From Argopecten irradians (lineage: Eukaryota; Mollusca; Bivalvia; Pectinida; Pectinidae): DNA of 64,000 nt. Position 1 is the first letter of the stretch. Each line of letters begins with the position of its first letter. The position numbers were made by a program, and so were the translations under genes. This document shows positions 1 to 64,000 of this stretch, one piece after another. The notes under the pieces were generated by a model that searched no databases, had not been told where the DNA came from, and was given only the letters and a program-made list of their open reading frames with translations. The stretch covers positions 39,199,996 to 39,263,995 of the forward strand of contig NC_091143.1 in the NCBI RefSeq assembly GCF_041381155.1, read 5' to 3'.

Positions 1-978
1 TGAACCGCCATTTTCCGTGATCGCTGGCACGACAATTGTGACAACACAATTATAATGACGTAGTAAAAAGCAATTGAAGTTCATAGTCTATATGACTGCA
101 AACTGCATTTGGTAAGGTTACCTAGTGGGACTGCATTGGAAATTTGAATATACTGATTTACAACTGATATTCAAATTAACTAAGAGCACAAATACAATAA
201 TGATACCTATACTGTTAGCTTTGTCTGCTGCAGGCGATACAAAATCCAAAGACACTTACTTGAAGGATAGGCTGAGGAGGGTGGCTGCCGTTTGTACAAT
301 GAAAGATGGGCCGGGGTTGGCTCTGCTCTGTATATATCTTTCTGCTGCTGGTTGTGCTGAATTCTTCGGTAATGGTAGTAAACAGCGGAAGAAAGAACTT
401 TTTTTGCTCTCTCTTGCCCAACCACATGTTCTTCAAGGAAACTGAATATCTAGAACAGGCAGAAAATAACTGAAATTCAAAGTTTTAGATATGTCTGCAA
501 ATTCTTCAGGCCTTAAATAAGCAGAGATTGGAAATACATGCAAGCTTCTTGGGGTACAATATCACCCTCCCTGTGATTGATTGAGTGACATCATAATCAT
601 AACTATAAAATAGATCTAAGGGTGGATATAATGTCAGTGATAGTAACCCCTGGAGTAGCAATGATGGGACAACCCATGCCTATTTTTAACCTATAAAACA
701 AGTAGACAAAAACTTTTGTAACTTTCGTAAAACTGCCAAGATTCAAAATGTGAAGAAGTAAAATTATTATTCTGAATTGTATTTAAAAATGTTTTGTGTA
801 TACCCAAGGAATATTTTCAAAACTTTATCTCTATGGCAAAAATGTTACAATGCAGATCTAGATGGTATGGGAAATCATCATACCGGACGGACAGACAGAA
901 AGACGGACAGACAAACTGATTACTATAGGGCAGCTGCATCTTGACACAGGTCCTAATAAACTGTTAAAAACAGTAGTT
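1..978. other. Intergenic, no gene seen
   Basis: I see no supportable gene here. A 106-codon ORF at 125-445 has no recognisable domain and is overlapped by ORFs of similar length on the other strand. Positions 571-664 look like an eroded copy of the CATCCTCGA-type MITE found at 32.6 and 53-55 kb, since the right end shares the string TAGTAACCCCTGGAGTA with the copy ending at 55,455. A short imperfect GGAC/GACA microsatellite lies at about 885-915. Confidence 0.5.
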
Positions 979-1236
979 CCGTATTCTACCCAATAAACGC
1001 CCTTACAAAATTGTAGCAAATAAGGGGGCGCTTCATAGAAACAAATTTGGACTAGCCTTTCATAAAATTATTCTACAAAGTAAGTCATAAATCAATTGAC
1101 CAAATAATCAGTTAAGAAACCAACACAGTTTTTATATTTTCAGTCTGTATTTAATTCTAAGTAAGTGAAATTGAAGCCTTAAAAAAATGGCTGAGGGCAT
1201 TTATATGGATGGGGGCGCTCACTGAGACGAATATGG
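979..1236. mobile_element. GCGCCC-type MITE, copy A
   Basis: A short non-coding element of about 258 bp with inverted termini. The left end reads CCGTATTCTACCCAATAAAC and the right end is a diverged inverse (GGGGGCGCTCACTGAGACG followed by AATATGG). The right end is followed by TA but the left end is preceded by TT, so the target duplication is imperfect here. Interior text (TAGCCTTTCATAAAAT, TTCTACAAAGTAA) is shared with copies B, F and G. Confidence 0.7.
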
Positions 1237-1239
1237 TAT

Positions 1240-1835
1240 ATAGTCATGACCAATATGAATGTAATTTGAGTGTCCTCAGCAACAGTTCCTTAGAGCTTCC
1301 TGCTACCTCAAGTCAAAGCTTTGACTGTTCCCTTTATACCTACCAATGCAAACATAGATTGAACATATCAATTCAAACATTTTAGCTCTTACCTCCTTAG
1401 GGCTTGGCACATCATAATGTACCTCACGACTCTTTGATATCTTGTCTAGACCACCTGTCAATAAAATGATTTCAATTGGCGTGAAATGTGAAATGCACAC
1501 ATGTAAAGCTTGTAGTTAATTTTTCATTGTTTGCATGCATATACTTCATATAGCATCAGACTGGTTAATTTTTTTTCTCTCCTATACTCCCATTGAAAAA
1601 TTCTTGTTTGTTAACTTTTGTAAGAATGTGCCAATCAGCATCATACAGTTTTCAAACCAAATAAGGTAAGAAAAAAAAACCAACAGGTTCATGGGACTTA
1701 AGGATGGCCAGATTTCTGATACAAAATGAACCAAAGACATATAAACAGTATACATTGCACCCATCAGGCTCTTGAAATCAATCAGGCCTATTGATATAGT
1801 GCCAAAATGGCCCAAATGAGACGAAAGATCTAAAA
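1240..1835. other. Intergenic, nothing recognised
   Basis: AT-rich sequence. Two minus-strand ORFs of 65 and 77 codons (1303-1500, 1582-1815) have no recognisable content and are not called. Confidence 0.4.
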
Positions 1836-2152
1836 ATTAAACATGAGAGCCCAGAGGGATCTTGGAGCCTACCAAAGAATGATCACTGTCTGAAACTTGA
1901 AAGATGGATCTTTTCTCTGCTTTTCAAAATTAAGTTCTTTCTGGGAAATAGCATTAACAAGAATTGTTATTGTCGACGCAATAATATGCTGATGTAGTGA
2001 TCAAACAAAACCGTTCACACTATTATTGCGTCGACAGTAACGGAGGGATGAATGGATGAAAGGATGAAAAGAAGAACAGAGGGAAGTATGGACAAAGGAC
2101 AACAGACAAAGGTGATTTGAATAGCCCACCATCTGATGTTGGTGGGCTAAAA
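1836..2152 (+). mobile_element. Pearl-like element lacking core repeats
   Basis: The left end (CCCAGAGGGATCTTGG) and right end (TTTGAATAGCCCACCATCTG, then a TGGTGGGCTA hairpin arm) match the ends of the large Pearl-like element at 3.07-4.8 kb. The tandem 155-bp core is missing. In its place is a 21-bp inverted repeat (arms 1966-1986 and 2021-2041) around a 34-bp loop. The 3' hairpin followed by CTAA resembles a Helitron-type terminus. It is probably a non-autonomous relative or a deletion derivative with a second small insertion. Confidence 0.6.
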
Positions 2153-2198
2153 ATACATAAAGGATTTTTTCAACATCAATGTGTTTTCCCTATATAAT

Positions 2199-2550
2199 TT
2201 AAACTAAATGTGAACGCCTCTCTACGGTGAAATCTGAGACCCGAGGGTGATGAAATTCACCATTCATGAAGTTTATACCTTTATGAAGAAGGGCATCATG
2301 TTCCATATACTCAAACTTTTGGTCCAAGGCTGATTTGTTAAGTTTGGATATTCCCTTTGAACGCTTTTTGGAGTATAGTACATTGCTTGCTAGTCCAAAT
2401 CTTCTAGACAAGCCATTGAGATATTTCCTCTGAGACCATGTTGCAGAAATATTGTTGCAGTTGGTCACCAACCCCGTTCTGACAGCCATTCCTCGTCGCT
2501 GACTCTGCAGCTCCTACTGGCTTTTTCTGCTTCCTCTTTATAGATCCATT
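2199..2550 (-). CDS. Possible terminal exon, unrecognised
   Basis: Weak candidate. On the minus strand, a pyrimidine-rich acceptor ending TGTTTCAG at about 2551 precedes an open frame that starts NGSIKRKQKKPVGAAES and stops after about 48 codons. A second frame from ATG at 2489 stays open for 96 codons down to 2199, and its composition looks protein-like (MAVRTGLVTNCNN at the start). The two frames cannot both be coding in one exon. I see no upstream partner exon to the right and recognise no family. It could be a decayed exon or chance. Confidence 0.18.
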
Positions 2551-2696
2551 CTGAAACACCAGATATCAAAGGAACATTGGACAAATATCAAACTTTTTGG
2601 CATCTTAAGTGGTTAAAATTGGTTGAGCTTCACCTCAGTCCGGACTTCTTTTTCTTTCTCGCCTGTCTAACATAATCTCATTTGTAATATGATGTA

Positions 2697-2936
2697 CCAT
2701 ATTCCTCCTAATAATTGCCCCCATCCCTATAAGCGCCCCTCCCTTTTTTTAGGATTCAATTTCACTTACTGAAAATATGAGATTTTTTCTTACAGATTTC
2801 TTTTGCAAATTGATTTATGGCTTACTTTGTAGAATAATTTCATGAAAGGCAAGTCAAAAATTGTGACCATTTTTTAGCGCCCCCTGAATTGCTTCAATTT
2901 TTTAAGTGCCCTGGGGAATTATTGTGTCAAATACAG
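2697..2936. mobile_element. GCGCCC-type MITE, copy B
   Basis: A 240-bp element flanked on both sides by TA. It starts CCATATTCCTCC and contains CCCTATAAGCGCCCCTCCC. It ends with the inverse (TTATTGTGTCAAATACAG). It has the same interior as copy A in the opposite orientation. TA target duplications fit the Tc1/mariner group but do not prove it. Confidence 0.75.
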
Positions 2937-3189
2937 TACATGAATAATAATTTGTCATATAGAAAGACACTATCATAAAATTATCTATCCTACTGGTAAT
3001 TTGTTTAAAATATACAAGACCTATCTCTGCTTTGAGCTTTGGTCAGTTCTCAATATTGATGTTGTATATATACAAGAGATCCCAGAGGGATCTTGGCGCC
3101 CACCAAAGAATGATTTATGTCTGACAATGGAAAGAGGATCTTTTCCCTGCTTTTCAAACTTTTTCAAACACACTACATATAAAATTTGA

Positions 3190-4640
3190 GACAGATCGCT
3201 ATAGTACTTTCTAAGAAAAAGTGGTAACAAACTTCAACAATGAAATCTAAGATGGCGGCCGGTTGGCCATCTTTTTTACCGATCAGTCCCAAAAAGCATT
3301 ATGTAGCAGTCCTTAAAGGTACTATGCACAACTAGGGTACAAGGGGAAACTATGCTTGGAATTTGAGAAAGATCCCTTCAGTACTTTCTGAGAAATAGCG
3401 ATAACAAACTTTAACTATCAAAATCCAAGATGGCCGTCGGTCGGTCATCTTGTTCACCGATCGGTCCCAAAATGCAATATGCACAACTAGGGTTCTAGGG
3501 GAACCTACATATGAAATTTGAGAAAGATCCCTTCAGTACTTTTTTAGAAATAGCGGTAGCAAACTTAAACTATCAAAATCCAAGATGGCCGCCTGTCGGC
3601 CATTTTGTTCACCGATCGGTCCCAAAATGCAACATACTTAACTAGGGCCCTAGGGAACCTATATATGAAATTTGAGAAAGATCTCTTCAGTATTTTTTTG
3701 AGAAATAGCGGTAACAAACTTAAACTATCAAAATCCAAGATGGCCGCCTGTCGGCCATCTTGTTGACTGATCGGTCCCAAAATGCAATATGCACAACTAG
3801 GGTCCTAGGTGAACCTACATATGAAATTTGAGAAAGATCCCTTCAGGTCTTTTTGAGAAATAGCGGTAACAAACTTTTAACTATCAAAATCCAAGATGGC
3901 CGCCTGTCGGCCATCTTGTTGACTGATCGGTCCCAAAATGCAATATGCACAACTAGGGTCCTGGGGGAACCTGTATATGAAATTTGAGAAAGATCCCTTC
4001 AGCACTTTTTGAGAAATAGCGGTAACAACCTTTAACTATCAAAATCCAAGATGGCCGCCTGTCGGCCATCTTGTTGACCAATTGGTCCCGAAATGCAATA
4101 TGCACAACTAGGGTCCTAGGGGAACCTACATATGAAATTTGAGAAAGATCCCTTCAGCACTTTTTGAGAAATAGCGGTAACAAACTTTAACTATCAAAAT
4201 CCAAGATGGCCGCCTGTCGGCCATCTTGTTGACTGATCGGTCCCAAAATGCAATATGCACAACTAGGGTCCTGGGGGAACCTGTATATGAAATTTGAGAA
4301 AGATCCCTTCAGCACTTTTTGAGAAATAGCGGTAACAACGTTTAACTATCAAAATCCAAGATGGCCGCCTGTCGGCCATCTTGTTGACCGATTGGTCCCG
4401 AAATGCAATATGCACAACTAGGGTCCTAGGGGAACCTACATATGAAATTTGAGAAAGATCCCTTCAGCACTTTTTGAGAAATAGCGGTAACAAACTTTAA
4501 CTATCAAAATCCAAGATGGCCGCCTGTCGGCCATCTTGTTGACTGATCGGTCGCAAAATGCAATATGCACAACTAGGGTCCTAGGGGAACCTACATATGA
4601 AATTTGAGAAAGATCCCTTCAGTACTTTCTGAGAAATAGC
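3190..4640 (+). repeat. 155-bp tandem core, about 9 copies
   Basis: Core array inside the Pearl-like element. Copies from about 3831 onward are close to identical. Two sub-variants alternate over part of the array: cores before 3987 and 4297 carry CTGGGGGAACCTGTATATG, and the others CTAGGGGAACCTACATATG. This suggests amplification of a two-unit block. Confidence 0.85.
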
Positions 4641-4658
4641 GGTAACAAGAATTGTTAA

Positions 4659-4749
4659 CGGACGGACGGACGGACGGACGGACGGACGGACGGACGGACG
4701 GACGGACGGAAGGACGGGACGGACGGACGGAAGGACGGACGGACGGACC
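4659..4749 (+). repeat. ACGG microsatellite
   Basis: About 22 units of GGAC with two interruptions (GGAAGGAC and GGGAC). Forms the 3' flank of the Pearl-like core array. Confidence 0.95.
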
Positions 4750-4853
4750 ACGGAAGAAAGGCGATTTGAATAGCCCACCATCTGATGATGGTTGTATATA
4801 TAAAATATCAAAGAAACACAATTTAACAAAGCATGACAATTTATTGACTCGTG

Positions 4854-4936
4854 CCCTATCCGGGCCTCAAACTCACGATCTACGACACCCAATCGCCTAG
4901 CCAAACATACATGCGCCTTCTACCACTGCGCTACAT
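4854..4936 (-). mobile_element. tRNA-like sequence, probable SINE head
   Basis: On the minus strand the sequence has a good A-box (TAGCGCAGTGGTAGAAG) and a weak B-box (GAGTTTGAGGCC) at tRNA-like spacing. The arms do not close into a clean cloverleaf, so I read it as a SINE head or tRNA pseudogene rather than a functional tRNA. Confidence 0.45.
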
Positions 4937-4940
4937 GTAA

Positions 4941-5518
4941 GACACTTGTATACATGTACAGATGTACGTCACAAAGAATAAATATTGTCTGGTTTTCTGT
5001 TTGGAATGAAATGTCATTTCAGACGATATATTTTTTTCATTTCAACGATTCATATCATACTATTTAAAAACTTCTGTTTAAATGTCTAAAAAAAGACATA
5101 TAGCACATGACCTTAAACGTCACATCAACAGTTTTGGATCAAAAGTCTTTCTGCATTGTTAAATTTTCCTAAATATTTGTTTTATTTTCATTTTATCTTT
5201 GAATTTTTCTGATCTCTACATTAGTGGATTTTTATAAAATTAATTTGTATGTTCAGCTCATTATATTTTCCAGTGTTTAATTTTTTAGATATTATTATTT
5301 TTGTGCACAGCTCAAAGCTGACACCTTCCTTTCCTTGTTATACTAAACATGGCGATGAAGATGTTAGAAAACATGCTTTCTCAAAAGAATAAGTGACGAG
5401 AAACTATGCAAATATCATGAGCTAAAAGAGTAGAAAATATCCCATTAGTATGCCAAATTTGGTAAAAATTCATTTGACAAGATACTGTACACAAAAATGT
5501 ACTTTTATTAGTTATTCA
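4941..5518. other. Intergenic, nothing recognised
   Basis: AT-rich, no ORF, repeat or RNA gene that I can support. Confidence 0.4.
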
Positions 5519-5606
5519 CAACAATATCCATTTTGTGATGAGAGGAATTCCATGCAGGCTTGCAACAATATCCATTTTGTGACGAGAGGAATTCCATGCA
5601 GGCTTG
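5519..5606. repeat. 44-bp direct duplication
   Basis: Two adjacent copies of a 44-bp unit beginning CAACAATATCCATTTTGTGA and differing at a single base (GATGAG versus GACGAG). A recent local duplication. Confidence 0.9.
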
Positions 5607-5624
5607 CCATGATAATGACGTGAC

Positions 5625-5725
5625 GTAGATTCTATATTCTTTTAACCCTTTGATCGGAATACGGTTTGGCACTCACTTAGAGGATTCCTGTGGCACTCAA
5701 AGGGTTAAAAGAGTATAGAATCTAC
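5625..5725. mobile_element. Foldback element, about 29-bp arms
   Basis: GTAGATTCTATATTCTTTTA at the left and its inverse (AAAAGAGTATAGAATCTAC) at the right, each with CCCTTTGA or its inverse inside, enclosing about 40 bp. A MITE-like hairpin. No clear target duplication. Confidence 0.65.
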
Positions 5726-6828
5726 ATGTACTTAAAAGTAGTAAGCCAAAGGGAAATGCCTATAAACCGGAGGTCCCCCCGCCTGTCAACAAAGACAAAG
5801 GAGTTTCTAATCTCTATGTATATCTGACCAGACGAACCCAACGGATTTGTATTCTGAAATGTCTACAAAAACGGGTCAACTCGGGGAAATCGGGTTAGTT
5901 GGCAATAGGCTTACTGCAAATGTAAGTTGTAACACAACGTCAACTTATCAGTGGCTATTTCTGATAATAACTCATCTAGATCTACACACGCAAACGTTTT
6001 CATTATAAGATTTGTAAATATTACGTATACATTTGTATATGAACTATAATTGTTACAGTAGGCTGATGGCTACTTACATATCACTGTTTACAGTTGTATT
6101 CAAAACTCGTATGTCCCAGCAACTTGATTGGAACTCTACTCATTAAAAAAAGCCGAGAGGCTCCGAAAGCAACAATTGTTATAAGGTGAAGGTCATAACT
6201 AGGGCGCAGAATATCATCCACCTAAAGGCGATTACAGGATAATTTATCGGTTATATTAACCTGAATTAGTGTTACACATAGACTTGCACAAGTCAATATG
6301 GTACATGAACGTAGCATAAGGATAAACTATAATTATTCACATAATTTTGATTAAAAAAATCAGAGAAATTGATTGATATGTACAAAATGAACCGAGATTG
6401 AGAATTTTAAAAGTTGGGAAATGGTATAAACTATGTCTAGAACACAAATTTAGTAAATGTAGTTGTCAGTTATTTGGTAGTTTCTGCGATGTGAAATGAA
6501 ACAAATCCAAGAGTTACTTCCATTGTGTCATTTTTATGTTTAAAACAGTACCACGTACACACACAAAGCTTAAAATGGCAAAATATGCATGGATATTGTC
6601 GTAAAAATCATGTGATAACCATAAAGATGAAATTTTATCTGCGTATTCACTACATTAATTCTGAAGTAAATCATTCTAAAAATAAATATGGAGAAATCAA
6701 GGATTTACAAGTGAGAAATTAAAGTGTTCAATGGCATTAATTGCTGATTTTTGTTTTGTAGTTTCAATATAAGTCAAATTAAATTTGAAATATTCCGATA
6801 TTTCTCTATGCTCACTGTTTTTACTTGG
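5726..6828. other. Intergenic, nothing recognised
   Basis: AT-rich. One 65-codon plus-strand ORF at 6525-6722 has no recognisable content. Confidence 0.4.
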
Positions 6829-7060
6829 GTGTGCCAATCTGGGTACCCGCACCTGGTTGATATCAGGTGCGTTCAAGACCTGTATCCAAGGATGCTATTT
6901 ATGGAAACACGTGCAGAAAGAATTCCAAACATAGACCAACAGACAGATAATAGGCTCTATTTGTAAGCATCTAAGTGTCAGATTGATACAAAAATTGGAA
7001 TTATATTGTAATCTGACACTTAGATGCTTAAAAATAAGAAAAATGTGTGCCAATCTGGGT
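6829..7060. repeat. Direct repeat flanking a hairpin
   Basis: TGTGCCAATCTGGGT occurs at about 6831 and again at about 7046. Between them at 6964-7030 is a perfect 21-bp inverted repeat (TAAGCATCTAAGTGTCAGAT and its inverse) around a loop of about 25 bp. This could be an insertion flanked by a long duplication, or two independent events. Confidence 0.6.
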
Positions 7061-8015
7061 TACATGACGTAATTATAAAATTAACTTTAATTCGCAAAAT
7101 GAATCCAAAATTTTATCTTTGAATCATCTTCATCAAATTACGCCAAAATATGACCAAACAGCTATATTTACACTTACTAGGCTTGTTCACTATACGCAAA
7201 TATTAGCCAATTTTGTTTACCATAAATGCATGGTATCATTGAACTTTGAACTTGTGTAATGTTATATGTAACGTAAAGGGGCTACTTTTTTTAAGAAACA
7301 CATGGCTTTGTTTACATTTTGACGCAACATTACGTGTATATTGTTGTTTTTCTCGTTGAAAAAAATTTAAACAAAACATATATGTTTTATATTTATATAT
7401 GATACAAACATTTTTTAAATTAACAATTGTATAAAGAATAAACGGGGAAAACTACCCCGACCGGGGCGACGTGCAGTGCTTTCATTTTTGTTAAAAACGA
7501 TGGATGTCAAATGTAAACATTACCTCTGTGTCGGTGTTCGCCCTACGGCTACGATCGAGTCTTTGGGGTGGACGGGCGTGAGACCCTCTGACAGAGGTCA
7601 GTTATAAACATATCTTCTTGTCTTTGTTCATTGAGAATATAATCATATGTTCTCAAAATATGAGAATTTCGACCCAATTTATACAGCATGCTTTTAAAGT
7701 TCAAGTTGATCGAAAACCTTAATTATGTCTAGACAATGATATGACGAACAAAGTGATCTGTCTGGCTACAGTGTATCTCTAATAATCACAGCGTATTCCA
7801 ATTTCCCTAACCAACATTCCCCTGAAACAAGCAAGAAGGGGAGATAATTTGAAAAGAATATATATGCTGTTAATAAAATTGTTATTATTACGAACAATAC
7901 AAATCATTTCTGAATTATCTTAGCACTAAGTGTACTTATTTTGATAGATAAATCATGACAGGAGCTTCAAAATATCATTATTTCCTGCATATTACATCAT
8001 AACGTTGTTTTAAGA
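7061..8015. other. Intergenic, nothing recognised
   Basis: AT-rich. No supportable gene or repeat. Confidence 0.4.
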
Positions 8016-8177
8016 ATGAAGTTACAAGCAAACAGCATAAGCAATATTGACGGTCCCGTCTTATATCTGCTTCTGTTATGTGCTACTCCGGTGAGTGTGC
8101 TAAGTGCAAGCAACATTCTATGGTGTGCTCTGGAGATGGCAACGAGAGCTGGTGGCTGCACTCAATGTTCCTGAGTT
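8016..8177 (+). CDS. Short ORF, possible signal-peptide exon
   Basis: ATG at 8016 opens a frame that starts MKLQANSISNIDGP and has a hydrophobic stretch VLYLLLLCA. A donor-like GTGAGT lies at 8091, so a 25-codon first exon is possible, otherwise the frame runs 53 codons to a stop at 8177. No downstream exon could be linked in phase. The frames just after it (8104-8494) are also open but overlap on both strands. No family recognised. Confidence 0.15.
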
Positions 8178-8499
8178 TAAACCCGTTCCACCATCTGCAG
8201 ATGACACCAAAAGATCAGACATTAGTTTATTTCTTAAGTATAATTTCTTAAAATACTCTGGTGTTACTTTTTGCAAGGAGGTCAAGCACAAGTCCAACCA
8301 ACTTGGCACAGAGGACAATTATCAATGACAACATTAGTACAAACTCACAGTTAGGAAAAGTAATCCTAATTACCAGAACATCAACAGGAGAATGTAAGAA
8401 AGCCAAAGTCTTGGCGAGGTCAGCTACAGTAGATCCCAATGAAGGGGAGACAATCCACCTCAGAAACACCTGTATAGATAGCAAGACAGATTAGATGCC

Positions 8500-9250
8500 A
8501 TAATAAAATACATTTATTCTAAATTCACAAAAAATATGTACAATACAGTGACAATTTAGTAAAGAATTAAAAAACTCAAAATCATAATGAAATTATTCTT
8601 ATTTCATTTCTTAAAACTATGATGAATGAGTGAGAGAATGAAAGAAAATGGGTTTGAAATATATTCGAAAAACATACAATAAAGATATTAATTGATTATT
8701 TGTAAAAAAAAAATGAAAGCTAACAAAAATATGGAAAGATGGATAAAGATTGATTGACTAATTATAAATATGAAGTTTGAATGCAAGTGTGAAAATGAGT
8801 TAAATTGTATGTATAGGAGTAATTATATGTTAATATAAACTATAAAGATGAAATAGTATCTAAATGGAAAAAGAAAATAAGAAATTAAAGTCTTATCTAT
8901 TAAAGGGGAGATAATGTTATAAATGATTGGATTATCTCCACTGGATTAATGTTATAGAGACGGACGGGTTGTCTCCCTTTAAACGTACAATTGCAAAACA
9001 CAGTCAATGAAAGGAAGCCTTCTGAAAATAATCCACTACTAAGATGTTAAAACGAACCAAATATAATAAGTACAAGTGGTCAAGAGGGCCTGTACAGCGC
9101 ATCTGGTTAACTCAATAACTACAACTATCACTCATTTCATATCAAATATAAACATTAATCTGAAAATATAATAATATCACGTTTGTAATTTTAATAGTTA
9201 ATGTTGGGATTTATATATGGCAAAATTAGCCCTTTTAGCCTCAGCTACTC
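8500..9250. other. Intergenic, very AT-rich
   Basis: No gene or repeat identified. CTCCACTGGATTAATG and AGACGGACGGGTTGTCTCCC near 8940-8980 look like remnants but could not be assigned. Confidence 0.4.
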
Positions 9251-9324
9251 CACAGGGACCTGACACGGAAAATAATATATATATGTATACTGTTCGTTAG
9301 AATTTTTCGTGCCAGGTCCCTGTG
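9251..9324. mobile_element. hAT-type MITE with 8-bp TSD
   Basis: A 74-bp inverted-repeat element with termini CACAGGGACCTGACACG and the inverse of CACAGGGACCTGGCACG. It is flanked by AGCTACTC on the left (9243-9250) and AGCTACCC on the right (9325-9332), an 8-bp duplication with one mismatch. Eight-bp duplications and a CA-GGG terminus are typical of hAT elements. Confidence 0.8.
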
Positions 9325-10165
9325 AGCTACCCTCTGGGAGCTAGTCCCAGATAGCTGTAAGTCTATATCGTTACGCGCGAGTTCACGCGGATCTGAAAAT
9401 CAGTTGCAGTTAAATGAATTTGGATTCGCCAGAGTGCCGTAGACCATTTTTATACGTTGAATAGGTCTATATCGAAAGTCGTAAAATTCGTATTTATGAT
9501 ACAGCGTAAAGAATAAAATTGACCTTTTCTATTTAAACACCAAAACGTGTATATTAACTGTAACTAATTCTCATATCCCTGCGCATGAGGTATAATTAAG
9601 TTAATTACCGATATTGAAACTTCAATTTTTATGCATGGTATACAAAAATGCAAGTCAGTTGTCAATTTTATATGTCTGCTTTGCATTTCAGCACACAAGG
9701 GAAACGATCCCTCAATTATGATTTTGATAAATCAACTGGATTTGATGGATCCATGTGGATGAAAGGGTTAATACATGTAATTAATAATACGGGAAGTGAA
9801 AATGAATATTACACACTTTAATATGTGGATATGAAGGATAGGGATATTCTACCCGAGGGTCACAAAATGTAGTAAAACCCGAGGCTTGCCATTTTAAAAA
9901 CCGCGACTGCAAGTCAATTCTCCATGCATGAAAATTGTGTGATAATTTCAACGCAATTTCCGCTGTTAGAAGTAAACCCAGCTAAGTTTCTGAGAAAAAA
10001 ATGAGACCAGCCAGTATATCACACCTGTAGGTATGAGAGAAAAATATTTCCTGGATGTTATCGTATGTAGTTTGTAAAATGTTATTTATAATAGGAATAC
10101 AAACATGGGCGTATTTTTCAGTAAATAATTTACACATATGATTACCAGACTGAACGTCTCTAAAT
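9325..10165. other. Intergenic with possible eroded MITE
   Basis: No gene. Text near 9430-9460 (AGAGTGCCGTAGACCATTTT) resembles, in inverse, the interior of the MITE at 10,166 (ATGGTCTATGGGCACTCT), so an older copy probably spans about 9390-9590. Boundaries not readable. Confidence 0.35.
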
Positions 10166-10316
10166 CACAGGGATCTGATCAGAATTAGTTACAGTTTACA
10201 TACTTTAGGGGTCTAGACGATTTTTACTCTAGACCCCTAAAACGTCAAAAATGGTCTATGGGCACTCTGATGGGTTCATAATTATATAAAGTGTAACTAA
10301 TCATCACATCCCTGTG
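10166..10316. mobile_element. hAT-type MITE with 8-bp TSD, second type
   Basis: A 151-bp element with ends CACAGGGATCTGATC and the inverse of CACAGGGATGTGATG, plus an inner TTAGTTACA shared by both arms. Flanks are CTCTAAAT (10158-10165) and TTCTAAAT (10317-10324), an 8-bp duplication with one mismatch. Inside is a second inverted repeat, TAGGGGTCTAGA with its inverse. The terminus is related to the other CACAGGG elements but the interior differs. Confidence 0.75.
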
Positions 10317-10724
10317 TTCTAAATAACAACTGCCAGTCAGTATTTTGTATAAGATCATTAATTTTTTGGCAATCAACATTTTTATGACACCAGATAGAAC
10401 ATATAAACACATTTCCATAATCATCATCATTGATGGACGGCATCACGACAAAAAAGAAGAAAATCACCATGTTACAAATGTTTGAGAGAAAAAAGGGGAT
10501 GGGAGTGGGGTGGGAGACAGAGCGAATCATTATTCCACGGGTCTCCTAAAATAGTAAAAAAAAAACCAATGTAATTGATTGTTCCAAACGCGTAACAATT
10601 ACTAGTTAGAATGACCTTGAACACACATAAGATATACATGTAACAGTGGCGTAGGAAGATGAAACGTAATGGGGAGCAAAAGTCTTTAGTATTTTGACGA
10701 AATGGCATAAATCAGCCACCGTAG
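10317..10724. other. Intergenic, nothing recognised
   Basis: Overlapping minus-strand ORFs of 61-78 codons (10245-10708) have no recognisable content. Confidence 0.4.
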
Positions 10725-10965
10725 TTTTACAATGTATTTTGATGAATTTGCGAGCGATTTTGGTGTTTTGGGGTCCGGGGGTCTCCCCCGAAAAAAATTA
10801 TAACGATTTAGAATGGGTTAGATGAGTTTTACGGTGTATTTTGATGAATGTGCGAGCGCCTTAGGCGCGAGATTTTGTTGTTTGGGGGGGTTCGGGGGTC
10901 TTCCCCGTGAAAAGAATATATGATTTAGAATGGCTGAGATGAGTTTTATAATGTATTTAGATGAT
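10725..10965. repeat. Two ~110-bp tandem units
   Basis: Two diverged tandem units, each containing GTATTTTGATGAAT, GCGAGCG, a GGGGTCCGGGGGTCTCCCCC-type hairpin and TTTAGAATGG. The C/G-rich hairpin stands out from the AT-rich surroundings. Probably a fragment of a larger dispersed repeat. Confidence 0.65.
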
Positions 10966-11127
10966 AATAAAGCGTTCTTAACACGGTATTTTTTCGATTT
11001 AAAGTTACCTACATTTAGAAATGATGACTGTCGTCATACCATTACGCAACCCTGCTCGATCTGAACATATCGGATTCACACAATAGGCACATTGTTGTAT
11101 AACTCAGAAAAATATTGAATTAAGTGT

Positions 11128-11328
11128 CTTGCGGTGGCCGAGTGGTCAAGATGTCCCGACATCTCTGGGATGCAAGTTCGAATCCCATGTTGGGCAGTTG
11201 CCAGGTACTGACCGCTGGTCGGTGATTTTTCTCCGAGTACTACGGCTTTCCTCCACCAACAAACCTGGCACGTCCTTACATGACCTTGGCTGTTAGTAGG
11301 ACGTTAAAATAATAAAACCAAATAATTT
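11128..11328 (+). mobile_element. tRNA-derived SINE
   Basis: A tRNA-like head with A-box GGCCGAGTGGTCAAG and B-box AGTTCGAATCCC is followed by a conserved body (TTTTTCTCCGAGTACTACGG, CTTTCCTCCACCAACAAACC, TGGCACGTCCTTACATGACC) and an A-rich tail (AATAAAACCAAATAA). This is the layout of tRNA-derived SINEs common in bivalves. The body distinguishes it from a functional tRNA gene. A diverged copy lies on the minus strand at 29,055-29,240. Confidence 0.85.
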
Positions 11329-11699
11329 GCTTGCTTAGACATATAAACAAACTAATCATTAAAGAGACATTTTTGAAATAGTATAATCCCTTGATGGACA
11401 CAATAGTTCGTGTGTATTGAATTTTTATTATTAAAGGCCCACTACCTTTCCGGGGAAAGTTCAAAGGTTTCTAAAAATCATGAATAACATAAGAAATTAT
11501 AAATCGTTGACCAAAGATGAGGTTACAACATGAAGCTTGTGCAAGATATCTCGCGTAATATATGATAACAGTTGGGTTTCATTTTGATGTTTTGTAATCA
11601 ACTACCGCGCGGCATCTCGGACGACGACGTTAAACATAAGACGACCCGCGTTATGAAAATGAACATTTTATTTATTTGAAGTCAACTATTCGGAAGACA
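11329..11699. other. Intergenic, nothing recognised
   Basis: No gene or repeat. ACTACCGCGCGGCATCTCGG near 11600 is a small CpG-rich patch. Confidence 0.4.
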
Positions 11700-11826
11700 A
11701 TGGTAAGCACAGGGACCTGGCACGAAAATTTTTAACCAATAGTATACATATAGTATATTATAGTATAATATACTATATGTATATTATTGGTTAAAAATTT
11801 TCGTGCCAGGTCCCTGTGATGGTAAG
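11700..11826. mobile_element. hAT-type MITE, near-perfect palindrome
   Basis: The element is 11,708-11,818 (111 bp) and is an almost perfect palindrome starting CACAGGGACCTGGCACGAAA. The flanks are identical 8-bp duplications, ATGGTAAG at 11,700-11,707 and 11,819-11,826. Exact duplications and matching arms suggest a fairly recent insertion. Confidence 0.9.
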
Positions 11827-12890
11827 TGTAGTATTAACGGTAAGTTAACAACTTTTGCGACTCTATAAAATTATCGATCTCGTTTTACATTCCCATTTTC
11901 AAAATTAAATCGGAAAGTTTATAACGAGCCTTCGGAAACGCAGCGGAAAATTTTCTAAAATGAAGTACGAAAAAAGTGCAGGAGGACCTTTTTTCGTTCA
12001 GAAGTGCATTTTTAGAACATTTCACTCGGCGAAAATAGGGGGGGGGGGCCAAAAAGACATGTTTACCCCCCCCCCCCCCCCCCTCCCCCGTCCTGCCCCA
12101 TGCACCCTTGCTGTAACTTGCTTACCATTCTTTTAAGAAAAACTTTACGGACGTGTTCGAAACACACGTGTAACATAAATCCAGCATCCGCCATGACGTT
12201 AATTATGATAATAAAATTTTGCAGAAAGAAAACTCCATCTTTTACACGTCGTGTTATACTGCAATATTGTATTTAAATATAAGTATCAGCTTTATAAAGT
12301 AATTATTAGTTATTCATATTGAACATGAAATAATTGTGATACTGTATATGTCATATTGAACCCACTGCGTGAATCTAGAATCTGATGAGCAGAAACAGCT
12401 GCGATTTTAAACACATTGGCTTAGAGATATATAATTAGTTACAGTGTGTAACAGTTTGGACCCGCCCGGGTTTCCATAGACCATATTTGACGTGAAAGGA
12501 ATCTAGATAAAAAATCGGTAAACATCATACTCTACATAGTACTATATACAAACTGTACGCATATTGTAGTCCGCTGAACCTGGCTTTATTAAAAAAATAA
12601 AGAACAAAAGAGCAAAATTAAATAAAAAAAAGTATAATAATATAGTCAGGTTTGGCGGACAATATAATTAGTACAACATACCGATTATAACATAGTATAT
12701 ATGTATAGAGGTCATTATGTAGGGAAATAAATGTTTCAATTTAATGTAAATTATTATGTTGCGCTAACTAAACGTATTCATAATCATTATGGAAGCTGAG
12801 AAAGGCCATTCCGATATCTCTTTTATAAAGCTAACAAATATCAAATTACTAATATAATTCACACAATCTTATAAGATTTCTAAGCAATTC
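11827..12890. other. Intergenic with G/C tracts and a weak inverted repeat
   Basis: A run of G (about 12,038-12,048) is followed by a long C run (about 12,066-12,083), possible triplex or slippage sites. At about 12,562-12,666 TAGTCCGCTGAACCTGGCT and an imperfect inverse (AGTCAGGTTTGGCGGACAA) form a probable eroded MITE. No gene. Confidence 0.5.
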
Positions 12891-13163
12891 TACCTACAAT
12901 TTAAACAACTCGTGTTTGTGTATACGTTAAGCGCTGTACAGCTGTACGCTTGGCGCGAGACAGGTGAGCGCGAGATACACAGGGAGCGACTTCGTACAGG
13001 TAAGGCACTTTCAGGTCTCCGTAGAATCGAACGGTTGCTATACGCCATATTGTGTATACAGGTCGGACAGTCTTGACAACGTTGCGGTGTTATACGGAAT
13101 AGGTGTCTTTTTCTTCATCTCCCAACACTCTGGACATAATTTACAATCGCCCACAGGTATAGG
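12890..13163 (+). promoter_or_regulatory. Putative SAXO promoter / 5' UTR
   Basis: This stretch directly precedes the SAXO start codon and is richer in CpG than its surroundings (GCGCTGTACAGC, TTGGCGCGAGACAG, GAGCGCGAGATACAC). It contains several donor-like GTGAG/GTAAG strings, so an additional 5' UTR exon is possible. GGTTGCTATACGCC (about 13,032) resembles half of an RFX X-box, but the second half is poor. No TATA box is clear. Confidence 0.4.
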
Positions 13164-13201
13164 ATGAAAGGAAAGTGCATCTGCGAGATATGCAATTGCG
13201 G
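13164..13201 (+). CDS. SAXO: SAXO exon 1
   Basis: Start codon at 13,164 in context TAGGATGAAA. Encodes MKGKCICEICNC plus two bases of a Gly codon, ending at donor GG|GTAAGT. The Cys-rich microtubule-binding box is split by intron 1. Confidence 0.9.
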
Positions 13202-16200
13202 GTAAGTTCATTATAACAGGTATAAATTCGTTAACATGTTATAATTCCCATGTTGCTAATATTGTCGATCGACTCGTTGTTGTTGGGGAAATATTATAGG
13301 CCACTGGCCAAATTAACCGTAGACATATCCACTCAACCCTTACGTTGTTAGAAGTTTAATTGAATTGATGGGAACACTTATATGTCGATTTAATTTGATA
13401 ATTATCTAGCTACCGTGACCAATGGTCAGCCGTGGACAAAGAGTCCTAAATCACTGATTTTATCATGATTATACACGTTAGGTATTGATTGTCCAACAGG
13501 TTTCGGTGACATAAAGTAAATTATGATTATCGCTGTCCGTATGTCGATGATTTTGATATAATGATCACGTCGCCAAGGGCATCGATAATGACGTTCAGAG
13601 TTAATTTAACGAGAACCCAACCTTATATTTTAATTTCTTGCTCACTATAAGTTTTAACCCCTCCTCCCCATCCCCCAAGAACATCCCATCCCCCAAGAAC
13701 ATACTGCGTACAAAATGATCAATATTTATAAGTATATGAATATGAAACTCTGTTGTTCTTTGTTACATATTTTATATATTTTGTTGTATTTTCCCTGGTC
13801 GTTTAGGTGTTTTTTAAACGGATTTTTTCACTCTTTAAATGTCCCATTGTTTCAAAATAGTTGGACCATAATTAAATAAACTCCTTACCACAATAGGAAC
13901 AAGTACCCCTTTGTCCTTCCTTTAAAAATTACGCACTAGAAAATTTAAACAATACTGATATGGGATGTCGGTTCATACCCTGACATGGGATGTCAGTTCA
14001 TACCCTGACATTGGATGTCATTTCATACCCTTAATACGGTGATTTTAAAATGCAGTGGGCAAAGTGATTTATATTGTAAACTATTACATTTTTATTAACT
14101 TATACAAAATTGCCTAAAACAATTCTTATACAAATTAAAAAAAAAAAAATTTGAATTCAGAATTTTCTTATCACATGAATGAACTTTTATGAAATTTTAC
14201 ATTTTGTTTTCTATTTGATCTTCAAAAATAAGTTTTCAATTATTCAGGATATAATATTTATGAGATCCAATAAGTAGAACTTTAGATTTCACTTTTTCTC
14301 TAATCTTTTAGTTAGAAAATTCTAAAATAGTTAGAAAATTCTACAAGTTATTATTTTGATGGATAGCTTTTAACATTGATGTCTTTTTGCCTCTTATAAA
14401 AGTCCTACTTGCTTATAAGGAATTATTTCATTTTATTTCAAATCATATCATGAATGAATGCCAGTATAAACACCTTCTTGACTAATGTTAACTTCCTTAG
14501 CGATATTCTCACAGATGAAAGAACATCAGTAACTCGCAGACAATGGTTTAGTCGTAAACTAATTGGTGCTGGTCACGGAAAGGTTTGAAGGTAATGGGCC
14601 GAGACATTAATAATTCATAACAGATATAGCACATGCCTAAGTACTATCATTGTATATAGTAATCAAGGGAGGTAACAATGCTTGTCTTAACACAGTCCTC
14701 AACACAACAGCTGAGTAAAAGGAAAATGTTGAGAGTTCAAAATAAAAAAGGTATATAGAAAGTTTATTTTTACACATCTTATAATGTCCTGTCAATATAG
14801 TAATTATACAGTAATTACCAAATAATTTAATATGGGAAAATGGATAAAGTGTCAATTAACAACTATTGTTTTAATTACTGGTATCTTAGTGAGTTCCGGT
14901 TGTGATTTGACAATTTAAGAACTTTAAATTGATATCAAGATGATACTATTTTATGGTTCAGATTAACATGCTTATTTTCCATTTAATTACATGTTATCAG
15001 GCAGAAATTTAAAAAAAGTATCACTACAGTTACATAGGAATTAACCTACCATATTTGACCCAATAAGCGCCCCTCACCATTTTTGAGACCTTTAATTCAA
15101 TTGCCCAGCCACAAATAAAGACCAAAGCTACACAAAACTGTATAGATTTGCATTCATTTTGTCTAAGTAGCACTTTTTCAATTTTGTAAATGCCATGGGC
15201 GCTTATATTGGGTCAAATACGGTATAGTAAATGTATAGCTGTTAGTACAAGTGTATGTAACTACACCATTTTGATTATAATTTTTCATTTCATATTTTTT
15301 GTCTTATTTTTTTTCATTGTTTTTCTTCTCACTTTGCCACTATTGGAGAGAACTTTAGACTTTGCCTGTTGTTTGTCAATAAAATTTGATGAAATGAAAT
15401 ATACACCATGTTGTTTCCACCATTAGCCCCTCTAACAAGTTTGGGTAAAGTAACATTTCAACTTTTGCTTTAATCCATCTACAAGGAATGAACAGTATGA
15501 CCAATATCATCAGGCTTACATTTGTATAAACTCTGCTGACTATTATTCCTCTGCCTGCAGATGTAAAAGGGTGCATTTTTACACATATATTACAATACTG
15601 TTTTATAATCTCTATATCATACACCTTTCAAAAATATTCCAGAAAAAAAATCCTCTTGTTGCATGGAAGTTCATAATTATGCCTAGATTTTTTGCATGAT
15701 GCTAGAAACATTAATATGATGATTCTTTCATGATTTCTATTTCCTTTTTGTTTCAAGTCATTTGACCCAAAGGTTAAGGGTGACCTATGAAGGGCAAGGG
15801 TGATCGACCTATAGTCATAATGCTGAATTCGTCCATCGTCTGACGTACATAAACTTCTCATTCTAATGACTTCTTCTGAACAAATGAAAGGCCAAGCTAG
15901 GGTACTCAATTATTGGGCTTGTAGATTGTTTGGATGAAAGCTATCAAGTTTGTTCAAGGTCAAAGGGGTCAAAAGGCTCAAATCTTTAAACAATTTGAAT
16001 TCTAGTGAATAACAAAGAGGTCTAGAGACCTGCCATTGGGCCTAATTATTTAGAATTTAGAGTCAAATTACTATTATTAGTTCCATTTAAGGCCTCTTGT
16101 TATATTCATGAAAATATCCGATTCTTTATTGCGCATGCACCAAAGGCAAAATAAATCATTTTATTTTATTTTATTGTGTTAATAAGACAGATATATCTTT

Positions 16201-19200
16201 CAATAGCTACAATGTTTATGAAACCCTTTTGAGCTGAAAATTTCATAAAATAAAATAAATAAGGGGAGGTAATTTTACTGCAGTCTAAAACTATGATAAC
16301 TTTTAAGGGGTTGTTCAATATGTTGTCACTGGTGACTATAGTGTGAGCTAATAAGTTTGTTATCGTTAGCTTACATGCAAGATTTATCATATCATTTTGT
16401 ATTAAATCATTATTTGTAATCTTATTTTAAATCCAATTATGAAATTAGTCTTATCTGAGACTGTGTTCATATGAAGTTCAGCTGTAACACGTATAGTAAT
16501 GGAGTACGTATAATCGATGATATTGCATGCTCAGTGTGCATTCAGTTTAAATCATATTGCAGGTTTTTTTCAGTGATATTCAGACATATCTCTTTCATTC
16601 AAATACATGAAGCAATCCAACTGCGAAATTATCCATTTGTAATTAAAGTTATTGAATTGTAATCATCACAATTAATGATGCATGGTTATTACTTAAATCT
16701 GTAATGTATTTTTTTCAAGATCTGTATGTGATATTCAAAATATGCTGTAGACTATCATTTTGATATCTTGGGAATTGTGAAAGACTCAAAATTTAGATTT
16801 TTTATTTCCAGAAATAAGATAATTTATTTTTATAGATATCCCATGACTGTATTTGCTGTAGTTAACGCCCCTCCCCTTTTCTGGAGAAGAAGTTGAAGAA
16901 TGTGTATTACAATAACCCCTTCCCATGGATTTAACGATGTTTTACAACATGTGATGCCTCGAACATCAGCGTTGAATCCAATAATAAATGAAACTGTGAG
17001 TCTTGCGTACAGAAAGGACAAAACATTATTATTTTTTTATCGACCAAAACTTACATTGGTTCACTATAATAAGCGCCCCTTTCGTTACAATTTTTTAGCT
17101 CGCCTATTCGAAGAATAATTTGTTTTAAAGAAAATCCTATTAATGTTATTCAGAAATAAGATGATTTGTGTTTAAAGAAAATTCCTTTTTCAAAATTTCT
17201 GATTTATCTCATTTTGATGGCAGACGACATTTTGAGGTGATTTTTCTCTCTCCAATTTTGTGATACATACACATAATACAACAATTGTTTATAAGTACAT
17301 GTAATAGACTAACTATCTGCCATATAGTATTCCTTTACAAAACTATGGTCATACTTATCTATTTGAATAACTTTACACTATTCAAATATCCTTTCACTCT
17401 GTAAACTTAGAAGAATTTTAAATGTTTTGTATCGAATGCAAGAGTGAGATGTCCTTTTTGTTCGTCACGTTGCCAAGAGTTGGTATATACTAAATGGTAA
17501 TAATATATTGATTTTGTGAACTATTCCATTGACATATCCCTGATCCTAACTCAACTTGCTAAAGAAATCCTGTGAAAGGCCTGTAATCTGCTTTATAATA
17601 TACCAAATCATTTTGTTATGGGTTCTACCTAACAGAATACATCAGAATTCTTTTTCACCATCATTGAGATTGATAGTCCAATTTGAATATACTCAGTATT
17701 ACAATAAGGTATTGAGTGAACTCTGTAATGGATTTCTATGCCGTGATCCTATGTCTGCATACTGAATAAAGTATGATAATCGGTCTAGAAGTATATGCCG
17801 GTCTAGGAGTGTACACATATCTATTTACATTAAAATTGATAGGCTAACCTTGATATAATATACAGACATTCATTCTGTATAATAAATACACAGAAACCAT
17901 ATTACCATCCATAGTTACTGAAAGAGTTCGTAACAGTGGAGTATTTTAATTTTGTAGGATAATTTCATTCTGAAATCTATCTAACATACGGGTGATGTAC
18001 ATAGATCATTAAAAGTTTTTTAATTAAACAAAGGGCCATTAGTTTTAAAGTGTAGCCAGTATAATGTAATTAACTGTGTTGAGAGTTATAGACAGCTGTT
18101 TTGTGCCACAAACTGAAATGATAATTTGGCAGGTTTTAGAGAAAAACCTTCAATACATTTTAATAATTGATTATGGAAGCCTCTTAGGGTTACATTGGGA
18201 AAAAAATCATGTCGTTGTAATGACTTAGTATGTCGTAATAACGACATAGTATCTCGTTATAACGACTTTGTTATGTCATTACACCGACTTAGTTTCTTGT
18301 TATAGCGACTTAACTATGTCGTTTTAATGACTTAGTATGTCATAATAACAACTTAGCTATGTTGTTATAACATTGACATAGGTAAGTCATAATTATGACA
18401 TACAAATATACTAATAAAAGTATTGATTATGGAATTAGCTAATAGCTAAGTTGTTATTATGAGAAACTAAGTTGTTATTACGACATAAGACGTAAGTCGT
18501 TATAACGAGAAACTAAGTCGTTATAACGACAAAGGTAAGTTGTTATTAGGAGATACTAAGTCGTTATTACGAGATATTAAGTTTATAACGATATACTTAA
18601 GTCGGTATTACGACATAATAAAGTCGATTTCAATGTCGTTAATACGACATACTAAGTCTTTATAGTATTTTTTTTCAACGTGACCCTAACAGACTTCCAC
18701 AATGGATTTTATTATATGGCTGTGTGTTTTGCTTGCTCCTGATTGGCTGAAACTACACTTTACCGTGACGTCAAATATCTATTGTGACGTCATCATCATT
18801 CAGCGATATGTGACAGAGAGCAGCATGTGACTCTGCAAATATGTGTGTACATTTTTGTCAGATTTTTCAAATAATAAGTAAAATGTAATTACATGTTGTT
18901 TTCTCTATTTTATTGATATTATCAGTCTTCATTTTTCTCTTTGAAATTATTCAACAGGACTATTGGGTATCGGGGAGAAGGGCTACTCAATATCTTGAAG
19001 AGGAAAAAAGTGTACATAATTAAGTCACAGTCAAATGGTTAACATCATGCAAATGCCATATAATAAAACAGATATTGACCTGTTTTCAGATGGATACAGT
19101 GATTTATCAACCCTCGAAAGTGATAAACCCTCGGCCTTTGGCCTCGCGTAATATCACCTCCTCGAGTTGATAAATCACTGTATCCATCTGAAAACAGGTT

Positions 19201-22200
19201 GATATTTGTATAATATTGTTGTAGATATTATTTTTCTCATTGTCAATATGTGCATCAATCATAAATAAATTTGTAGTCTGTAGATGAAGTTGTACAGGGA
19301 CCTGGGACCTGTTCACTCTTTCACCCCTGAAAACTCATAATGAATCATTCCAGCATTTGAGTTGGAAGAATGTGAATGAGTAGAAAAGGTCACATGATGA
19401 CTGTAGATGATTAAAACTTAATTTCTTTAACATCGGAGTTCAACCTACTGGAAGCTAGGATTTAAGAGATATTGAAGTGGAGTGTATTTTTGTTTTAGAA
19501 AATTTATGAAATTAGTATGAGCATGAATTGTTTCAGCTTGATTTTTGATATCAATATAGTAGACACCATTTTATGTACTTTATGTATTTTATGAATTCTG
19601 GAAATTGCTCACTTATATTTCCTTGGCAAAAACATACTTATATGGACATTTTGAAAATCTTACTGTTAGCTATTATTCACGTAATTATTGTTTTTCACTG
19701 CCTTGAACAGCCTTTTGCAGATATCCATTTTCACCCTGACAAAATGACCATCTGTGATTTCTGTTTTGGATTGAACATGTTCCTGATGATAATATATCGT
19801 TCTCCCACCATTCACTGTTTTGTCACCGGTTTCAGCCGTGGTAGATTTCTCTGTCAACCCCTAGGATATGACAGATTGTACGCACTAACCTTTTGAACCT
19901 GCAACATGACTTCCTTCATGTGGTGTGACCGTGGCGTGCAATGTCGACTACATCATCAATATTGATGTGTAGACGATAGAACCTTGTTCATGTTGTAGTG
20001 AAAATGTTTCTTTTAAGGCTATTATCTCTTCTTTTTCTTTTGTATATGGAAGAAAAAAATCTATTCCCTACCTTTGAGAGTGTGACAACAATATTAAAAC
20101 CTTTGGGGAGATTCCTGAATGTCCAACCCTCGGCAAGCCTCGTATTGGACGTTCATGAATTACCCCTCGGGTTGTGGTTTTGTTGTCACACTCTCTAGTT
20201 AGGGAAATTAAAATTCTATTATCCTTCCCACAGAACGGTTACCGACAAAGTCATTATTTTCTATAAATGTTCAAACGTTTTTACAATAAATATATAACAG
20301 ATTAATCTGAACCATCCTGCCGACAATTTTCAATATATTTCATAAATTGTTAGCGTCTCAATGCTTCTCAAAATTTTGCTATATTGATTTGTCACAATGT
20401 TTTTAATATTCTGTCGTTGTATATGACAGAGTTATCTCCCTTGTGGATTGGTATCTGTTCTGACGTCATCACTTTGTGAATCACGTTATTTTCTCCAAAA
20501 AGATGGTGTTATACTCATGCAAACAGGGGGTATCAATAATACCTCCCTGCAATAGCAAATAATTCTGTAATATTCAAATACAAAATATACCACAGACTCG
20601 TCCAGAGGGATTTTGACACCCAGCATTGAATGTTTGTGCACATTAATAATACACACAATGCATATACATGTAAGATATTGACATATTTTTGTAAGTAATC
20701 TGTCAATCACAAAGTTTCTATAAATAAAGTCCCATAAAGATTATGATATGATATGCATACCGTGTTCGACCCAGTAAATGTCCAGGGTGCTAAAAAGATT
20801 GAAGTAAATGAGGGGGCGCTCAATAGAAACAAGTTTGGGCTAGCCTAACCTTTCATAATATTCTACAAAGTAAACCATTTCAATTTCAAAAAGATATCAG
20901 AAAGGAAACCAACACAGTTTTTGTATTTTCAATCTGGATTTACATGAAGTAAGTAAAGTTGAAGTCTAAAAAGGGGGAGGGTTGCTTTTAATCATAAGCT
21001 GTTTATGGCACATTAAACAGTAAATAAAACCTGTCACCTGAGCTAGGCGATACTAACCTGGACACTGGGTCATAATGTGGTCAATAAAAAACTCTAAAAC
21101 ACATACATGTGTAGTATGCATACCTGATATATGTGTACCTGTAATTAAGATCACAAGATTGGAACTATAAATGAACCTAAATACATTGTATGGTCAAGTC
21201 TAATCTGCTCCTAATTATACACATTTAACACACAATGGCCGATACACAAAGACCAGCCCTAGCTTAGATTTAAAGTTAGTCAACCTACGGAAGATTAGAA
21301 GTGCCAGGGCATACCTACATTGTAAATGTACATAGTAACGTACAGAAGTACACAGAAAGGGGACGTGGTGTGTCGGATTGGTACAACTTTTTCTCGGACT
21401 TACGTTAAATATGGATTCAAAGTTACCACCTTTGGATGAAGGGTATATTTTTTCGATTCTACATCTTGTGAAAAGCATTAATGTGCAACAAAATTGGTTT
21501 TGTTTAAGTAATAGAGAGATTTATATATACACCTTAAAGTAGAGCAACAGTGGTGAAATACGAAGTACAAATGTCTTTTTAAGAAATGGTGAAACCGTTA
21601 ACTTGTTTAGTCGTGCTTTGGAATTGGAAATATGATTTTTGAAAATAGTGAAAATGCATATTTATAATATGTACCTGGTATGTGGAAGATTCTGAAGGAT
21701 CATATTGTTTGTAAAGAAGGAATGAAGAGAAGCTTATATATTTATAGCATGAGTAGATAGAAAAGTGACCATTGGTGTGCAAATAGTGGAATCCTCTTAA
21801 TGTCATGTTGTATTTGTCTGAAAATATGATATTAAAAGGAATATGACATTATAGAGTGCAATCCTCTTAGTATCATGTACCATTTGCCTAAAAAACATAA
21901 TATTAAGATCAATATGACATTAATATGACCATTGATGTGCAAATACAGTTGAATCCTCTTAATATCATGTACCATTTGTCTGGAAATTTATGATATTAAA
22001 AGGAATATGACATTAAAATGACAATTGATGTGTTAATATATTATACAGTGCAATCCTCTTTGTATCATGTACGTACCATTTGTCTTGGAAAATGTGATAT
22101 TAAAAGAAATGTGATATTAACAGTAATTCTTAGTTTTGTATGTTGGTCGGTACAGATATGAAAATATGATATGAATGTAAGCATCGATGATGCATATATG

Positions 22201-25200
22201 TTAGAAGAACGAATGAGATTTCAAATCATACATAGTTTTATGAGACAACAAATCATTTGCGATCACGAGAATTATTTTATTTTTATGACGTTTCAGGCGA
22301 CATAGATGTCCTCACAATGCCAATAAAGTCATCAACAAGACACATGGGCCGTGTAACCTGACAGAATACACCAATGTATACAAACAACATCCCCTCGTAC
22401 CTCGCGAGAACTTCAAACCCGCCAACGAGGCGATGAGAGGAGGAGCATTCGAGGATGCCACAACACAGAGGTAAGCCACTATGTATAATTTATGACAATA
22501 TTATTCCTGATTTAAGACACACATGTAGTGGTAAGACACTAACCTAAATGACCAATACTGCCCCCACCCCTTTTTTTGACAGATGAACTATAATTATACA
22601 GTAATTTTGAATCAATAATTAGCAAAACGTCTTAACATTATCAAATAACAACCCCAACTTAAGTCCTTTTTCGAATTCCTTCAGATACGCGCCTGATCAG
22701 ACTCTAAATTCTCCAAAAATGGCATGGGGGAAATCATAAATAGGACAAATCTATTCAAAAATGGCGGTACAGGATTGACAGATTCCCTACAGTCTCCCAT
22801 AGTGAAAGGCAATATAAACTTGTTTACTGTTTCTGATTTTCGTCCATCAGCGTCTCCATACCGACCATCCAATTAGGCAATAATATTGCAGTAAACATTA
22901 TCCAATCACTGTGTCTGTTATGAACCTCTGTGGACTTAAAAGTCATAAAATATTTATATCTGACGGCGTTCACTCAAATGATGCATTTATTGATAGATAT
23001 CGACCTGTCCATCTGTTCGCCAGCAAAGTCATCCAATTGTGATTTTTTTTGTCAAAAGAAGCGTCAGAGCAATCAATACCCAGTGTCTATATATCAATAA
23101 TGTTTTGACCTTTTGTAGCTGAACATGTCATACTTTTTCAATCAAGGATAGCCTGTTGTCAGTGTAAATTGGTCACAGATAGCAGGCACGAAGAATTACC
23201 TCCGCTCGATAAATCGCTGAAAAGGCCAATGAATAATTCATAATTACTTATAATAGTGGTACCAAGCAGTACCTGAGGTATATCTAAAATGAGGATGATA
23301 TATTTCTACTTCTAAAAGAATTTATTTTAGTTTAGTCTTCAAATAAAGTTTTGATCCCAAACACTTAAATTTACTAAGTGTTTCTGATGGTCATTTAAGT
23401 TGAATTAAAATGCATATATATTCAAACCATTTCATTCAGAGGGTCTATAGAGGCTGAAAATTTGTAAAAGAGACATTTAGATTGTATTGTTTAAATTAAG
23501 ATAAGAATCAAACCCAGATTTCACAATTGAATATGATTTCATTTTGGAATCTGTATTGCAGTACTAGAATGTCTTGTTTCCCTTGATATGTATGTCCGTT
23601 ACCAAAGACAAAGTACATGTACACTGTATTCTCTCGTTATACCATTAACTAGTTTAGACATAATTAACACCTATCTGAAGTACTTCTTCTCGGTTTTAAG
23701 TGGGACTGTTGCCAGGTATTTACTGGAGGTCAAAGTTGTTTTTTCTCTGTGGAATATTGACTCCCACTGAAAATAAAAACTTCCTCGTTCTTTATGTATA
23801 TTCAACCTACACATCAAAGAGAAACATATCTAGGTTATTATAACAGAAATATAATTTCTTATTATCTTTGAGATTTCGTTGCTTTGATATTTGCTGATTG
23901 CATCCCTAAGGCCTTAATCTATTGGACATGCATATATACACGCGTGGGCTAGGCCTGAAGTGACCACCAGCTTGCTGGACATTAATTATTAAGTTGTTGA
24001 TCATAAACAATGGTGAGGATCTATGGAGACAAACTCGCCCTGAACCATCACAGAATGCAGCAGTTTCTCAAAGCTCATTATTCATTCATGGATACCTGAG
24101 GTTGATCATACAACTGTGAGTGTCTATACGGGGTGTTACCGGTGAAATAGGACATTCACACGCCAAAAACATTCTCCTGCATCAAAAAAGACTGCATGTC
24201 AATTTTTAATCACGTTGAATCTGCAATCATCGTTTTATTGACATTGATCGGCATTGTAGAAACCATCACAAGAAAGAGGAAGGAATAGGGCCACATTGTG
24301 CTTGTGAAGTGGTCAGTTTCCCCCTTGTGGGGCCCCAGGTGCAACAACCTCAGATCTGAAATAATTGTATTACTTATATACCTGTATGTCTATTCATTAC
24401 TATAACCTCCGTACTGGACAGAGTCGAGATCTACATTCTGTGACCTGGCAACTGTGTAGGAACTAACAGCTTTCTCACAAAATGTCTTTAAACGATGGAA
24501 GAATGGATGATACCGAGAGAAGATATCAAGATTCTCTCCGATCGGGAATTAGAGATTTTGATGGTTTTGATACCAAACTTGAAGAGCAAAGCCGGACAAG
24601 AAATGGCGACAGAAATAATGGATCGCCCAAAAACAAAAGTTCCTTGATAAATTCTGATTCCAAACCAGACATTCCTCAGAGAGGTATGCAAGGTCAGAAG
24701 GGGAAATTCCAGTCCGTTAAGGCGCCATACCGGGTGGACAGCCCCAAATATCAGGGATCTGATGATGGATACCACAGTGCCAAGGAAGAAGCAGGGTTGT
24801 CGCCACGAGGAAACGGAAACAAAAGGCAAAATGGACGACAACAGAAGGGAGAAGTGTATAAAACATCGCCGTACTTCATGGAGGAAGTGAATCTAAGCTC
24901 TTATAAAAGAGAGGGCGTTGCTGGTACTCCAAGACAACAGGGCCAGGGAAGAAAATTCCAGCCAACATCGCTCAAAAGTGATGCTGGTCCTCAGGAGTCT
25001 AACAGCAGGGGTAACAAGACATCGGGATACCAAGCATCTTGGGAGACGTCGCGCAGCATGCCCCAACTAGGGGGAGGTAAGGCTCGGCAGGGGGAGAGAC
25101 CAGAGGACCAGGGAAAGGGAGCCCCATTTTATACAGATGACAGTCAAGTCAGACCAAGATCCCAGGAGAAAACATTTGTGAAAGGTCACCAAGGCAAAAA

Positions 25201-28200
25201 GATTCAATGGCAGGATATCAGTAATAGCTCCCCATACTGTTACTGGGACCAGCAAAGCTCGAAAGCAGACATACCTAAACTTTGGTCGCCGGGGGCACTG
25301 AACGGCAATGGAAAGGATAGTCTCAATGGAAAAGAAATGACTGGAAATGAAAGAAAAGCCTGGAATAAGAGCCAGTATAACTCTCCGAGAGAAAAACCAT
25401 CTCTTCAGCAAATCCTGGATACGTGTGATCGCGGGACGCAGACAAGCATCATTGCCGTGGACGATGAGGACTGGCCACAAGAGAGTAACAGTGAGGACAT
25501 TCAGAGTTCAAACCAACAAAATAATTTCCAAAATGATCGACAGAATCGTTCTACAAACGGGAAGGTCACCAGTATGTTTGCACCTAATGATGTTTTTGGT
25601 GTACGGTCTGAGGGCCTTCGTGCCTAAGGGCAGGACAGGATTTATCTATAGCATAATGTGATAGGAGTTGGAACGATATCATGGATACAGGCTAAGTGTT
25701 TTAAAACACAAGTGGCTGTAATCTAACTGTGATGGAAGTGTACATAATGATACAGAGATTTAACAACACCCATATAAAACTCTGGAGAACACTTATTGAC
25801 CTTGTATGAACCTGGAGAAATAAGCATAACTTTGTACAGGGAGCAGGTCAATCTGTATGAAAATTCTATAAGTCAGTTATTTTGGATTGTGGAGAACACT
25901 TATTGAACTTGTAGGAACCTGGAGACATAAGCATAACTTTGTTCAGGGAGCAGGTCAATCTCTATGAAAATTCTATAAGTCAGTTATTTTGGATTGTGGA
26001 TAACACTTATTGACCTTGTATGAACCTGGAGAAACAAGCATAACTATGAACAGGGAGCAGGTCAATCTCCTCTTAGTGTTTTTTGACTGTGGAAGATACA
26101 TAATGTGTTTGTGACATTTCACCTTAATACTTTTATTTCTTGTGTTTTTACCTGTTGTGATATAAATGTTGTGTTTCGTGAAGTAAGAAATTGTAAAATT
26201 TCGTTGTGCAGCTATAATTCATTCAGTTTTTAAGACGACTACAGTTAATACATACTGCGTACATTGTATTTGTTAGCATGATAACATTGCGGAGTCATTA
26301 CATTATTAGTTATATGTCATATAACTAGGCTATAGTGTTTGAGTCGTTTTAGTTTAAAAGGAGAGAAATACAGGCCTAAGATTTAAATCTACATAAAAGT
26401 ATTTACCGTATTCGCTATAATTAGCGCCCCTACCCCTATAAGCACTCCTCACCTTTTCTGGAGAAGAGTTGAAGTTGTATAAACACCCCCGTCCCATGGA
26501 TTTAACAATGTTTTACAACATGTTATGCCTCTAACATCAGCAATGTATCCTATATCACATGAACTTGCAAGTCTTTTACATGTGAATCACAACATAATAA
26601 TGCATCTCAAAGGATAAAAGGCATATGCATGTTAACTGTAACAGATTAATGCGTCTTGAGTCCAGAAAGTGGTACAACTTACTTTTTGGTTCATTAATAT
26701 GCGTCCCCCTTGTTACAATTATTTAGATGCCCTGGGTGCTAATTACGGCGAATACGGTACCTCATAGTCTTATAGATATGTGTACCAGTGGCCATGAATA
26801 TTCATTGATTGGGTGTCTCAGTGTTACTTTTAATGACTTTTAATTGATTCATCATATAATCATCCTACACAAACCTTTTTTTAATTACCTCTAATTAAAG
26901 ACATTTTGATAGACATTAACTAGTGTTTAATTAATATACACTCTATCAATCAGATGATAAACCAATTCCTTATAAAAGAACCTACCAAAATTGGCTGCCA
27001 TTGTTTACTAAGGTTTATTAAATACATATTTTTAGATTTGACATCAAACCCTTCTTTGAAAATAACGAAAAGCTGATTTCTTACATCTATCAAAGTAAAT
27101 GTTAAATTATCCTTATTACCGATCAATTCTTGTATCTTATATTTTTATGTCACATTTATTCAGATTATTCAGACTTTCCTTCTGATGTAGTCGATAATTT
27201 TTTCTTTCTTTATATTCACTTATAGCCATCTTTAATTGGTAAATACAGGAATATATATGTATAGTTGTTAATAAAGTGTTTATATTTTCTAATCAAAATC
27301 TAGTGTTTTTAATTCATAACATAGCTACAACATCAGAAAACACTCAATGTTCATGAGGATGTATTAAAAAAAATTAACTCTTAATTCATGACAAAAACAC
27401 CTCTTTTCATGAGTACATTTACATGCCTTAACCCAACTTATTTTTGTGACGACGTAATTTCATGTTTTGCGATTTGACCATCATTTGTAGTCATGCATGG
27501 TTCTGTAGAACCAAAAGTCAGACAAACTTTCGCGGCAATTGATATTCATAATAATCCTTAGCCGATGAATCACACAAAATTTAGTATTTTAAGTATCATA
27601 TATTAGATAATGAGTTTGTTATACCGCCCGCAACAAGGTTAGGGTATACAAGAATCAGGTTGTCTGTCTGTCTGCTGTCTGTCTGTCTGTCTGTAAACAC
27701 AACTTTGTTTGGCGAACTTCTCCTGAACTACTATACAGATTTTGATAAAATTTGGTACACAGAACCCTGAAATAAAGGGGAGTTGAGTAAACTATTATAG
27801 GGTTCTACAATGTCCCCTATTAATGGAGTTATTAACAAATTTGTGTAGCAGGGGGTATTATTTGGCCACTGTGGCGGCAGTTGTATAGTTTATTTTAACT
27901 AAACCCAAACAGAGAAAGCTTTTGAATTTTGATTTGTGTACTGTATACCAACTGTCCTTCACAGCTACTATATTTCGTGATTTTCTTCAAATATTGCAAT
28001 GTGTATTTGAAATAAAATTGAATGGAATCACATTTGAATTTAATTATGCAAGAACTGTAGAAGATATCATTTCACAGAGATATTTAACTCTGCGAATTTA
28101 CTTTGATAGCGAAATTTACGAAAATGAATAATCACATGCGAAAGAAAGTTGTTTTACCGTAAATGTATTTATAGAGATGAGAAATAACATAATTCAAAGT

Positions 28201-31200
28201 GATCATGTAGCCATTGTGTTGATTTGATCCCTTTTCAGAAAAGACTATGTCAAACATCCGATAGAAAAGCCATTTGTCCATGTCCAGGATCAGTACAAGA
28301 AGCCAGATGGAGTTATGGACAATGTTACCTCCTATAAAAAAGATTATAACGGTAAGTGTTGTAGATGGATGTAGGGTACTCAGTATACGTGGATATTTTT
28401 GCGAGTGCTTAATTTCGTGGTTTGCATGCATTTATAACAGATAGCATTTGGTTAAATGGGACACCAAATGCTATCTCTCATACATTGATCTTTCGGGGTG
28501 TTCTTATTTTCGCGATAGATACACTTTAAGAATTTTAACAACGAAATATTACATGTAGGGGAAACTTTTGGGATTTAAAAGCCTTCTTTGCGTAATTATA
28601 ATGTAAATTTCAATGTTTACATTTTTTTTGCATACAAATTAAACATTCACAAAACTAATGATAAACAGAGGGCAGGTCACTTGCCTATACATGTGTACAA
28701 TTTTTAGAACATATAAATAGTTCTGTATGTAGAAGATAGTGTCCAGATACCATTTAAAAGATTGTAGATACCATACCATAATCCTAAATATTAAATGGAC
28801 TAAATATCACACGGTCAAGTCAAAGCTTCATAAGATAGTAAAGATATACATGTATTACATATTATTAAACACCTTAAAAGATTATCTATATTGTATACAC
28901 AGTGACACACAGTTATAACAAACCCCTGGGGACCAACAGAATCACTTCTTAATAAACAGAGTTCATTTTACACATTACAAATATCTGTAGGAACCATGAG
29001 TGAAAATTACGATCATAATGTTATAAATATGACTTCGTTATAAACGTGTTTTACTGTAGGCGTTTATTGTCCTTCCAGGATTTAAGTAATAATGAGGGTT
29101 ATTAATGGATATATTAGGTTTAATAGGTGGAGAAAAGCCAAAGTACCTGGAGAAAAAAAACCACCACCTAGTGGCAGCTACCATACGTCGGTTTTGAACT
29201 GACAACCCGATATGCATCTTTACCACTGCCACTATGGCGTCTTATGTATTGAATGCATTGATACCTTGTACATACCAATTAAAATCTGTATGAATTTTAT
29301 ATTTATATACCTGGTCCATTACATTAGAATCAGTTTCAAAGTTTATTGTTAGATTTACCTATACATGTACCCGAATAGAAGGCTATACCTGGGCAAGACT
29401 TATACATAATGTAGCTGTAAATATCTCATTTGACATGTAGACCTACACATACATATATATACAAAGGGAACATATTCATCCCAGAGCAAATATTATCCCT
29501 GGTTGCCTAGCCACATAAAGGTCTGGGCTTACCTTCCCGATATTTTAAATATTGATCCTGGCAATAGGGAGTTTCACCAATTCTTTATAGATCTTGTAAG
29601 GGAATTGTTAGCGCAGACAAAAGTTCTCTAGACTACCGCGGCTAGCAGTGTCATCTACTCATACAAAATTACAATGAGAGTATAAGAAAACAAACGGCTC
29701 TTCTGATAAGATTGATCTGTTATATACAATATATATAAGGAGGTGCCCAGGTCCATTCTACCTGCCTGAGATAACAATCATTTTGAACATTAATGCAATT
29801 ACTTTCTTACAGGCACGTTGGCATTTCGATCTAAACTACCGTATACCTGTGCGTCATGTAACATAGAATATATGAAAAATATTCTCTTGGGATTTTAAAT
29901 ATTTCCAATTACATGTAAGATACACAGTTGGTAGACTGTAGATAAAAATGTATTTATGTTGTGTACATGTATAGGTGCTAGCTGATCACAGTCAAGTTAT
30001 GACACTTCAAATTATCTGCCCCATACGAAGGTCAGGTAAATGTACAGGTAGAATTCCCTTTGTAATGAACACTTGACAACAAGTTCGCACACACCCGCCA
30101 TAAAAACTGAAAAATTGTTGTCCCACCTGTACATATGAAAGTCGGCATTTTAAGAACGACAATTCTCTGTGAAGTATTTTTCACTTAATACTGTACAACC
30201 TAGCTTACATCTAAACTCTGAGCTGTAATGTCTTAAAGATCCTCTCCTTTGTATACCCAAGGTATTAAACCTGCATAATATTGATGTTGGGTATCATAAT
30301 GTACAGTTGAAGGCAACCTACCTATACATATAAACCGGTCAAAACTAACTACTGACCACTGTGGTCAAGTAGTAAGGATGTCCGATAGCTTACTATTACT
30401 ATTTCCCTATCACTAGGTTCTATATTTAAGTCCTCCATTTTGTCATGTACTTTTTACTAGCTATGGTTTTTCTCTGGAAACTCTTGGTTGTTTTCACCAT
30501 ACAATTTTCCTTTCAACATCCATAACCCTTTAAGTTATCAAAAGATGAATCCAAACCAAACCAAATTCCAGTAGAAATATTGATTCTTAGCTATATCTCT
30601 AAGTATTGATTGTTGTGGAGCAAGGCCTGAAGTCATATGGAACATCGAACATGATGTCACATTGATAGTATTATCAGTAAACAAACAGGTTTTGATCAGT
30701 TGGATGATAATTAAAAATGATATACATTGTACTTAAATATTATTATGAATCTAATATGTCACATGGACATATTGCATCAGATGGACTTATATATAGAATA
30801 TTCATAATCAATAATATTTATGATAACAAATACACACATATTTATTCAACTATATCTAATGAAGTAGTTTTTGTTAAGAATCTATATTGGTCAATCTGTT
30901 TGCCTGAAGTCTATATATTTACATGGGAAGTAGGGTGTTTGTTTTCTATACTACATGTCAATATGGTAAGTGGGGGGGGGGGTTGTTTGTGTGACAATTG
31001 TAGGGTACATGTGTATTGGCTGGAGGGGGCTAATCAGTGTAGTAAATACACACAGCACAACAAACTCAAGTTGTTTACATGTTGCTAAGGCGTGTGCATT
31101 ACAGCTGGAATCTATATCAGGGGGAACAACTCTTACAAACTACACAGTGTCCCTATAATGTCAAGCATATACCTGTACTGTATAGTGCAATGAATATGGA

Positions 31201-34200
31201 TGAATAGGTCTGAAGCTAAAAAGACAAACATGTCCAAACGATGATGCATGTATTAGATTAAATCAATGTTAATTCATCTTAATTCATTCCAGAGAGGAAA
31301 ATGCTGGAATGAATTCTTCTGCTTCAAATATGTTTATATATATATATTGGCCTTGAAAATGTGTAAAGATCTTTAACAACAAAAATATATTGTATGAGAA
31401 AATTTATTTATTTATAAGTTACGATCGCTCAAGCAGAACATAACTCTATATGTTAATGTAATCAACCTAGTAACAAAATGATATTGCACACAATAAAATG
31501 CACCTATCAATTAATTTGCATATTTTACAGAAATAAAGAAATTTATGGTATTCCTATTTTCAGTCTGCATTTTGATAAAAGAGTTTAATTTTGCTAGATA
31601 ATCAAGCAAACTTGAGGCTACAAAAAGTACGTGTTACAGGCCAGTCCAGGTGCTAATTGCGATGAGGGCACATATTTAGTAATGTACAGTATATTTTATA
31701 CAGTAAACTCTATACATAATGATATAGTTTAATATGAGATACTTTCTATGACAAAAAAGGACATAAAAGTTTTTTTTCTTCTATCGTTATATATATAGTC
31801 AGCTCAATATTATTAAATGTAGTGGTCGATCATTGTACTGTTAGAAGATGTTTTAGGACTTAATTACTCCAACCGTTCACCGATTTGTCACCCATTTTAG
31901 CTGTGGGAGGTTAAATTCTCCGTCAACCCCTAGGGTATGACAGATTGCACATGCTAACCTTTTGAACCTGAAGACAATTGCGTGACGTCATGACTTCGTG
32001 CGGTGTATCAATATTGACGTGCAGATGACGGAACCATGTTCATATCATGGTGAAAATGCTTCTTTTTAGGCTATTATCTCTTCTTTTTCTTTTGTGTATG
32101 GAAAAAAAATGACATATTCCCTATCTATGAGGTTGTGACAACAAAATCACAACCCTCAGGGGAATTCCTGAATGTCCAAAGCTGGACAAATTAGCCTCAG
32201 GTTGGACGTTCGTGAATTACCCCTCGGGTTGTGATGTTGTTGTCACACCCTCTAGGTAGGGAAAGATTCTAACATTAATTTAGTGCCAAGATCAGGTTCA
32301 TTACAACTCTGTCACTGTTTAGTTCTTATCTTTTCTCATCTATTCCAGAGAAGAGAGGGCAACCCGCAAGACCTGTGAAACTTGATGGACATAGACAAGT
32401 GGCTGGAAGATTTGAAGGGGAGCCAACATATAAATGTAAGATCACTAAATCATGCTTGGACAACATATCAAAATGACTCAAAGTTCTGTTAAAGTTTTTT
32501 ATTTTATTTTACTTCAAATATGATGTATAACAGTTGCTGAAAAAAATCTTTTTGAATGAAGATGTGTTGTACAATTTTCATGCTAATAGTTTAGCATCCT
32601 CGAAACTCCAGGGGTTCTGATCACTTACAATCTCTACACCCCTGGTCTATCTCAAAGTGAAACTGATTTGGAAGCTCAAGGAAGAAAATCTGAACCAATC
32701 ACACAGGCCTGAAAAGATTTTCTTTGAAGACTACAGACAGAGTGACACCCAACTTCAAAACCACACAGTCAACCATAGTGTACCGTTTTACGTAGGGCTC
32801 TTTTGATGTACAATGTTCATCACAGGACTTAAATACCTGTTCTGTTGCCTCCAGTTTTACTATGTGATAGTCCAGGGGTGTTGAGATCGTAAGTGATCGG
32901 AACCCCTGGAGTATTGAGGATGATAGGGATTTAGGGACAGTGGAGGTAGCGACAATCCCACATACAAGATAATCAGAATAGTTTGAACAACATCAAGTAT
33001 TTGAAAATATTTGCAAACATATTTCCTATCATTTTCTATTTCAATGACTTAATAGTCATACTGTATTAGACCCAATATGTGCCCAGTACGCTTGAAACAT
33101 TGAAATAAATAAGGGGGCGCTTAATAGAATAATTTTGGACTAGCCTTTCATAAAATCACTGTACAAAATAACCAATAAATCATTTTGTAAAAGAAATCAT
33201 GAAAGAAATCTATAGCTTTCGTATTTTTAGCCTGAATTTAATTCAAGGTAAATGAAAGTGAGACCTAAAAAAGATGGAGGGGCTCTTATAGGGATGGGGG
33301 CGCTTATTGGGTAGAATATGGTATTACAGTCAAGGATGAACTTGAACTTTTAAAACTACAAAAATGTGATAGATTGGATTTATTCAGTTTAAACATTTTT
33401 TCTTGGAAGGATCCTAATTTAAAAATATTCATCAAAGAAAGTTTGAACGGAAACATCAGTAATCAAACTGCATATTCTATTTTGTAGCTGACTACAAGAA
33501 GTGGGATATGTCCGGCCGTGTAGGTCCAGCCACTAATGTTGATGCCTGGGTGCCCCCTAATGCCAAGTTTGAGGGTGAGAGTACCATGCACCATGACTAT
33601 ATGCAGCATGCACAGCCTAGACGTCCTCTCATCAAACCTGCCGAGGCCACGCGTATGTCTGATCAGCCATTCTTCGACAAAACAGACTACCGAGACTCCT
33701 ACGTCAAGCACCCAATGGAGAAGCAGTTTGTACGTCCCGCAGAGATCTACAAAGGCCCACAGGCCCCGTTTGATGGACAGACAACCTTCAAACAAGACTT
33801 CCTAGGTCGTCTAGGGGAGAAGACGCAGAGCTTCAAGCCTGAAGGAGTAGCATTCCAATCCGGTGCACCATTAGAAGACAACACAACAAACCGCAACGAC
33901 TATAAGAAATGGCCAACACAGCGCCCCTATTACCATGCCCCAGATATTTACAAGGCTCCTGAGGGAAAGATGGAGACCAACACAACTCATAATTCTACCT
34001 ACAGACAATTCCCCATCCAGAGGAGCCTAGCCAAGCGTCCAGATTCTGCCAACAAGGCAAGGAGTGCTGCATTCGATGGTAGCACCAGCTATATGAACGA
34101 CTACATTAAGTGGGAGATGGGACAGAAGAATATGCCAATAGTTCGTAACGACTACCACCCGACTGAGGCACCTTTTGAGGGAATGTCCACACACAAGGCC

Positions 34201-34485
34201 CACTATATCCCTCACCCTCAACAGCCAATGAGGAGCTTCAAGCCCGACAACACCGCTCTGCAGAGCAACGCCAAATTTGAAGATGGCACCATGTATCGCA
34301 CTGATTACACACCCAAACAAGTAGGAATCTGTCCGGCAATTTCTATCGATGGCCCTACGTCAAGTTTCAAATTTTCTAACATCGACAATAGAGGACATCG
34401 TGTGTATCGACCCGTCATGGAAACCATCACTCCCTTAAATGGTGCCCGGCAAACTCCCAACAAGCTAACGATGTCAGTGGCCTAA
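13164..34485 (+). CDS. SAXO: Stabilizer of axonemal microtubules (SAXO/FAM154-like), 5 exons
   Basis: I joined five exons whose GT/AG junctions and phases agree: 13164-13201, 22297-22470, 28239-28351, 32349-32435 and 33488-34485, giving 1,410 nt and 469 residues. The N-terminus has the family's Cys-rich box (CICEICNCGRHRCPH, residues about 5-19). The rest holds about 11 Mn-type modules of the form F-[DE]-G-x-T-x(3)-[DE]-Y spaced roughly 30-40 residues apart. In characterised family members the Cys-rich box and Mn modules bind and stabilise microtubules of centrioles, basal bodies and cilia. The length matches human SAXO1 (about 470 residues). Whether it is SAXO1 or SAXO2 cannot be decided here. 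Introns are 9.1, 5.8, 4.0 and 1.05 kb. Confidence 0.93.
13202..15048. other. SAXO intron 1, first part
   Basis: No gene. At 13,954-14,032 three tandem units of about 27 bp (GGGATGTCRGTTCATACCCT) form a small minisatellite. The rest is AT-rich. Confidence 0.6.
15049..15222. mobile_element. GCGCCC-type MITE, copy C
   Basis: A 174-bp element with ends CCATATTTGACCCAATAAGC and the inverse of CCGTATTTGACCCAATATAA, flanked by TA on both sides. The shortest and clearest copy of the family, with TIRs of about 24 bp. Confidence 0.85.
15225..16844. other. SAXO intron 1, middle part
   Basis: No supportable gene. Several 70-90 codon ORFs on both strands (15,190-15,909, 16,166-16,662) overlap each other and have no recognised content. 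Confidence 0.4.
16846..17110. mobile_element. GCGCCC-type MITE, copy D, eroded
   Basis: Begins CTGTATTTGCTGTAGTTAAC and shares interior strings with copy E (TTTACAACATG, CATCAGC, TTGGTTCA, GTTACAATT). The right terminus is eroded (CGCCTATTCGAAGAATA). A 355-bp subtype together with E. Confidence 0.6.
17116..18170. other. SAXO intron 1, nothing recognised
   Basis: AT-rich, no supportable feature. Confidence 0.4.
18174..18699. mobile_element. Foldback element of palindromic GTCGTTATAACGAC units
   Basis: The ends are inverted repeats: TGGAAGCCTCTTAGGGTTAC on the left and the inverse of TGGAAGTCTGTTAGGGTCAC on the right, continuing into an A-rich run. The interior is a string of degenerate units of about 20-28 bp built on GTCGTTATAACGAC and GTCGTAATAACGAC. 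Left-half units are linked by CTTAGTATGTCG, and right-half units by its inverse, so the whole element folds back on itself around 18,400. No ORF. It is a foldback-type DNA element; the superfamily is unknown. Confidence 0.75.
18700..19063. other. SAXO intron 1, nothing recognised
   Basis: GTGACGTCAAATATCTATTG and GTGACGTCATCATC (about 18,764-18,797) are two CRE-like TGACGTCA-type strings 19 bp apart, of unknown meaning. Confidence 0.4.
19066..19210. mobile_element. Foldback element with CCCTCG loop
   Basis: Arms TGACCTGTTTTCAGATGGAT and TACAGTGATTTATCAAC are repeated in inverse at the right. Together they pair over about 45 bp around a loop with CCCTCGGCCTTTGGCCTCG. Same design as the elements at 19.8, 31.9 and 58.0 kb. 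Confidence 0.75.
19211..19790. other. SAXO intron 1, nothing recognised
   Basis: CAGGGACCTGGGACCTG at about 19,298 resembles one end of the CACAGGG MITEs, without a partner. No gene. Confidence 0.35.
19795..20207 (+). mobile_element. ~410-bp foldback element, copy 1
   Basis: Shares its whole length with 31,868-32,269: GTCAACCCCTAGG, TATGACAGATTG, CTAACCTTTTGAACCTG, GGCTATTATCTCTTCTTTTT. The 3' part is an inverted repeat with arms GAGAGTGTGACAACA and GGACGTTCATGAATTACCCC paired across a CCCTCGG loop. Non-coding; the 107-codon ORF over its left flank (19,573-19,896) is not conserved in the other copy. Confidence 0.75.
20208..20758. other. SAXO intron 1, minor remnant
   Basis: TCCAGAGGGATTTTGACACC at about 20,600 resembles the left end of the Pearl-like elements. 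Nothing else recognised. Confidence 0.35.
20760..20990. mobile_element. GCGCCC-type MITE, copy F
   Basis: Begins after TA with CCGTGTTCGACCCAGTAAAT and has the interior of copies A, B and G (GGGGGCGCTCAATAGAAACA, TTTCATAATATTCTACAAAG). The right terminus is eroded. Confidence 0.65.
20991..21760. other. SAXO intron 1, nothing recognised
   Basis: No supportable feature. An 87-codon minus-strand ORF at 21,215-21,478 has no recognised content. Confidence 0.35.
21764..22125 (+). repeat. Diverged ~90-120-bp tandem repeat
   Basis: About four units, each with GCAATCCTCTT, ATCATGTACCATTTGTCT, GATATTAAAAGGAATATGAC and ATTGATGTG. It ends about 170 bp before SAXO exon 2. Confidence 0.7.
22297..22470 (+). 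CDS. SAXO: SAXO exon 2
   Basis: Acceptor GACGTTTCAG|GCGAC, donor CAGAG|GTAAGC. Completes the Cys-rich box (RHRCPH) and encodes TEYTNVYKQHP and the first half of Mn module 1 (FEDATTQ). Confidence 0.92.
22471..24481. other. SAXO intron 2 upstream of the nested ORF
   Basis: No clear feature. An acceptor-like AACTAACAG at 24,461-24,469 lies 12 bp before the nested ORF's ATG, so a non-coding leader exon may lie somewhere in this stretch. CCCCCTTGTGGGGCCCCA at about 24,321 is a small hairpin. Confidence 0.4.
24482..25627 (+). CDS. Intron-nested 381-residue disordered protein, unrecognised
   Basis: A single uninterrupted frame of 381 codons within SAXO intron 2, same strand. The start context (CACAAAATGTC) is good for an invertebrate. 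I recognise no family. The protein is hydrophilic and rich in Gln, Asn, Gly, Ser and Lys, with no membrane segment and no obvious fold, so probably disordered. Recurrent short motifs include SPKY, TSPYFMEE and SSPYCYWDQ. Near the C-terminus, C-DRGTQTS (Arg317-Thr321) fits the K/R-x-T-Q-T motif bound by dynein light chain LC8. It is followed by the acidic DDEDWPQES. It may be a nested gene expressed with SAXO or a terminal exon of an unseen transcript. The SAXO reading frame cannot use it, because it ends in a stop. Confidence 0.7.
   Translation: MSLNDGRMDDTERRYQDSLRSGIRDFDGFDTKLEEQSRTRNGDRNNGSPKNKSSLINSDSKPDIPQRGMQGQKGKFQSVKAPYRVDSPKYQGSDDGYHSAKEEAGLSPRGNGNKRQNGRQQKGEVYKTSPYFMEEVNLSSYKREGVAGTPRQQGQGRKFQPTSLKSDAGPQESNSRGNKTSGYQASWETSRSMPQLGGGKARQGERPEDQGKGAPFYTDDSQVRPRSQEKTFVKGHQGKKIQWQDISNSSPYCYWDQQSSKADIPKLWSPGALNGNGKDSLNGKEMTGNERKAWNKSQYNSPREKPSLQQILDTCDRGTQTSIIAVDDEDWPQESNSEDIQSSNQQNNFQNDRQNRSTNGKVTSMFAPNDVFGVRSEGLRA
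25780..26070 (+). repeat. 107-bp tandem repeat downstream of the nested ORF
   Basis: About 2.6 copies of an exactly 107-bp unit (starts 25,791, 25,898, 26,005), each with ACTTATTGACCTTGTATGAA and CAGGGAGCAGGTCAATCT. If the nested ORF's 3' UTR extends this far, the repeat lies within it. Confidence 0.85.
26071..26403. other. Intron 2, nothing recognised
   Basis: Possible 3' UTR of the nested ORF. No AATAAA close by; the first clear one is at 27,270-27,275. Confidence 0.35.
26406..26757. mobile_element. GCGCCC-type MITE, copy E
   Basis: A 352-bp element flanked by TA on both sides. It begins CCGTATTCGCTATAATTAGC and ends with the inverse of CCGTATTCGCCGTAATTAGC. A longer subtype with a different interior from A, B, F and G, shared with D. 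Confidence 0.85.
26758..27615. other. Intron 2, nothing recognised
   Basis: AT-rich. AATAAA at 27,270-27,275 could serve the nested ORF but is 1.6 kb past its stop. Confidence 0.35.
27618..27905 (+). mobile_element. Dispersed repeat with TGTC microsatellite
   Basis: CCGCCCGCAACAAGGTTAGG, a (TGTC)n run at 27,660-27,693, then AACTTTGTTTGGCGAACTTC and TACACAGAACCCTG. This arrangement (short left part, tetranucleotide run, conserved body) resembles dispersed non-autonomous elements of invertebrates. Ends uncertain. Confidence 0.45.
28239..28351 (+). CDS. SAXO: SAXO exon 3
   Basis: Acceptor CCCTTTTCAG|AAAAG, donor AACG|GTAAGT. Encodes KDYVKHPIEKPFVHVQDQY and Mn module 2 (MDNVTSYKKDY). Confidence 0.9.
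28352..29050. other. SAXO intron 3, first part
   Basis: GATAGCATTTGG followed 14 bp later by its inverse (CCAAATGCTATC) forms a hairpin at about 28,441-28,474. Otherwise nothing recognised. Confidence 0.45.
29055..29240 (-). mobile_element. tRNA-derived SINE, minus strand, diverged
   Basis: Read on the minus strand it has a tRNA-like head (AGTGGCAGTGGTAAAGATGC, B-box CAGTTCAAAACC) followed by TTTTTTCTCCAGGTACTTTG and GCTTTTCTCCACCTATTAAA. These match the body of the SINE at 11.1 kb with more substitutions. The ORF over it (29,038-29,232) is not a gene. Confidence 0.65.
29241..31864. other. SAXO intron 3, middle part
   Basis: No supportable gene. About 30,360-30,570 has a weak resemblance to the SINE body (TTTTTCTCTGGAAACTCTTG) and ends in CCAAACCAAACCAAATT, so it may be a strongly decayed SINE. 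A G-run is at 30,973-30,982. The 123-codon ORF at 30,717-31,088 has no recognised content. Confidence 0.4.
31868..32269 (+). mobile_element. ~400-bp foldback element, copy 2
   Basis: Same element as 19,795-20,207, in the same orientation. Shared strings include GTCAACCCCTAGGGTATGAC, CTAACCTTTTGAACCTG and TTATCTCTTCTTTTTCTTTT. The hairpin arms contain GTTGTGACAACA and GGACGTTCGTGAATTACCCC around a CCTCAGG/CCCTCGG centre. Confidence 0.75.
32349..32435 (+). CDS. SAXO: SAXO exon 4
   Basis: Acceptor TCTATTCCAG|AGAAG, donor AAAT|GTAAGA. Encodes EKRGQPARPVKLDGHRQVAG and the start of Mn module 3 (FEGEPTYK). Confidence 0.9.
32595..32922. mobile_element. CATCCTCGA-type MITE, copy 1
   Basis: A 328-bp element in SAXO intron 4 with long inverted ends. 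The left end is CATCCTCGAAACTCCAGGGG, then GATCACTTACAATCTC. The right end is the inverse of CATCCTCAATACTCCAGGGG. The interior has GTTGCCTCCAGTTTTACTAT. No ORF. Confidence 0.85.
33061..33321. mobile_element. GCGCCC-type MITE, copy G
   Basis: A 261-bp element flanked by TA on both sides, beginning CTGTATTAGACCCAATATGT and ending GGGGGCGCTTATTGGGTAGA-ATATGG. Lies in SAXO intron 4, 166 bp before exon 5. Confidence 0.85.
33488..34485 (+). CDS. SAXO: SAXO exon 5 (terminal)
   Basis: Acceptor CTATTTTGTAG|CTGAC. Encodes 332 residues, with Mn modules 3 (end) to 11, for example FEGESTMHHDY, FDGQTTFKQDF, FDGSTSYMNDY, FEGMSTHKAHY and FEDGTMYRTDY. The tail is PLNGARQTPNKLTMSVA, then TAA. The lack of introns across eight modules contrasts with one or two modules in each upstream exon. 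Confidence 0.95.
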
Positions 34486-35300
34486 GGGGAGATAATCAGA
34501 CTTTAGCCCAAACTAGCAATCTAATTATACTGTCTGTGATATGTTAATTAGACATCATTATATTGTTGTCACATGATGTGACAGGTACAGTATCTTCCAC
34601 AAAAAACATAGAATGTATACATTTCACACTTACAATTTTTCAACAGCAATAGCACAAGTATAGGTATGTAAAGTTCTAGGCTTTTATTCTGAGAACTCCG
34701 AGACAGAATTGCATTCAGCATATTAAGATTATACTGTAAGTGCTTGCAATGTATATTTTCTTGTGATTTGTGAATATTTCTGTTATTTATTTATTATTAC
34801 AGAAACAAGATAACAGTGTACCTAATTGTCTTGTTATGTTTCATTTGAAATATAGCAGGAATGAATATAGATTATTTTGTTATGGAATTATACTATTATG
34901 TGTATAACATTCTGTATACTGTTGTGTATTAATTTGTACAAATTATGTACGAGAATTTTAACAGGATATTTCTATTACAAAAAAATATTTTTGCTTGAAG
35001 TTATAGGACTTTGAAACTATTTTACATAACATTTTTTTGTAGCATATCTTCCGTTCAGTGAGGAGGCCGAACAATTCAGTGTCATTATCATTTACATGTA
35101 CCTGTGCTATTATGTGTAATTACATGCTTTAATGCATTATCTTTTGTTTGATACTGCGAGGCCAAAGATCAGAATTTATCTTATTTTTGTTTATAAAAGA
35201 CCAAATCTGGTACATTTTTAATGCTGAACATGCCATGTTTTACCTGTATAATTAATTTAATGAACTGTTCTGTGCGAGGTTAAGTTTAAATAAAAACTGC
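34486..35300 (+). other. Probable SAXO 3' UTR
   Basis: AT-rich sequence ending near an AATAAA at 35,289-35,294, about 800 bp past the stop. This is the first clear polyadenylation signal I see downstream. Confidence 0.5.
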
Positions 35301-36725
35301 TGAATTCTGGAGAAAAAAATACAAATTTTTACTCATAAACTATGAATTTATGAGTTTTAAATATACTATACCTATCTTATACAGGATTCTGTGATATTTC
35401 CTCCGTCCATTATTTTACAACACAATGCCATTTTTTGGTAATTGTTTTATATGTGATGTCCAAAATGTCCATATATTCTCCAGAAAAATGAAATTTGATT
35501 ATGTTTACATCACAAGATATTTGATTTCATATTCTTTGTGCCTTTTTTAATTGAAATACATGTTAGACTCCTTTTTTAAAGTAAAAACCGTTATTTATGT
35601 TATTTTAACGTCACAAAACACAAAATTTGTTTCATTATTGATTTTTTTTTTTTTATAACTGCACATTTTTTTATGAAAGTGCTACCTAATGTTTAAAACA
35701 ACACTATAACCAACATTCTCCCATGGAGTGTAAGCCGTTTATATATGTCCTGATCTTCACTTGTTGTCTTTAGTTATGGAGTAGATGTTATGATTTAGCG
35801 AAACTTCACGTATTATATAGCTTTCGTTAGTGTACAGCTTTAGTTATAACTGGGTATTTATTTCTTAGGAATTCTTATCTGTGATATTTATGTACAATTT
35901 TCGTTCTTAAGCATTGGGTATTGACCTCAGGCTACTCTTATAATTACAAGGGGTAGGTTGTCCTTGGTCAGGGACTATAGACAGGCGAGTTGATCATTTC
36001 GTTATGAAATATGAGAGTTACTTCCCTTTTTTACTCTTTATTGAGTATAGCAATACCGCGACAGGGAGTGGGGACCTGGACAGATCGACACATATACATC
36101 AAAATATGTATACAAATGTAGTGGCATTCAGGTGGAAATTGTACATAGTCCCTGTGCCTTTTGTAAGTGAAAGAAACAAACTGGAGCTCTTTAAAATTGA
36201 AGGTGTTAAAATTACCAAGGGCATGCTACTTTAATGTCATAGCCATCATGAAACATTATTGTGAATGTGTGTGTTCCCATTATTTTCCAATATTAAGTCA
36301 TATTGACCTACATGTTAAAGAAATTAAACAATTGGGTATAATTAGATGGCATTTAAAGGGATGTAAATAACTGCTTGTGACTTCATTCCAACATTCCAAG
36401 AAACTATATATATATGTACAAATTAACATATTTCACTTCATTGGTATAACCATTTAAACTGGAAAATTTAATAAATACCTGCCTAATAGAGATTTGTTGT
36501 TTGTGTATTTCTTTCAGTGTCATACAGGCTTAACTAAGTCCAAAGCAGAGCTGACAATTCTCGCGTTTATGGTGGAGGAATTTGTCCCCAATATGGATAT
36601 ACTCATGCCAAAGTTGTACGGAAGACTGTTAGGGTCATATTGAAAGAAGAAAAAAATACCTCTGTCAAAATTTGTTTTTCCAGTTCATATCATATCATAT
36701 TCACCAGCACAAAGGCCCAAAATTG
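35301..36725. other. Intergenic, nothing recognised
   Basis: No supportable gene. Two 67-76 codon ORFs at 36,004-36,370 lack recognised content. Confidence 0.4.
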
Positions 36726-36739
36726 TATAATAATGACCT

Positions 36740-37285
36740 ATCTACATGTATGTCAGAATATCGTAATAATGACAGCTATGTCAGTATATCGTAATAATGA
36801 CAGCTATGTCAGTATATCGTAATAATGACAGCTATGTCAGAATATCGTAATAATGACAGCTATGTCAGTATATCGTAATAATGACAGCTATGTCAGTATA
36901 TCGTAATAATGACAGCTATGTCAGTATATCGTAATAATGACTTGGTTATGTCAGTATATCGTAATAATGACTTGGTTATGTCAGTATATCGTAATAATGA
37001 CTTGGTTATCTCAGTATATCGTAATAATGACTTGGTTATGTCAGTATATCGTAATAATGACTTGGTTATGTCAGTATATCGTAATAATGACTTGGTTATG
37101 TCAGTATATCGTAATAATGACTTGGTTATCTCAGTATATCGTAATAATGACAGCTATGTCAGAATATCGTAATAATGACAGCTACATGTATGTCAGAATA
37201 TCGTAATAATGACAGCTACATGTATGTCAGAATATCGTAATAATGACCTAGCTATGTCAGTATATCGTAATAATGACCTAGCTTT
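36740..37285 (+). repeat. Satellite, left block of 28- and 30-bp units
   Basis: About 18 units of the ATATCGTAATAATGAC satellite. The first units are 28 bp (linker AGCTATGTCAG). The next eight are 30 bp with the linker TTGGTTATGTCAG or TTGGTTATCTCAG, and the last few return to other linkers, some with an ACATGTATG extension. The open frames here (87 and 89 codons) are by-products of a 30-bp period. Confidence 0.95.
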
Positions 37286-37595
37286 GACAGTATTTAAGCA
37301 TTAAACTATCTTCCTTTGGCATCTATGGTCTATATAGATGCCAGAGCTTTGCAGACAATCCTCATAATGCGCGCTAGCATTTACATTGTTTAAGCTAGGA
37401 CCAGGAAAACCATTTATCTACGATGATTTAATCCACAAGAATTAAGGAACAGCCATTTTGACGGTGATCAGTTGACGTCACCACGTCATAATGGTCACGT
37501 TTTGGGTTTCAGTTATTCCGTCATATACTTCACTTTGCCTTGGTTAGTTTATATAGTAGAAGTGACATGGGAATGTAAATATGTCGCCATAATGA
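37286..37595. other. Unique island inside the satellite
   Basis: About 310 bp with no satellite units. Contains ATGCCAGAGCTTTGC, GTTGACGTCACCACGTCATA and TAATGGTCACGTTTTG. It separates the left block from the main array. Either an insertion or the original single-copy DNA between two amplified blocks. Confidence 0.75.
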
Positions 37596-40500
37596 CCTAG
37601 GTATGGCATCATATCGTAATAATGACCTAGCTATGTCAGTCAGTACTAGTATCGTAATAATGACCTAGTTATGTCAGTATATCGTAATAATGACCTAGCT
37701 ATGTCAGTACATCGTAATAATGACCTAGCTATGTCAGTACATCGTAATAATGACCTAGCTATGTCAGTATATCGTAATAATGACCTAGCTATGTCAGTAT
37801 ATCGTAATAAGGACCTAGCTATGTCAGTATATCGTAATAATGACTTAGCTATGTTAGTATATCGTAATAATGACCTAGTTATGTCAGTATATCGTAATAA
37901 TGACCTAGCAATGTCATATCGTAATAATGACTTAGCTATGTCAGTATATCGTAATAATGACCTAGCTATGTCAGTATATCGTAATAATGACTTAGCTATG
38001 TCAGTATATCGTAATAATGACCTAGCTATGTCAGTATATCGTAATAATGACCTAGCTATGTCAGTATATCGTAATAATGACCAGCTATGTCAGTATATCG
38101 TAATAATGACTTAGTATGTCATATATCGTAATAATGACTTAGCTATGTCAGTATATCGTAATAATGACCTAGCTATGTCAGTATATCGTAATAATGACCT
38201 AGCTATGTCAGTATATCGTAATAATGACCTAGCTATGTCAGTATATCGTAATAATGACCTAGCTATGTCAGTATATCGTAATAATGACCTAGCTATGTCA
38301 GTATATCGTAATAATGACCTAGCTATGTCAGTATATCGTAATAATGACCTAGCTATGTCAGTATCGTAATAGACCTAGTTATCGTAATAATGACCTAGCT
38401 ATGTCAGTATATCGTAATAATGACCTAGCTATGTCAGTATATCGTAATAATGACCTAGCTATGTCAGTATATCGTAATAATGACCTAGCTATGTCAGTAT
38501 ATCGTAATAATGACCTAGCTATGTCAGTACATCGTAATAATGACCTAGCTATGTCAGTATATCGTAATAATGACCTAGCTATGTCAGTATATCGTAATAA
38601 TGACCTAGCTATGTCAGTATATCGTAATAATGACCTAGCTATGTCAGTATATCGTAATAATGACCTAGCTATGTCAGTATATCGTAATAATGACCTAGCT
38701 ATGTCAGTATATCGTAATAATGACCTAGCTATGTCAGTATATCGTAATAATGACCTAGTTATGTCAGTATATCGTAATAATGACCTAGCTATGTCAGTAT
38801 ATCGTAATAATGACCTAGCTATGTCAGTATATCGTAATAATGACTTAGCTATGTCAGTATATCGTAATAATGACCTAGCTATGTCAGTATATCGTAATAA
38901 TGACCTAGCTATGTCAGTATATCGTAATAATGACCTAGCTATGTCAGTATATCGTAATAATGACCTAGCTATGTCAGTATATCGTAATAATGACCTAGCT
39001 ATGTCAGTATATCGTAATAATGACCTAGTTATGTCAGTATATCGTAATAATGACCTAGCTATGTCAGTATATCGTAATAATGACCTAGCTATGTCAGTAT
39101 ATCGTAATAATGACCTAGCTATGTCAGTATATCGTAATAATGACCTAGTTATGTCAGTATATCGTAATAATGACCTAGTTATGTCAGTATATCGTAATAA
39201 TGACCTAGTTATGTCAGTATATCGTAATAATGACCTAGCTATGTCAGTATATCGTAATAATGACCTAGCTATGTCAGTATATGTGTAATAATGACCTAGC
39301 TATGTCAGTATATCGTAATAATGACCTAGCTATGTCAGTATATCGTAATAATGACCTAGCTATGTCAGTATATCGTAATAATGACCTAGCTATGTCAGTA
39401 TATCGTAATAATAACCTAGCTATGTCAGTATATCGTAATAATGACCTAGCTATGTCAGTATATCGTAATAATGACCTAGCTATGTCAGTATATCGTAATA
39501 ATGACCTAGCTATGTCAGTATATAGTAATAATGACCTAGCTATGTCAGTATATATCGTAATAATGACCTAGCTATGTCAGTATATCGTAATAATGACCTA
39601 GCTATGTCAGTATATCGTAATAATGACCTAGCTATGTCAGTATATCGTAATAATGACCTAGCTATGTCAGTATATCGTAATAATGACTAGCTATGTCAGT
39701 ATATCGTAATAATGACCTAGCTCATGTCAGTATATCGTAATAATGACCTAGCTATGTCAGTATATATCGTAATAATGACCTAGTTATGTCAGTATATCGT
39801 AATAATGACCTAGCTATGTCAGTATATCGTAATAATGACCTAGCTATGTCAGTATATCGTAATAATGACCTAGCTATGTCAGTATATCGTAATAATGACC
39901 TAGCTATGTCAGTATATCGTAATAATGACCTAGCTATGTCAGTATATCGTAATAATGACCTAGCTATGTCAGTATATCGTAATAATGACCTAGCTATGTC
40001 AGTATATCGTAATAATGACCTAGCTATGTCAGTATATCGTAATAATGACCTAGCTATGTCAGTATATCGTAATAATGACCTAGCTATGTCAGTATATCGT
40101 AATAATGACCTAGCTATGTCAGTATATCGTAATAATGACCTAGCTATGTCAGTATATCGTAATAATGACCTAGCTATGTCAGTATATCGTAATAATGACC
40201 TAGCTATGTCAGTATATCGTAATAATGACCTTAGCTATGTCAGTATATCGTAATAATGACCTAGCTATGTCAGTATATCGTAATAATGACCTAGCTATGT
40301 CAGTATATCGTAATAATGACCTAGCTATGTCAGTATATCGTAATAATGACCTAGCTATGTCAGTATATAGTAATAATGACCTAGCTATGTCACAGTATAT
40401 CGTAATAATGACCTAGCTATGTCAGTATATCGTAAGAATGACTAGCTAGTCAGTATATGTCAAAGAATGACCTAGCTATGTCAGTATATCGTAATAATGA

Positions 40501-43300
40501 CCAAGCTATGTCAGTATATCGTAATAATGACCTAGCTATGTCAGTATATCGTAATAATGACCTAGCTTATGTCAGTATATCGTAATAATGACCTAGCTAT
40601 GTCAGTATATCGTAATAATGACCTAGCTATGTTGTATAATCGTAAGAATGACTAGCTCCAGTATATCTGTTAATAATGAACCTAGCTATGTCAGTATATC
40701 GTAATAATGACCTAGCTATGTCAGTATATCGATCGTAATAATGACCTAGCTATGTCAGTATATCGTAATAATGACCTAGCTATGTCAGTATATCGTAATA
40801 ATGACCTAGCTATGTCAGTATATGTAATAATGCTAGCTATGTCAGTACATATAAAATAATGACCTAGCTAATGTCAGTATATCGTATATAATGAACTAGC
40901 TATGTCAGTATATCGTAATAATGACCTATGTAGCTATGTCAGTTATCGTAATAATGACCTAGCTATGTCAGTATATCGTAATAATGACCTAGCTATGTCA
41001 GTATATCGTAATAATGACCTAGCTATGTCAGTATATCGTAATAATGACCTAGCTATGTCAGTATATAGTAATAATGACCTAGCTATGTCAGTATATCGTA
41101 ATAATGACCTAGCTATGTCAGTATATCGTAATAATGACCTAGCTATTATGTCAGTATATAGTAATAATGACCTAGCTATGTCAGTACATCGTAATAATGA
41201 CCTAGCTATGTCAGTATATAGTAAGAATGACCTAGCTATGTCACTATGTATCGTAATAATGACCTAGCTATGTCAGTATATCGTAAGAATGGACCTAGCT
41301 ATGTCAGTATATTGTAATAATGACCTAGCTATGTCAGTATATCGTAATAATGACATAGCTATGTCAGTATTATCGTATGTCAGTATAATGTGAATAATGA
41401 CCTATCTATGTCAGTATATCTGTATTTAGTAATAATGACTTAGCTATGTAAGTATATAGTAGTAATGATAGTATGTCAGTATATCGTAATAATGACCTAG
41501 CTATGTCAGTATATGCTAAGTTCAGTAGTAATATGACCTAGCTATGTCAGTATATCGTAATAAATGACCTAGCTATGTCAGTATATCGTAATAATGACCT
41601 AGCTATGTCAGTATATCGTAATAATGACCTAGCTATGTTCAGTATATCGTAAAAATAATGACCCTAGCTATGTCAGTATATCGTAATAATGACCTAGCTA
41701 TTGACTCCTAGTATGTCAGTATATCGTAATAATGACCTAGCTATGTCAGTACAATCGTAATAATGACTAGCTATGTCAGTATATCGTATATAATGACTCT
41801 AGCGATGTCAGTATATCCGTAGACCTAGCTAAGTCAGTATATCGTAATAATGACCTAGCTATGATAGTACATTGTAAGTATGACATTAGCTATGTCAGTA
41901 TATCGTAATAATGACCTAGCTAAGTCAGTATATCGTAATAATGACCTAGCTATGTCAGTATATCGTGAATAATGACCTAGCTATGTCAGTATATCGTAAT
42001 AATGACCTAGCTATGTCAGTATATCGTAATAATGACCTTGCTATGTCAGTATATCGTAATAATGACCTAGCTTATGGTCAGTAAATGAGTAATAATGACC
42101 TAGCTATGTCAGTATGTTGTAATACATGAACAAGCTATGTCAGTATATCGTAAAAATAACTCCTTAGCTATGGTCAGTATATCGTAATAATGACCAAGCT
42201 ATGTCAGTATATCGTAATAATGACCTAGTTATGTCAGTATATCGTAATAATGACCTAGCTATGTCCGATCAGTATATCGTAATAATAACCTAGCTATGTC
42301 AGTATATCGTAATAATGACTCTAGCTATGTCAATATATCGTAATAATGATCTAGCTATGTCAGTATATCGTAATAAGGACCTAGCTATGTCAGTATATCG
42401 TAATAATGACCTAGCTATGTCAGTATATCGTAATAATGACCTAGCTATGCTGTCAGAATAGCTATTCGTATTTGTAATAATGTACCTAGCTATGTCAGTT
42501 ATCGTAATAATGACCTAAGCTCTATGTGTCAGTTTATCGTAATAATGACCTAAGCTATTGTCAGTAGTATAGTAGAAATGACCTAGCTATGTCCAGTATA
42601 TAGTAATAATGACCTAGCTATGTCAGTATATCATAATAACTCCCTTAGCTATGTCAGTATATCGTAATAATGACCTAGCTATGATCAGTATATTGTAATA
42701 ATGACCTGCTATGTCAGTATATCGTAATAATGACCTAGTTATGTCAGTTATATCGTAATTAATGACCTAGCCTATGTCAGTATATTGTAATAATGACTTG
42801 CAATTATCTCAGTATATCGTAATAATGACCTAGTTATGTCAGTACATCGTAATAATGACCTAGTTATGTCATTATATCGTAATAAATGACTTGCTTATGT
42901 CAGTAATATCGTAATAATGACCTAGCTATGTCAGTTTATCGTAATAATGACCTAGCCTATGTCAGTATATCGTAAATAATGACTTGATTATCTCAGAATA
43001 TCGTAATAATGACCTGCTATGTCAGTATATTGTAATAATGACCTAGCTAATGTCAGTATATCGTAAATAATGACCTAGCTATGTCAGTATATCGTAATAA
43101 TGACCTAGCTATGTCAGTATATTGTAATAATGACTATGATTATCTCAGTAGCTATTCGTAATAATAACCTAGCTATGTCAGTATATCGTAATAATAGCTA
43201 CCTATCTAATAATGTCATGTGTATATTGTAATAAATGACTAATGACCTAGCTAGCTATGATTATCAGTATATCGTAATAATGCACCTAGCTAATTGATAC
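37596..43300 (+). repeat. 30-bp satellite, main array (~190 units)
   Basis: The unit contains ATATCGTAATAATGACC and TAGCTATGTCAGT and is exactly 30 bp in the core (about 38,400-40,380), where most neighbours are identical and the commonest variants are CTAGTT for CTAGCT and ACATCG for ATATCG. Units to the left of the core vary mildly (CTTAGC). Units to the right (40,430-43,300) carry many single-base insertions, deletions and truncations. No spacers, so this is not a CRISPR. A 30-bp period is a multiple of three, so long frames reading MSVYRNNDLA repeats appear (up to 295 codons). They have no start context, break at indels and should not be annotated as genes. Confidence 0.97.
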
Positions 43301-43304
43301 TTAG

Positions 43305-45480
43305 GCTCTGGCGTACTAATACATGTACCTTCATCAGAGTTCAAGAGGTTAAGAAAAACTGGGTTTTACGTCAGTGTGAGAATTCACCTAAGAATAGGCA
43401 CTGGTTGTCATATTTGACATGCATAGGTACATCTTAATGTAACATACCTTGGTGTTATAGCATAGTCAATGGTGCACGTTAGCGCGATAAACTAGAACAT
43501 CCAATGTATGTTACATACCAATACATGTCAAAAATATGACAACCAATGCTTAACTTAATGCTAGTCGATACTTCAGTGCCCGTTATAACGTAGGGCCTTC
43601 CTAGCAAAGAAATACAATTGTACTGTACCAATCATATCCTTATGATATTCGAAGATTGCCGAATTCTTTTCGTTCGTGATATTGAAATATCTGTCCTAAA
43701 AACGCTCAAAATGACTCAAATGACATGCAAAGTGTACTTTTAAGTCATATATTATCATGTTCATATAACGTTTAAACGATAAATTTCAATACCGGTTAAG
43801 GTTTTTTTTTATTCTATATTCAGTATTAATCTTAATATTCAAATACATCGAGTTTTGGGTACTTACATTCCAGCCACATTGTCTGCATGTCATTTATCGT
43901 CAATGTACTTGGCGTTTCCTATTTTTGGGCGAAACCTAGCATTTTTCTGTCCCTCTGAAGGTCCCACTTTGCTTAAAGTTTATGGAGTAAATGCCGCCTT
44001 TAATCTCCCGGTTTCGTTTTGTACGTTCCTGCTTCTTATCCAAAACACAAATAGCTTGTCCATTTTAATAGCCGCCGGGGAAGGCAGTCAAACCTCTGTA
44101 ATACTAATTATAAGGTACGCCATAACTGAATAGGAGCTGTACTCCGGGGGTACCGTATATTAGACTATGGAGGCGGAGGGTCTAAATCTATCGCATTAAC
44201 CCCTATCACCACAATACAAAGCAACACCTCCGTCACCCTTATTCTTACATGACCACAATGTCATGTAAAGTGTGAATTAACTGATGTAATTGAATTATTA
44301 GATAAATAGTTATGTACGTGATTCAAATGTGACTTATGTCAGTCTAAAAAAATAATTCTTTTTTCGGTATGATGTAAATAATAACCTAGTATTTCAATAT
44401 CGCTTGCTTTGTCTTTACGGAGCAATGATATTGCATTTCATATTTCAATGTAAGTAAATAATTGGTGTATGTCCAGTATTATATATCCTAAAAGTAATGA
44501 CTTATGTAATGTCAGAAAAATATAAAATAATTTATTTTGCCGTTGGATTAGCTGAATTCAGTAATAATTCAGCTATAGGATAATACAGTAGCTCCATATC
44601 GTATACAGAACCTAGGGATGAATATATCACTATATATACATAAATTACAAAAATCTTTTAAAGGAAACGCGTATAATACGACTCTATTAATGCTTCTGTT
44701 GTAATCCAAGATTAAATCTGTTATATGTTCCCCGATTTATCAACACTTTTCCTGATTTCTAATCTCTGTTTTACTATGGTACCAATTCCAAAAAGCGACC
44801 AAACACTTATAGAATATAGGCCTAACTGTTACCCCCTTCGGGGCCCCACTCACCTTATAGAGACGAAGGGAAATCGGTTTATGTGGTTTTGGTAGATCAT
44901 TCGCAAATCATAGTTGTTGTCATAGCTCGAATTCGTTTCCATATAATATTCTCAGCAATTCACAACATTTCTTAGTTTAAATAATCTCCTTATTCACTTC
45001 GAATCAGCAGTTGATTCTAAGCCGGCGAGCTTTCACTGCAAAGCTCGCTCCATTGCGGTAAACAACTTTTATTTCCGGACATGCGCAAAGTAGCATTTTT
45101 AAGATTTGGAGGCGTTAACTTTTGACTTTCTGTCGGACCGCGCATAAGTCTAAAATAAAATTTTGTATATTTATATCTTTGGACCTCTTAACTTTCTAGA
45201 CTTGTAATTTGGGGAAAGTTCGTAACTTTTTAGGGCTATTACACAATATCTTGTCATTGTTTGTTTTACGGACCCTGAAAGATACGGATTATGCGGCTTT
45301 AACTGTATATAAATGTTGGCTTTCGTTTGTTCTGTTTTTCGTCTGGTGTTTGAACTTTCGGAGTTCAAAGATATCCGGCTTTTGTCTCTTACAAAAATGT
45401 TGATGGCCACGATCCTAAATATGATATGAAAATGCACATTAATTAGGATTAGTTTCACAAAAATGCTGATCAGGTAGCTC
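43305..45480. other. Intergenic, nothing recognised
   Basis: No supportable gene. Near 43,400-43,530, TTGTCATATTTGACATGCAT and ACATGTCAAAAATATGACAA are an imperfect inverted pair about 110 bp apart, possibly an eroded MITE. GGCGAGCTTT/AAAGCTCGCT at 45,023-45,050 is a strong short hairpin. The 92-codon ORF at 43,855-44,133 is not recognised. Confidence 0.4.
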
Positions 45481-45720
45481 ATTCGATAGAACATCGGCTA
45501 GTATTACATATAAGTATGTACAAATTGACTCTTGTTGCATAAAATTATTTTTGGAAACAAAAACAAACGAACATCAAAAAGCAAACAAACAACCTCAAAC
45601 AAACAACCTCCTCCCCCCTCCTCCCCCCTCCCCCCACCACCACCACCAAAAAAAACCCCAACAAAAACATTTGGCTAGTGTTGGGAAGTCCAGGGTTCGA
45701 ATCATTGTCTGGCTGCTATA
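45468..45720 (+). mobile_element. tRNA-like element split by a ~175-bp insertion
   Basis: CAGGTAGCTCATTCGATAGA (A-box half) ends at CATCGGCTAGT (45,491-45,501). The B-box half resumes at GGCTAGTGTTGGGAAGTCC with GGGTTCGAATCATT (about 45,672-45,706). The repeated GGCTAGT looks like a target duplication around an insertion that contains poly-A and CCTCCCCCCTCC tracts. Removing the insertion would restore a tRNA-like or SINE-head layout. Confidence 0.5.
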
Positions 45721-45739
45721 TTTTCTCCTCTACTGTTAC

Positions 45740-47029
45740 GAATAAACATTTAAGCAAAATTACTCGGGGATATAGATATTACCTTGTTCTGTCTTCTCCA
45801 GAAGAACATGAATCTCCTTTTCTGAGTGTCTACTTCGCTCTTTGTGTTATTACAGCCCATGGTTCTCTCTAGCTTTCGTGAGTCGCAAGACATATACATA
45901 TGCATGGCCTAGGTCGTGGCAGGCGGAAAGTAACTGTAAACCAGAATTGATGGAAAATGATGTCATAAACTAACCATAACCTTTATTTTTCAGTAGACGG
46001 ATACAGTTCTTAGACATGGTCATTATTTGATATTCAGGTCTGTTCATAAAATGTGATATAAATGGCCCATTTGACAAATATGTCATTGTGAAATAAAATC
46101 GAATTAGACATGATATTAAAGTTGTATGGTCTATAACTTTCGCTCTTTTGGTCATAGTGAAAACTGTTTAGGTGTTATGCATATTTTTCTCCGTCTGCCT
46201 GAGGTTTAAACTTTCTAATTTTACCACTTTTTATAAAGTTGCAGCACTGGAAGTATATTTAATTATAAAAGTAAAAAATCTTTTTAACGTGTACACGTGA
46301 AAAATAGGCTCGAAAGATGCCGAATCATTCCGAACTCCTCCGAACATCGTCGCGACAATCTCGAAGTAAAACGAGAGTTGTGAAACCAAGAGAAAATATC
46401 AACAATTTTCCATAAACAAAATATGTGGTCGACCTCATCAGACTCTATCTACAAAGAAAATAATGCTCGCACATTACAATATTTGATACACACAACATTT
46501 TACGATAATGTGTAAATTGGATGTTTCAAATACTCAATCTGTGGACATATACTAGCATGATTTGCTCATATAGGCCAGGAGAAAAACGTAAACAAACACA
46601 TGTGTGCTTACGCTAGTTACCTGGCTCACCACGTGCAGGTCGTGTCGAACGTCAGTCACGTGATACGATTAGGAATCCGACAAAACCCGAAGTCACTGAA
46701 CATGGCGGTGATTGAAGGCGCTTTATTCAAAACCAGGAATATATGATTCCTAGATTTCGGCTCTCTTATAGGCCGACATATGCTTTTGGGGAGCTAAATC
46801 ATCAAGTTACATGTCAATGTTTAAATATCAAATGTTTAAGTTACATATCATTACAGTGAAATTAGCAGCAATACAACTTTAAGTCTCTGATGATAAATCA
46901 AACTTCATCATTAGAAAGAAAAGTGTGTATAAATAAAAAGGCATTTTAGTGGGGGGTTTTTCTGTTTTTTTTTAATATCGAACAAAGTCGAAGACTGCTA
47001 AAGTTTCCAGTAAAATTGCGTGATTGTAT
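45740..47029. other. Intergenic, possible promoter-like patch
   Basis: No gene. At about 46,620-46,720 two CACGTG E-boxes (CACCACGTGCAGG, AGTCACGTGATAC) precede ATGGCGGTGATTGAAGG, which opens a 14-codon frame. Suggestive of a promoter or first exon but nothing downstream could be joined. Confidence 0.3.
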
Positions 47030-47043
47030 GTTGCTATGGTAAC
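47030..47043. promoter_or_regulatory. X-box-like palindrome (RFX-type)
   Basis: GTTGCTATGGTAAC is a 14-bp imperfect palindrome that matches the RFX X-box layout (GTTGCY, two bases, RGYAAC). No gene start is visible next to it; the nearest recognised coding exon begins 3.9 kb downstream. May be a chance match. Confidence 0.4.
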
Positions 47044-48780
47044 TGAGTATCATAGCAGTTCCATAGTATCATCACAGATCTTGAATGATTGAATTTCATA
47101 ATAGTACTGTAAGTCACACACAATGTACACGTTATCAAGATTGTGATAGTGGTATATTATTGCGTGGCCTTTTCATTAAAAAAGTGTAACAATAACCGAT
47201 ATAGATGAATTAACGAAAATGATTATTTAAACAAAATATGTCATCAGAAAATGAAAATATAACTGCGTATCATTGAGAAGTTATTTGGTATTGTGACAAT
47301 TCTATATTTTATATGAAATTGTCCTGATACGGCGCGTTCCATTCGAGATACAGCAAATTTTGTATCGATATAACTTATATGAATCCGCAAATGGAACGCA
47401 CCTTAGTAAGTTGTAAGTAACGTGCGCGCGCGTGTTTCCCCCATCATGGTGTATTGGCACAGTCCACCGGTGAATGCAGTCACGCGTAAACGCTGAAGTA
47501 GCTCTGAGATATGCTCTCTTCCAAAACCACCAAGAAACTTCCTGGCCAGACGTGATATGCTAAATTACCAAAATGATGTGTTTCAAACACTTTGTATAGT
47601 TTTGAAGTTGTTTCCGAATATGTTGTGAATAATAATTGATATAACAGTTGTAGATTTCATCAACAGCTCGGTAATAATTTTGCAAGATATTATTGGTTAA
47701 AAAGCTTGTTAGTGACCTAATACAGAAAAATATAAGGGTCTATTATAGACCCAATATTTTTCCGTATTAGGTCACATCATACTGTGTAAAAAATTTATCC
47801 CAGTGTCTGCATGTTTTGTTATATATATCTCACTGAATCCTGCTACCAAAGACACCAAAGACACCAAAGAACACGCCCAATCCGGTCAAACTATACTGAC
47901 AACGGGCAAATCAGTCGTCACACTCAATTAAACTAAGATACCATGGTGACCGGTACATTTAAAAAATAAAAGATCCCATGTTCCTACATCACTTAGCTAG
48001 TAGCAGAAGTGAAGTTGAATGATTAACTTATCAGAAATGATTCCACGATGTAAAGCCATACGGGAATATATCAACTGAAATAATAAACGTGCATTTGCTC
48101 AGCAAACTCTGCAATTTTAATGCCTAGAAAGAATCATATTTAACTTTTAATGATGAGGGAGTAAGACATATTTGCGCAGCCATTTTTTTCTGACCATAAT
48201 ATTAAATGGATTAAATACATTTTTTTATTCAAATAAAACGCACGCTAAAACTGCATCATTTTAGCCCCTAGTTTTAGATGATTTATATCATTATACACAA
48301 AATTTATAGGAGAATACGATAAACTTTGATCTCGCGGAGTTATATATCGTCTGCTTGAGGGACTGACTAAAAACCATCTCAGATTACCGGTGACGGAACG
48401 CACAGGTGCCGGACGGTAATAGATCATAACCTTTCTAAGTAATAGTGTAACTCTAACAACGCCAATAAGATGTGATAATCCGGCTGTGTGTTGTTTTATT
48501 ACTGATCCAACACCATAACGGCTACAGACAGATTGATAACACATGCCATATTATACTGTTTTAATATTGAATTTGATATACACCATCTTATACACAAAGA
48601 TCCACTCAGAAACTGCCCTTCCGCTACCTCTCCGTTTAAAAACATTTACAGCGTAGTCTGTTGTCTTGTTAAAAAACACATGTAGCGTTTATCAATTTTG
48701 CAATTTCCTGTAACCCATATTTTTAATTTTCTGAAATATATATCTTCCAAATCGACAGAAAACAGTCTATGTAACATATA
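47044..48780. other. Intergenic with two small inverted repeats
   Basis: At 47,332-47,403 GGCGCGTTCCATTCG and an inverse of GGTGCGTTCCATTTGCGG frame about 45 bp. At 47,711-47,774 GTGACCTAATACAGAAAAAT and its near inverse, with an inner AAGGGTC/GACCC pair, form a 64-bp hairpin. A 99-codon minus-strand ORF (48,245-48,544) is not recognised. Confidence 0.5.
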
Positions 48781-50894
48781 GACAATGCCGCTGGAAACAC
48801 ATTTGTAACAGAAGGGGATTATCGGCGCTGTGACAATTCTAAAGGCACTTAAAAAGGTAAGTCATTTCAGCAAAGAATTTGTCATCATACTGTAGTGTAA
48901 TTTTGAGTATACTTTTGTAGTATTTTTGCTTGAATTTTAATGAGAATGTTTTCATTTGAAATAATATTATTAGTTTACCCAGGACACGACATGGTTCCTA
49001 ATGTAAATTATTATGGTCACAGATAATCGTTTATCGTCACTTTCAAATGAATAGCACAGTATACATTTGCCAAACATTTTCTTTTGTTCTTGATAAGAGA
49101 TATTCAGCATTATTTAATAAAAGACACTATTTATACCCATTAATCATGGATAATAATTCATTTGACGTGTAAATGTTGATATTGAATTATGGAATAGGAC
49201 AATTTTCTTTTAATCATTTTCAAAATATCCTACATTCATTTTTACGAAATTTTACTTTTAAGTCTTTTTGGTTTGGAGATACACTTTAATAATAATTAAT
49301 AAGGAGATTTAATTCTAATATGGCTTCGTAGTTCTTCAGTTCTTCAAAGGTTAATTACCGAGATGTGTTTGGGAATTTGGCTTCATGCTGTTCATCCCTA
49401 TTCACATGCTGCTTTCAATTCAGTATGAACAAACATAATGCTAAATACATGGATGTATAACTCTCATTCAATTAAAATATCTGTTTTCAATAATATTCCA
49501 CGAGTAAATTTTCAAAATTAACGTCTTGAAGTGTGCAGGTATCATTTAATCTTTTCCCATTTTTTAATGCCTTTATCTGTACCTAGATTGTGCACGCACA
49601 ACGATTTCCTCATGGAGAGGAAACGTCTGGTTTTTACATTATGAAGAAAGACATCTAACTCTCCCTAATGATTACCAGATACATGTTTGATATCATCTTC
49701 AAAAGAATTTAGTAGCACATCCATTTTTTTTACATATTCATTATACACTTTTTACCCATTCAAACTCTTATTTTATAAATATGTTCAAACCACGTCTAAA
49801 CAAATCTGTTATTATGTAAACAAATATGATTAAATTAACAAATATTATTAAATAAACAAATATGTAATTAAATAAACAAATTAAATAAACAAACATGTAA
49901 TCAACTACACAAATGTGTAATTAAATAAACAAATATGTAATTAAATACACACATAAGTTTTTAACTAAACAAATATGTAATTAAATAAACATATTTCAAA
50001 CATAAAAAATCATTGAAATAAAAACAAAAAACAAAAAAACTAATTTCGATTTTTCAATCAAATGTATATTAATATACTCTTTATATTTCGACACATCTGA
50101 GATGGCTGTTAAACGGTAAAAACTCTAAGTGTTCGAAAATTGAGTTGCGTCGAGTTATCGTTTGGGTGGACCCCCTATTCGATACGCTATGTGATGATAA
50201 ACGGTCGTATTTATTACTTTACACACAGATAAAAGTCGGATGATTTTTCTGTAATCTCACATTTTACCCTCCCCCATGCTCTTCTCCTAGCCTCGTCTTC
50301 GTCCCTCGAGATTACATCCCGCTCTCACGAGGTTCTGTACCCATCACAATCTGTTTATACGTGTTTTATAGTAGACGTGTATCCGTGCTGTTTATTTTTC
50401 ACTGAGATATTACCAACGATTATTACGCTCAAGATTTAATATAAGTAAACAATTAGAAAAAATCATGTGTTGACATGCAGAAGGCCACCTACCGTGGCGA
50501 CCTCTGTCGCTCAAGTTTATAAATTAGAAGCTCGGACGAAATTAGCATGCTTTAAATAGAAACTGAAATTAGTGGCACGTCAATCTGCATTTTAACACAT
50601 CAACGTAAAAGTTTACGACTGCATATATCATTACCAGCATGCTATAAAATGTTTTTACGTCTATCACCGATAATGGTTTTATACGCTGCTTACGCAGCTG
50701 CATTCTTTTTGTTTGAAAGTGGGTTAACGTTTTGTTTTTGATTTTTGATTCTTACCAGGTAAGCGTCTTTATCAACATTACAAAAATAATTTTAAAATGA
50801 AATTAATCAAACATTTAAACGGTGATTGCATTACTTTCAAGTTTTATTTCAAGTTCCCATGGTAATACTTTCAAAATTTTGATTTTTGTTTTAG
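48781..50894 (+). other. Upstream region of the plus-strand amine oxidase
   Basis: Candidate donors AAAAAG|GTAAGT (48,857) and TTACCAG|GTAAGC (50,759) could end 5' UTR exons that splice to the acceptor TTTTGTTTTAG at 50,894. At 49,795-49,990 is an AT-rich minisatellite based on TATGTAATTAAATAAACAAA. No coding exon recognised. Confidence 0.4.
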
Positions 50895-50903
50895 AACGAG
50901 GCA

Positions 50904-53015
50904 ATGGAACGAATTGAGAAGCACGTGGTATCCATGGAGAAAACATTGGACTCCGCCAGAAGATGGCGCTCTTTTTCAGTCTGTTTGTTGATTGTGATTA
51001 TATTTCTAATGGCGACCATTGCGACAACCATAGTGTATTATGAATTGATCATGCGGCCCAAAAAACTTGCCAGCCACGCCGGTGTTCAGGAAACATCTGA
51101 TATGGAAGATGAGCCGACGGTTCCATCATTATTTCGTGATTTAACTAAACAAGAATTGAAAAGATTGAAGGAGTACTTGTATAAACAGCGCATTTTTAAC
51201 TTAAATAACAACGAACCCGTCACTTTAAGTTCAAGTTTCTTGTTTTTGTCCGAATTACACCTTCCAAATAAATCGCACGCATTGGAAACTTTAAATGATC
51301 ACCACAAAGCGCCACCTAGGGAGGCAAAAGTTGTGTTTTTCAGGGGAGATAAGAACATTCCTGTAGTCGAAGAATACGTTATTGGACCACTGTCGAACAT
51401 TACGTATCATCGCTTACTTGTGTCAAAGCACTACCAAAGGCCGGCGCCATTTCTTTTCAGACCGAACAGCAAAGCAGAATATCAGGAGGTACAGAGACTT
51501 TTAGTTGATGTTGACAACGTCCTCAAACACGTTTTACTTGAAAGTTATGACGCGCGATTTTTCAATTGCGACCGGAAGTGTTTAGTTATGCATCGGTGGA
51601 CAGCTGTTTCGCCAGCCGTGTCGGGTAGTGACGTACGTAAAGTGTGGTATTGGGCACATCACTCCACTGAATATTATATTTTCAATCCTATAGATTTCTT
51701 CATTCTTTTTAACTTGGATGGAAATGATCCCAGCCTTTTCCACGTGGAGAGTATTTGGTACAATGGTCAGACGTTCGATAAAGCTGAATATTTAGCAGAT
51801 GCTTATACAGCAGGAACTATCAGGAAATCAGTCATGATGTTTCCCAAAGATAAACCAATCTCAACTCTCAACTTAAGAGGTGACCGATTTCCAGAGAAGA
51901 ACCTGCGTAGTCCTCGACAGGTTGAGCCGGACGGTAAACGTTACAGCCGGAAGGACAGACATGTTACCTATATGGGATGGGAGTTTGATTTCCGGATGTC
52001 CACCATGACTGGTCCGCAGCTTTTTGATATCAAACACATGGGACATCGAATTGTGTACGAACTGAGTCTGCAGGAAATTGCCTCATTTCACTCGGGATAC
52101 AAACCATGGAACCGTTACTCGGACATGATGTATAGCAACGTTTTATTGGGCTATCATGCACGCGACCTGGTTCCGGGGTCAGACTGCCCTTCATCTGCTT
52201 CTTATATCAGCGCTACCCATTGGACTGAACATCACAATGACCCTGTCACTTATGAACGTGCTTTCTGTCTGTTTGAGCAGAGTACTGGCGTGCCACTCAG
52301 GCGACACCATGCTTATGATAAAATGTCTGGCCGGTTTTACGGCTCCCTGGAGGATATTGTTCTGGTTCTGAGAGCAATTATTACAGTGTTCAACCAAGAC
52401 TGTATTGTGGATTTTATTTTCCACCAAAATGGTGCTTTAGAAGTTAAAACATCGCTAACCGGTTATATGTTAGCAATGCTACACTCGCCCCCCGAAGGAA
52501 GATATGGATTCCAACTTCGAGAGAGACTTATCGGGACACTCAGTCAACACGCATTTAATTTCAAAGTCGACTTTGATATTCATGGGACTAAAAACCGATA
52601 TGAGACATTGCAGTTTGAGCCACATTCGATAAATAACAACGATTGGTCAGTGGAAAAGAATGCAAGATACGAGCAGATTAAGTTTACCAGAAATTCAAAA
52701 ATGACAGAACTTCATACTTTATATCGTGAAAACACCAGCGTCCCATTGTACCACATATTCTACAATAAAGACTATAAAACCACATACAACGATCCAAGAG
52801 CCTATCGTTTACAAATCGACGGCGGATTAACACACCTACTATCACGTGGTATGGGGAACGAGCCGTCGATATCGTGGGCACGCCATCAGATGGCGGTGAC
52901 TCGCCGGAAAGACGACGAAGGACAAAGTAGTTCTATTTACGCAACATGGGATAGAAAGGAACCTATAGTTAATTTTCAAAGTTTCCTCGACGATAATGAA
53001 AGTATTGTTGATACG
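50904..53015 (+). CDS. Amine oxidase-like gene (plus), exon with start codon
   Basis: Acceptor at 50,893-50,894, then AACGAGGCA in frame before ATG at 50,904. I take this Met as the start because the membrane anchor follows at a normal distance. The exon ends GATACG|GTAAGT at 53,015 after residue 704. Reading on would give only four more codons before a stop. Confidence 0.9.
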
Positions 53016-56000
53016 GTAAGTTATCTTTAGTTATGGAGATTTTTTGACAAAAATTAGTGTGTGATTGTATGCTATTTCACATGTTTTGTCATCCTCGATA
53101 CTCCAGGGGTTCCGATCACTTACGATCTCTACACTCCTGGACTATCTCATAGAGTAAATCTTAAGACAGCTCAGAGTAACAAATTTTAACCAATCACAGG
53201 CTTGCAAAAATGTTCTCTGAATACTACAGAGAGAGCCTCTGAATACGACAGAGAGAGCGACAACTTACTTCAAAGCCACACAGCCAACCACAGTGTACCG
53301 TTATATGGCTCTTTTTATCATATAACTAAAATACCTGTTCTATTGCCTCCAGTTTTACTATGAGATAGTCCAGGGGTGAAGAGATCGTAAGTGATCAGAA
53401 TTCCTGGAGTATCGAGGATGTTGCTTAGTAAGTTATTTTTGGAAATATGACATATTCGTCGTAAGAAATAGTGAGATAGGTTCTAATTGTGAATGGGTTA
53501 ATTACCACAACCAATACAAAAATCCTTCCCTTATAATGGAATCATTACAACTATTTCTGTGTTCAGATTGGTAAATGTTCCTGTTTAACCGCTTCGTATT
53601 ACTGATGTGGAGCTTGGATTTTGAATATTTCCAATGTCATGCTGTTTTACATACTCGATACTCTAGGGGTTACGATTAATGTCGTTCGGTATATCCACCC
53701 CTCATAGTAAAACTGGAGGCAACAGAACAGAACATATGATTTAGTCCTTTGATGTACATCAAAAGAGCTATATAACGGTACACTGTGGTTGACTGTGTTG
53801 CGTCGCTCTCTCTCTCTCTCTTTCTCTGTACATAGTCTTCTAAAGAAGGCATGCGATTGGTCAGAGTTTTTTCTTCTGTACTGTCTTTAGTTTTACTACG
53901 CGATAGTCCAGGATGGATGTAATGACAGTGAAAGTAACTTCTGAAGTATCGAGGAAGGCTAGTTATGGCACAGCATTTTCAAGAAATCAAGGACATATTC
54001 TTAAAACTGTTTGAAAGCTGACCGGTTTGTAGTGGTTAGTTACAATGGTGTTGTCAAGTTATAAGTAAGTCCCGTCACCATCTTTAGGTGGACAATTTAA
54101 TCGTCATTTCTTACGTGGTTCGTAAACATTGCTTGTTATCACTTTTTTCAGGAGCTTTAGTTGATCTTTCTCAAATGTCATAAGCAGGTTTCTCTTAGAC
54201 CCTAGTTGTGGATATTGCATTGTCAGATCGATACAAGATGGTCGACAGGAAGTCATCTTTTGATTTTGGTAGTTGATGTTCATAACCACTTTTTCTCTGA
54301 AGGGATCTTTCATTGTAATGTCACATATATGTTCCCTTTGGTCCCTAGATATCCATATTAACATGGCTGACGGCCATCTTTGGTATTGACAATGGCAATT
54401 TTTTACCTTGATATCTCTGAATGTACGTTTTCATATGTAGTATTTAATACGTCCATTATGGATTAACAATAATACCTCTTTATTTACAAATACTTTATTT
54501 TGTTATGGAAAAGACATATATCCACCTTTAATATTTCAAACAAATTTTTGACTGTTTATATGTAGAGTGCCCATGTTTTCAAAGGTTCTATTGGAAAAGT
54601 AAAAACAGAAAAATCAGAGAAAAATGAATGATGAAGATCTATGAATGGTGTTCGTCACGTTAACTGTGAGATTTCTTGTTTGATATTTAGTTAGATGGCT
54701 TTGTTTGTGAATAGCCTGTCTTTTTAAAACAATACAGAATATTATAGAATTTGGGAAGATGATTTGTCTCGCTCCTTAAATTATCTTATCATATTGATGG
54801 ATTCAGAATTGTGTGGTTTAAGTATGTCTCTAAAATGCATAATGTCATACATTTGTCATTTTTGTCAACACTATCGTACCTCACGGATTTTGATGGTCCA
54901 TTCAAAGACTCGCTTACATGGTGGGTTTTCTCTGTCGATATTAAGGGAGTTAAGTTATGTAAATTACAAATGATGAATACAATGTATATGACTGGTGTTT
55001 TATCTGAAAGTCAGACATTTCACTGGCAGTTACCGAGGCGAGGACTCTCTATCTATTAAATGTGTCTGGGGAAAATGGTAACTTGTGACAAAGTTTTTTT
55101 TTGGAATTTTTCATTTGTAATTTCAAAACACATCAGTAATAAAAAGTTTTGAATAGAAGTATTCACCGATCTGAACTTACAACGATAGACTAGCATCTTA
55201 CATTGGAAGTGACCAATAACGTTTTTCTTGACACAATCCTAAAACCAGGTAGATCGTTGGGGAGGTAAATCACCGTCGGTTCAGTGGTTACTATCACTGA
55301 CGTTATATCTATCTCAAAGTATAACTAGAGGCAGTTCAGGAGATGAACATCAAAGGATCAAATTACCTGTGTCTTCCAATGCCTCCAGTTTTACTATGGG
55401 ATAGTCTAGGGTGGTTATAACGTCAGTAATAGTAACCCCTGGAGTATCGACGATGGTGGTATATATGCTGACATTTTATCTTACTGTTGTCGATCTCACT
55501 TTTATAGTTGAATGAAATAGAATTATACATTGAACCATCTAAACATAAGTTTTACTAAATTTCAAATACATATTTCAATCATTTACTACTGAAGAGTTTG
55601 TGGTATTTTCAAGCTTGATTCGGACATGTCAATTGATTCAGCATTGGTTGGTCGTTATTACAATTTTTCTCCATAAAAATATTATTTTCTAATATAATGA
55701 AGCTTCTACAGGCAAATGAAATATGATGATACTTTACTTAGTGTTGAAACTAAAATGGTCATTGAAAAGTTTGGTCACTATCATTGTATTATTGACAAGT
55801 TGTATTATTATTGTATTATTTATTTATTTATTTATTTATTTATTATTTATTTATTTATTTATTCAAACCTTCATCTTTACAGGATTTGGTCGCCTGGATA
55901 ACACTAGGACTTCACCATCTACCACAAATGGAAGATATCCCGCTTATTTCATCTATAGGCAAGCGGCCATCTTTCTTTTTGACGCCATTCAACTTCCATG

Positions 56001-56185
56001 ACTCCGATCCTTCTATGGCGTCAAGGGATGCAGTGCGCATGTCATATGATGGTATTTCCGGATCTCAACTAAATGTGAAAGTTGAAAATTATGGAATCTC
56101 GAAAGAATATATATGCGCTTCTGAATATCAAAGAGAAAATACTAAAACGTATTCTAATATATCTTCGTTATTTGAACAAACTTAA
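50904..56185 (+). CDS. Copper amine oxidase-like protein, predicted pseudoenzyme
   Basis: Two exons, 50904-53015 and 55883-56185, join in phase 0 to give 804 residues. A single membrane anchor (about residues 25-48, VCLLIVIIFLMATIATTIVYY) follows a short basic head, as in the type II AOC3/VAP-1 layout. The N2 and N3 domains and catalytic domain follow. The catalytic domain is well conserved (ELSLQEIASFHSGYKP, RAFCLFEQSTGVPLRRHH), but key residues are changed. The TPQ-precursor Tyr of the N-Y-D motif is Gln498 (VFNQDCIVDF), the catalytic-base Asp position is Tyr410 (DMMYSNVLLG), and the first His of the copper HxH pair is Ser547 (SQH). The second His (549) and the distal His716 remain. Without the Tyr no TPQ can form, so oxidase activity is not expected. 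The frame has no stop or frameshift, so it appears maintained. Confidence 0.93.
53090..53420. mobile_element. CATCCTCGA-type MITE, copy 2
   Basis: A 331-bp element with ends CATCCTCGATACTCCAGGGG and its inverse, and GATCACTTACGATCTC and its inverse inside. Interior shared with copy 1 (TATTGCCTCCAGTTTTACTA). A TATGGCTC string matches the equivalent region of copies 1 and 3. Confidence 0.88.
53650..53957. mobile_element. CATCCTCGA-type MITE, copy 3
   Basis: CATACTCGATACTCTAGGGG at the left, and GAAGTATCGAGGAAG at the right. The long inner arms include CATAGTAAAACTGGAGGC. A CT microsatellite (53,807-53,825) is inside. More diverged than copy 2. Confidence 0.75.
54100..54400 (-). mobile_element. 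Pearl core fragment, reversed
   Basis: On the minus strand it matches the Pearl-like core at 3.2-4.6 kb: GAAAGATCCCTTCAGAGAAA, AAAATGATGACTTCCTG-like text, ATGCAATATCCACAACTAGG and CATTTGAGAAAG. About 1.5-2 diverged core units. The 86-codon minus-strand ORF at 54,104-54,364 is read from this repeat and is not a gene. Confidence 0.6.
54401..55284. other. Intron, nothing recognised
   Basis: No element or exon recognised. ORFs of 69 and 82 codons (54,764-55,059) have no family resemblance. Confidence 0.4.
55285..55455. mobile_element. CATCCTCGA-type MITE, copy 4, short
   Basis: Left TCACTGACGTTATATCTATC and right inverse (TATAACGTCAGTAATAGTAA, then CCCCTGGAGTATCGACGATG). Interior TGCCTCCAGTTTTACTATGG as in the longer copies. 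A subtype with ACGTTATA arms in place of GATCACTTACGATC; the relic at 571-664 belongs here. Confidence 0.7.
55883..56185 (+). CDS. Amine oxidase-like gene (plus), terminal exon
   Basis: Acceptor TCTTTACAG|GATTTGG. Encodes DLVAWITLGLHHLPQMED, where His716 is the distal copper ligand, then the conserved FFLTPFNFHDSDPSM and a short C-terminal tail, then TAA. The intron position (just before DLVAW) is the same in the minus-strand paralogue. Confidence 0.92.
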   Translation, partial: DLVAWITLGLHHLPQMEDIPLISSIGKRPSFFLTPFNFHDSDPSMASRDAVRMSYDGISGSQLNVKVENYGISKEYICASEYQRENTKTYSNISSLFEQT

Positions 56186-56206
56186 CTTATTTTCCCAAAA
56201 TTTCCA

Positions 56207-56212
56207 AATAAA
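56207..56212 (+). terminator. Polyadenylation signal AATAAA
   Basis: AATAAA 22 bp after the stop of the plus-strand amine oxidase-like gene, followed by an AT-rich, T-rich stretch. Implies a very short 3' UTR. Confidence 0.6.
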
Positions 56213-58015
56213 GTAATATATTATTAATTTTGTTTTGGCATTGCTATTCTTTATCTGGTGTTCTTGAAGAGTTCTTGGAAAGAATTTCACAAAAAAATCA
56301 TACTTCGGCTATTATTAGTATGAAATGACTACGTAATTTGTTTTTCGAATGCACTCTACAAAAAAATCCAAATGATCGCGCTATATAATGACCTTTATTA
56401 AAACCAAGCATAAATGTTAAGCACATTTTCTTCTGAAACGCAAGCATAGAAATTAAACACGTTCTCTTTTAGAAAGCAAGCAAAACTATTATACATATTC
56501 TTCTCTAAAACCCAATTATAAATATCTTGTACATACTCTTCCAAAACGTAAGCATAAATATTATAGATGACTTCAGTTGAAACCGAATATGTCTCTTCCA
56601 TAGCAAGCTCGTTTGACTTGATTTATATATATGACAAACACGTTATGATTGAAAATGGCCGTTTATTACAACGACGGATACATATCACTATGTATAAAAC
56701 AATCTATTTCATTTTATGTGTGAAATTACGCAATACGAAACGTAAATCTTCAAAGTTTTGTGCAAAACTAATAAACAAGTCAATGATGGAAGTAAAAAAA
56801 ACCGCCAGTAGTAATATTGTATTGGTAATGATTAAGTGAATACAATTATTGGAAACAACACAAAATATTATACATATTTACTGCTGAAACGCAAGCATTA
56901 TTACCTTAAACTTAGGTACTCGTATTAGACTAATCTAACAACAAACATATTACACTCTGTTCTTAAAGTTATATGTGCCGTAACGAGGCGAAGATTTTGA
57001 CATGTTATTTTTTCTTCACTTATCTATTGAAAACCATAAAGTTTGATGAATAAAGCTGTGAAAATCATTCAAATGACTTCAGATGTGTGATAAACGTTAG
57101 TGGCAACACATAAATTATGCACTTTTAAAACTGTTGTTTTATACCTTATGTGTGTTTATATGGAAAGTTCCCTGCAGAAATCACTTTACAATGACTAATA
57201 ACGCTATAAAAATGTTAAATGAAATTGTAGATCACGATTTGGCTTCATGGTCCGACCGTATGAACTCATTTCACTTCACTACAGATGTTAATATAATGAT
57301 TTTTGGCAGTACTGCCAAAAAACATTTTCAGCTCTTATATGTATTATTAAAATTAAAACATAAGCATTGAAAATACTGTAATTCTCAAAATGTTGGTAAC
57401 TTTTGATAATAAATTATAACAATTAAAAGCTCATCTTAATTCGTGAGAATGAAAAATACTTCACATATAACTTTAAACACAAACATGAATATTGTATGCA
57501 GAAGATGCCGCATGTAATATATAAGACATTTCCCTCCGTTCCTACTAAATCGAGGTATCACAATTCAATGTTAAGACAGTACTGTTATGTGATACTGTTG
57601 AACATATGCTTTTCCATCAAAAAGGTTATTTGATACTCCTGTTTTCAAACTGTTTACAATTTTACACTACAGGGTTTTAAGTTGATGAAACACAAACTAA
57701 GTAAACGCCTGTGGTAAAATAGGTCTATTACTACGAGTTATCCTTCTTTTTAAAGCACTAACACTATTTCTCATTCGCGATGATCAATGGCGACAACCAG
57801 ACGTCATAACCATATTACCAAAAGTTTAGATATGTTCTAGAGAACATAAAATTTTCACTTTACCATAATTCACATCATCTGTACAAAAGATCACACGTTC
57901 TCTTATCCCGGACAGGGATATCCACAATTTTACCGGTGTGAGAATTTTTTATCTCGTCCTAGGGTAAAGACAAGCTACACAAGATCTTTGCACATGAGAA
58001 AAAGAATAATCCATC
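56213..58015. other. Intergenic, loose repeats
   Basis: About 56,395-56,580 and 56,865-56,905 contain a loosely repeated string (TTCTTCTGAAACGCAAGCAT and variants, about 40-60 bp apart), a decayed tandem repeat. No gene recognised. Confidence 0.45.
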
Positions 58016-58017
58016 CT

Positions 58018-58135
58018 CTTTAGGGTGAAGCAGGAGATTTCAACCCTCGGATTAAGATTCGTACGCTGTCAAACACTCGACAAAACCTCTTATCCCTCGG
58101 GTTGAGATACTCCTGACTCACCCCTTCAAATCACC
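58018..58135. mobile_element. Foldback element with CCCTCGG motif
   Basis: AGGGTGAAGCAGGAGATTTC and AACCCTCGGATTAAGA pair with the inverse strings TCTTATCCCTCGGGTTGAGA and TACTCCTGACTCACCCCT. Arms are about 37 bp. Same CCCTCGG style as the elements at 19.1, 20.1 and 32.2 kb. Confidence 0.65.
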
Positions 58136-59595
58136 CGCACGGGTACACGGAGGTTAGATACATATGTTACCAAAGCGTAACCGTCCCTGCTTTTCTTTGT
58201 ATAGTAGATAATCCCGGTAACTATCATTAACAATAACGTCTGCGATTAAGGTAAACAATCCTTGTCGAATAATCATAATCTTGACGTGATCAATGAAATA
58301 AAAAAAAAATTGATAATCATTGAAGAGTAATTAGTTTTTAACAGACTTATTGTTATTATCATTATTATGGTATATTCTCCTTTATAGTTTCTGTCTCCTG
58401 GTTTAGGAAAACAAACACACGTTTCATGGTAATGTTCCTTACGTAGTATTAGATTACCCTTTCTGTTAAAAACGCTCTACCACCAAAATAGCATTTACGA
58501 TATTTATCATTTTAACTACTAACAATTTGTATTTACTCATGTAATTATATGTCTAACTAACACACAAATAATATACATTAACTTTTGCTTTTGGTGGATG
58601 CACAATCGGTACTTCATTCCATATAGTACATACAAATGTAGTATCATGAACTTTTTTCGGGACGCAATTCATTATTTTCAATACATGTATTTTGTATCTT
58701 GAAATAAAATAAGAAGCTGAACTTTTCAATGGCGGTAATGATGTGAAGTAAGCAACTTTTGTAACTGAAGGAAAATACTAATTCATCTGCTTCTGTTTTT
58801 GATAGAGAAAAATACTGCATTCGTCAGCGGTGTAGCATCTTTTTTTTGTTCTGCTTCCTGGCCAAGCTGACTTTGTGTTTGATATCGTAGTCAGGATAAC
58901 TTAGTAACAAAGGAACTAGCTCTGTAATATACAAAGGGTACATAAGTAATACACACGACACATTGTATATAGGCTGTTTATTTGTTTTAAAATACAAATA
59001 TCAATTGTTTGATCAGTATTAAATATTTCACATATATAAATTTTGATGATATTTACACTATACACAATATACAATCTGGACATGACTAAAACTGTAAACT
59101 GTACGAAATAGAAAGTGCCTTTTATCATCTGTTTTACAGTCAAATAGCATACTTATGGTATGGAGTGATGGGTTGTGGCAATTTTCGTTTTAATGATGAA
59201 TTCAGGAGACAATATAACAACTTAAGCTAGTTCGAATATGAAATGAATATTAAAAAACTATTGACACAATTTATGCACAATGTCAAATGCAAGATAAAAA
59301 TAGTAAACATTGTACTATGGGACATCTTCGGTTCATTAAACTGATTAAGTAAAAGATAGCCGTTGTAAAATAAGATATAATAGTAAGCAAATAGATAAAA
59401 TAGACGAGTATGAGATTCCACATAAAATCCACTGTAGTGTTATAGATGTATTAGGCCTACTAATCACAATACCACCATAGGTTACTCGTTATAGGAGAAG
59501 ACACTGGCATAAGTTAGTGACAGCCAATGGTTCATGGCCTCGGAGACTCTACTATATCGTACCCTGTCAGCCTCGCGACCATCCGGTCAGAGCGG
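58136..59595. other. Intergenic, nothing recognised
   Basis: AT-rich. Minus-strand ORFs of 75 and 64 codons (58,916-59,421) lack recognised content. Confidence 0.4.
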
Positions 59596-59597
59596 TC

Positions 59598-60860
59598 GAG
59601 AGTTAGTGGTCTAAATGTCAGACATAGTAACCACTTGGCCACTACGATCAAGAGGTAGAGAATTAGTGTTCAAAATATCAGATATAGTAACAACTTGGCC
59701 ACCACGATCAAGAGGCAGAGCATTAGTGGTCAAATATCAGATATAGTAACGACTTAGCCACCACGATCGATCAAGAGGTGGAGAATTAGTGGTCAAAATA
59801 TCAGATATAGTAACAACTTGGCCACCACGATCAAGAGGCAGAGCATTAGTGGTCAAATATCAGATATAGTAACGACTTAGCCACCACGATCAAGAGGCAG
59901 AGCATTAGTGGTCAAATATCAGATATAGTAACGATTTAGCCACCACGATCAAGAGGTGGAGAATTAGTGGTCAAAATATCAGATATAGTAACGATTTAGC
60001 CACCACGATCAAGAGGTGGAGAATTAGTGGTCAAAATATCAGATATAGTAACGATTTAGCCACCACGATCAAGAGGTGGGAGAATTAGTGGTCAAAATAT
60101 CAGATATAGTAACGACTTAGCCACCACGATCAAGAGGTGGAGCATTAGTGGTCAAAATATCAGATATAGTAACGATTTAGCCACCACGATCAAGAGGTGG
60201 AGAATTAGTGGTCAAAATATCAGATATAGTAACGACTTAGCCACCACGATCAAGAGGTGGTGGGAATTAGTGTCAAAATATCAAGATATAGTAACGATTT
60301 AGCCACCACGATCAAGAGGTGGAGAATTAGTGGTCAAAATATCAGATATAGTAACAACTTGGCCACCACGATCAAGAGGCAGAGCATTAGTGGTCAAATA
60401 TCAGATATAGTAACGACTTAGCCACCACGATCAAGAGGTGGAGAATTAGTGGTCAAAATATCAGATATAGTAACGACTTGGCCACCACGATCAAGAGGCA
60501 GAGCATTAGTGGTCAAAATATCAGATATAGTAACGACTTAGCCACCACGATCAAGAGGTGGAGAATTAGTGGTCAAAATATCAGATATAGTAACGATTTA
60601 GCCACCACGATCAAGAGGTGGAGAATTAGTGGTCAAAATATCAGATATAGTAACGATTTAGCCACCACGATCAAGAGGTGGAGAATTAGTGGTCAAAATA
60701 TCAGATATAGTAACGATTTAGCCACCACGATCAAGAGGTGGAGAATTAGTGGTCAAAATATCAGATATAGTAACGATTTAGCCACCACGATCAAGAGGCA
60801 GAGCATTAGTGGTCAAATATCAGATATAGTAACGACTTAGCCACCACGATCAAGAGGTTG
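59598..60860 (+). repeat. 60-bp satellite, about 21 units
   Basis: Unit contains GCCACCACGATCAAGAGG, ATTAGTGGTCAAAATATC and AGATATAGTAACGA. Two variants occur: GGTGGAGAATTAG with CAAAATATC (60 bp) and GGCAGAGCATTAG, usually with CAAATATC (59 bp). They partly alternate, mainly before 59,930 and again at 60,360-60,560. The first unit (59,598-59,655) is the most diverged. The 120-codon frame at 60,478-60,840 is a by-product of the 60-bp period. Confidence 0.95.
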
Positions 60861-60884
60861 ATATTTCATGCAAAGTGGCACGCA

Positions 60885-60930
60885 ATGCATATATATATAT
60901 ATATATTAAATCATATTTCATATATATATA
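60885..60930. repeat. AT dinucleotide tract
   Basis: Two short (AT)n runs next to the end of the 60-bp satellite. Confidence 0.8.
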
Positions 60931-61104
60931 CTGGCTTTTGAAATACATGTTGAATAGTGTATTTTAGTTTTTCCTGATATTCTACCAAGGCCAGGTGTAG
61001 CTATTACATAGATATTCTGGTATTACATTTTAATTATCTCAATAGCTACTTTCCCGGGGATATAATCTCGGCCTGCACTTTAACATTTTATCATCGAACG
61101 AATT

Positions 61105-61110
61105 TTTAAT
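61105..61110 (-). terminator. Possible polyadenylation signal ATTAAA
   Basis: ATTAAA on the minus strand about 33 bp beyond the stop of the minus-strand amine oxidase. A common variant signal, but AT-rich context makes chance likely. Confidence 0.35.
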
Positions 61111-61143
61111 ATCTGCAATTAGATTGCTTGAAATCACGTTTTT

Positions 61144-61464
61144 TTATATAGCTGTTGAACCACTTCCGTCTTCGACCACTAGCCCTGGAGTATTCTTTAA
61201 CATTTCAAAGTAAGGGTTCTTTTTCGCTACACATTGCTTCTCCTCCTCGGGTCCGTACTTTATAATCCGGATTCCGTCTTGTGGTTTAGATTTATCCTTA
61301 AGTTCGATACGGACCGAACTTTTGGAGGAAATGGCGGGGTCTTCAGTGAAGTAATTGTAAGGAAGGAGGAAAAAATTCAGGTCCATCCCCGCGGAGTGGG
61401 TCACAGGAAGGTCCTCAGTATGTGGGATATGATGTACACCCATCGTTACCCAGGCAACCAAATC
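61144..61464 (-). CDS. Amine oxidase (minus), terminal exon
   Basis: Acceptor CTGTATTACAG|GATTTGG. Encodes DLVAWVTMGVHHIPHTEDLP, FFLLPYNYFTEDPAIS and a C-terminal tail ending VVEDGSGSTAI, 106 residues. Confidence 0.92.
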   Translation of the reverse strand, partial: DLVAWVTMGVHHIPHTEDLPVTHSAGMDLNFFLLPYNYFTEDPAISSKSSVRIELKDKSKPQDGIRIIKYGPEEEKQCVAKKNPYFEMLKNTPGLVVEDGSGSTAI

Positions 61465-64000
61465 CTGTAATACAGAAAATGTTGTTACTCAAGATCAACT
61501 GAAACTGGTATAAAGAACTTATTTTTGGTATACAGATACGGAAATATTAACGGGAGAACTCTTGATATAAAAGCTATATAACTAATCGCTCAGTCCGTCA
61601 ATGGAATGGTATGTTTGTATGGTATTCTTTAACACAGATATTGACTTTTTTTATGGACCGACAGAAAAAAAATTAAAACAATTCTACTTTGTCTGTAAAT
61701 TATCGTTAAAGGGACAATTCAGTCTAAGAGTACATTAAAACTTGCATATATTTCGGAAACAAACCAGTTCTAATGGAAATTAGATTAGTTTTTTTAATTG
61801 TGATATGTCAGAAAAACCCACTGTAGTCAAATGTATGTGAAATGTTCAATCGCCATAACGCATAGCCTTGTATATCGAACCCTGACTCTTGCCTGTGAAG
61901 TAAAATATTGTTTTGTCTAGAACTTCTCAAATCGCTCTTACAGTTGTGTTAACATTATTAGAAGTTCTCGTCTAAAATAATTTCATCAACTCCTCAGTGT
62001 TTATGTATTGCATTTGTTTAACGTGCGTGACTTTGACTCGGGTAAAGGTACAGCGTACATGTTGTACCTGCTTAATCGTATTGATCAACGATTTGGAATT
62101 TCAATGGTATTAATCAAAATACTTAACAATGTTGTGGAATTTGTCACTATTTCTTGTCATATGTTTCATAAGGAATGAAGAACAATACAATTATGTCATA
62201 TTTTGCTTCGTGGTTATGTAATGAATTAGCCTCACTGAATTGTCCCTTTAATATCTAGACACAGATATTTTTAATTACAGACGACGCACGGGGCCAGTTA
62301 CACCTTCGAATTCAATACCCAAAGCATTAATTTACATAAGTCAATTGGTTCAGATAAGTCGGCAAATTGGAGGCACACGTAACTATTGAATTTTTAACGT
62401 AACAAAACTAGCACAAGGTAGACAACCGTTAGTTTTGCTTCAATAAATATTATGCTATCGCTGATTATAATGATATAAAATATTACTAAGCATACCTCGT
62501 CTTGGATGGATTCATCGTCATCTATGAAGCTCTGAAACTGTACCACGGGGTCCGAGGAGTCCGAGTAGGCATACCCGGAACTACTCCTTCTTTCCGATTC
62601 TTTGTACTTTGTTACTGCAACTTGGTATCTGGACCAACTTGCTGCCGGCTCATTCCCTTCACCTTGACTGAAGAGTTGTTTTACCATTCCTTTGTTCACA
62701 AGACGGTATGCTTTTGGATTTCCGAACGCGTTTTTCTCCTGTTCGTTGTAGAAGAGGAGATACTTCGGTGTCTCGAAGTTGAATTTGTAAGCTCCGTCCC
62801 GTTCAGTGGCCTTGACCTCTCGAGTGAATTTTGTCATGTGATACCTAGCGTTTTGTTTAGCGGAATAATCATTTGGTGTAGTAGTAGAGGTAATGTCCCA
62901 TGTTGCAAATCTGTTGGACGTCCCTTTGATGTCCATGTCAACCTTGAAGTTAAACAGATGAGTGTGCAGGTTTCCGTGTAATTCATCATGGATCCGTGCC
63001 CCGTAGGGATCTTCTTCTGGTGTATGGAAATTAGGAAATATATACCCTGTTGACATAGAACGAACCTCAATAACTCCGTTCTGGTAGAAGAAGAAATCGA
63101 TAACGTAATCATAATTCACAACAGAAAAAACTGTCCTGAGTGTAAGCACTGCGTTTGGCATCCCCTCGTAAAAGCCACCGTATCCTGCGGCATATGCCTG
63201 ATGTCGCCTCAGTGGGTAGCCAGTGTTTTGCTCAAACAAACAGAATGAGTTCTTGAATGTTACAGGTTCTTTCGATGACTCAAGGACAAAGGATGTATCC
63301 ATGAAAGTCGCATGGAGTGGACAGTCTACACCGGGAACCAATCCTTTATCTTGAATACCTAAAAGAGTGCAACTGTCGAAATAGTCCGGAAACTTTGCGC
63401 CCGGTTTCAAACCTGAGTAAAGAACTACAATTTCTTGCAGACTGATTTCGTAAACGATTCTCTCATTCCGGAATTGGACATCGTAGACCTGTGGTCCAGA
63501 GACTGGAGACATTCTGTAGTAGAATTTCCATCCCAGATACTCCACACGATTGTGATGCACAGAGTACCTCTTGCCATCAGGTTCAAACTGCAGCGGTTCT
63601 CTCTTGAATCCCTCTTGAAATGCTGGGCCACGTCTTGTAAGTTTTGAAAATGTGTTGTCATTTTCTTCTGGGAAAACAACTTTCATCTTTCTTACTGACC
63701 CATCAGCATAACCTGCTGCCAGTTCTTCAAATGTGCTAAATGTTTGTCCATTGTACCACACAGATTCCACAACAGTACTTTGTGTGTCGTGATTAAAGTC
63801 AACTAATACAGAAAAGTCAAGGGGATGGAGATCGAAAAATTCGATCAGACGATACATTGTGAACCAGGTTTTTCTTCCGTCTGGCACGCCGGAAACTGCA
63901 GGCGAAAATGGAGCTGGGAACTGCATTGTCAAACATTTTTTCCCGCAGTCCCTGAATTTACCACCAAAACTCTCCCAAACAAGATCATAGAGAGTTGTGT
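61144..64000 (-). CDS. Copper amine oxidase (AOC family), 5' partial
   Basis: Exons 64000-62496 (continues past the window edge) and 61464-61144 join in phase 0 for 607 visible residues. Catalyses oxidative deamination of primary amines to aldehyde, H2O2 and ammonia using copper and TPQ. All catalytic residues I can place are intact: N-Y-D motif VVNYDYVIDF with the TPQ Tyr codon at 63,111-63,113, catalytic-base Asp in DYFDSCTLLG (63,375-63,377), copper HTH at 62,958-62,966, and distal copper His in VHHIPHTEDLP (61,429-61,431). The conserved ISLQEIVVLYSG and FCLFEQNTGYPLRRHQ are present. The N-terminal anchor or signal lies outside the window. It is the paralogue of the plus-strand gene at 50.9-56.2 kb, arranged tail to tail. 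Confidence 0.94.
61465..62495. other. Intron of the minus-strand amine oxidase
   Basis: About 1.03 kb, no element recognised apart from the pair AAAGGGACAATTCAGTCTAA (61,709) and the inverse-like TCACTGAATTGTCCCTTTAA (62,232), which look like the two ends of a ~540-bp eroded MITE. Confidence 0.5.
62496..64000 (-). CDS. Amine oxidase (minus), main exon, partial
   Basis: Donor GACGAG|GTATGC. The frame stays open to the window edge, where it reads LVWESFGGKFRDCGKKCLTM. This aligns with LLESYDARFFNCDRKCLVM of the plus-strand paralogue, so the true start lies outside the window. Confidence 0.93.

Follow-up and report, generated by a model that had tools for sequence, protein, structure and literature searches.

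The copper amine oxidase locus

The window, a stretch of 64,000 nucleotides on contig C10 (39.20–39.26 Mb) of the 846-Mb assembly, contains two copper amine oxidase (AOC) genes, J on the plus strand and D on the minus strand, which are convergent and only 40% identical to each other (Table 1). A six-frame search of the genome with PF01179, which sets a lower bound on the size of the family, identified at least ten copper amine oxidase genes, and the same ten genes were recovered when J exon 1 was used as a protein query. Six of these lie within 130 kb on C10 (39.18–39.31 Mb; I and J on the plus strand, D, C, B and H on the minus strand), F and E are paired at 10.58 and 10.61 Mb, and A (C11) and G (C1) are singletons. 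The tail-to-tail pair recognised in the initial annotation is thus a correct description of J and D, but both belong to a larger, partly clustered family. A phase-0 intron directly before a D-[LI]-V motif is common to eight of the genes and is absent at this place in A and G.

Gene J encodes a full-length copper amine oxidase homologue of 804 codons, the frame length originally annotated, with no stop in the spliced frame and a GT/AG intron (exon junction GATACG/GTAAGT...TTTACAG/GATTTG). Exon 1 matched PF02727 (N2 domain, 37.6 bits) and PF01179 (enzyme domain, 255.5 bits) and exon 2 matched PF01179 (41.7 bits), which places J in the copper amine oxidase sequence family as defined by these two domains; no Pfam match to the N3 domain was found in exon 1. 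The membrane anchor reported earlier was likewise recovered as a hydrophobic segment of the AOC3 type (residues 26–44, mean hydropathy 2.9). An acceptor-like TTTTAG is located nine bases upstream of the start codon and B and D carry a CAG at a similar place, suggesting that J probably has an intron in its 5'UTR. An alternative J exon was rejected, as the plus-strand enzyme-domain matches listed for the window were J's two exons only. An AlphaFold model of residues 66–704, built from an alignment of J, D and 14 bacterial rows, had a mean pLDDT of 46 and was too poor for use. The minus-strand neighbour D runs on to about position 64571, 571 bases beyond the end of the window, has a spliced frame without stops and, in agreement with its annotation as an intact gene, carries all eight core residues described below.

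Table 1. Positions of gene J, its altered and retained residues, and gene D in the window.
Feature	Position	Strand	Basis or remark
Acceptor-like TTTTTGTTTTAG just 5' of the J start codon	50883–50894	+	sequence only
J exon 1, residues 1–704 (anchor, N2 domain, most of enzyme domain)	50904–53015	+	
His396 (CAC) for conserved Tyr bonding TPQ O4 (HPAO-1 Tyr305)	52089–52091	+	alignment
Tyr410 (TAT) for catalytic base Asp (AOC3 Asp386)	52131–52133	+	alignment
Gln498 (CAA) for TPQ precursor Tyr (AOC3 471)	52395–52397	+	alignment
Cys500, second Tyr of N-Y-D-Y	52401–52403	+	other nine genes: Tyr in eight, Phe in A
Ser547 (AGT) for first copper His (AOC3 His520), S-Q-H motif	52542–52544	+	alignment
His549, second copper His, kept	52548–52550	+	alignment
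D-x-D (Asp556, Asp558), kept	52569–52577	+	alignment
J phase-0 intron, GT..AG	53016–55882	+	sequence
J exon 2, residues 705–804	55883–56182 (stop 56183–56185)	+	
His716, third copper His, kept (exon 2)	55916–55918	+	alignment
J AATAAA polyadenylation signal	56207–56212	+	nucleotide sequence alone
Gene D exon 2 with stop	61144–61464	-	sequence
Gene D exon 1, part within the window	62496–64000	-	eight core residues intact

Active-site residues lost in gene J

Eight core columns were set from the literature on AOC3, where the core comprises the TPQ Tyr, the catalytic Asp386 and His520/522/684 (PMC7144023), and on HPAO-1, where the TPQ Tyr is preceded by Asn and followed by Asp or Glu, the base is Asp319 and the strictly conserved Tyr305 hydrogen-bonds TPQ O4 (PMC3382800). 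At these columns J carries His396, Tyr410, Asn497, Gln498, Asp499, Ser547, His549 and His716, so that four of eight are changed, compared to a single change, Asn to Ser in A, among the 72 positions of the remaining nine genes (Fisher P = 2.1e-4). The Tyr305 column joined the core set only after its break in J had been seen; without it, the counts are three of seven in J versus one of 63 (P = 0.002). The TPQ Tyr, the TPQ-bonding Tyr and the base Asp are present in all nine other genes and absent from J, and two of the three copper His are found in J (His549 and His716) versus all three in each of the other nine. J therefore falls short of an enzyme of this family at the TPQ Tyr, the base Asp, the Tyr bonding TPQ O4 and the set of three copper His. 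The initial annotation had named three losses, the TPQ Tyr to Gln, the base Asp to Tyr and HTH to SQH, all of which proved to be real at the codon level; it understated their number, as the change of the conserved Tyr to His396 had been missed, and its statement that copper binding was hit holds for the first His only, one of the three ligands.

J exon 1 was mostly homologous to 1pu4, the membrane amine oxidase that we take to be AOC3, and to 3mph and 3hi7 (E = 1.3e-83, 5.9e-106 and 8.4e-106, respectively), and these three of the 41 matched solved sequences were examined residue by residue. The alignments were gapless through the J motifs and confirmed the lost columns, including the three for which a comparison with AOC3 had been proposed. 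In the diamine oxidase structures the TPQ column reads X (3mph) or Y (3hi7), J His396 aligns to Tyr in all three structures, and the spacing of 14 between J residues 396 and 410 is the same as that between Tyr305 and Asp319 of HPAO-1. The four altered core codons require at least six base changes, with two of the codons needing two each, in line with the earlier view that a single sequencing error is insufficient to account for the change of Tyr to Gln.

Among 71 columns invariant in the other nine genes J breaks eight, and four of these eight breaks fall among the seven core columns (hypergeometric P = 0.002; 0.017 without the Tyr305 column). When each of the other genes was left out in turn, breaks of invariant columns amounted to 12/75 for I, 11/74 for H, 3/66 for A, 26/89 for G, 1/64 each for D, C, E and F, and 0/63 for B. 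Genes I, H and G thus break more invariant columns than J, none of them core, and only the breaks of A touch a core column (one of eight). Bacterial relatives were also searched for: none was returned when the animal alignment served as query, and a scan with a bacterial query returned 33 loci, 21 of which were translated. All 21 contained N-Y-D/E and H-x-H and 20 contained the third-His motif, while the remaining locus carries two stops; because these loci were recovered via conserved patterns and 20 of the 21 belong to actinobacterial genera, they provide no real base rate.

Features retained in gene J

Beside the two copper His, J keeps the Asn and Asp on either side of the TPQ position (Asn497 and Asp499) and a D-x-D motif that we assign to the structural calcium site. 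Five family Cys are present (222, 226, 428, 455 and 782), of which Cys428 and Cys455 occur in all nine other genes and Cys222, Cys226 and Cys782 in eight of the nine. D, B, E and F share a residue at 299 columns; J matches 67% of these, compared to 62% for H, 58% for I, 62% for A and 42% for G. J matches 11 of the 22 such columns that lie no more than three residues from the core and 188 of the remaining 277, a difference that was not significant (P = 0.10), and in the stretch labelled arm I by alignment it matches 14 of 20 consensus columns.

Selection on gene J

A codon model was fitted to eight genes (722 columns), with C omitted as decaying and G as too distant. The shared omega was 0.103, which for J represents an average along a very long branch among old paralogues of one genome with saturated synonymous sites. 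Fixing omega of J at 1 worsened the fit by 30 lnL units. A free omega for J raised lnL 8.4 above the shared fit but, owing to saturation at synonymous sites, reached the parameter limit (branch 39, omega 0.006); as pairwise dS of J versus D and versus H was, moreover, not computable, there is no reliable omega for J alone. In a split-branch model of 717 columns, from which the lost columns and Cys500 had been removed, the best fit was a terminal neutral phase of zero for J, with an interpolated 95% limit of about 0.125 neutral substitutions per codon, and at this bound the eight core codons would collect six changes with a probability of 6e-4. Genes H, I and A, analysed over all 722 columns, gave looser limits than J. 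In neutral simulations of the J frame, which counted base changes only, 1% of the frames were stop-free at 0.05 per site and none of 400 at 0.1 per site, where about 9 stops accumulated. As the split-branch codon model favours the absence of a neutral phase, the core columns of J appear to have changed while the remaining protein stayed constrained. J would thus show the selection after loss of catalysis that marks a pseudoenzyme, as judged from one genome's paralogues with saturated synonymous sites, and shows neither the broken frame nor the neutral evolution of a pseudogene.

The possibility that J is merely fast-evolving was rejected, as its end branch (1.10) compares with 0.91 for H, 1.30 for I and 1.50 for A, genes whose core residues are intact except for the Asn of A. 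The placement of J beside the B/C/D/E/F clade is weak (65/75). A natural control is provided by gene C, which lies some 20 kb away from J and whose protein is 91% identical to B. This gene keeps the eight core residues, has no ATG at the place of the start codon of B and D, and its exon 2 is shifted out of frame by a 26-bp duplication; it looks like a decaying copy, although the duplication could be an assembly error. Its pattern, a broken frame with an intact core, is the reverse of that of J.

A putative pseudoenzyme in the amine oxidase family

TPQ forms autocatalytically from Tyr with copper and oxygen (PMC3382800), and since the precursor Tyr is absent, J cannot form TPQ. With the base Asp absent as well, the amine half-reaction fails and J would not be expected to work as a TPQ amine oxidase; established chemistry makes it nearly certain that TPQ catalysis has been lost. 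Because J appears to have been kept by selection despite the losses in its core, it probably acts by binding or as a partner of another protein and not as an enzyme. We consider that the chances are about even that J, a member of the animal AOC family, has been maintained as a pseudoenzyme and acts as a non-catalytic binding protein at the cell surface. Such a protein would form a dimer without catalytic activity at the cell surface, would have dropped the H2O2-producing chemistry, and may bind ligands or mediate adhesion through its ectodomain, comparable to the binding of Siglecs by VAP-1/AOC3. A surface binder is favoured because the VAP-1 fold stands without TPQ, expression and overall structure being kept in the Y471F variant, and because VAP-1 binds Siglec-9 and -10 (PMC6306676). 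A cell-surface binding role is accordingly our likeliest guess, with heterodimerisation, the other role put forward in the initial annotation, ranked second.

In the latter case J would be a regulatory subunit paired with an AOC with an intact core, for example D, and would tune or halve the activity of its partner, since in the dimer each active-site channel is bordered by arm I of the opposite monomer. We regard this reading as unlikely but as one to be taken seriously. AOC3 is a tight dimer in which arm I reaches over to the active site of the second monomer (PMC7144023), a truncated VAP-1 isoform has been proposed to form heterodimers with the full-length protein and to regulate it (PMC6306676), and J both shares its cluster with intact-core copies and retains much of the arm I consensus; against this, J and D have diverged to the low identity given above, and a shared cluster does not show co-expression. 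A stricter version, which we think quite unlikely, is that J is an old, dedicated dead subunit pairing with the intact AOCs of its own cluster, with arm exchange turning it into a channel gate or activity dimmer. If this were true, J would be a naturally occurring, full-length but catalytically dead subunit of a TPQ amine oxidase. It is very unlikely that J keeps a TPQ-independent chemistry or metal site formed by His549 and His716 with His396, Cys500 or Gln498: two copper His are kept and a new His and Cys stand at active-site columns, but the two His may persist by inertia, the model of J has a low mean pLDDT, and we know of no TPQ-independent chemistry of such kind for the copper amine oxidase fold.

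That J is a pseudogene whose function has ended while its frame is still unbroken seems highly improbable. Gene C indicates that loss happens in the cluster, but the frame of J lacks both stops and frameshifts, its splice sites and polyadenylation signal are good, its losses are concentrated in the core columns, and the neutral phase is tightly bounded. The young pseudogene considered in the initial annotation is likewise argued against by the unbroken frame, by an end branch no longer than those of I and A (slightly longer than that of H) and by the codon model, which prefers no neutral phase; J may still be a pseudogene that was very recently emptied of all function, after an older loss of catalysis. 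An artefact of sequencing, assembly or gene modelling that masks an intact motif is scarcely credible. J is known from one assembly only, and a DNA search of this assembly returned J alone and no second allele, but the changes affect four separate codons in one open exon, two of which need two base changes.

The maintained pseudoenzyme favoured here has partial counterparts in known systems. Like VAP-1, a type 2 membrane protein (PMC6306676), J has an N-terminal anchor; unlike AOC3/VAP-1 and AOC1, it is without the TPQ Tyr, the base Asp, the TPQ-bonding Tyr and one copper His. The Arabidopsis genes AtCuAO-epsilon1 and -epsilon2 also lack essential active residues, but the relevant passage describes them as fragment copies (PMC12058724), whereas J is full length. 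Like J, the shell-matrix copper amine oxidases of molluscs belong to an animal family with several members and, provided that J comes from a mollusc, offer a possible setting for it; the passages on them describe no inactive member (PMC4660305, PMC8059625, PMC8933548). Among the matches listed from the literature on inactive or on bivalve and oyster amine oxidases, covered in part and by titles and the first lines of abstracts, no full-length, selected, TPQ-less natural amine oxidase was found. Pseudoenzymes are well known across many families. Since VAP-1 has both enzyme-dependent and adhesive roles, a natural member consisting of the fold only would isolate the adhesive role for study. The closest engineered analogue is the enzyme-inactive VAP-1 Y471F, an AOC fold without TPQ like J, which carries one laboratory change compared to four natural core losses in J. 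This variant supported fewer leukocyte contacts (PMC6306676), an observation that counts against a binding role for J.

Additional copper amine oxidase genes and other features of the window

Among the copper amine oxidase genes outside the window, gene C, the sister of gene B, has an exon 2 that is frameshifted by a 26-bp tandem duplication, and the ATG present in genes B and D is absent from it. Alignment of the family genes showed that its core residues are all intact; judged by its sequence, gene C is probably a decaying copy. The same alignment revealed that the N-Y-D motif, whose Tyr is the TPQ precursor, is replaced by S-Y-D in gene A. Since an Asn to Ala exchange at the N of this motif in the characterised enzyme HPAO-1 is reported to have lowered TPQ formation to 5-10% (PMC3382800), the gene A product may, by analogy, be poor at cofactor formation. 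Gene I ends ~13 kb upstream of the window start, and its open frame contains no ATG before most of the hydrophobic stretch, so its start may lie on an unseen upstream exon. Within the window, both strands of the 30-base-unit minisatellite are open-frame over long stretches.

Location of amine oxidase genes (C10 and C11, assembly contigs; window on C10; positions are of the loci containing the genes) and of further features (window positions)
Feature	Position	Strand	Remarks
Gene A (L017)	C11:33794000-33803999	minus	
Gene I (L009)	C10:39181000-39190999	plus	
Gene C (L012)	C10:39271000-39280999	minus	
Repeat	3323-4648		155-base repeat
Open frame with SAXO1-2 (stabilizer of axonemal microtubules) match	33508-34482	plus	match of 140 bits
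Minisatellite	36749-43195		30-base unit, ~214 copies, 6.4 kb
Minisatellite	59594-60858		60-base unit, ~21 copies; between amine oxidase genes J and D
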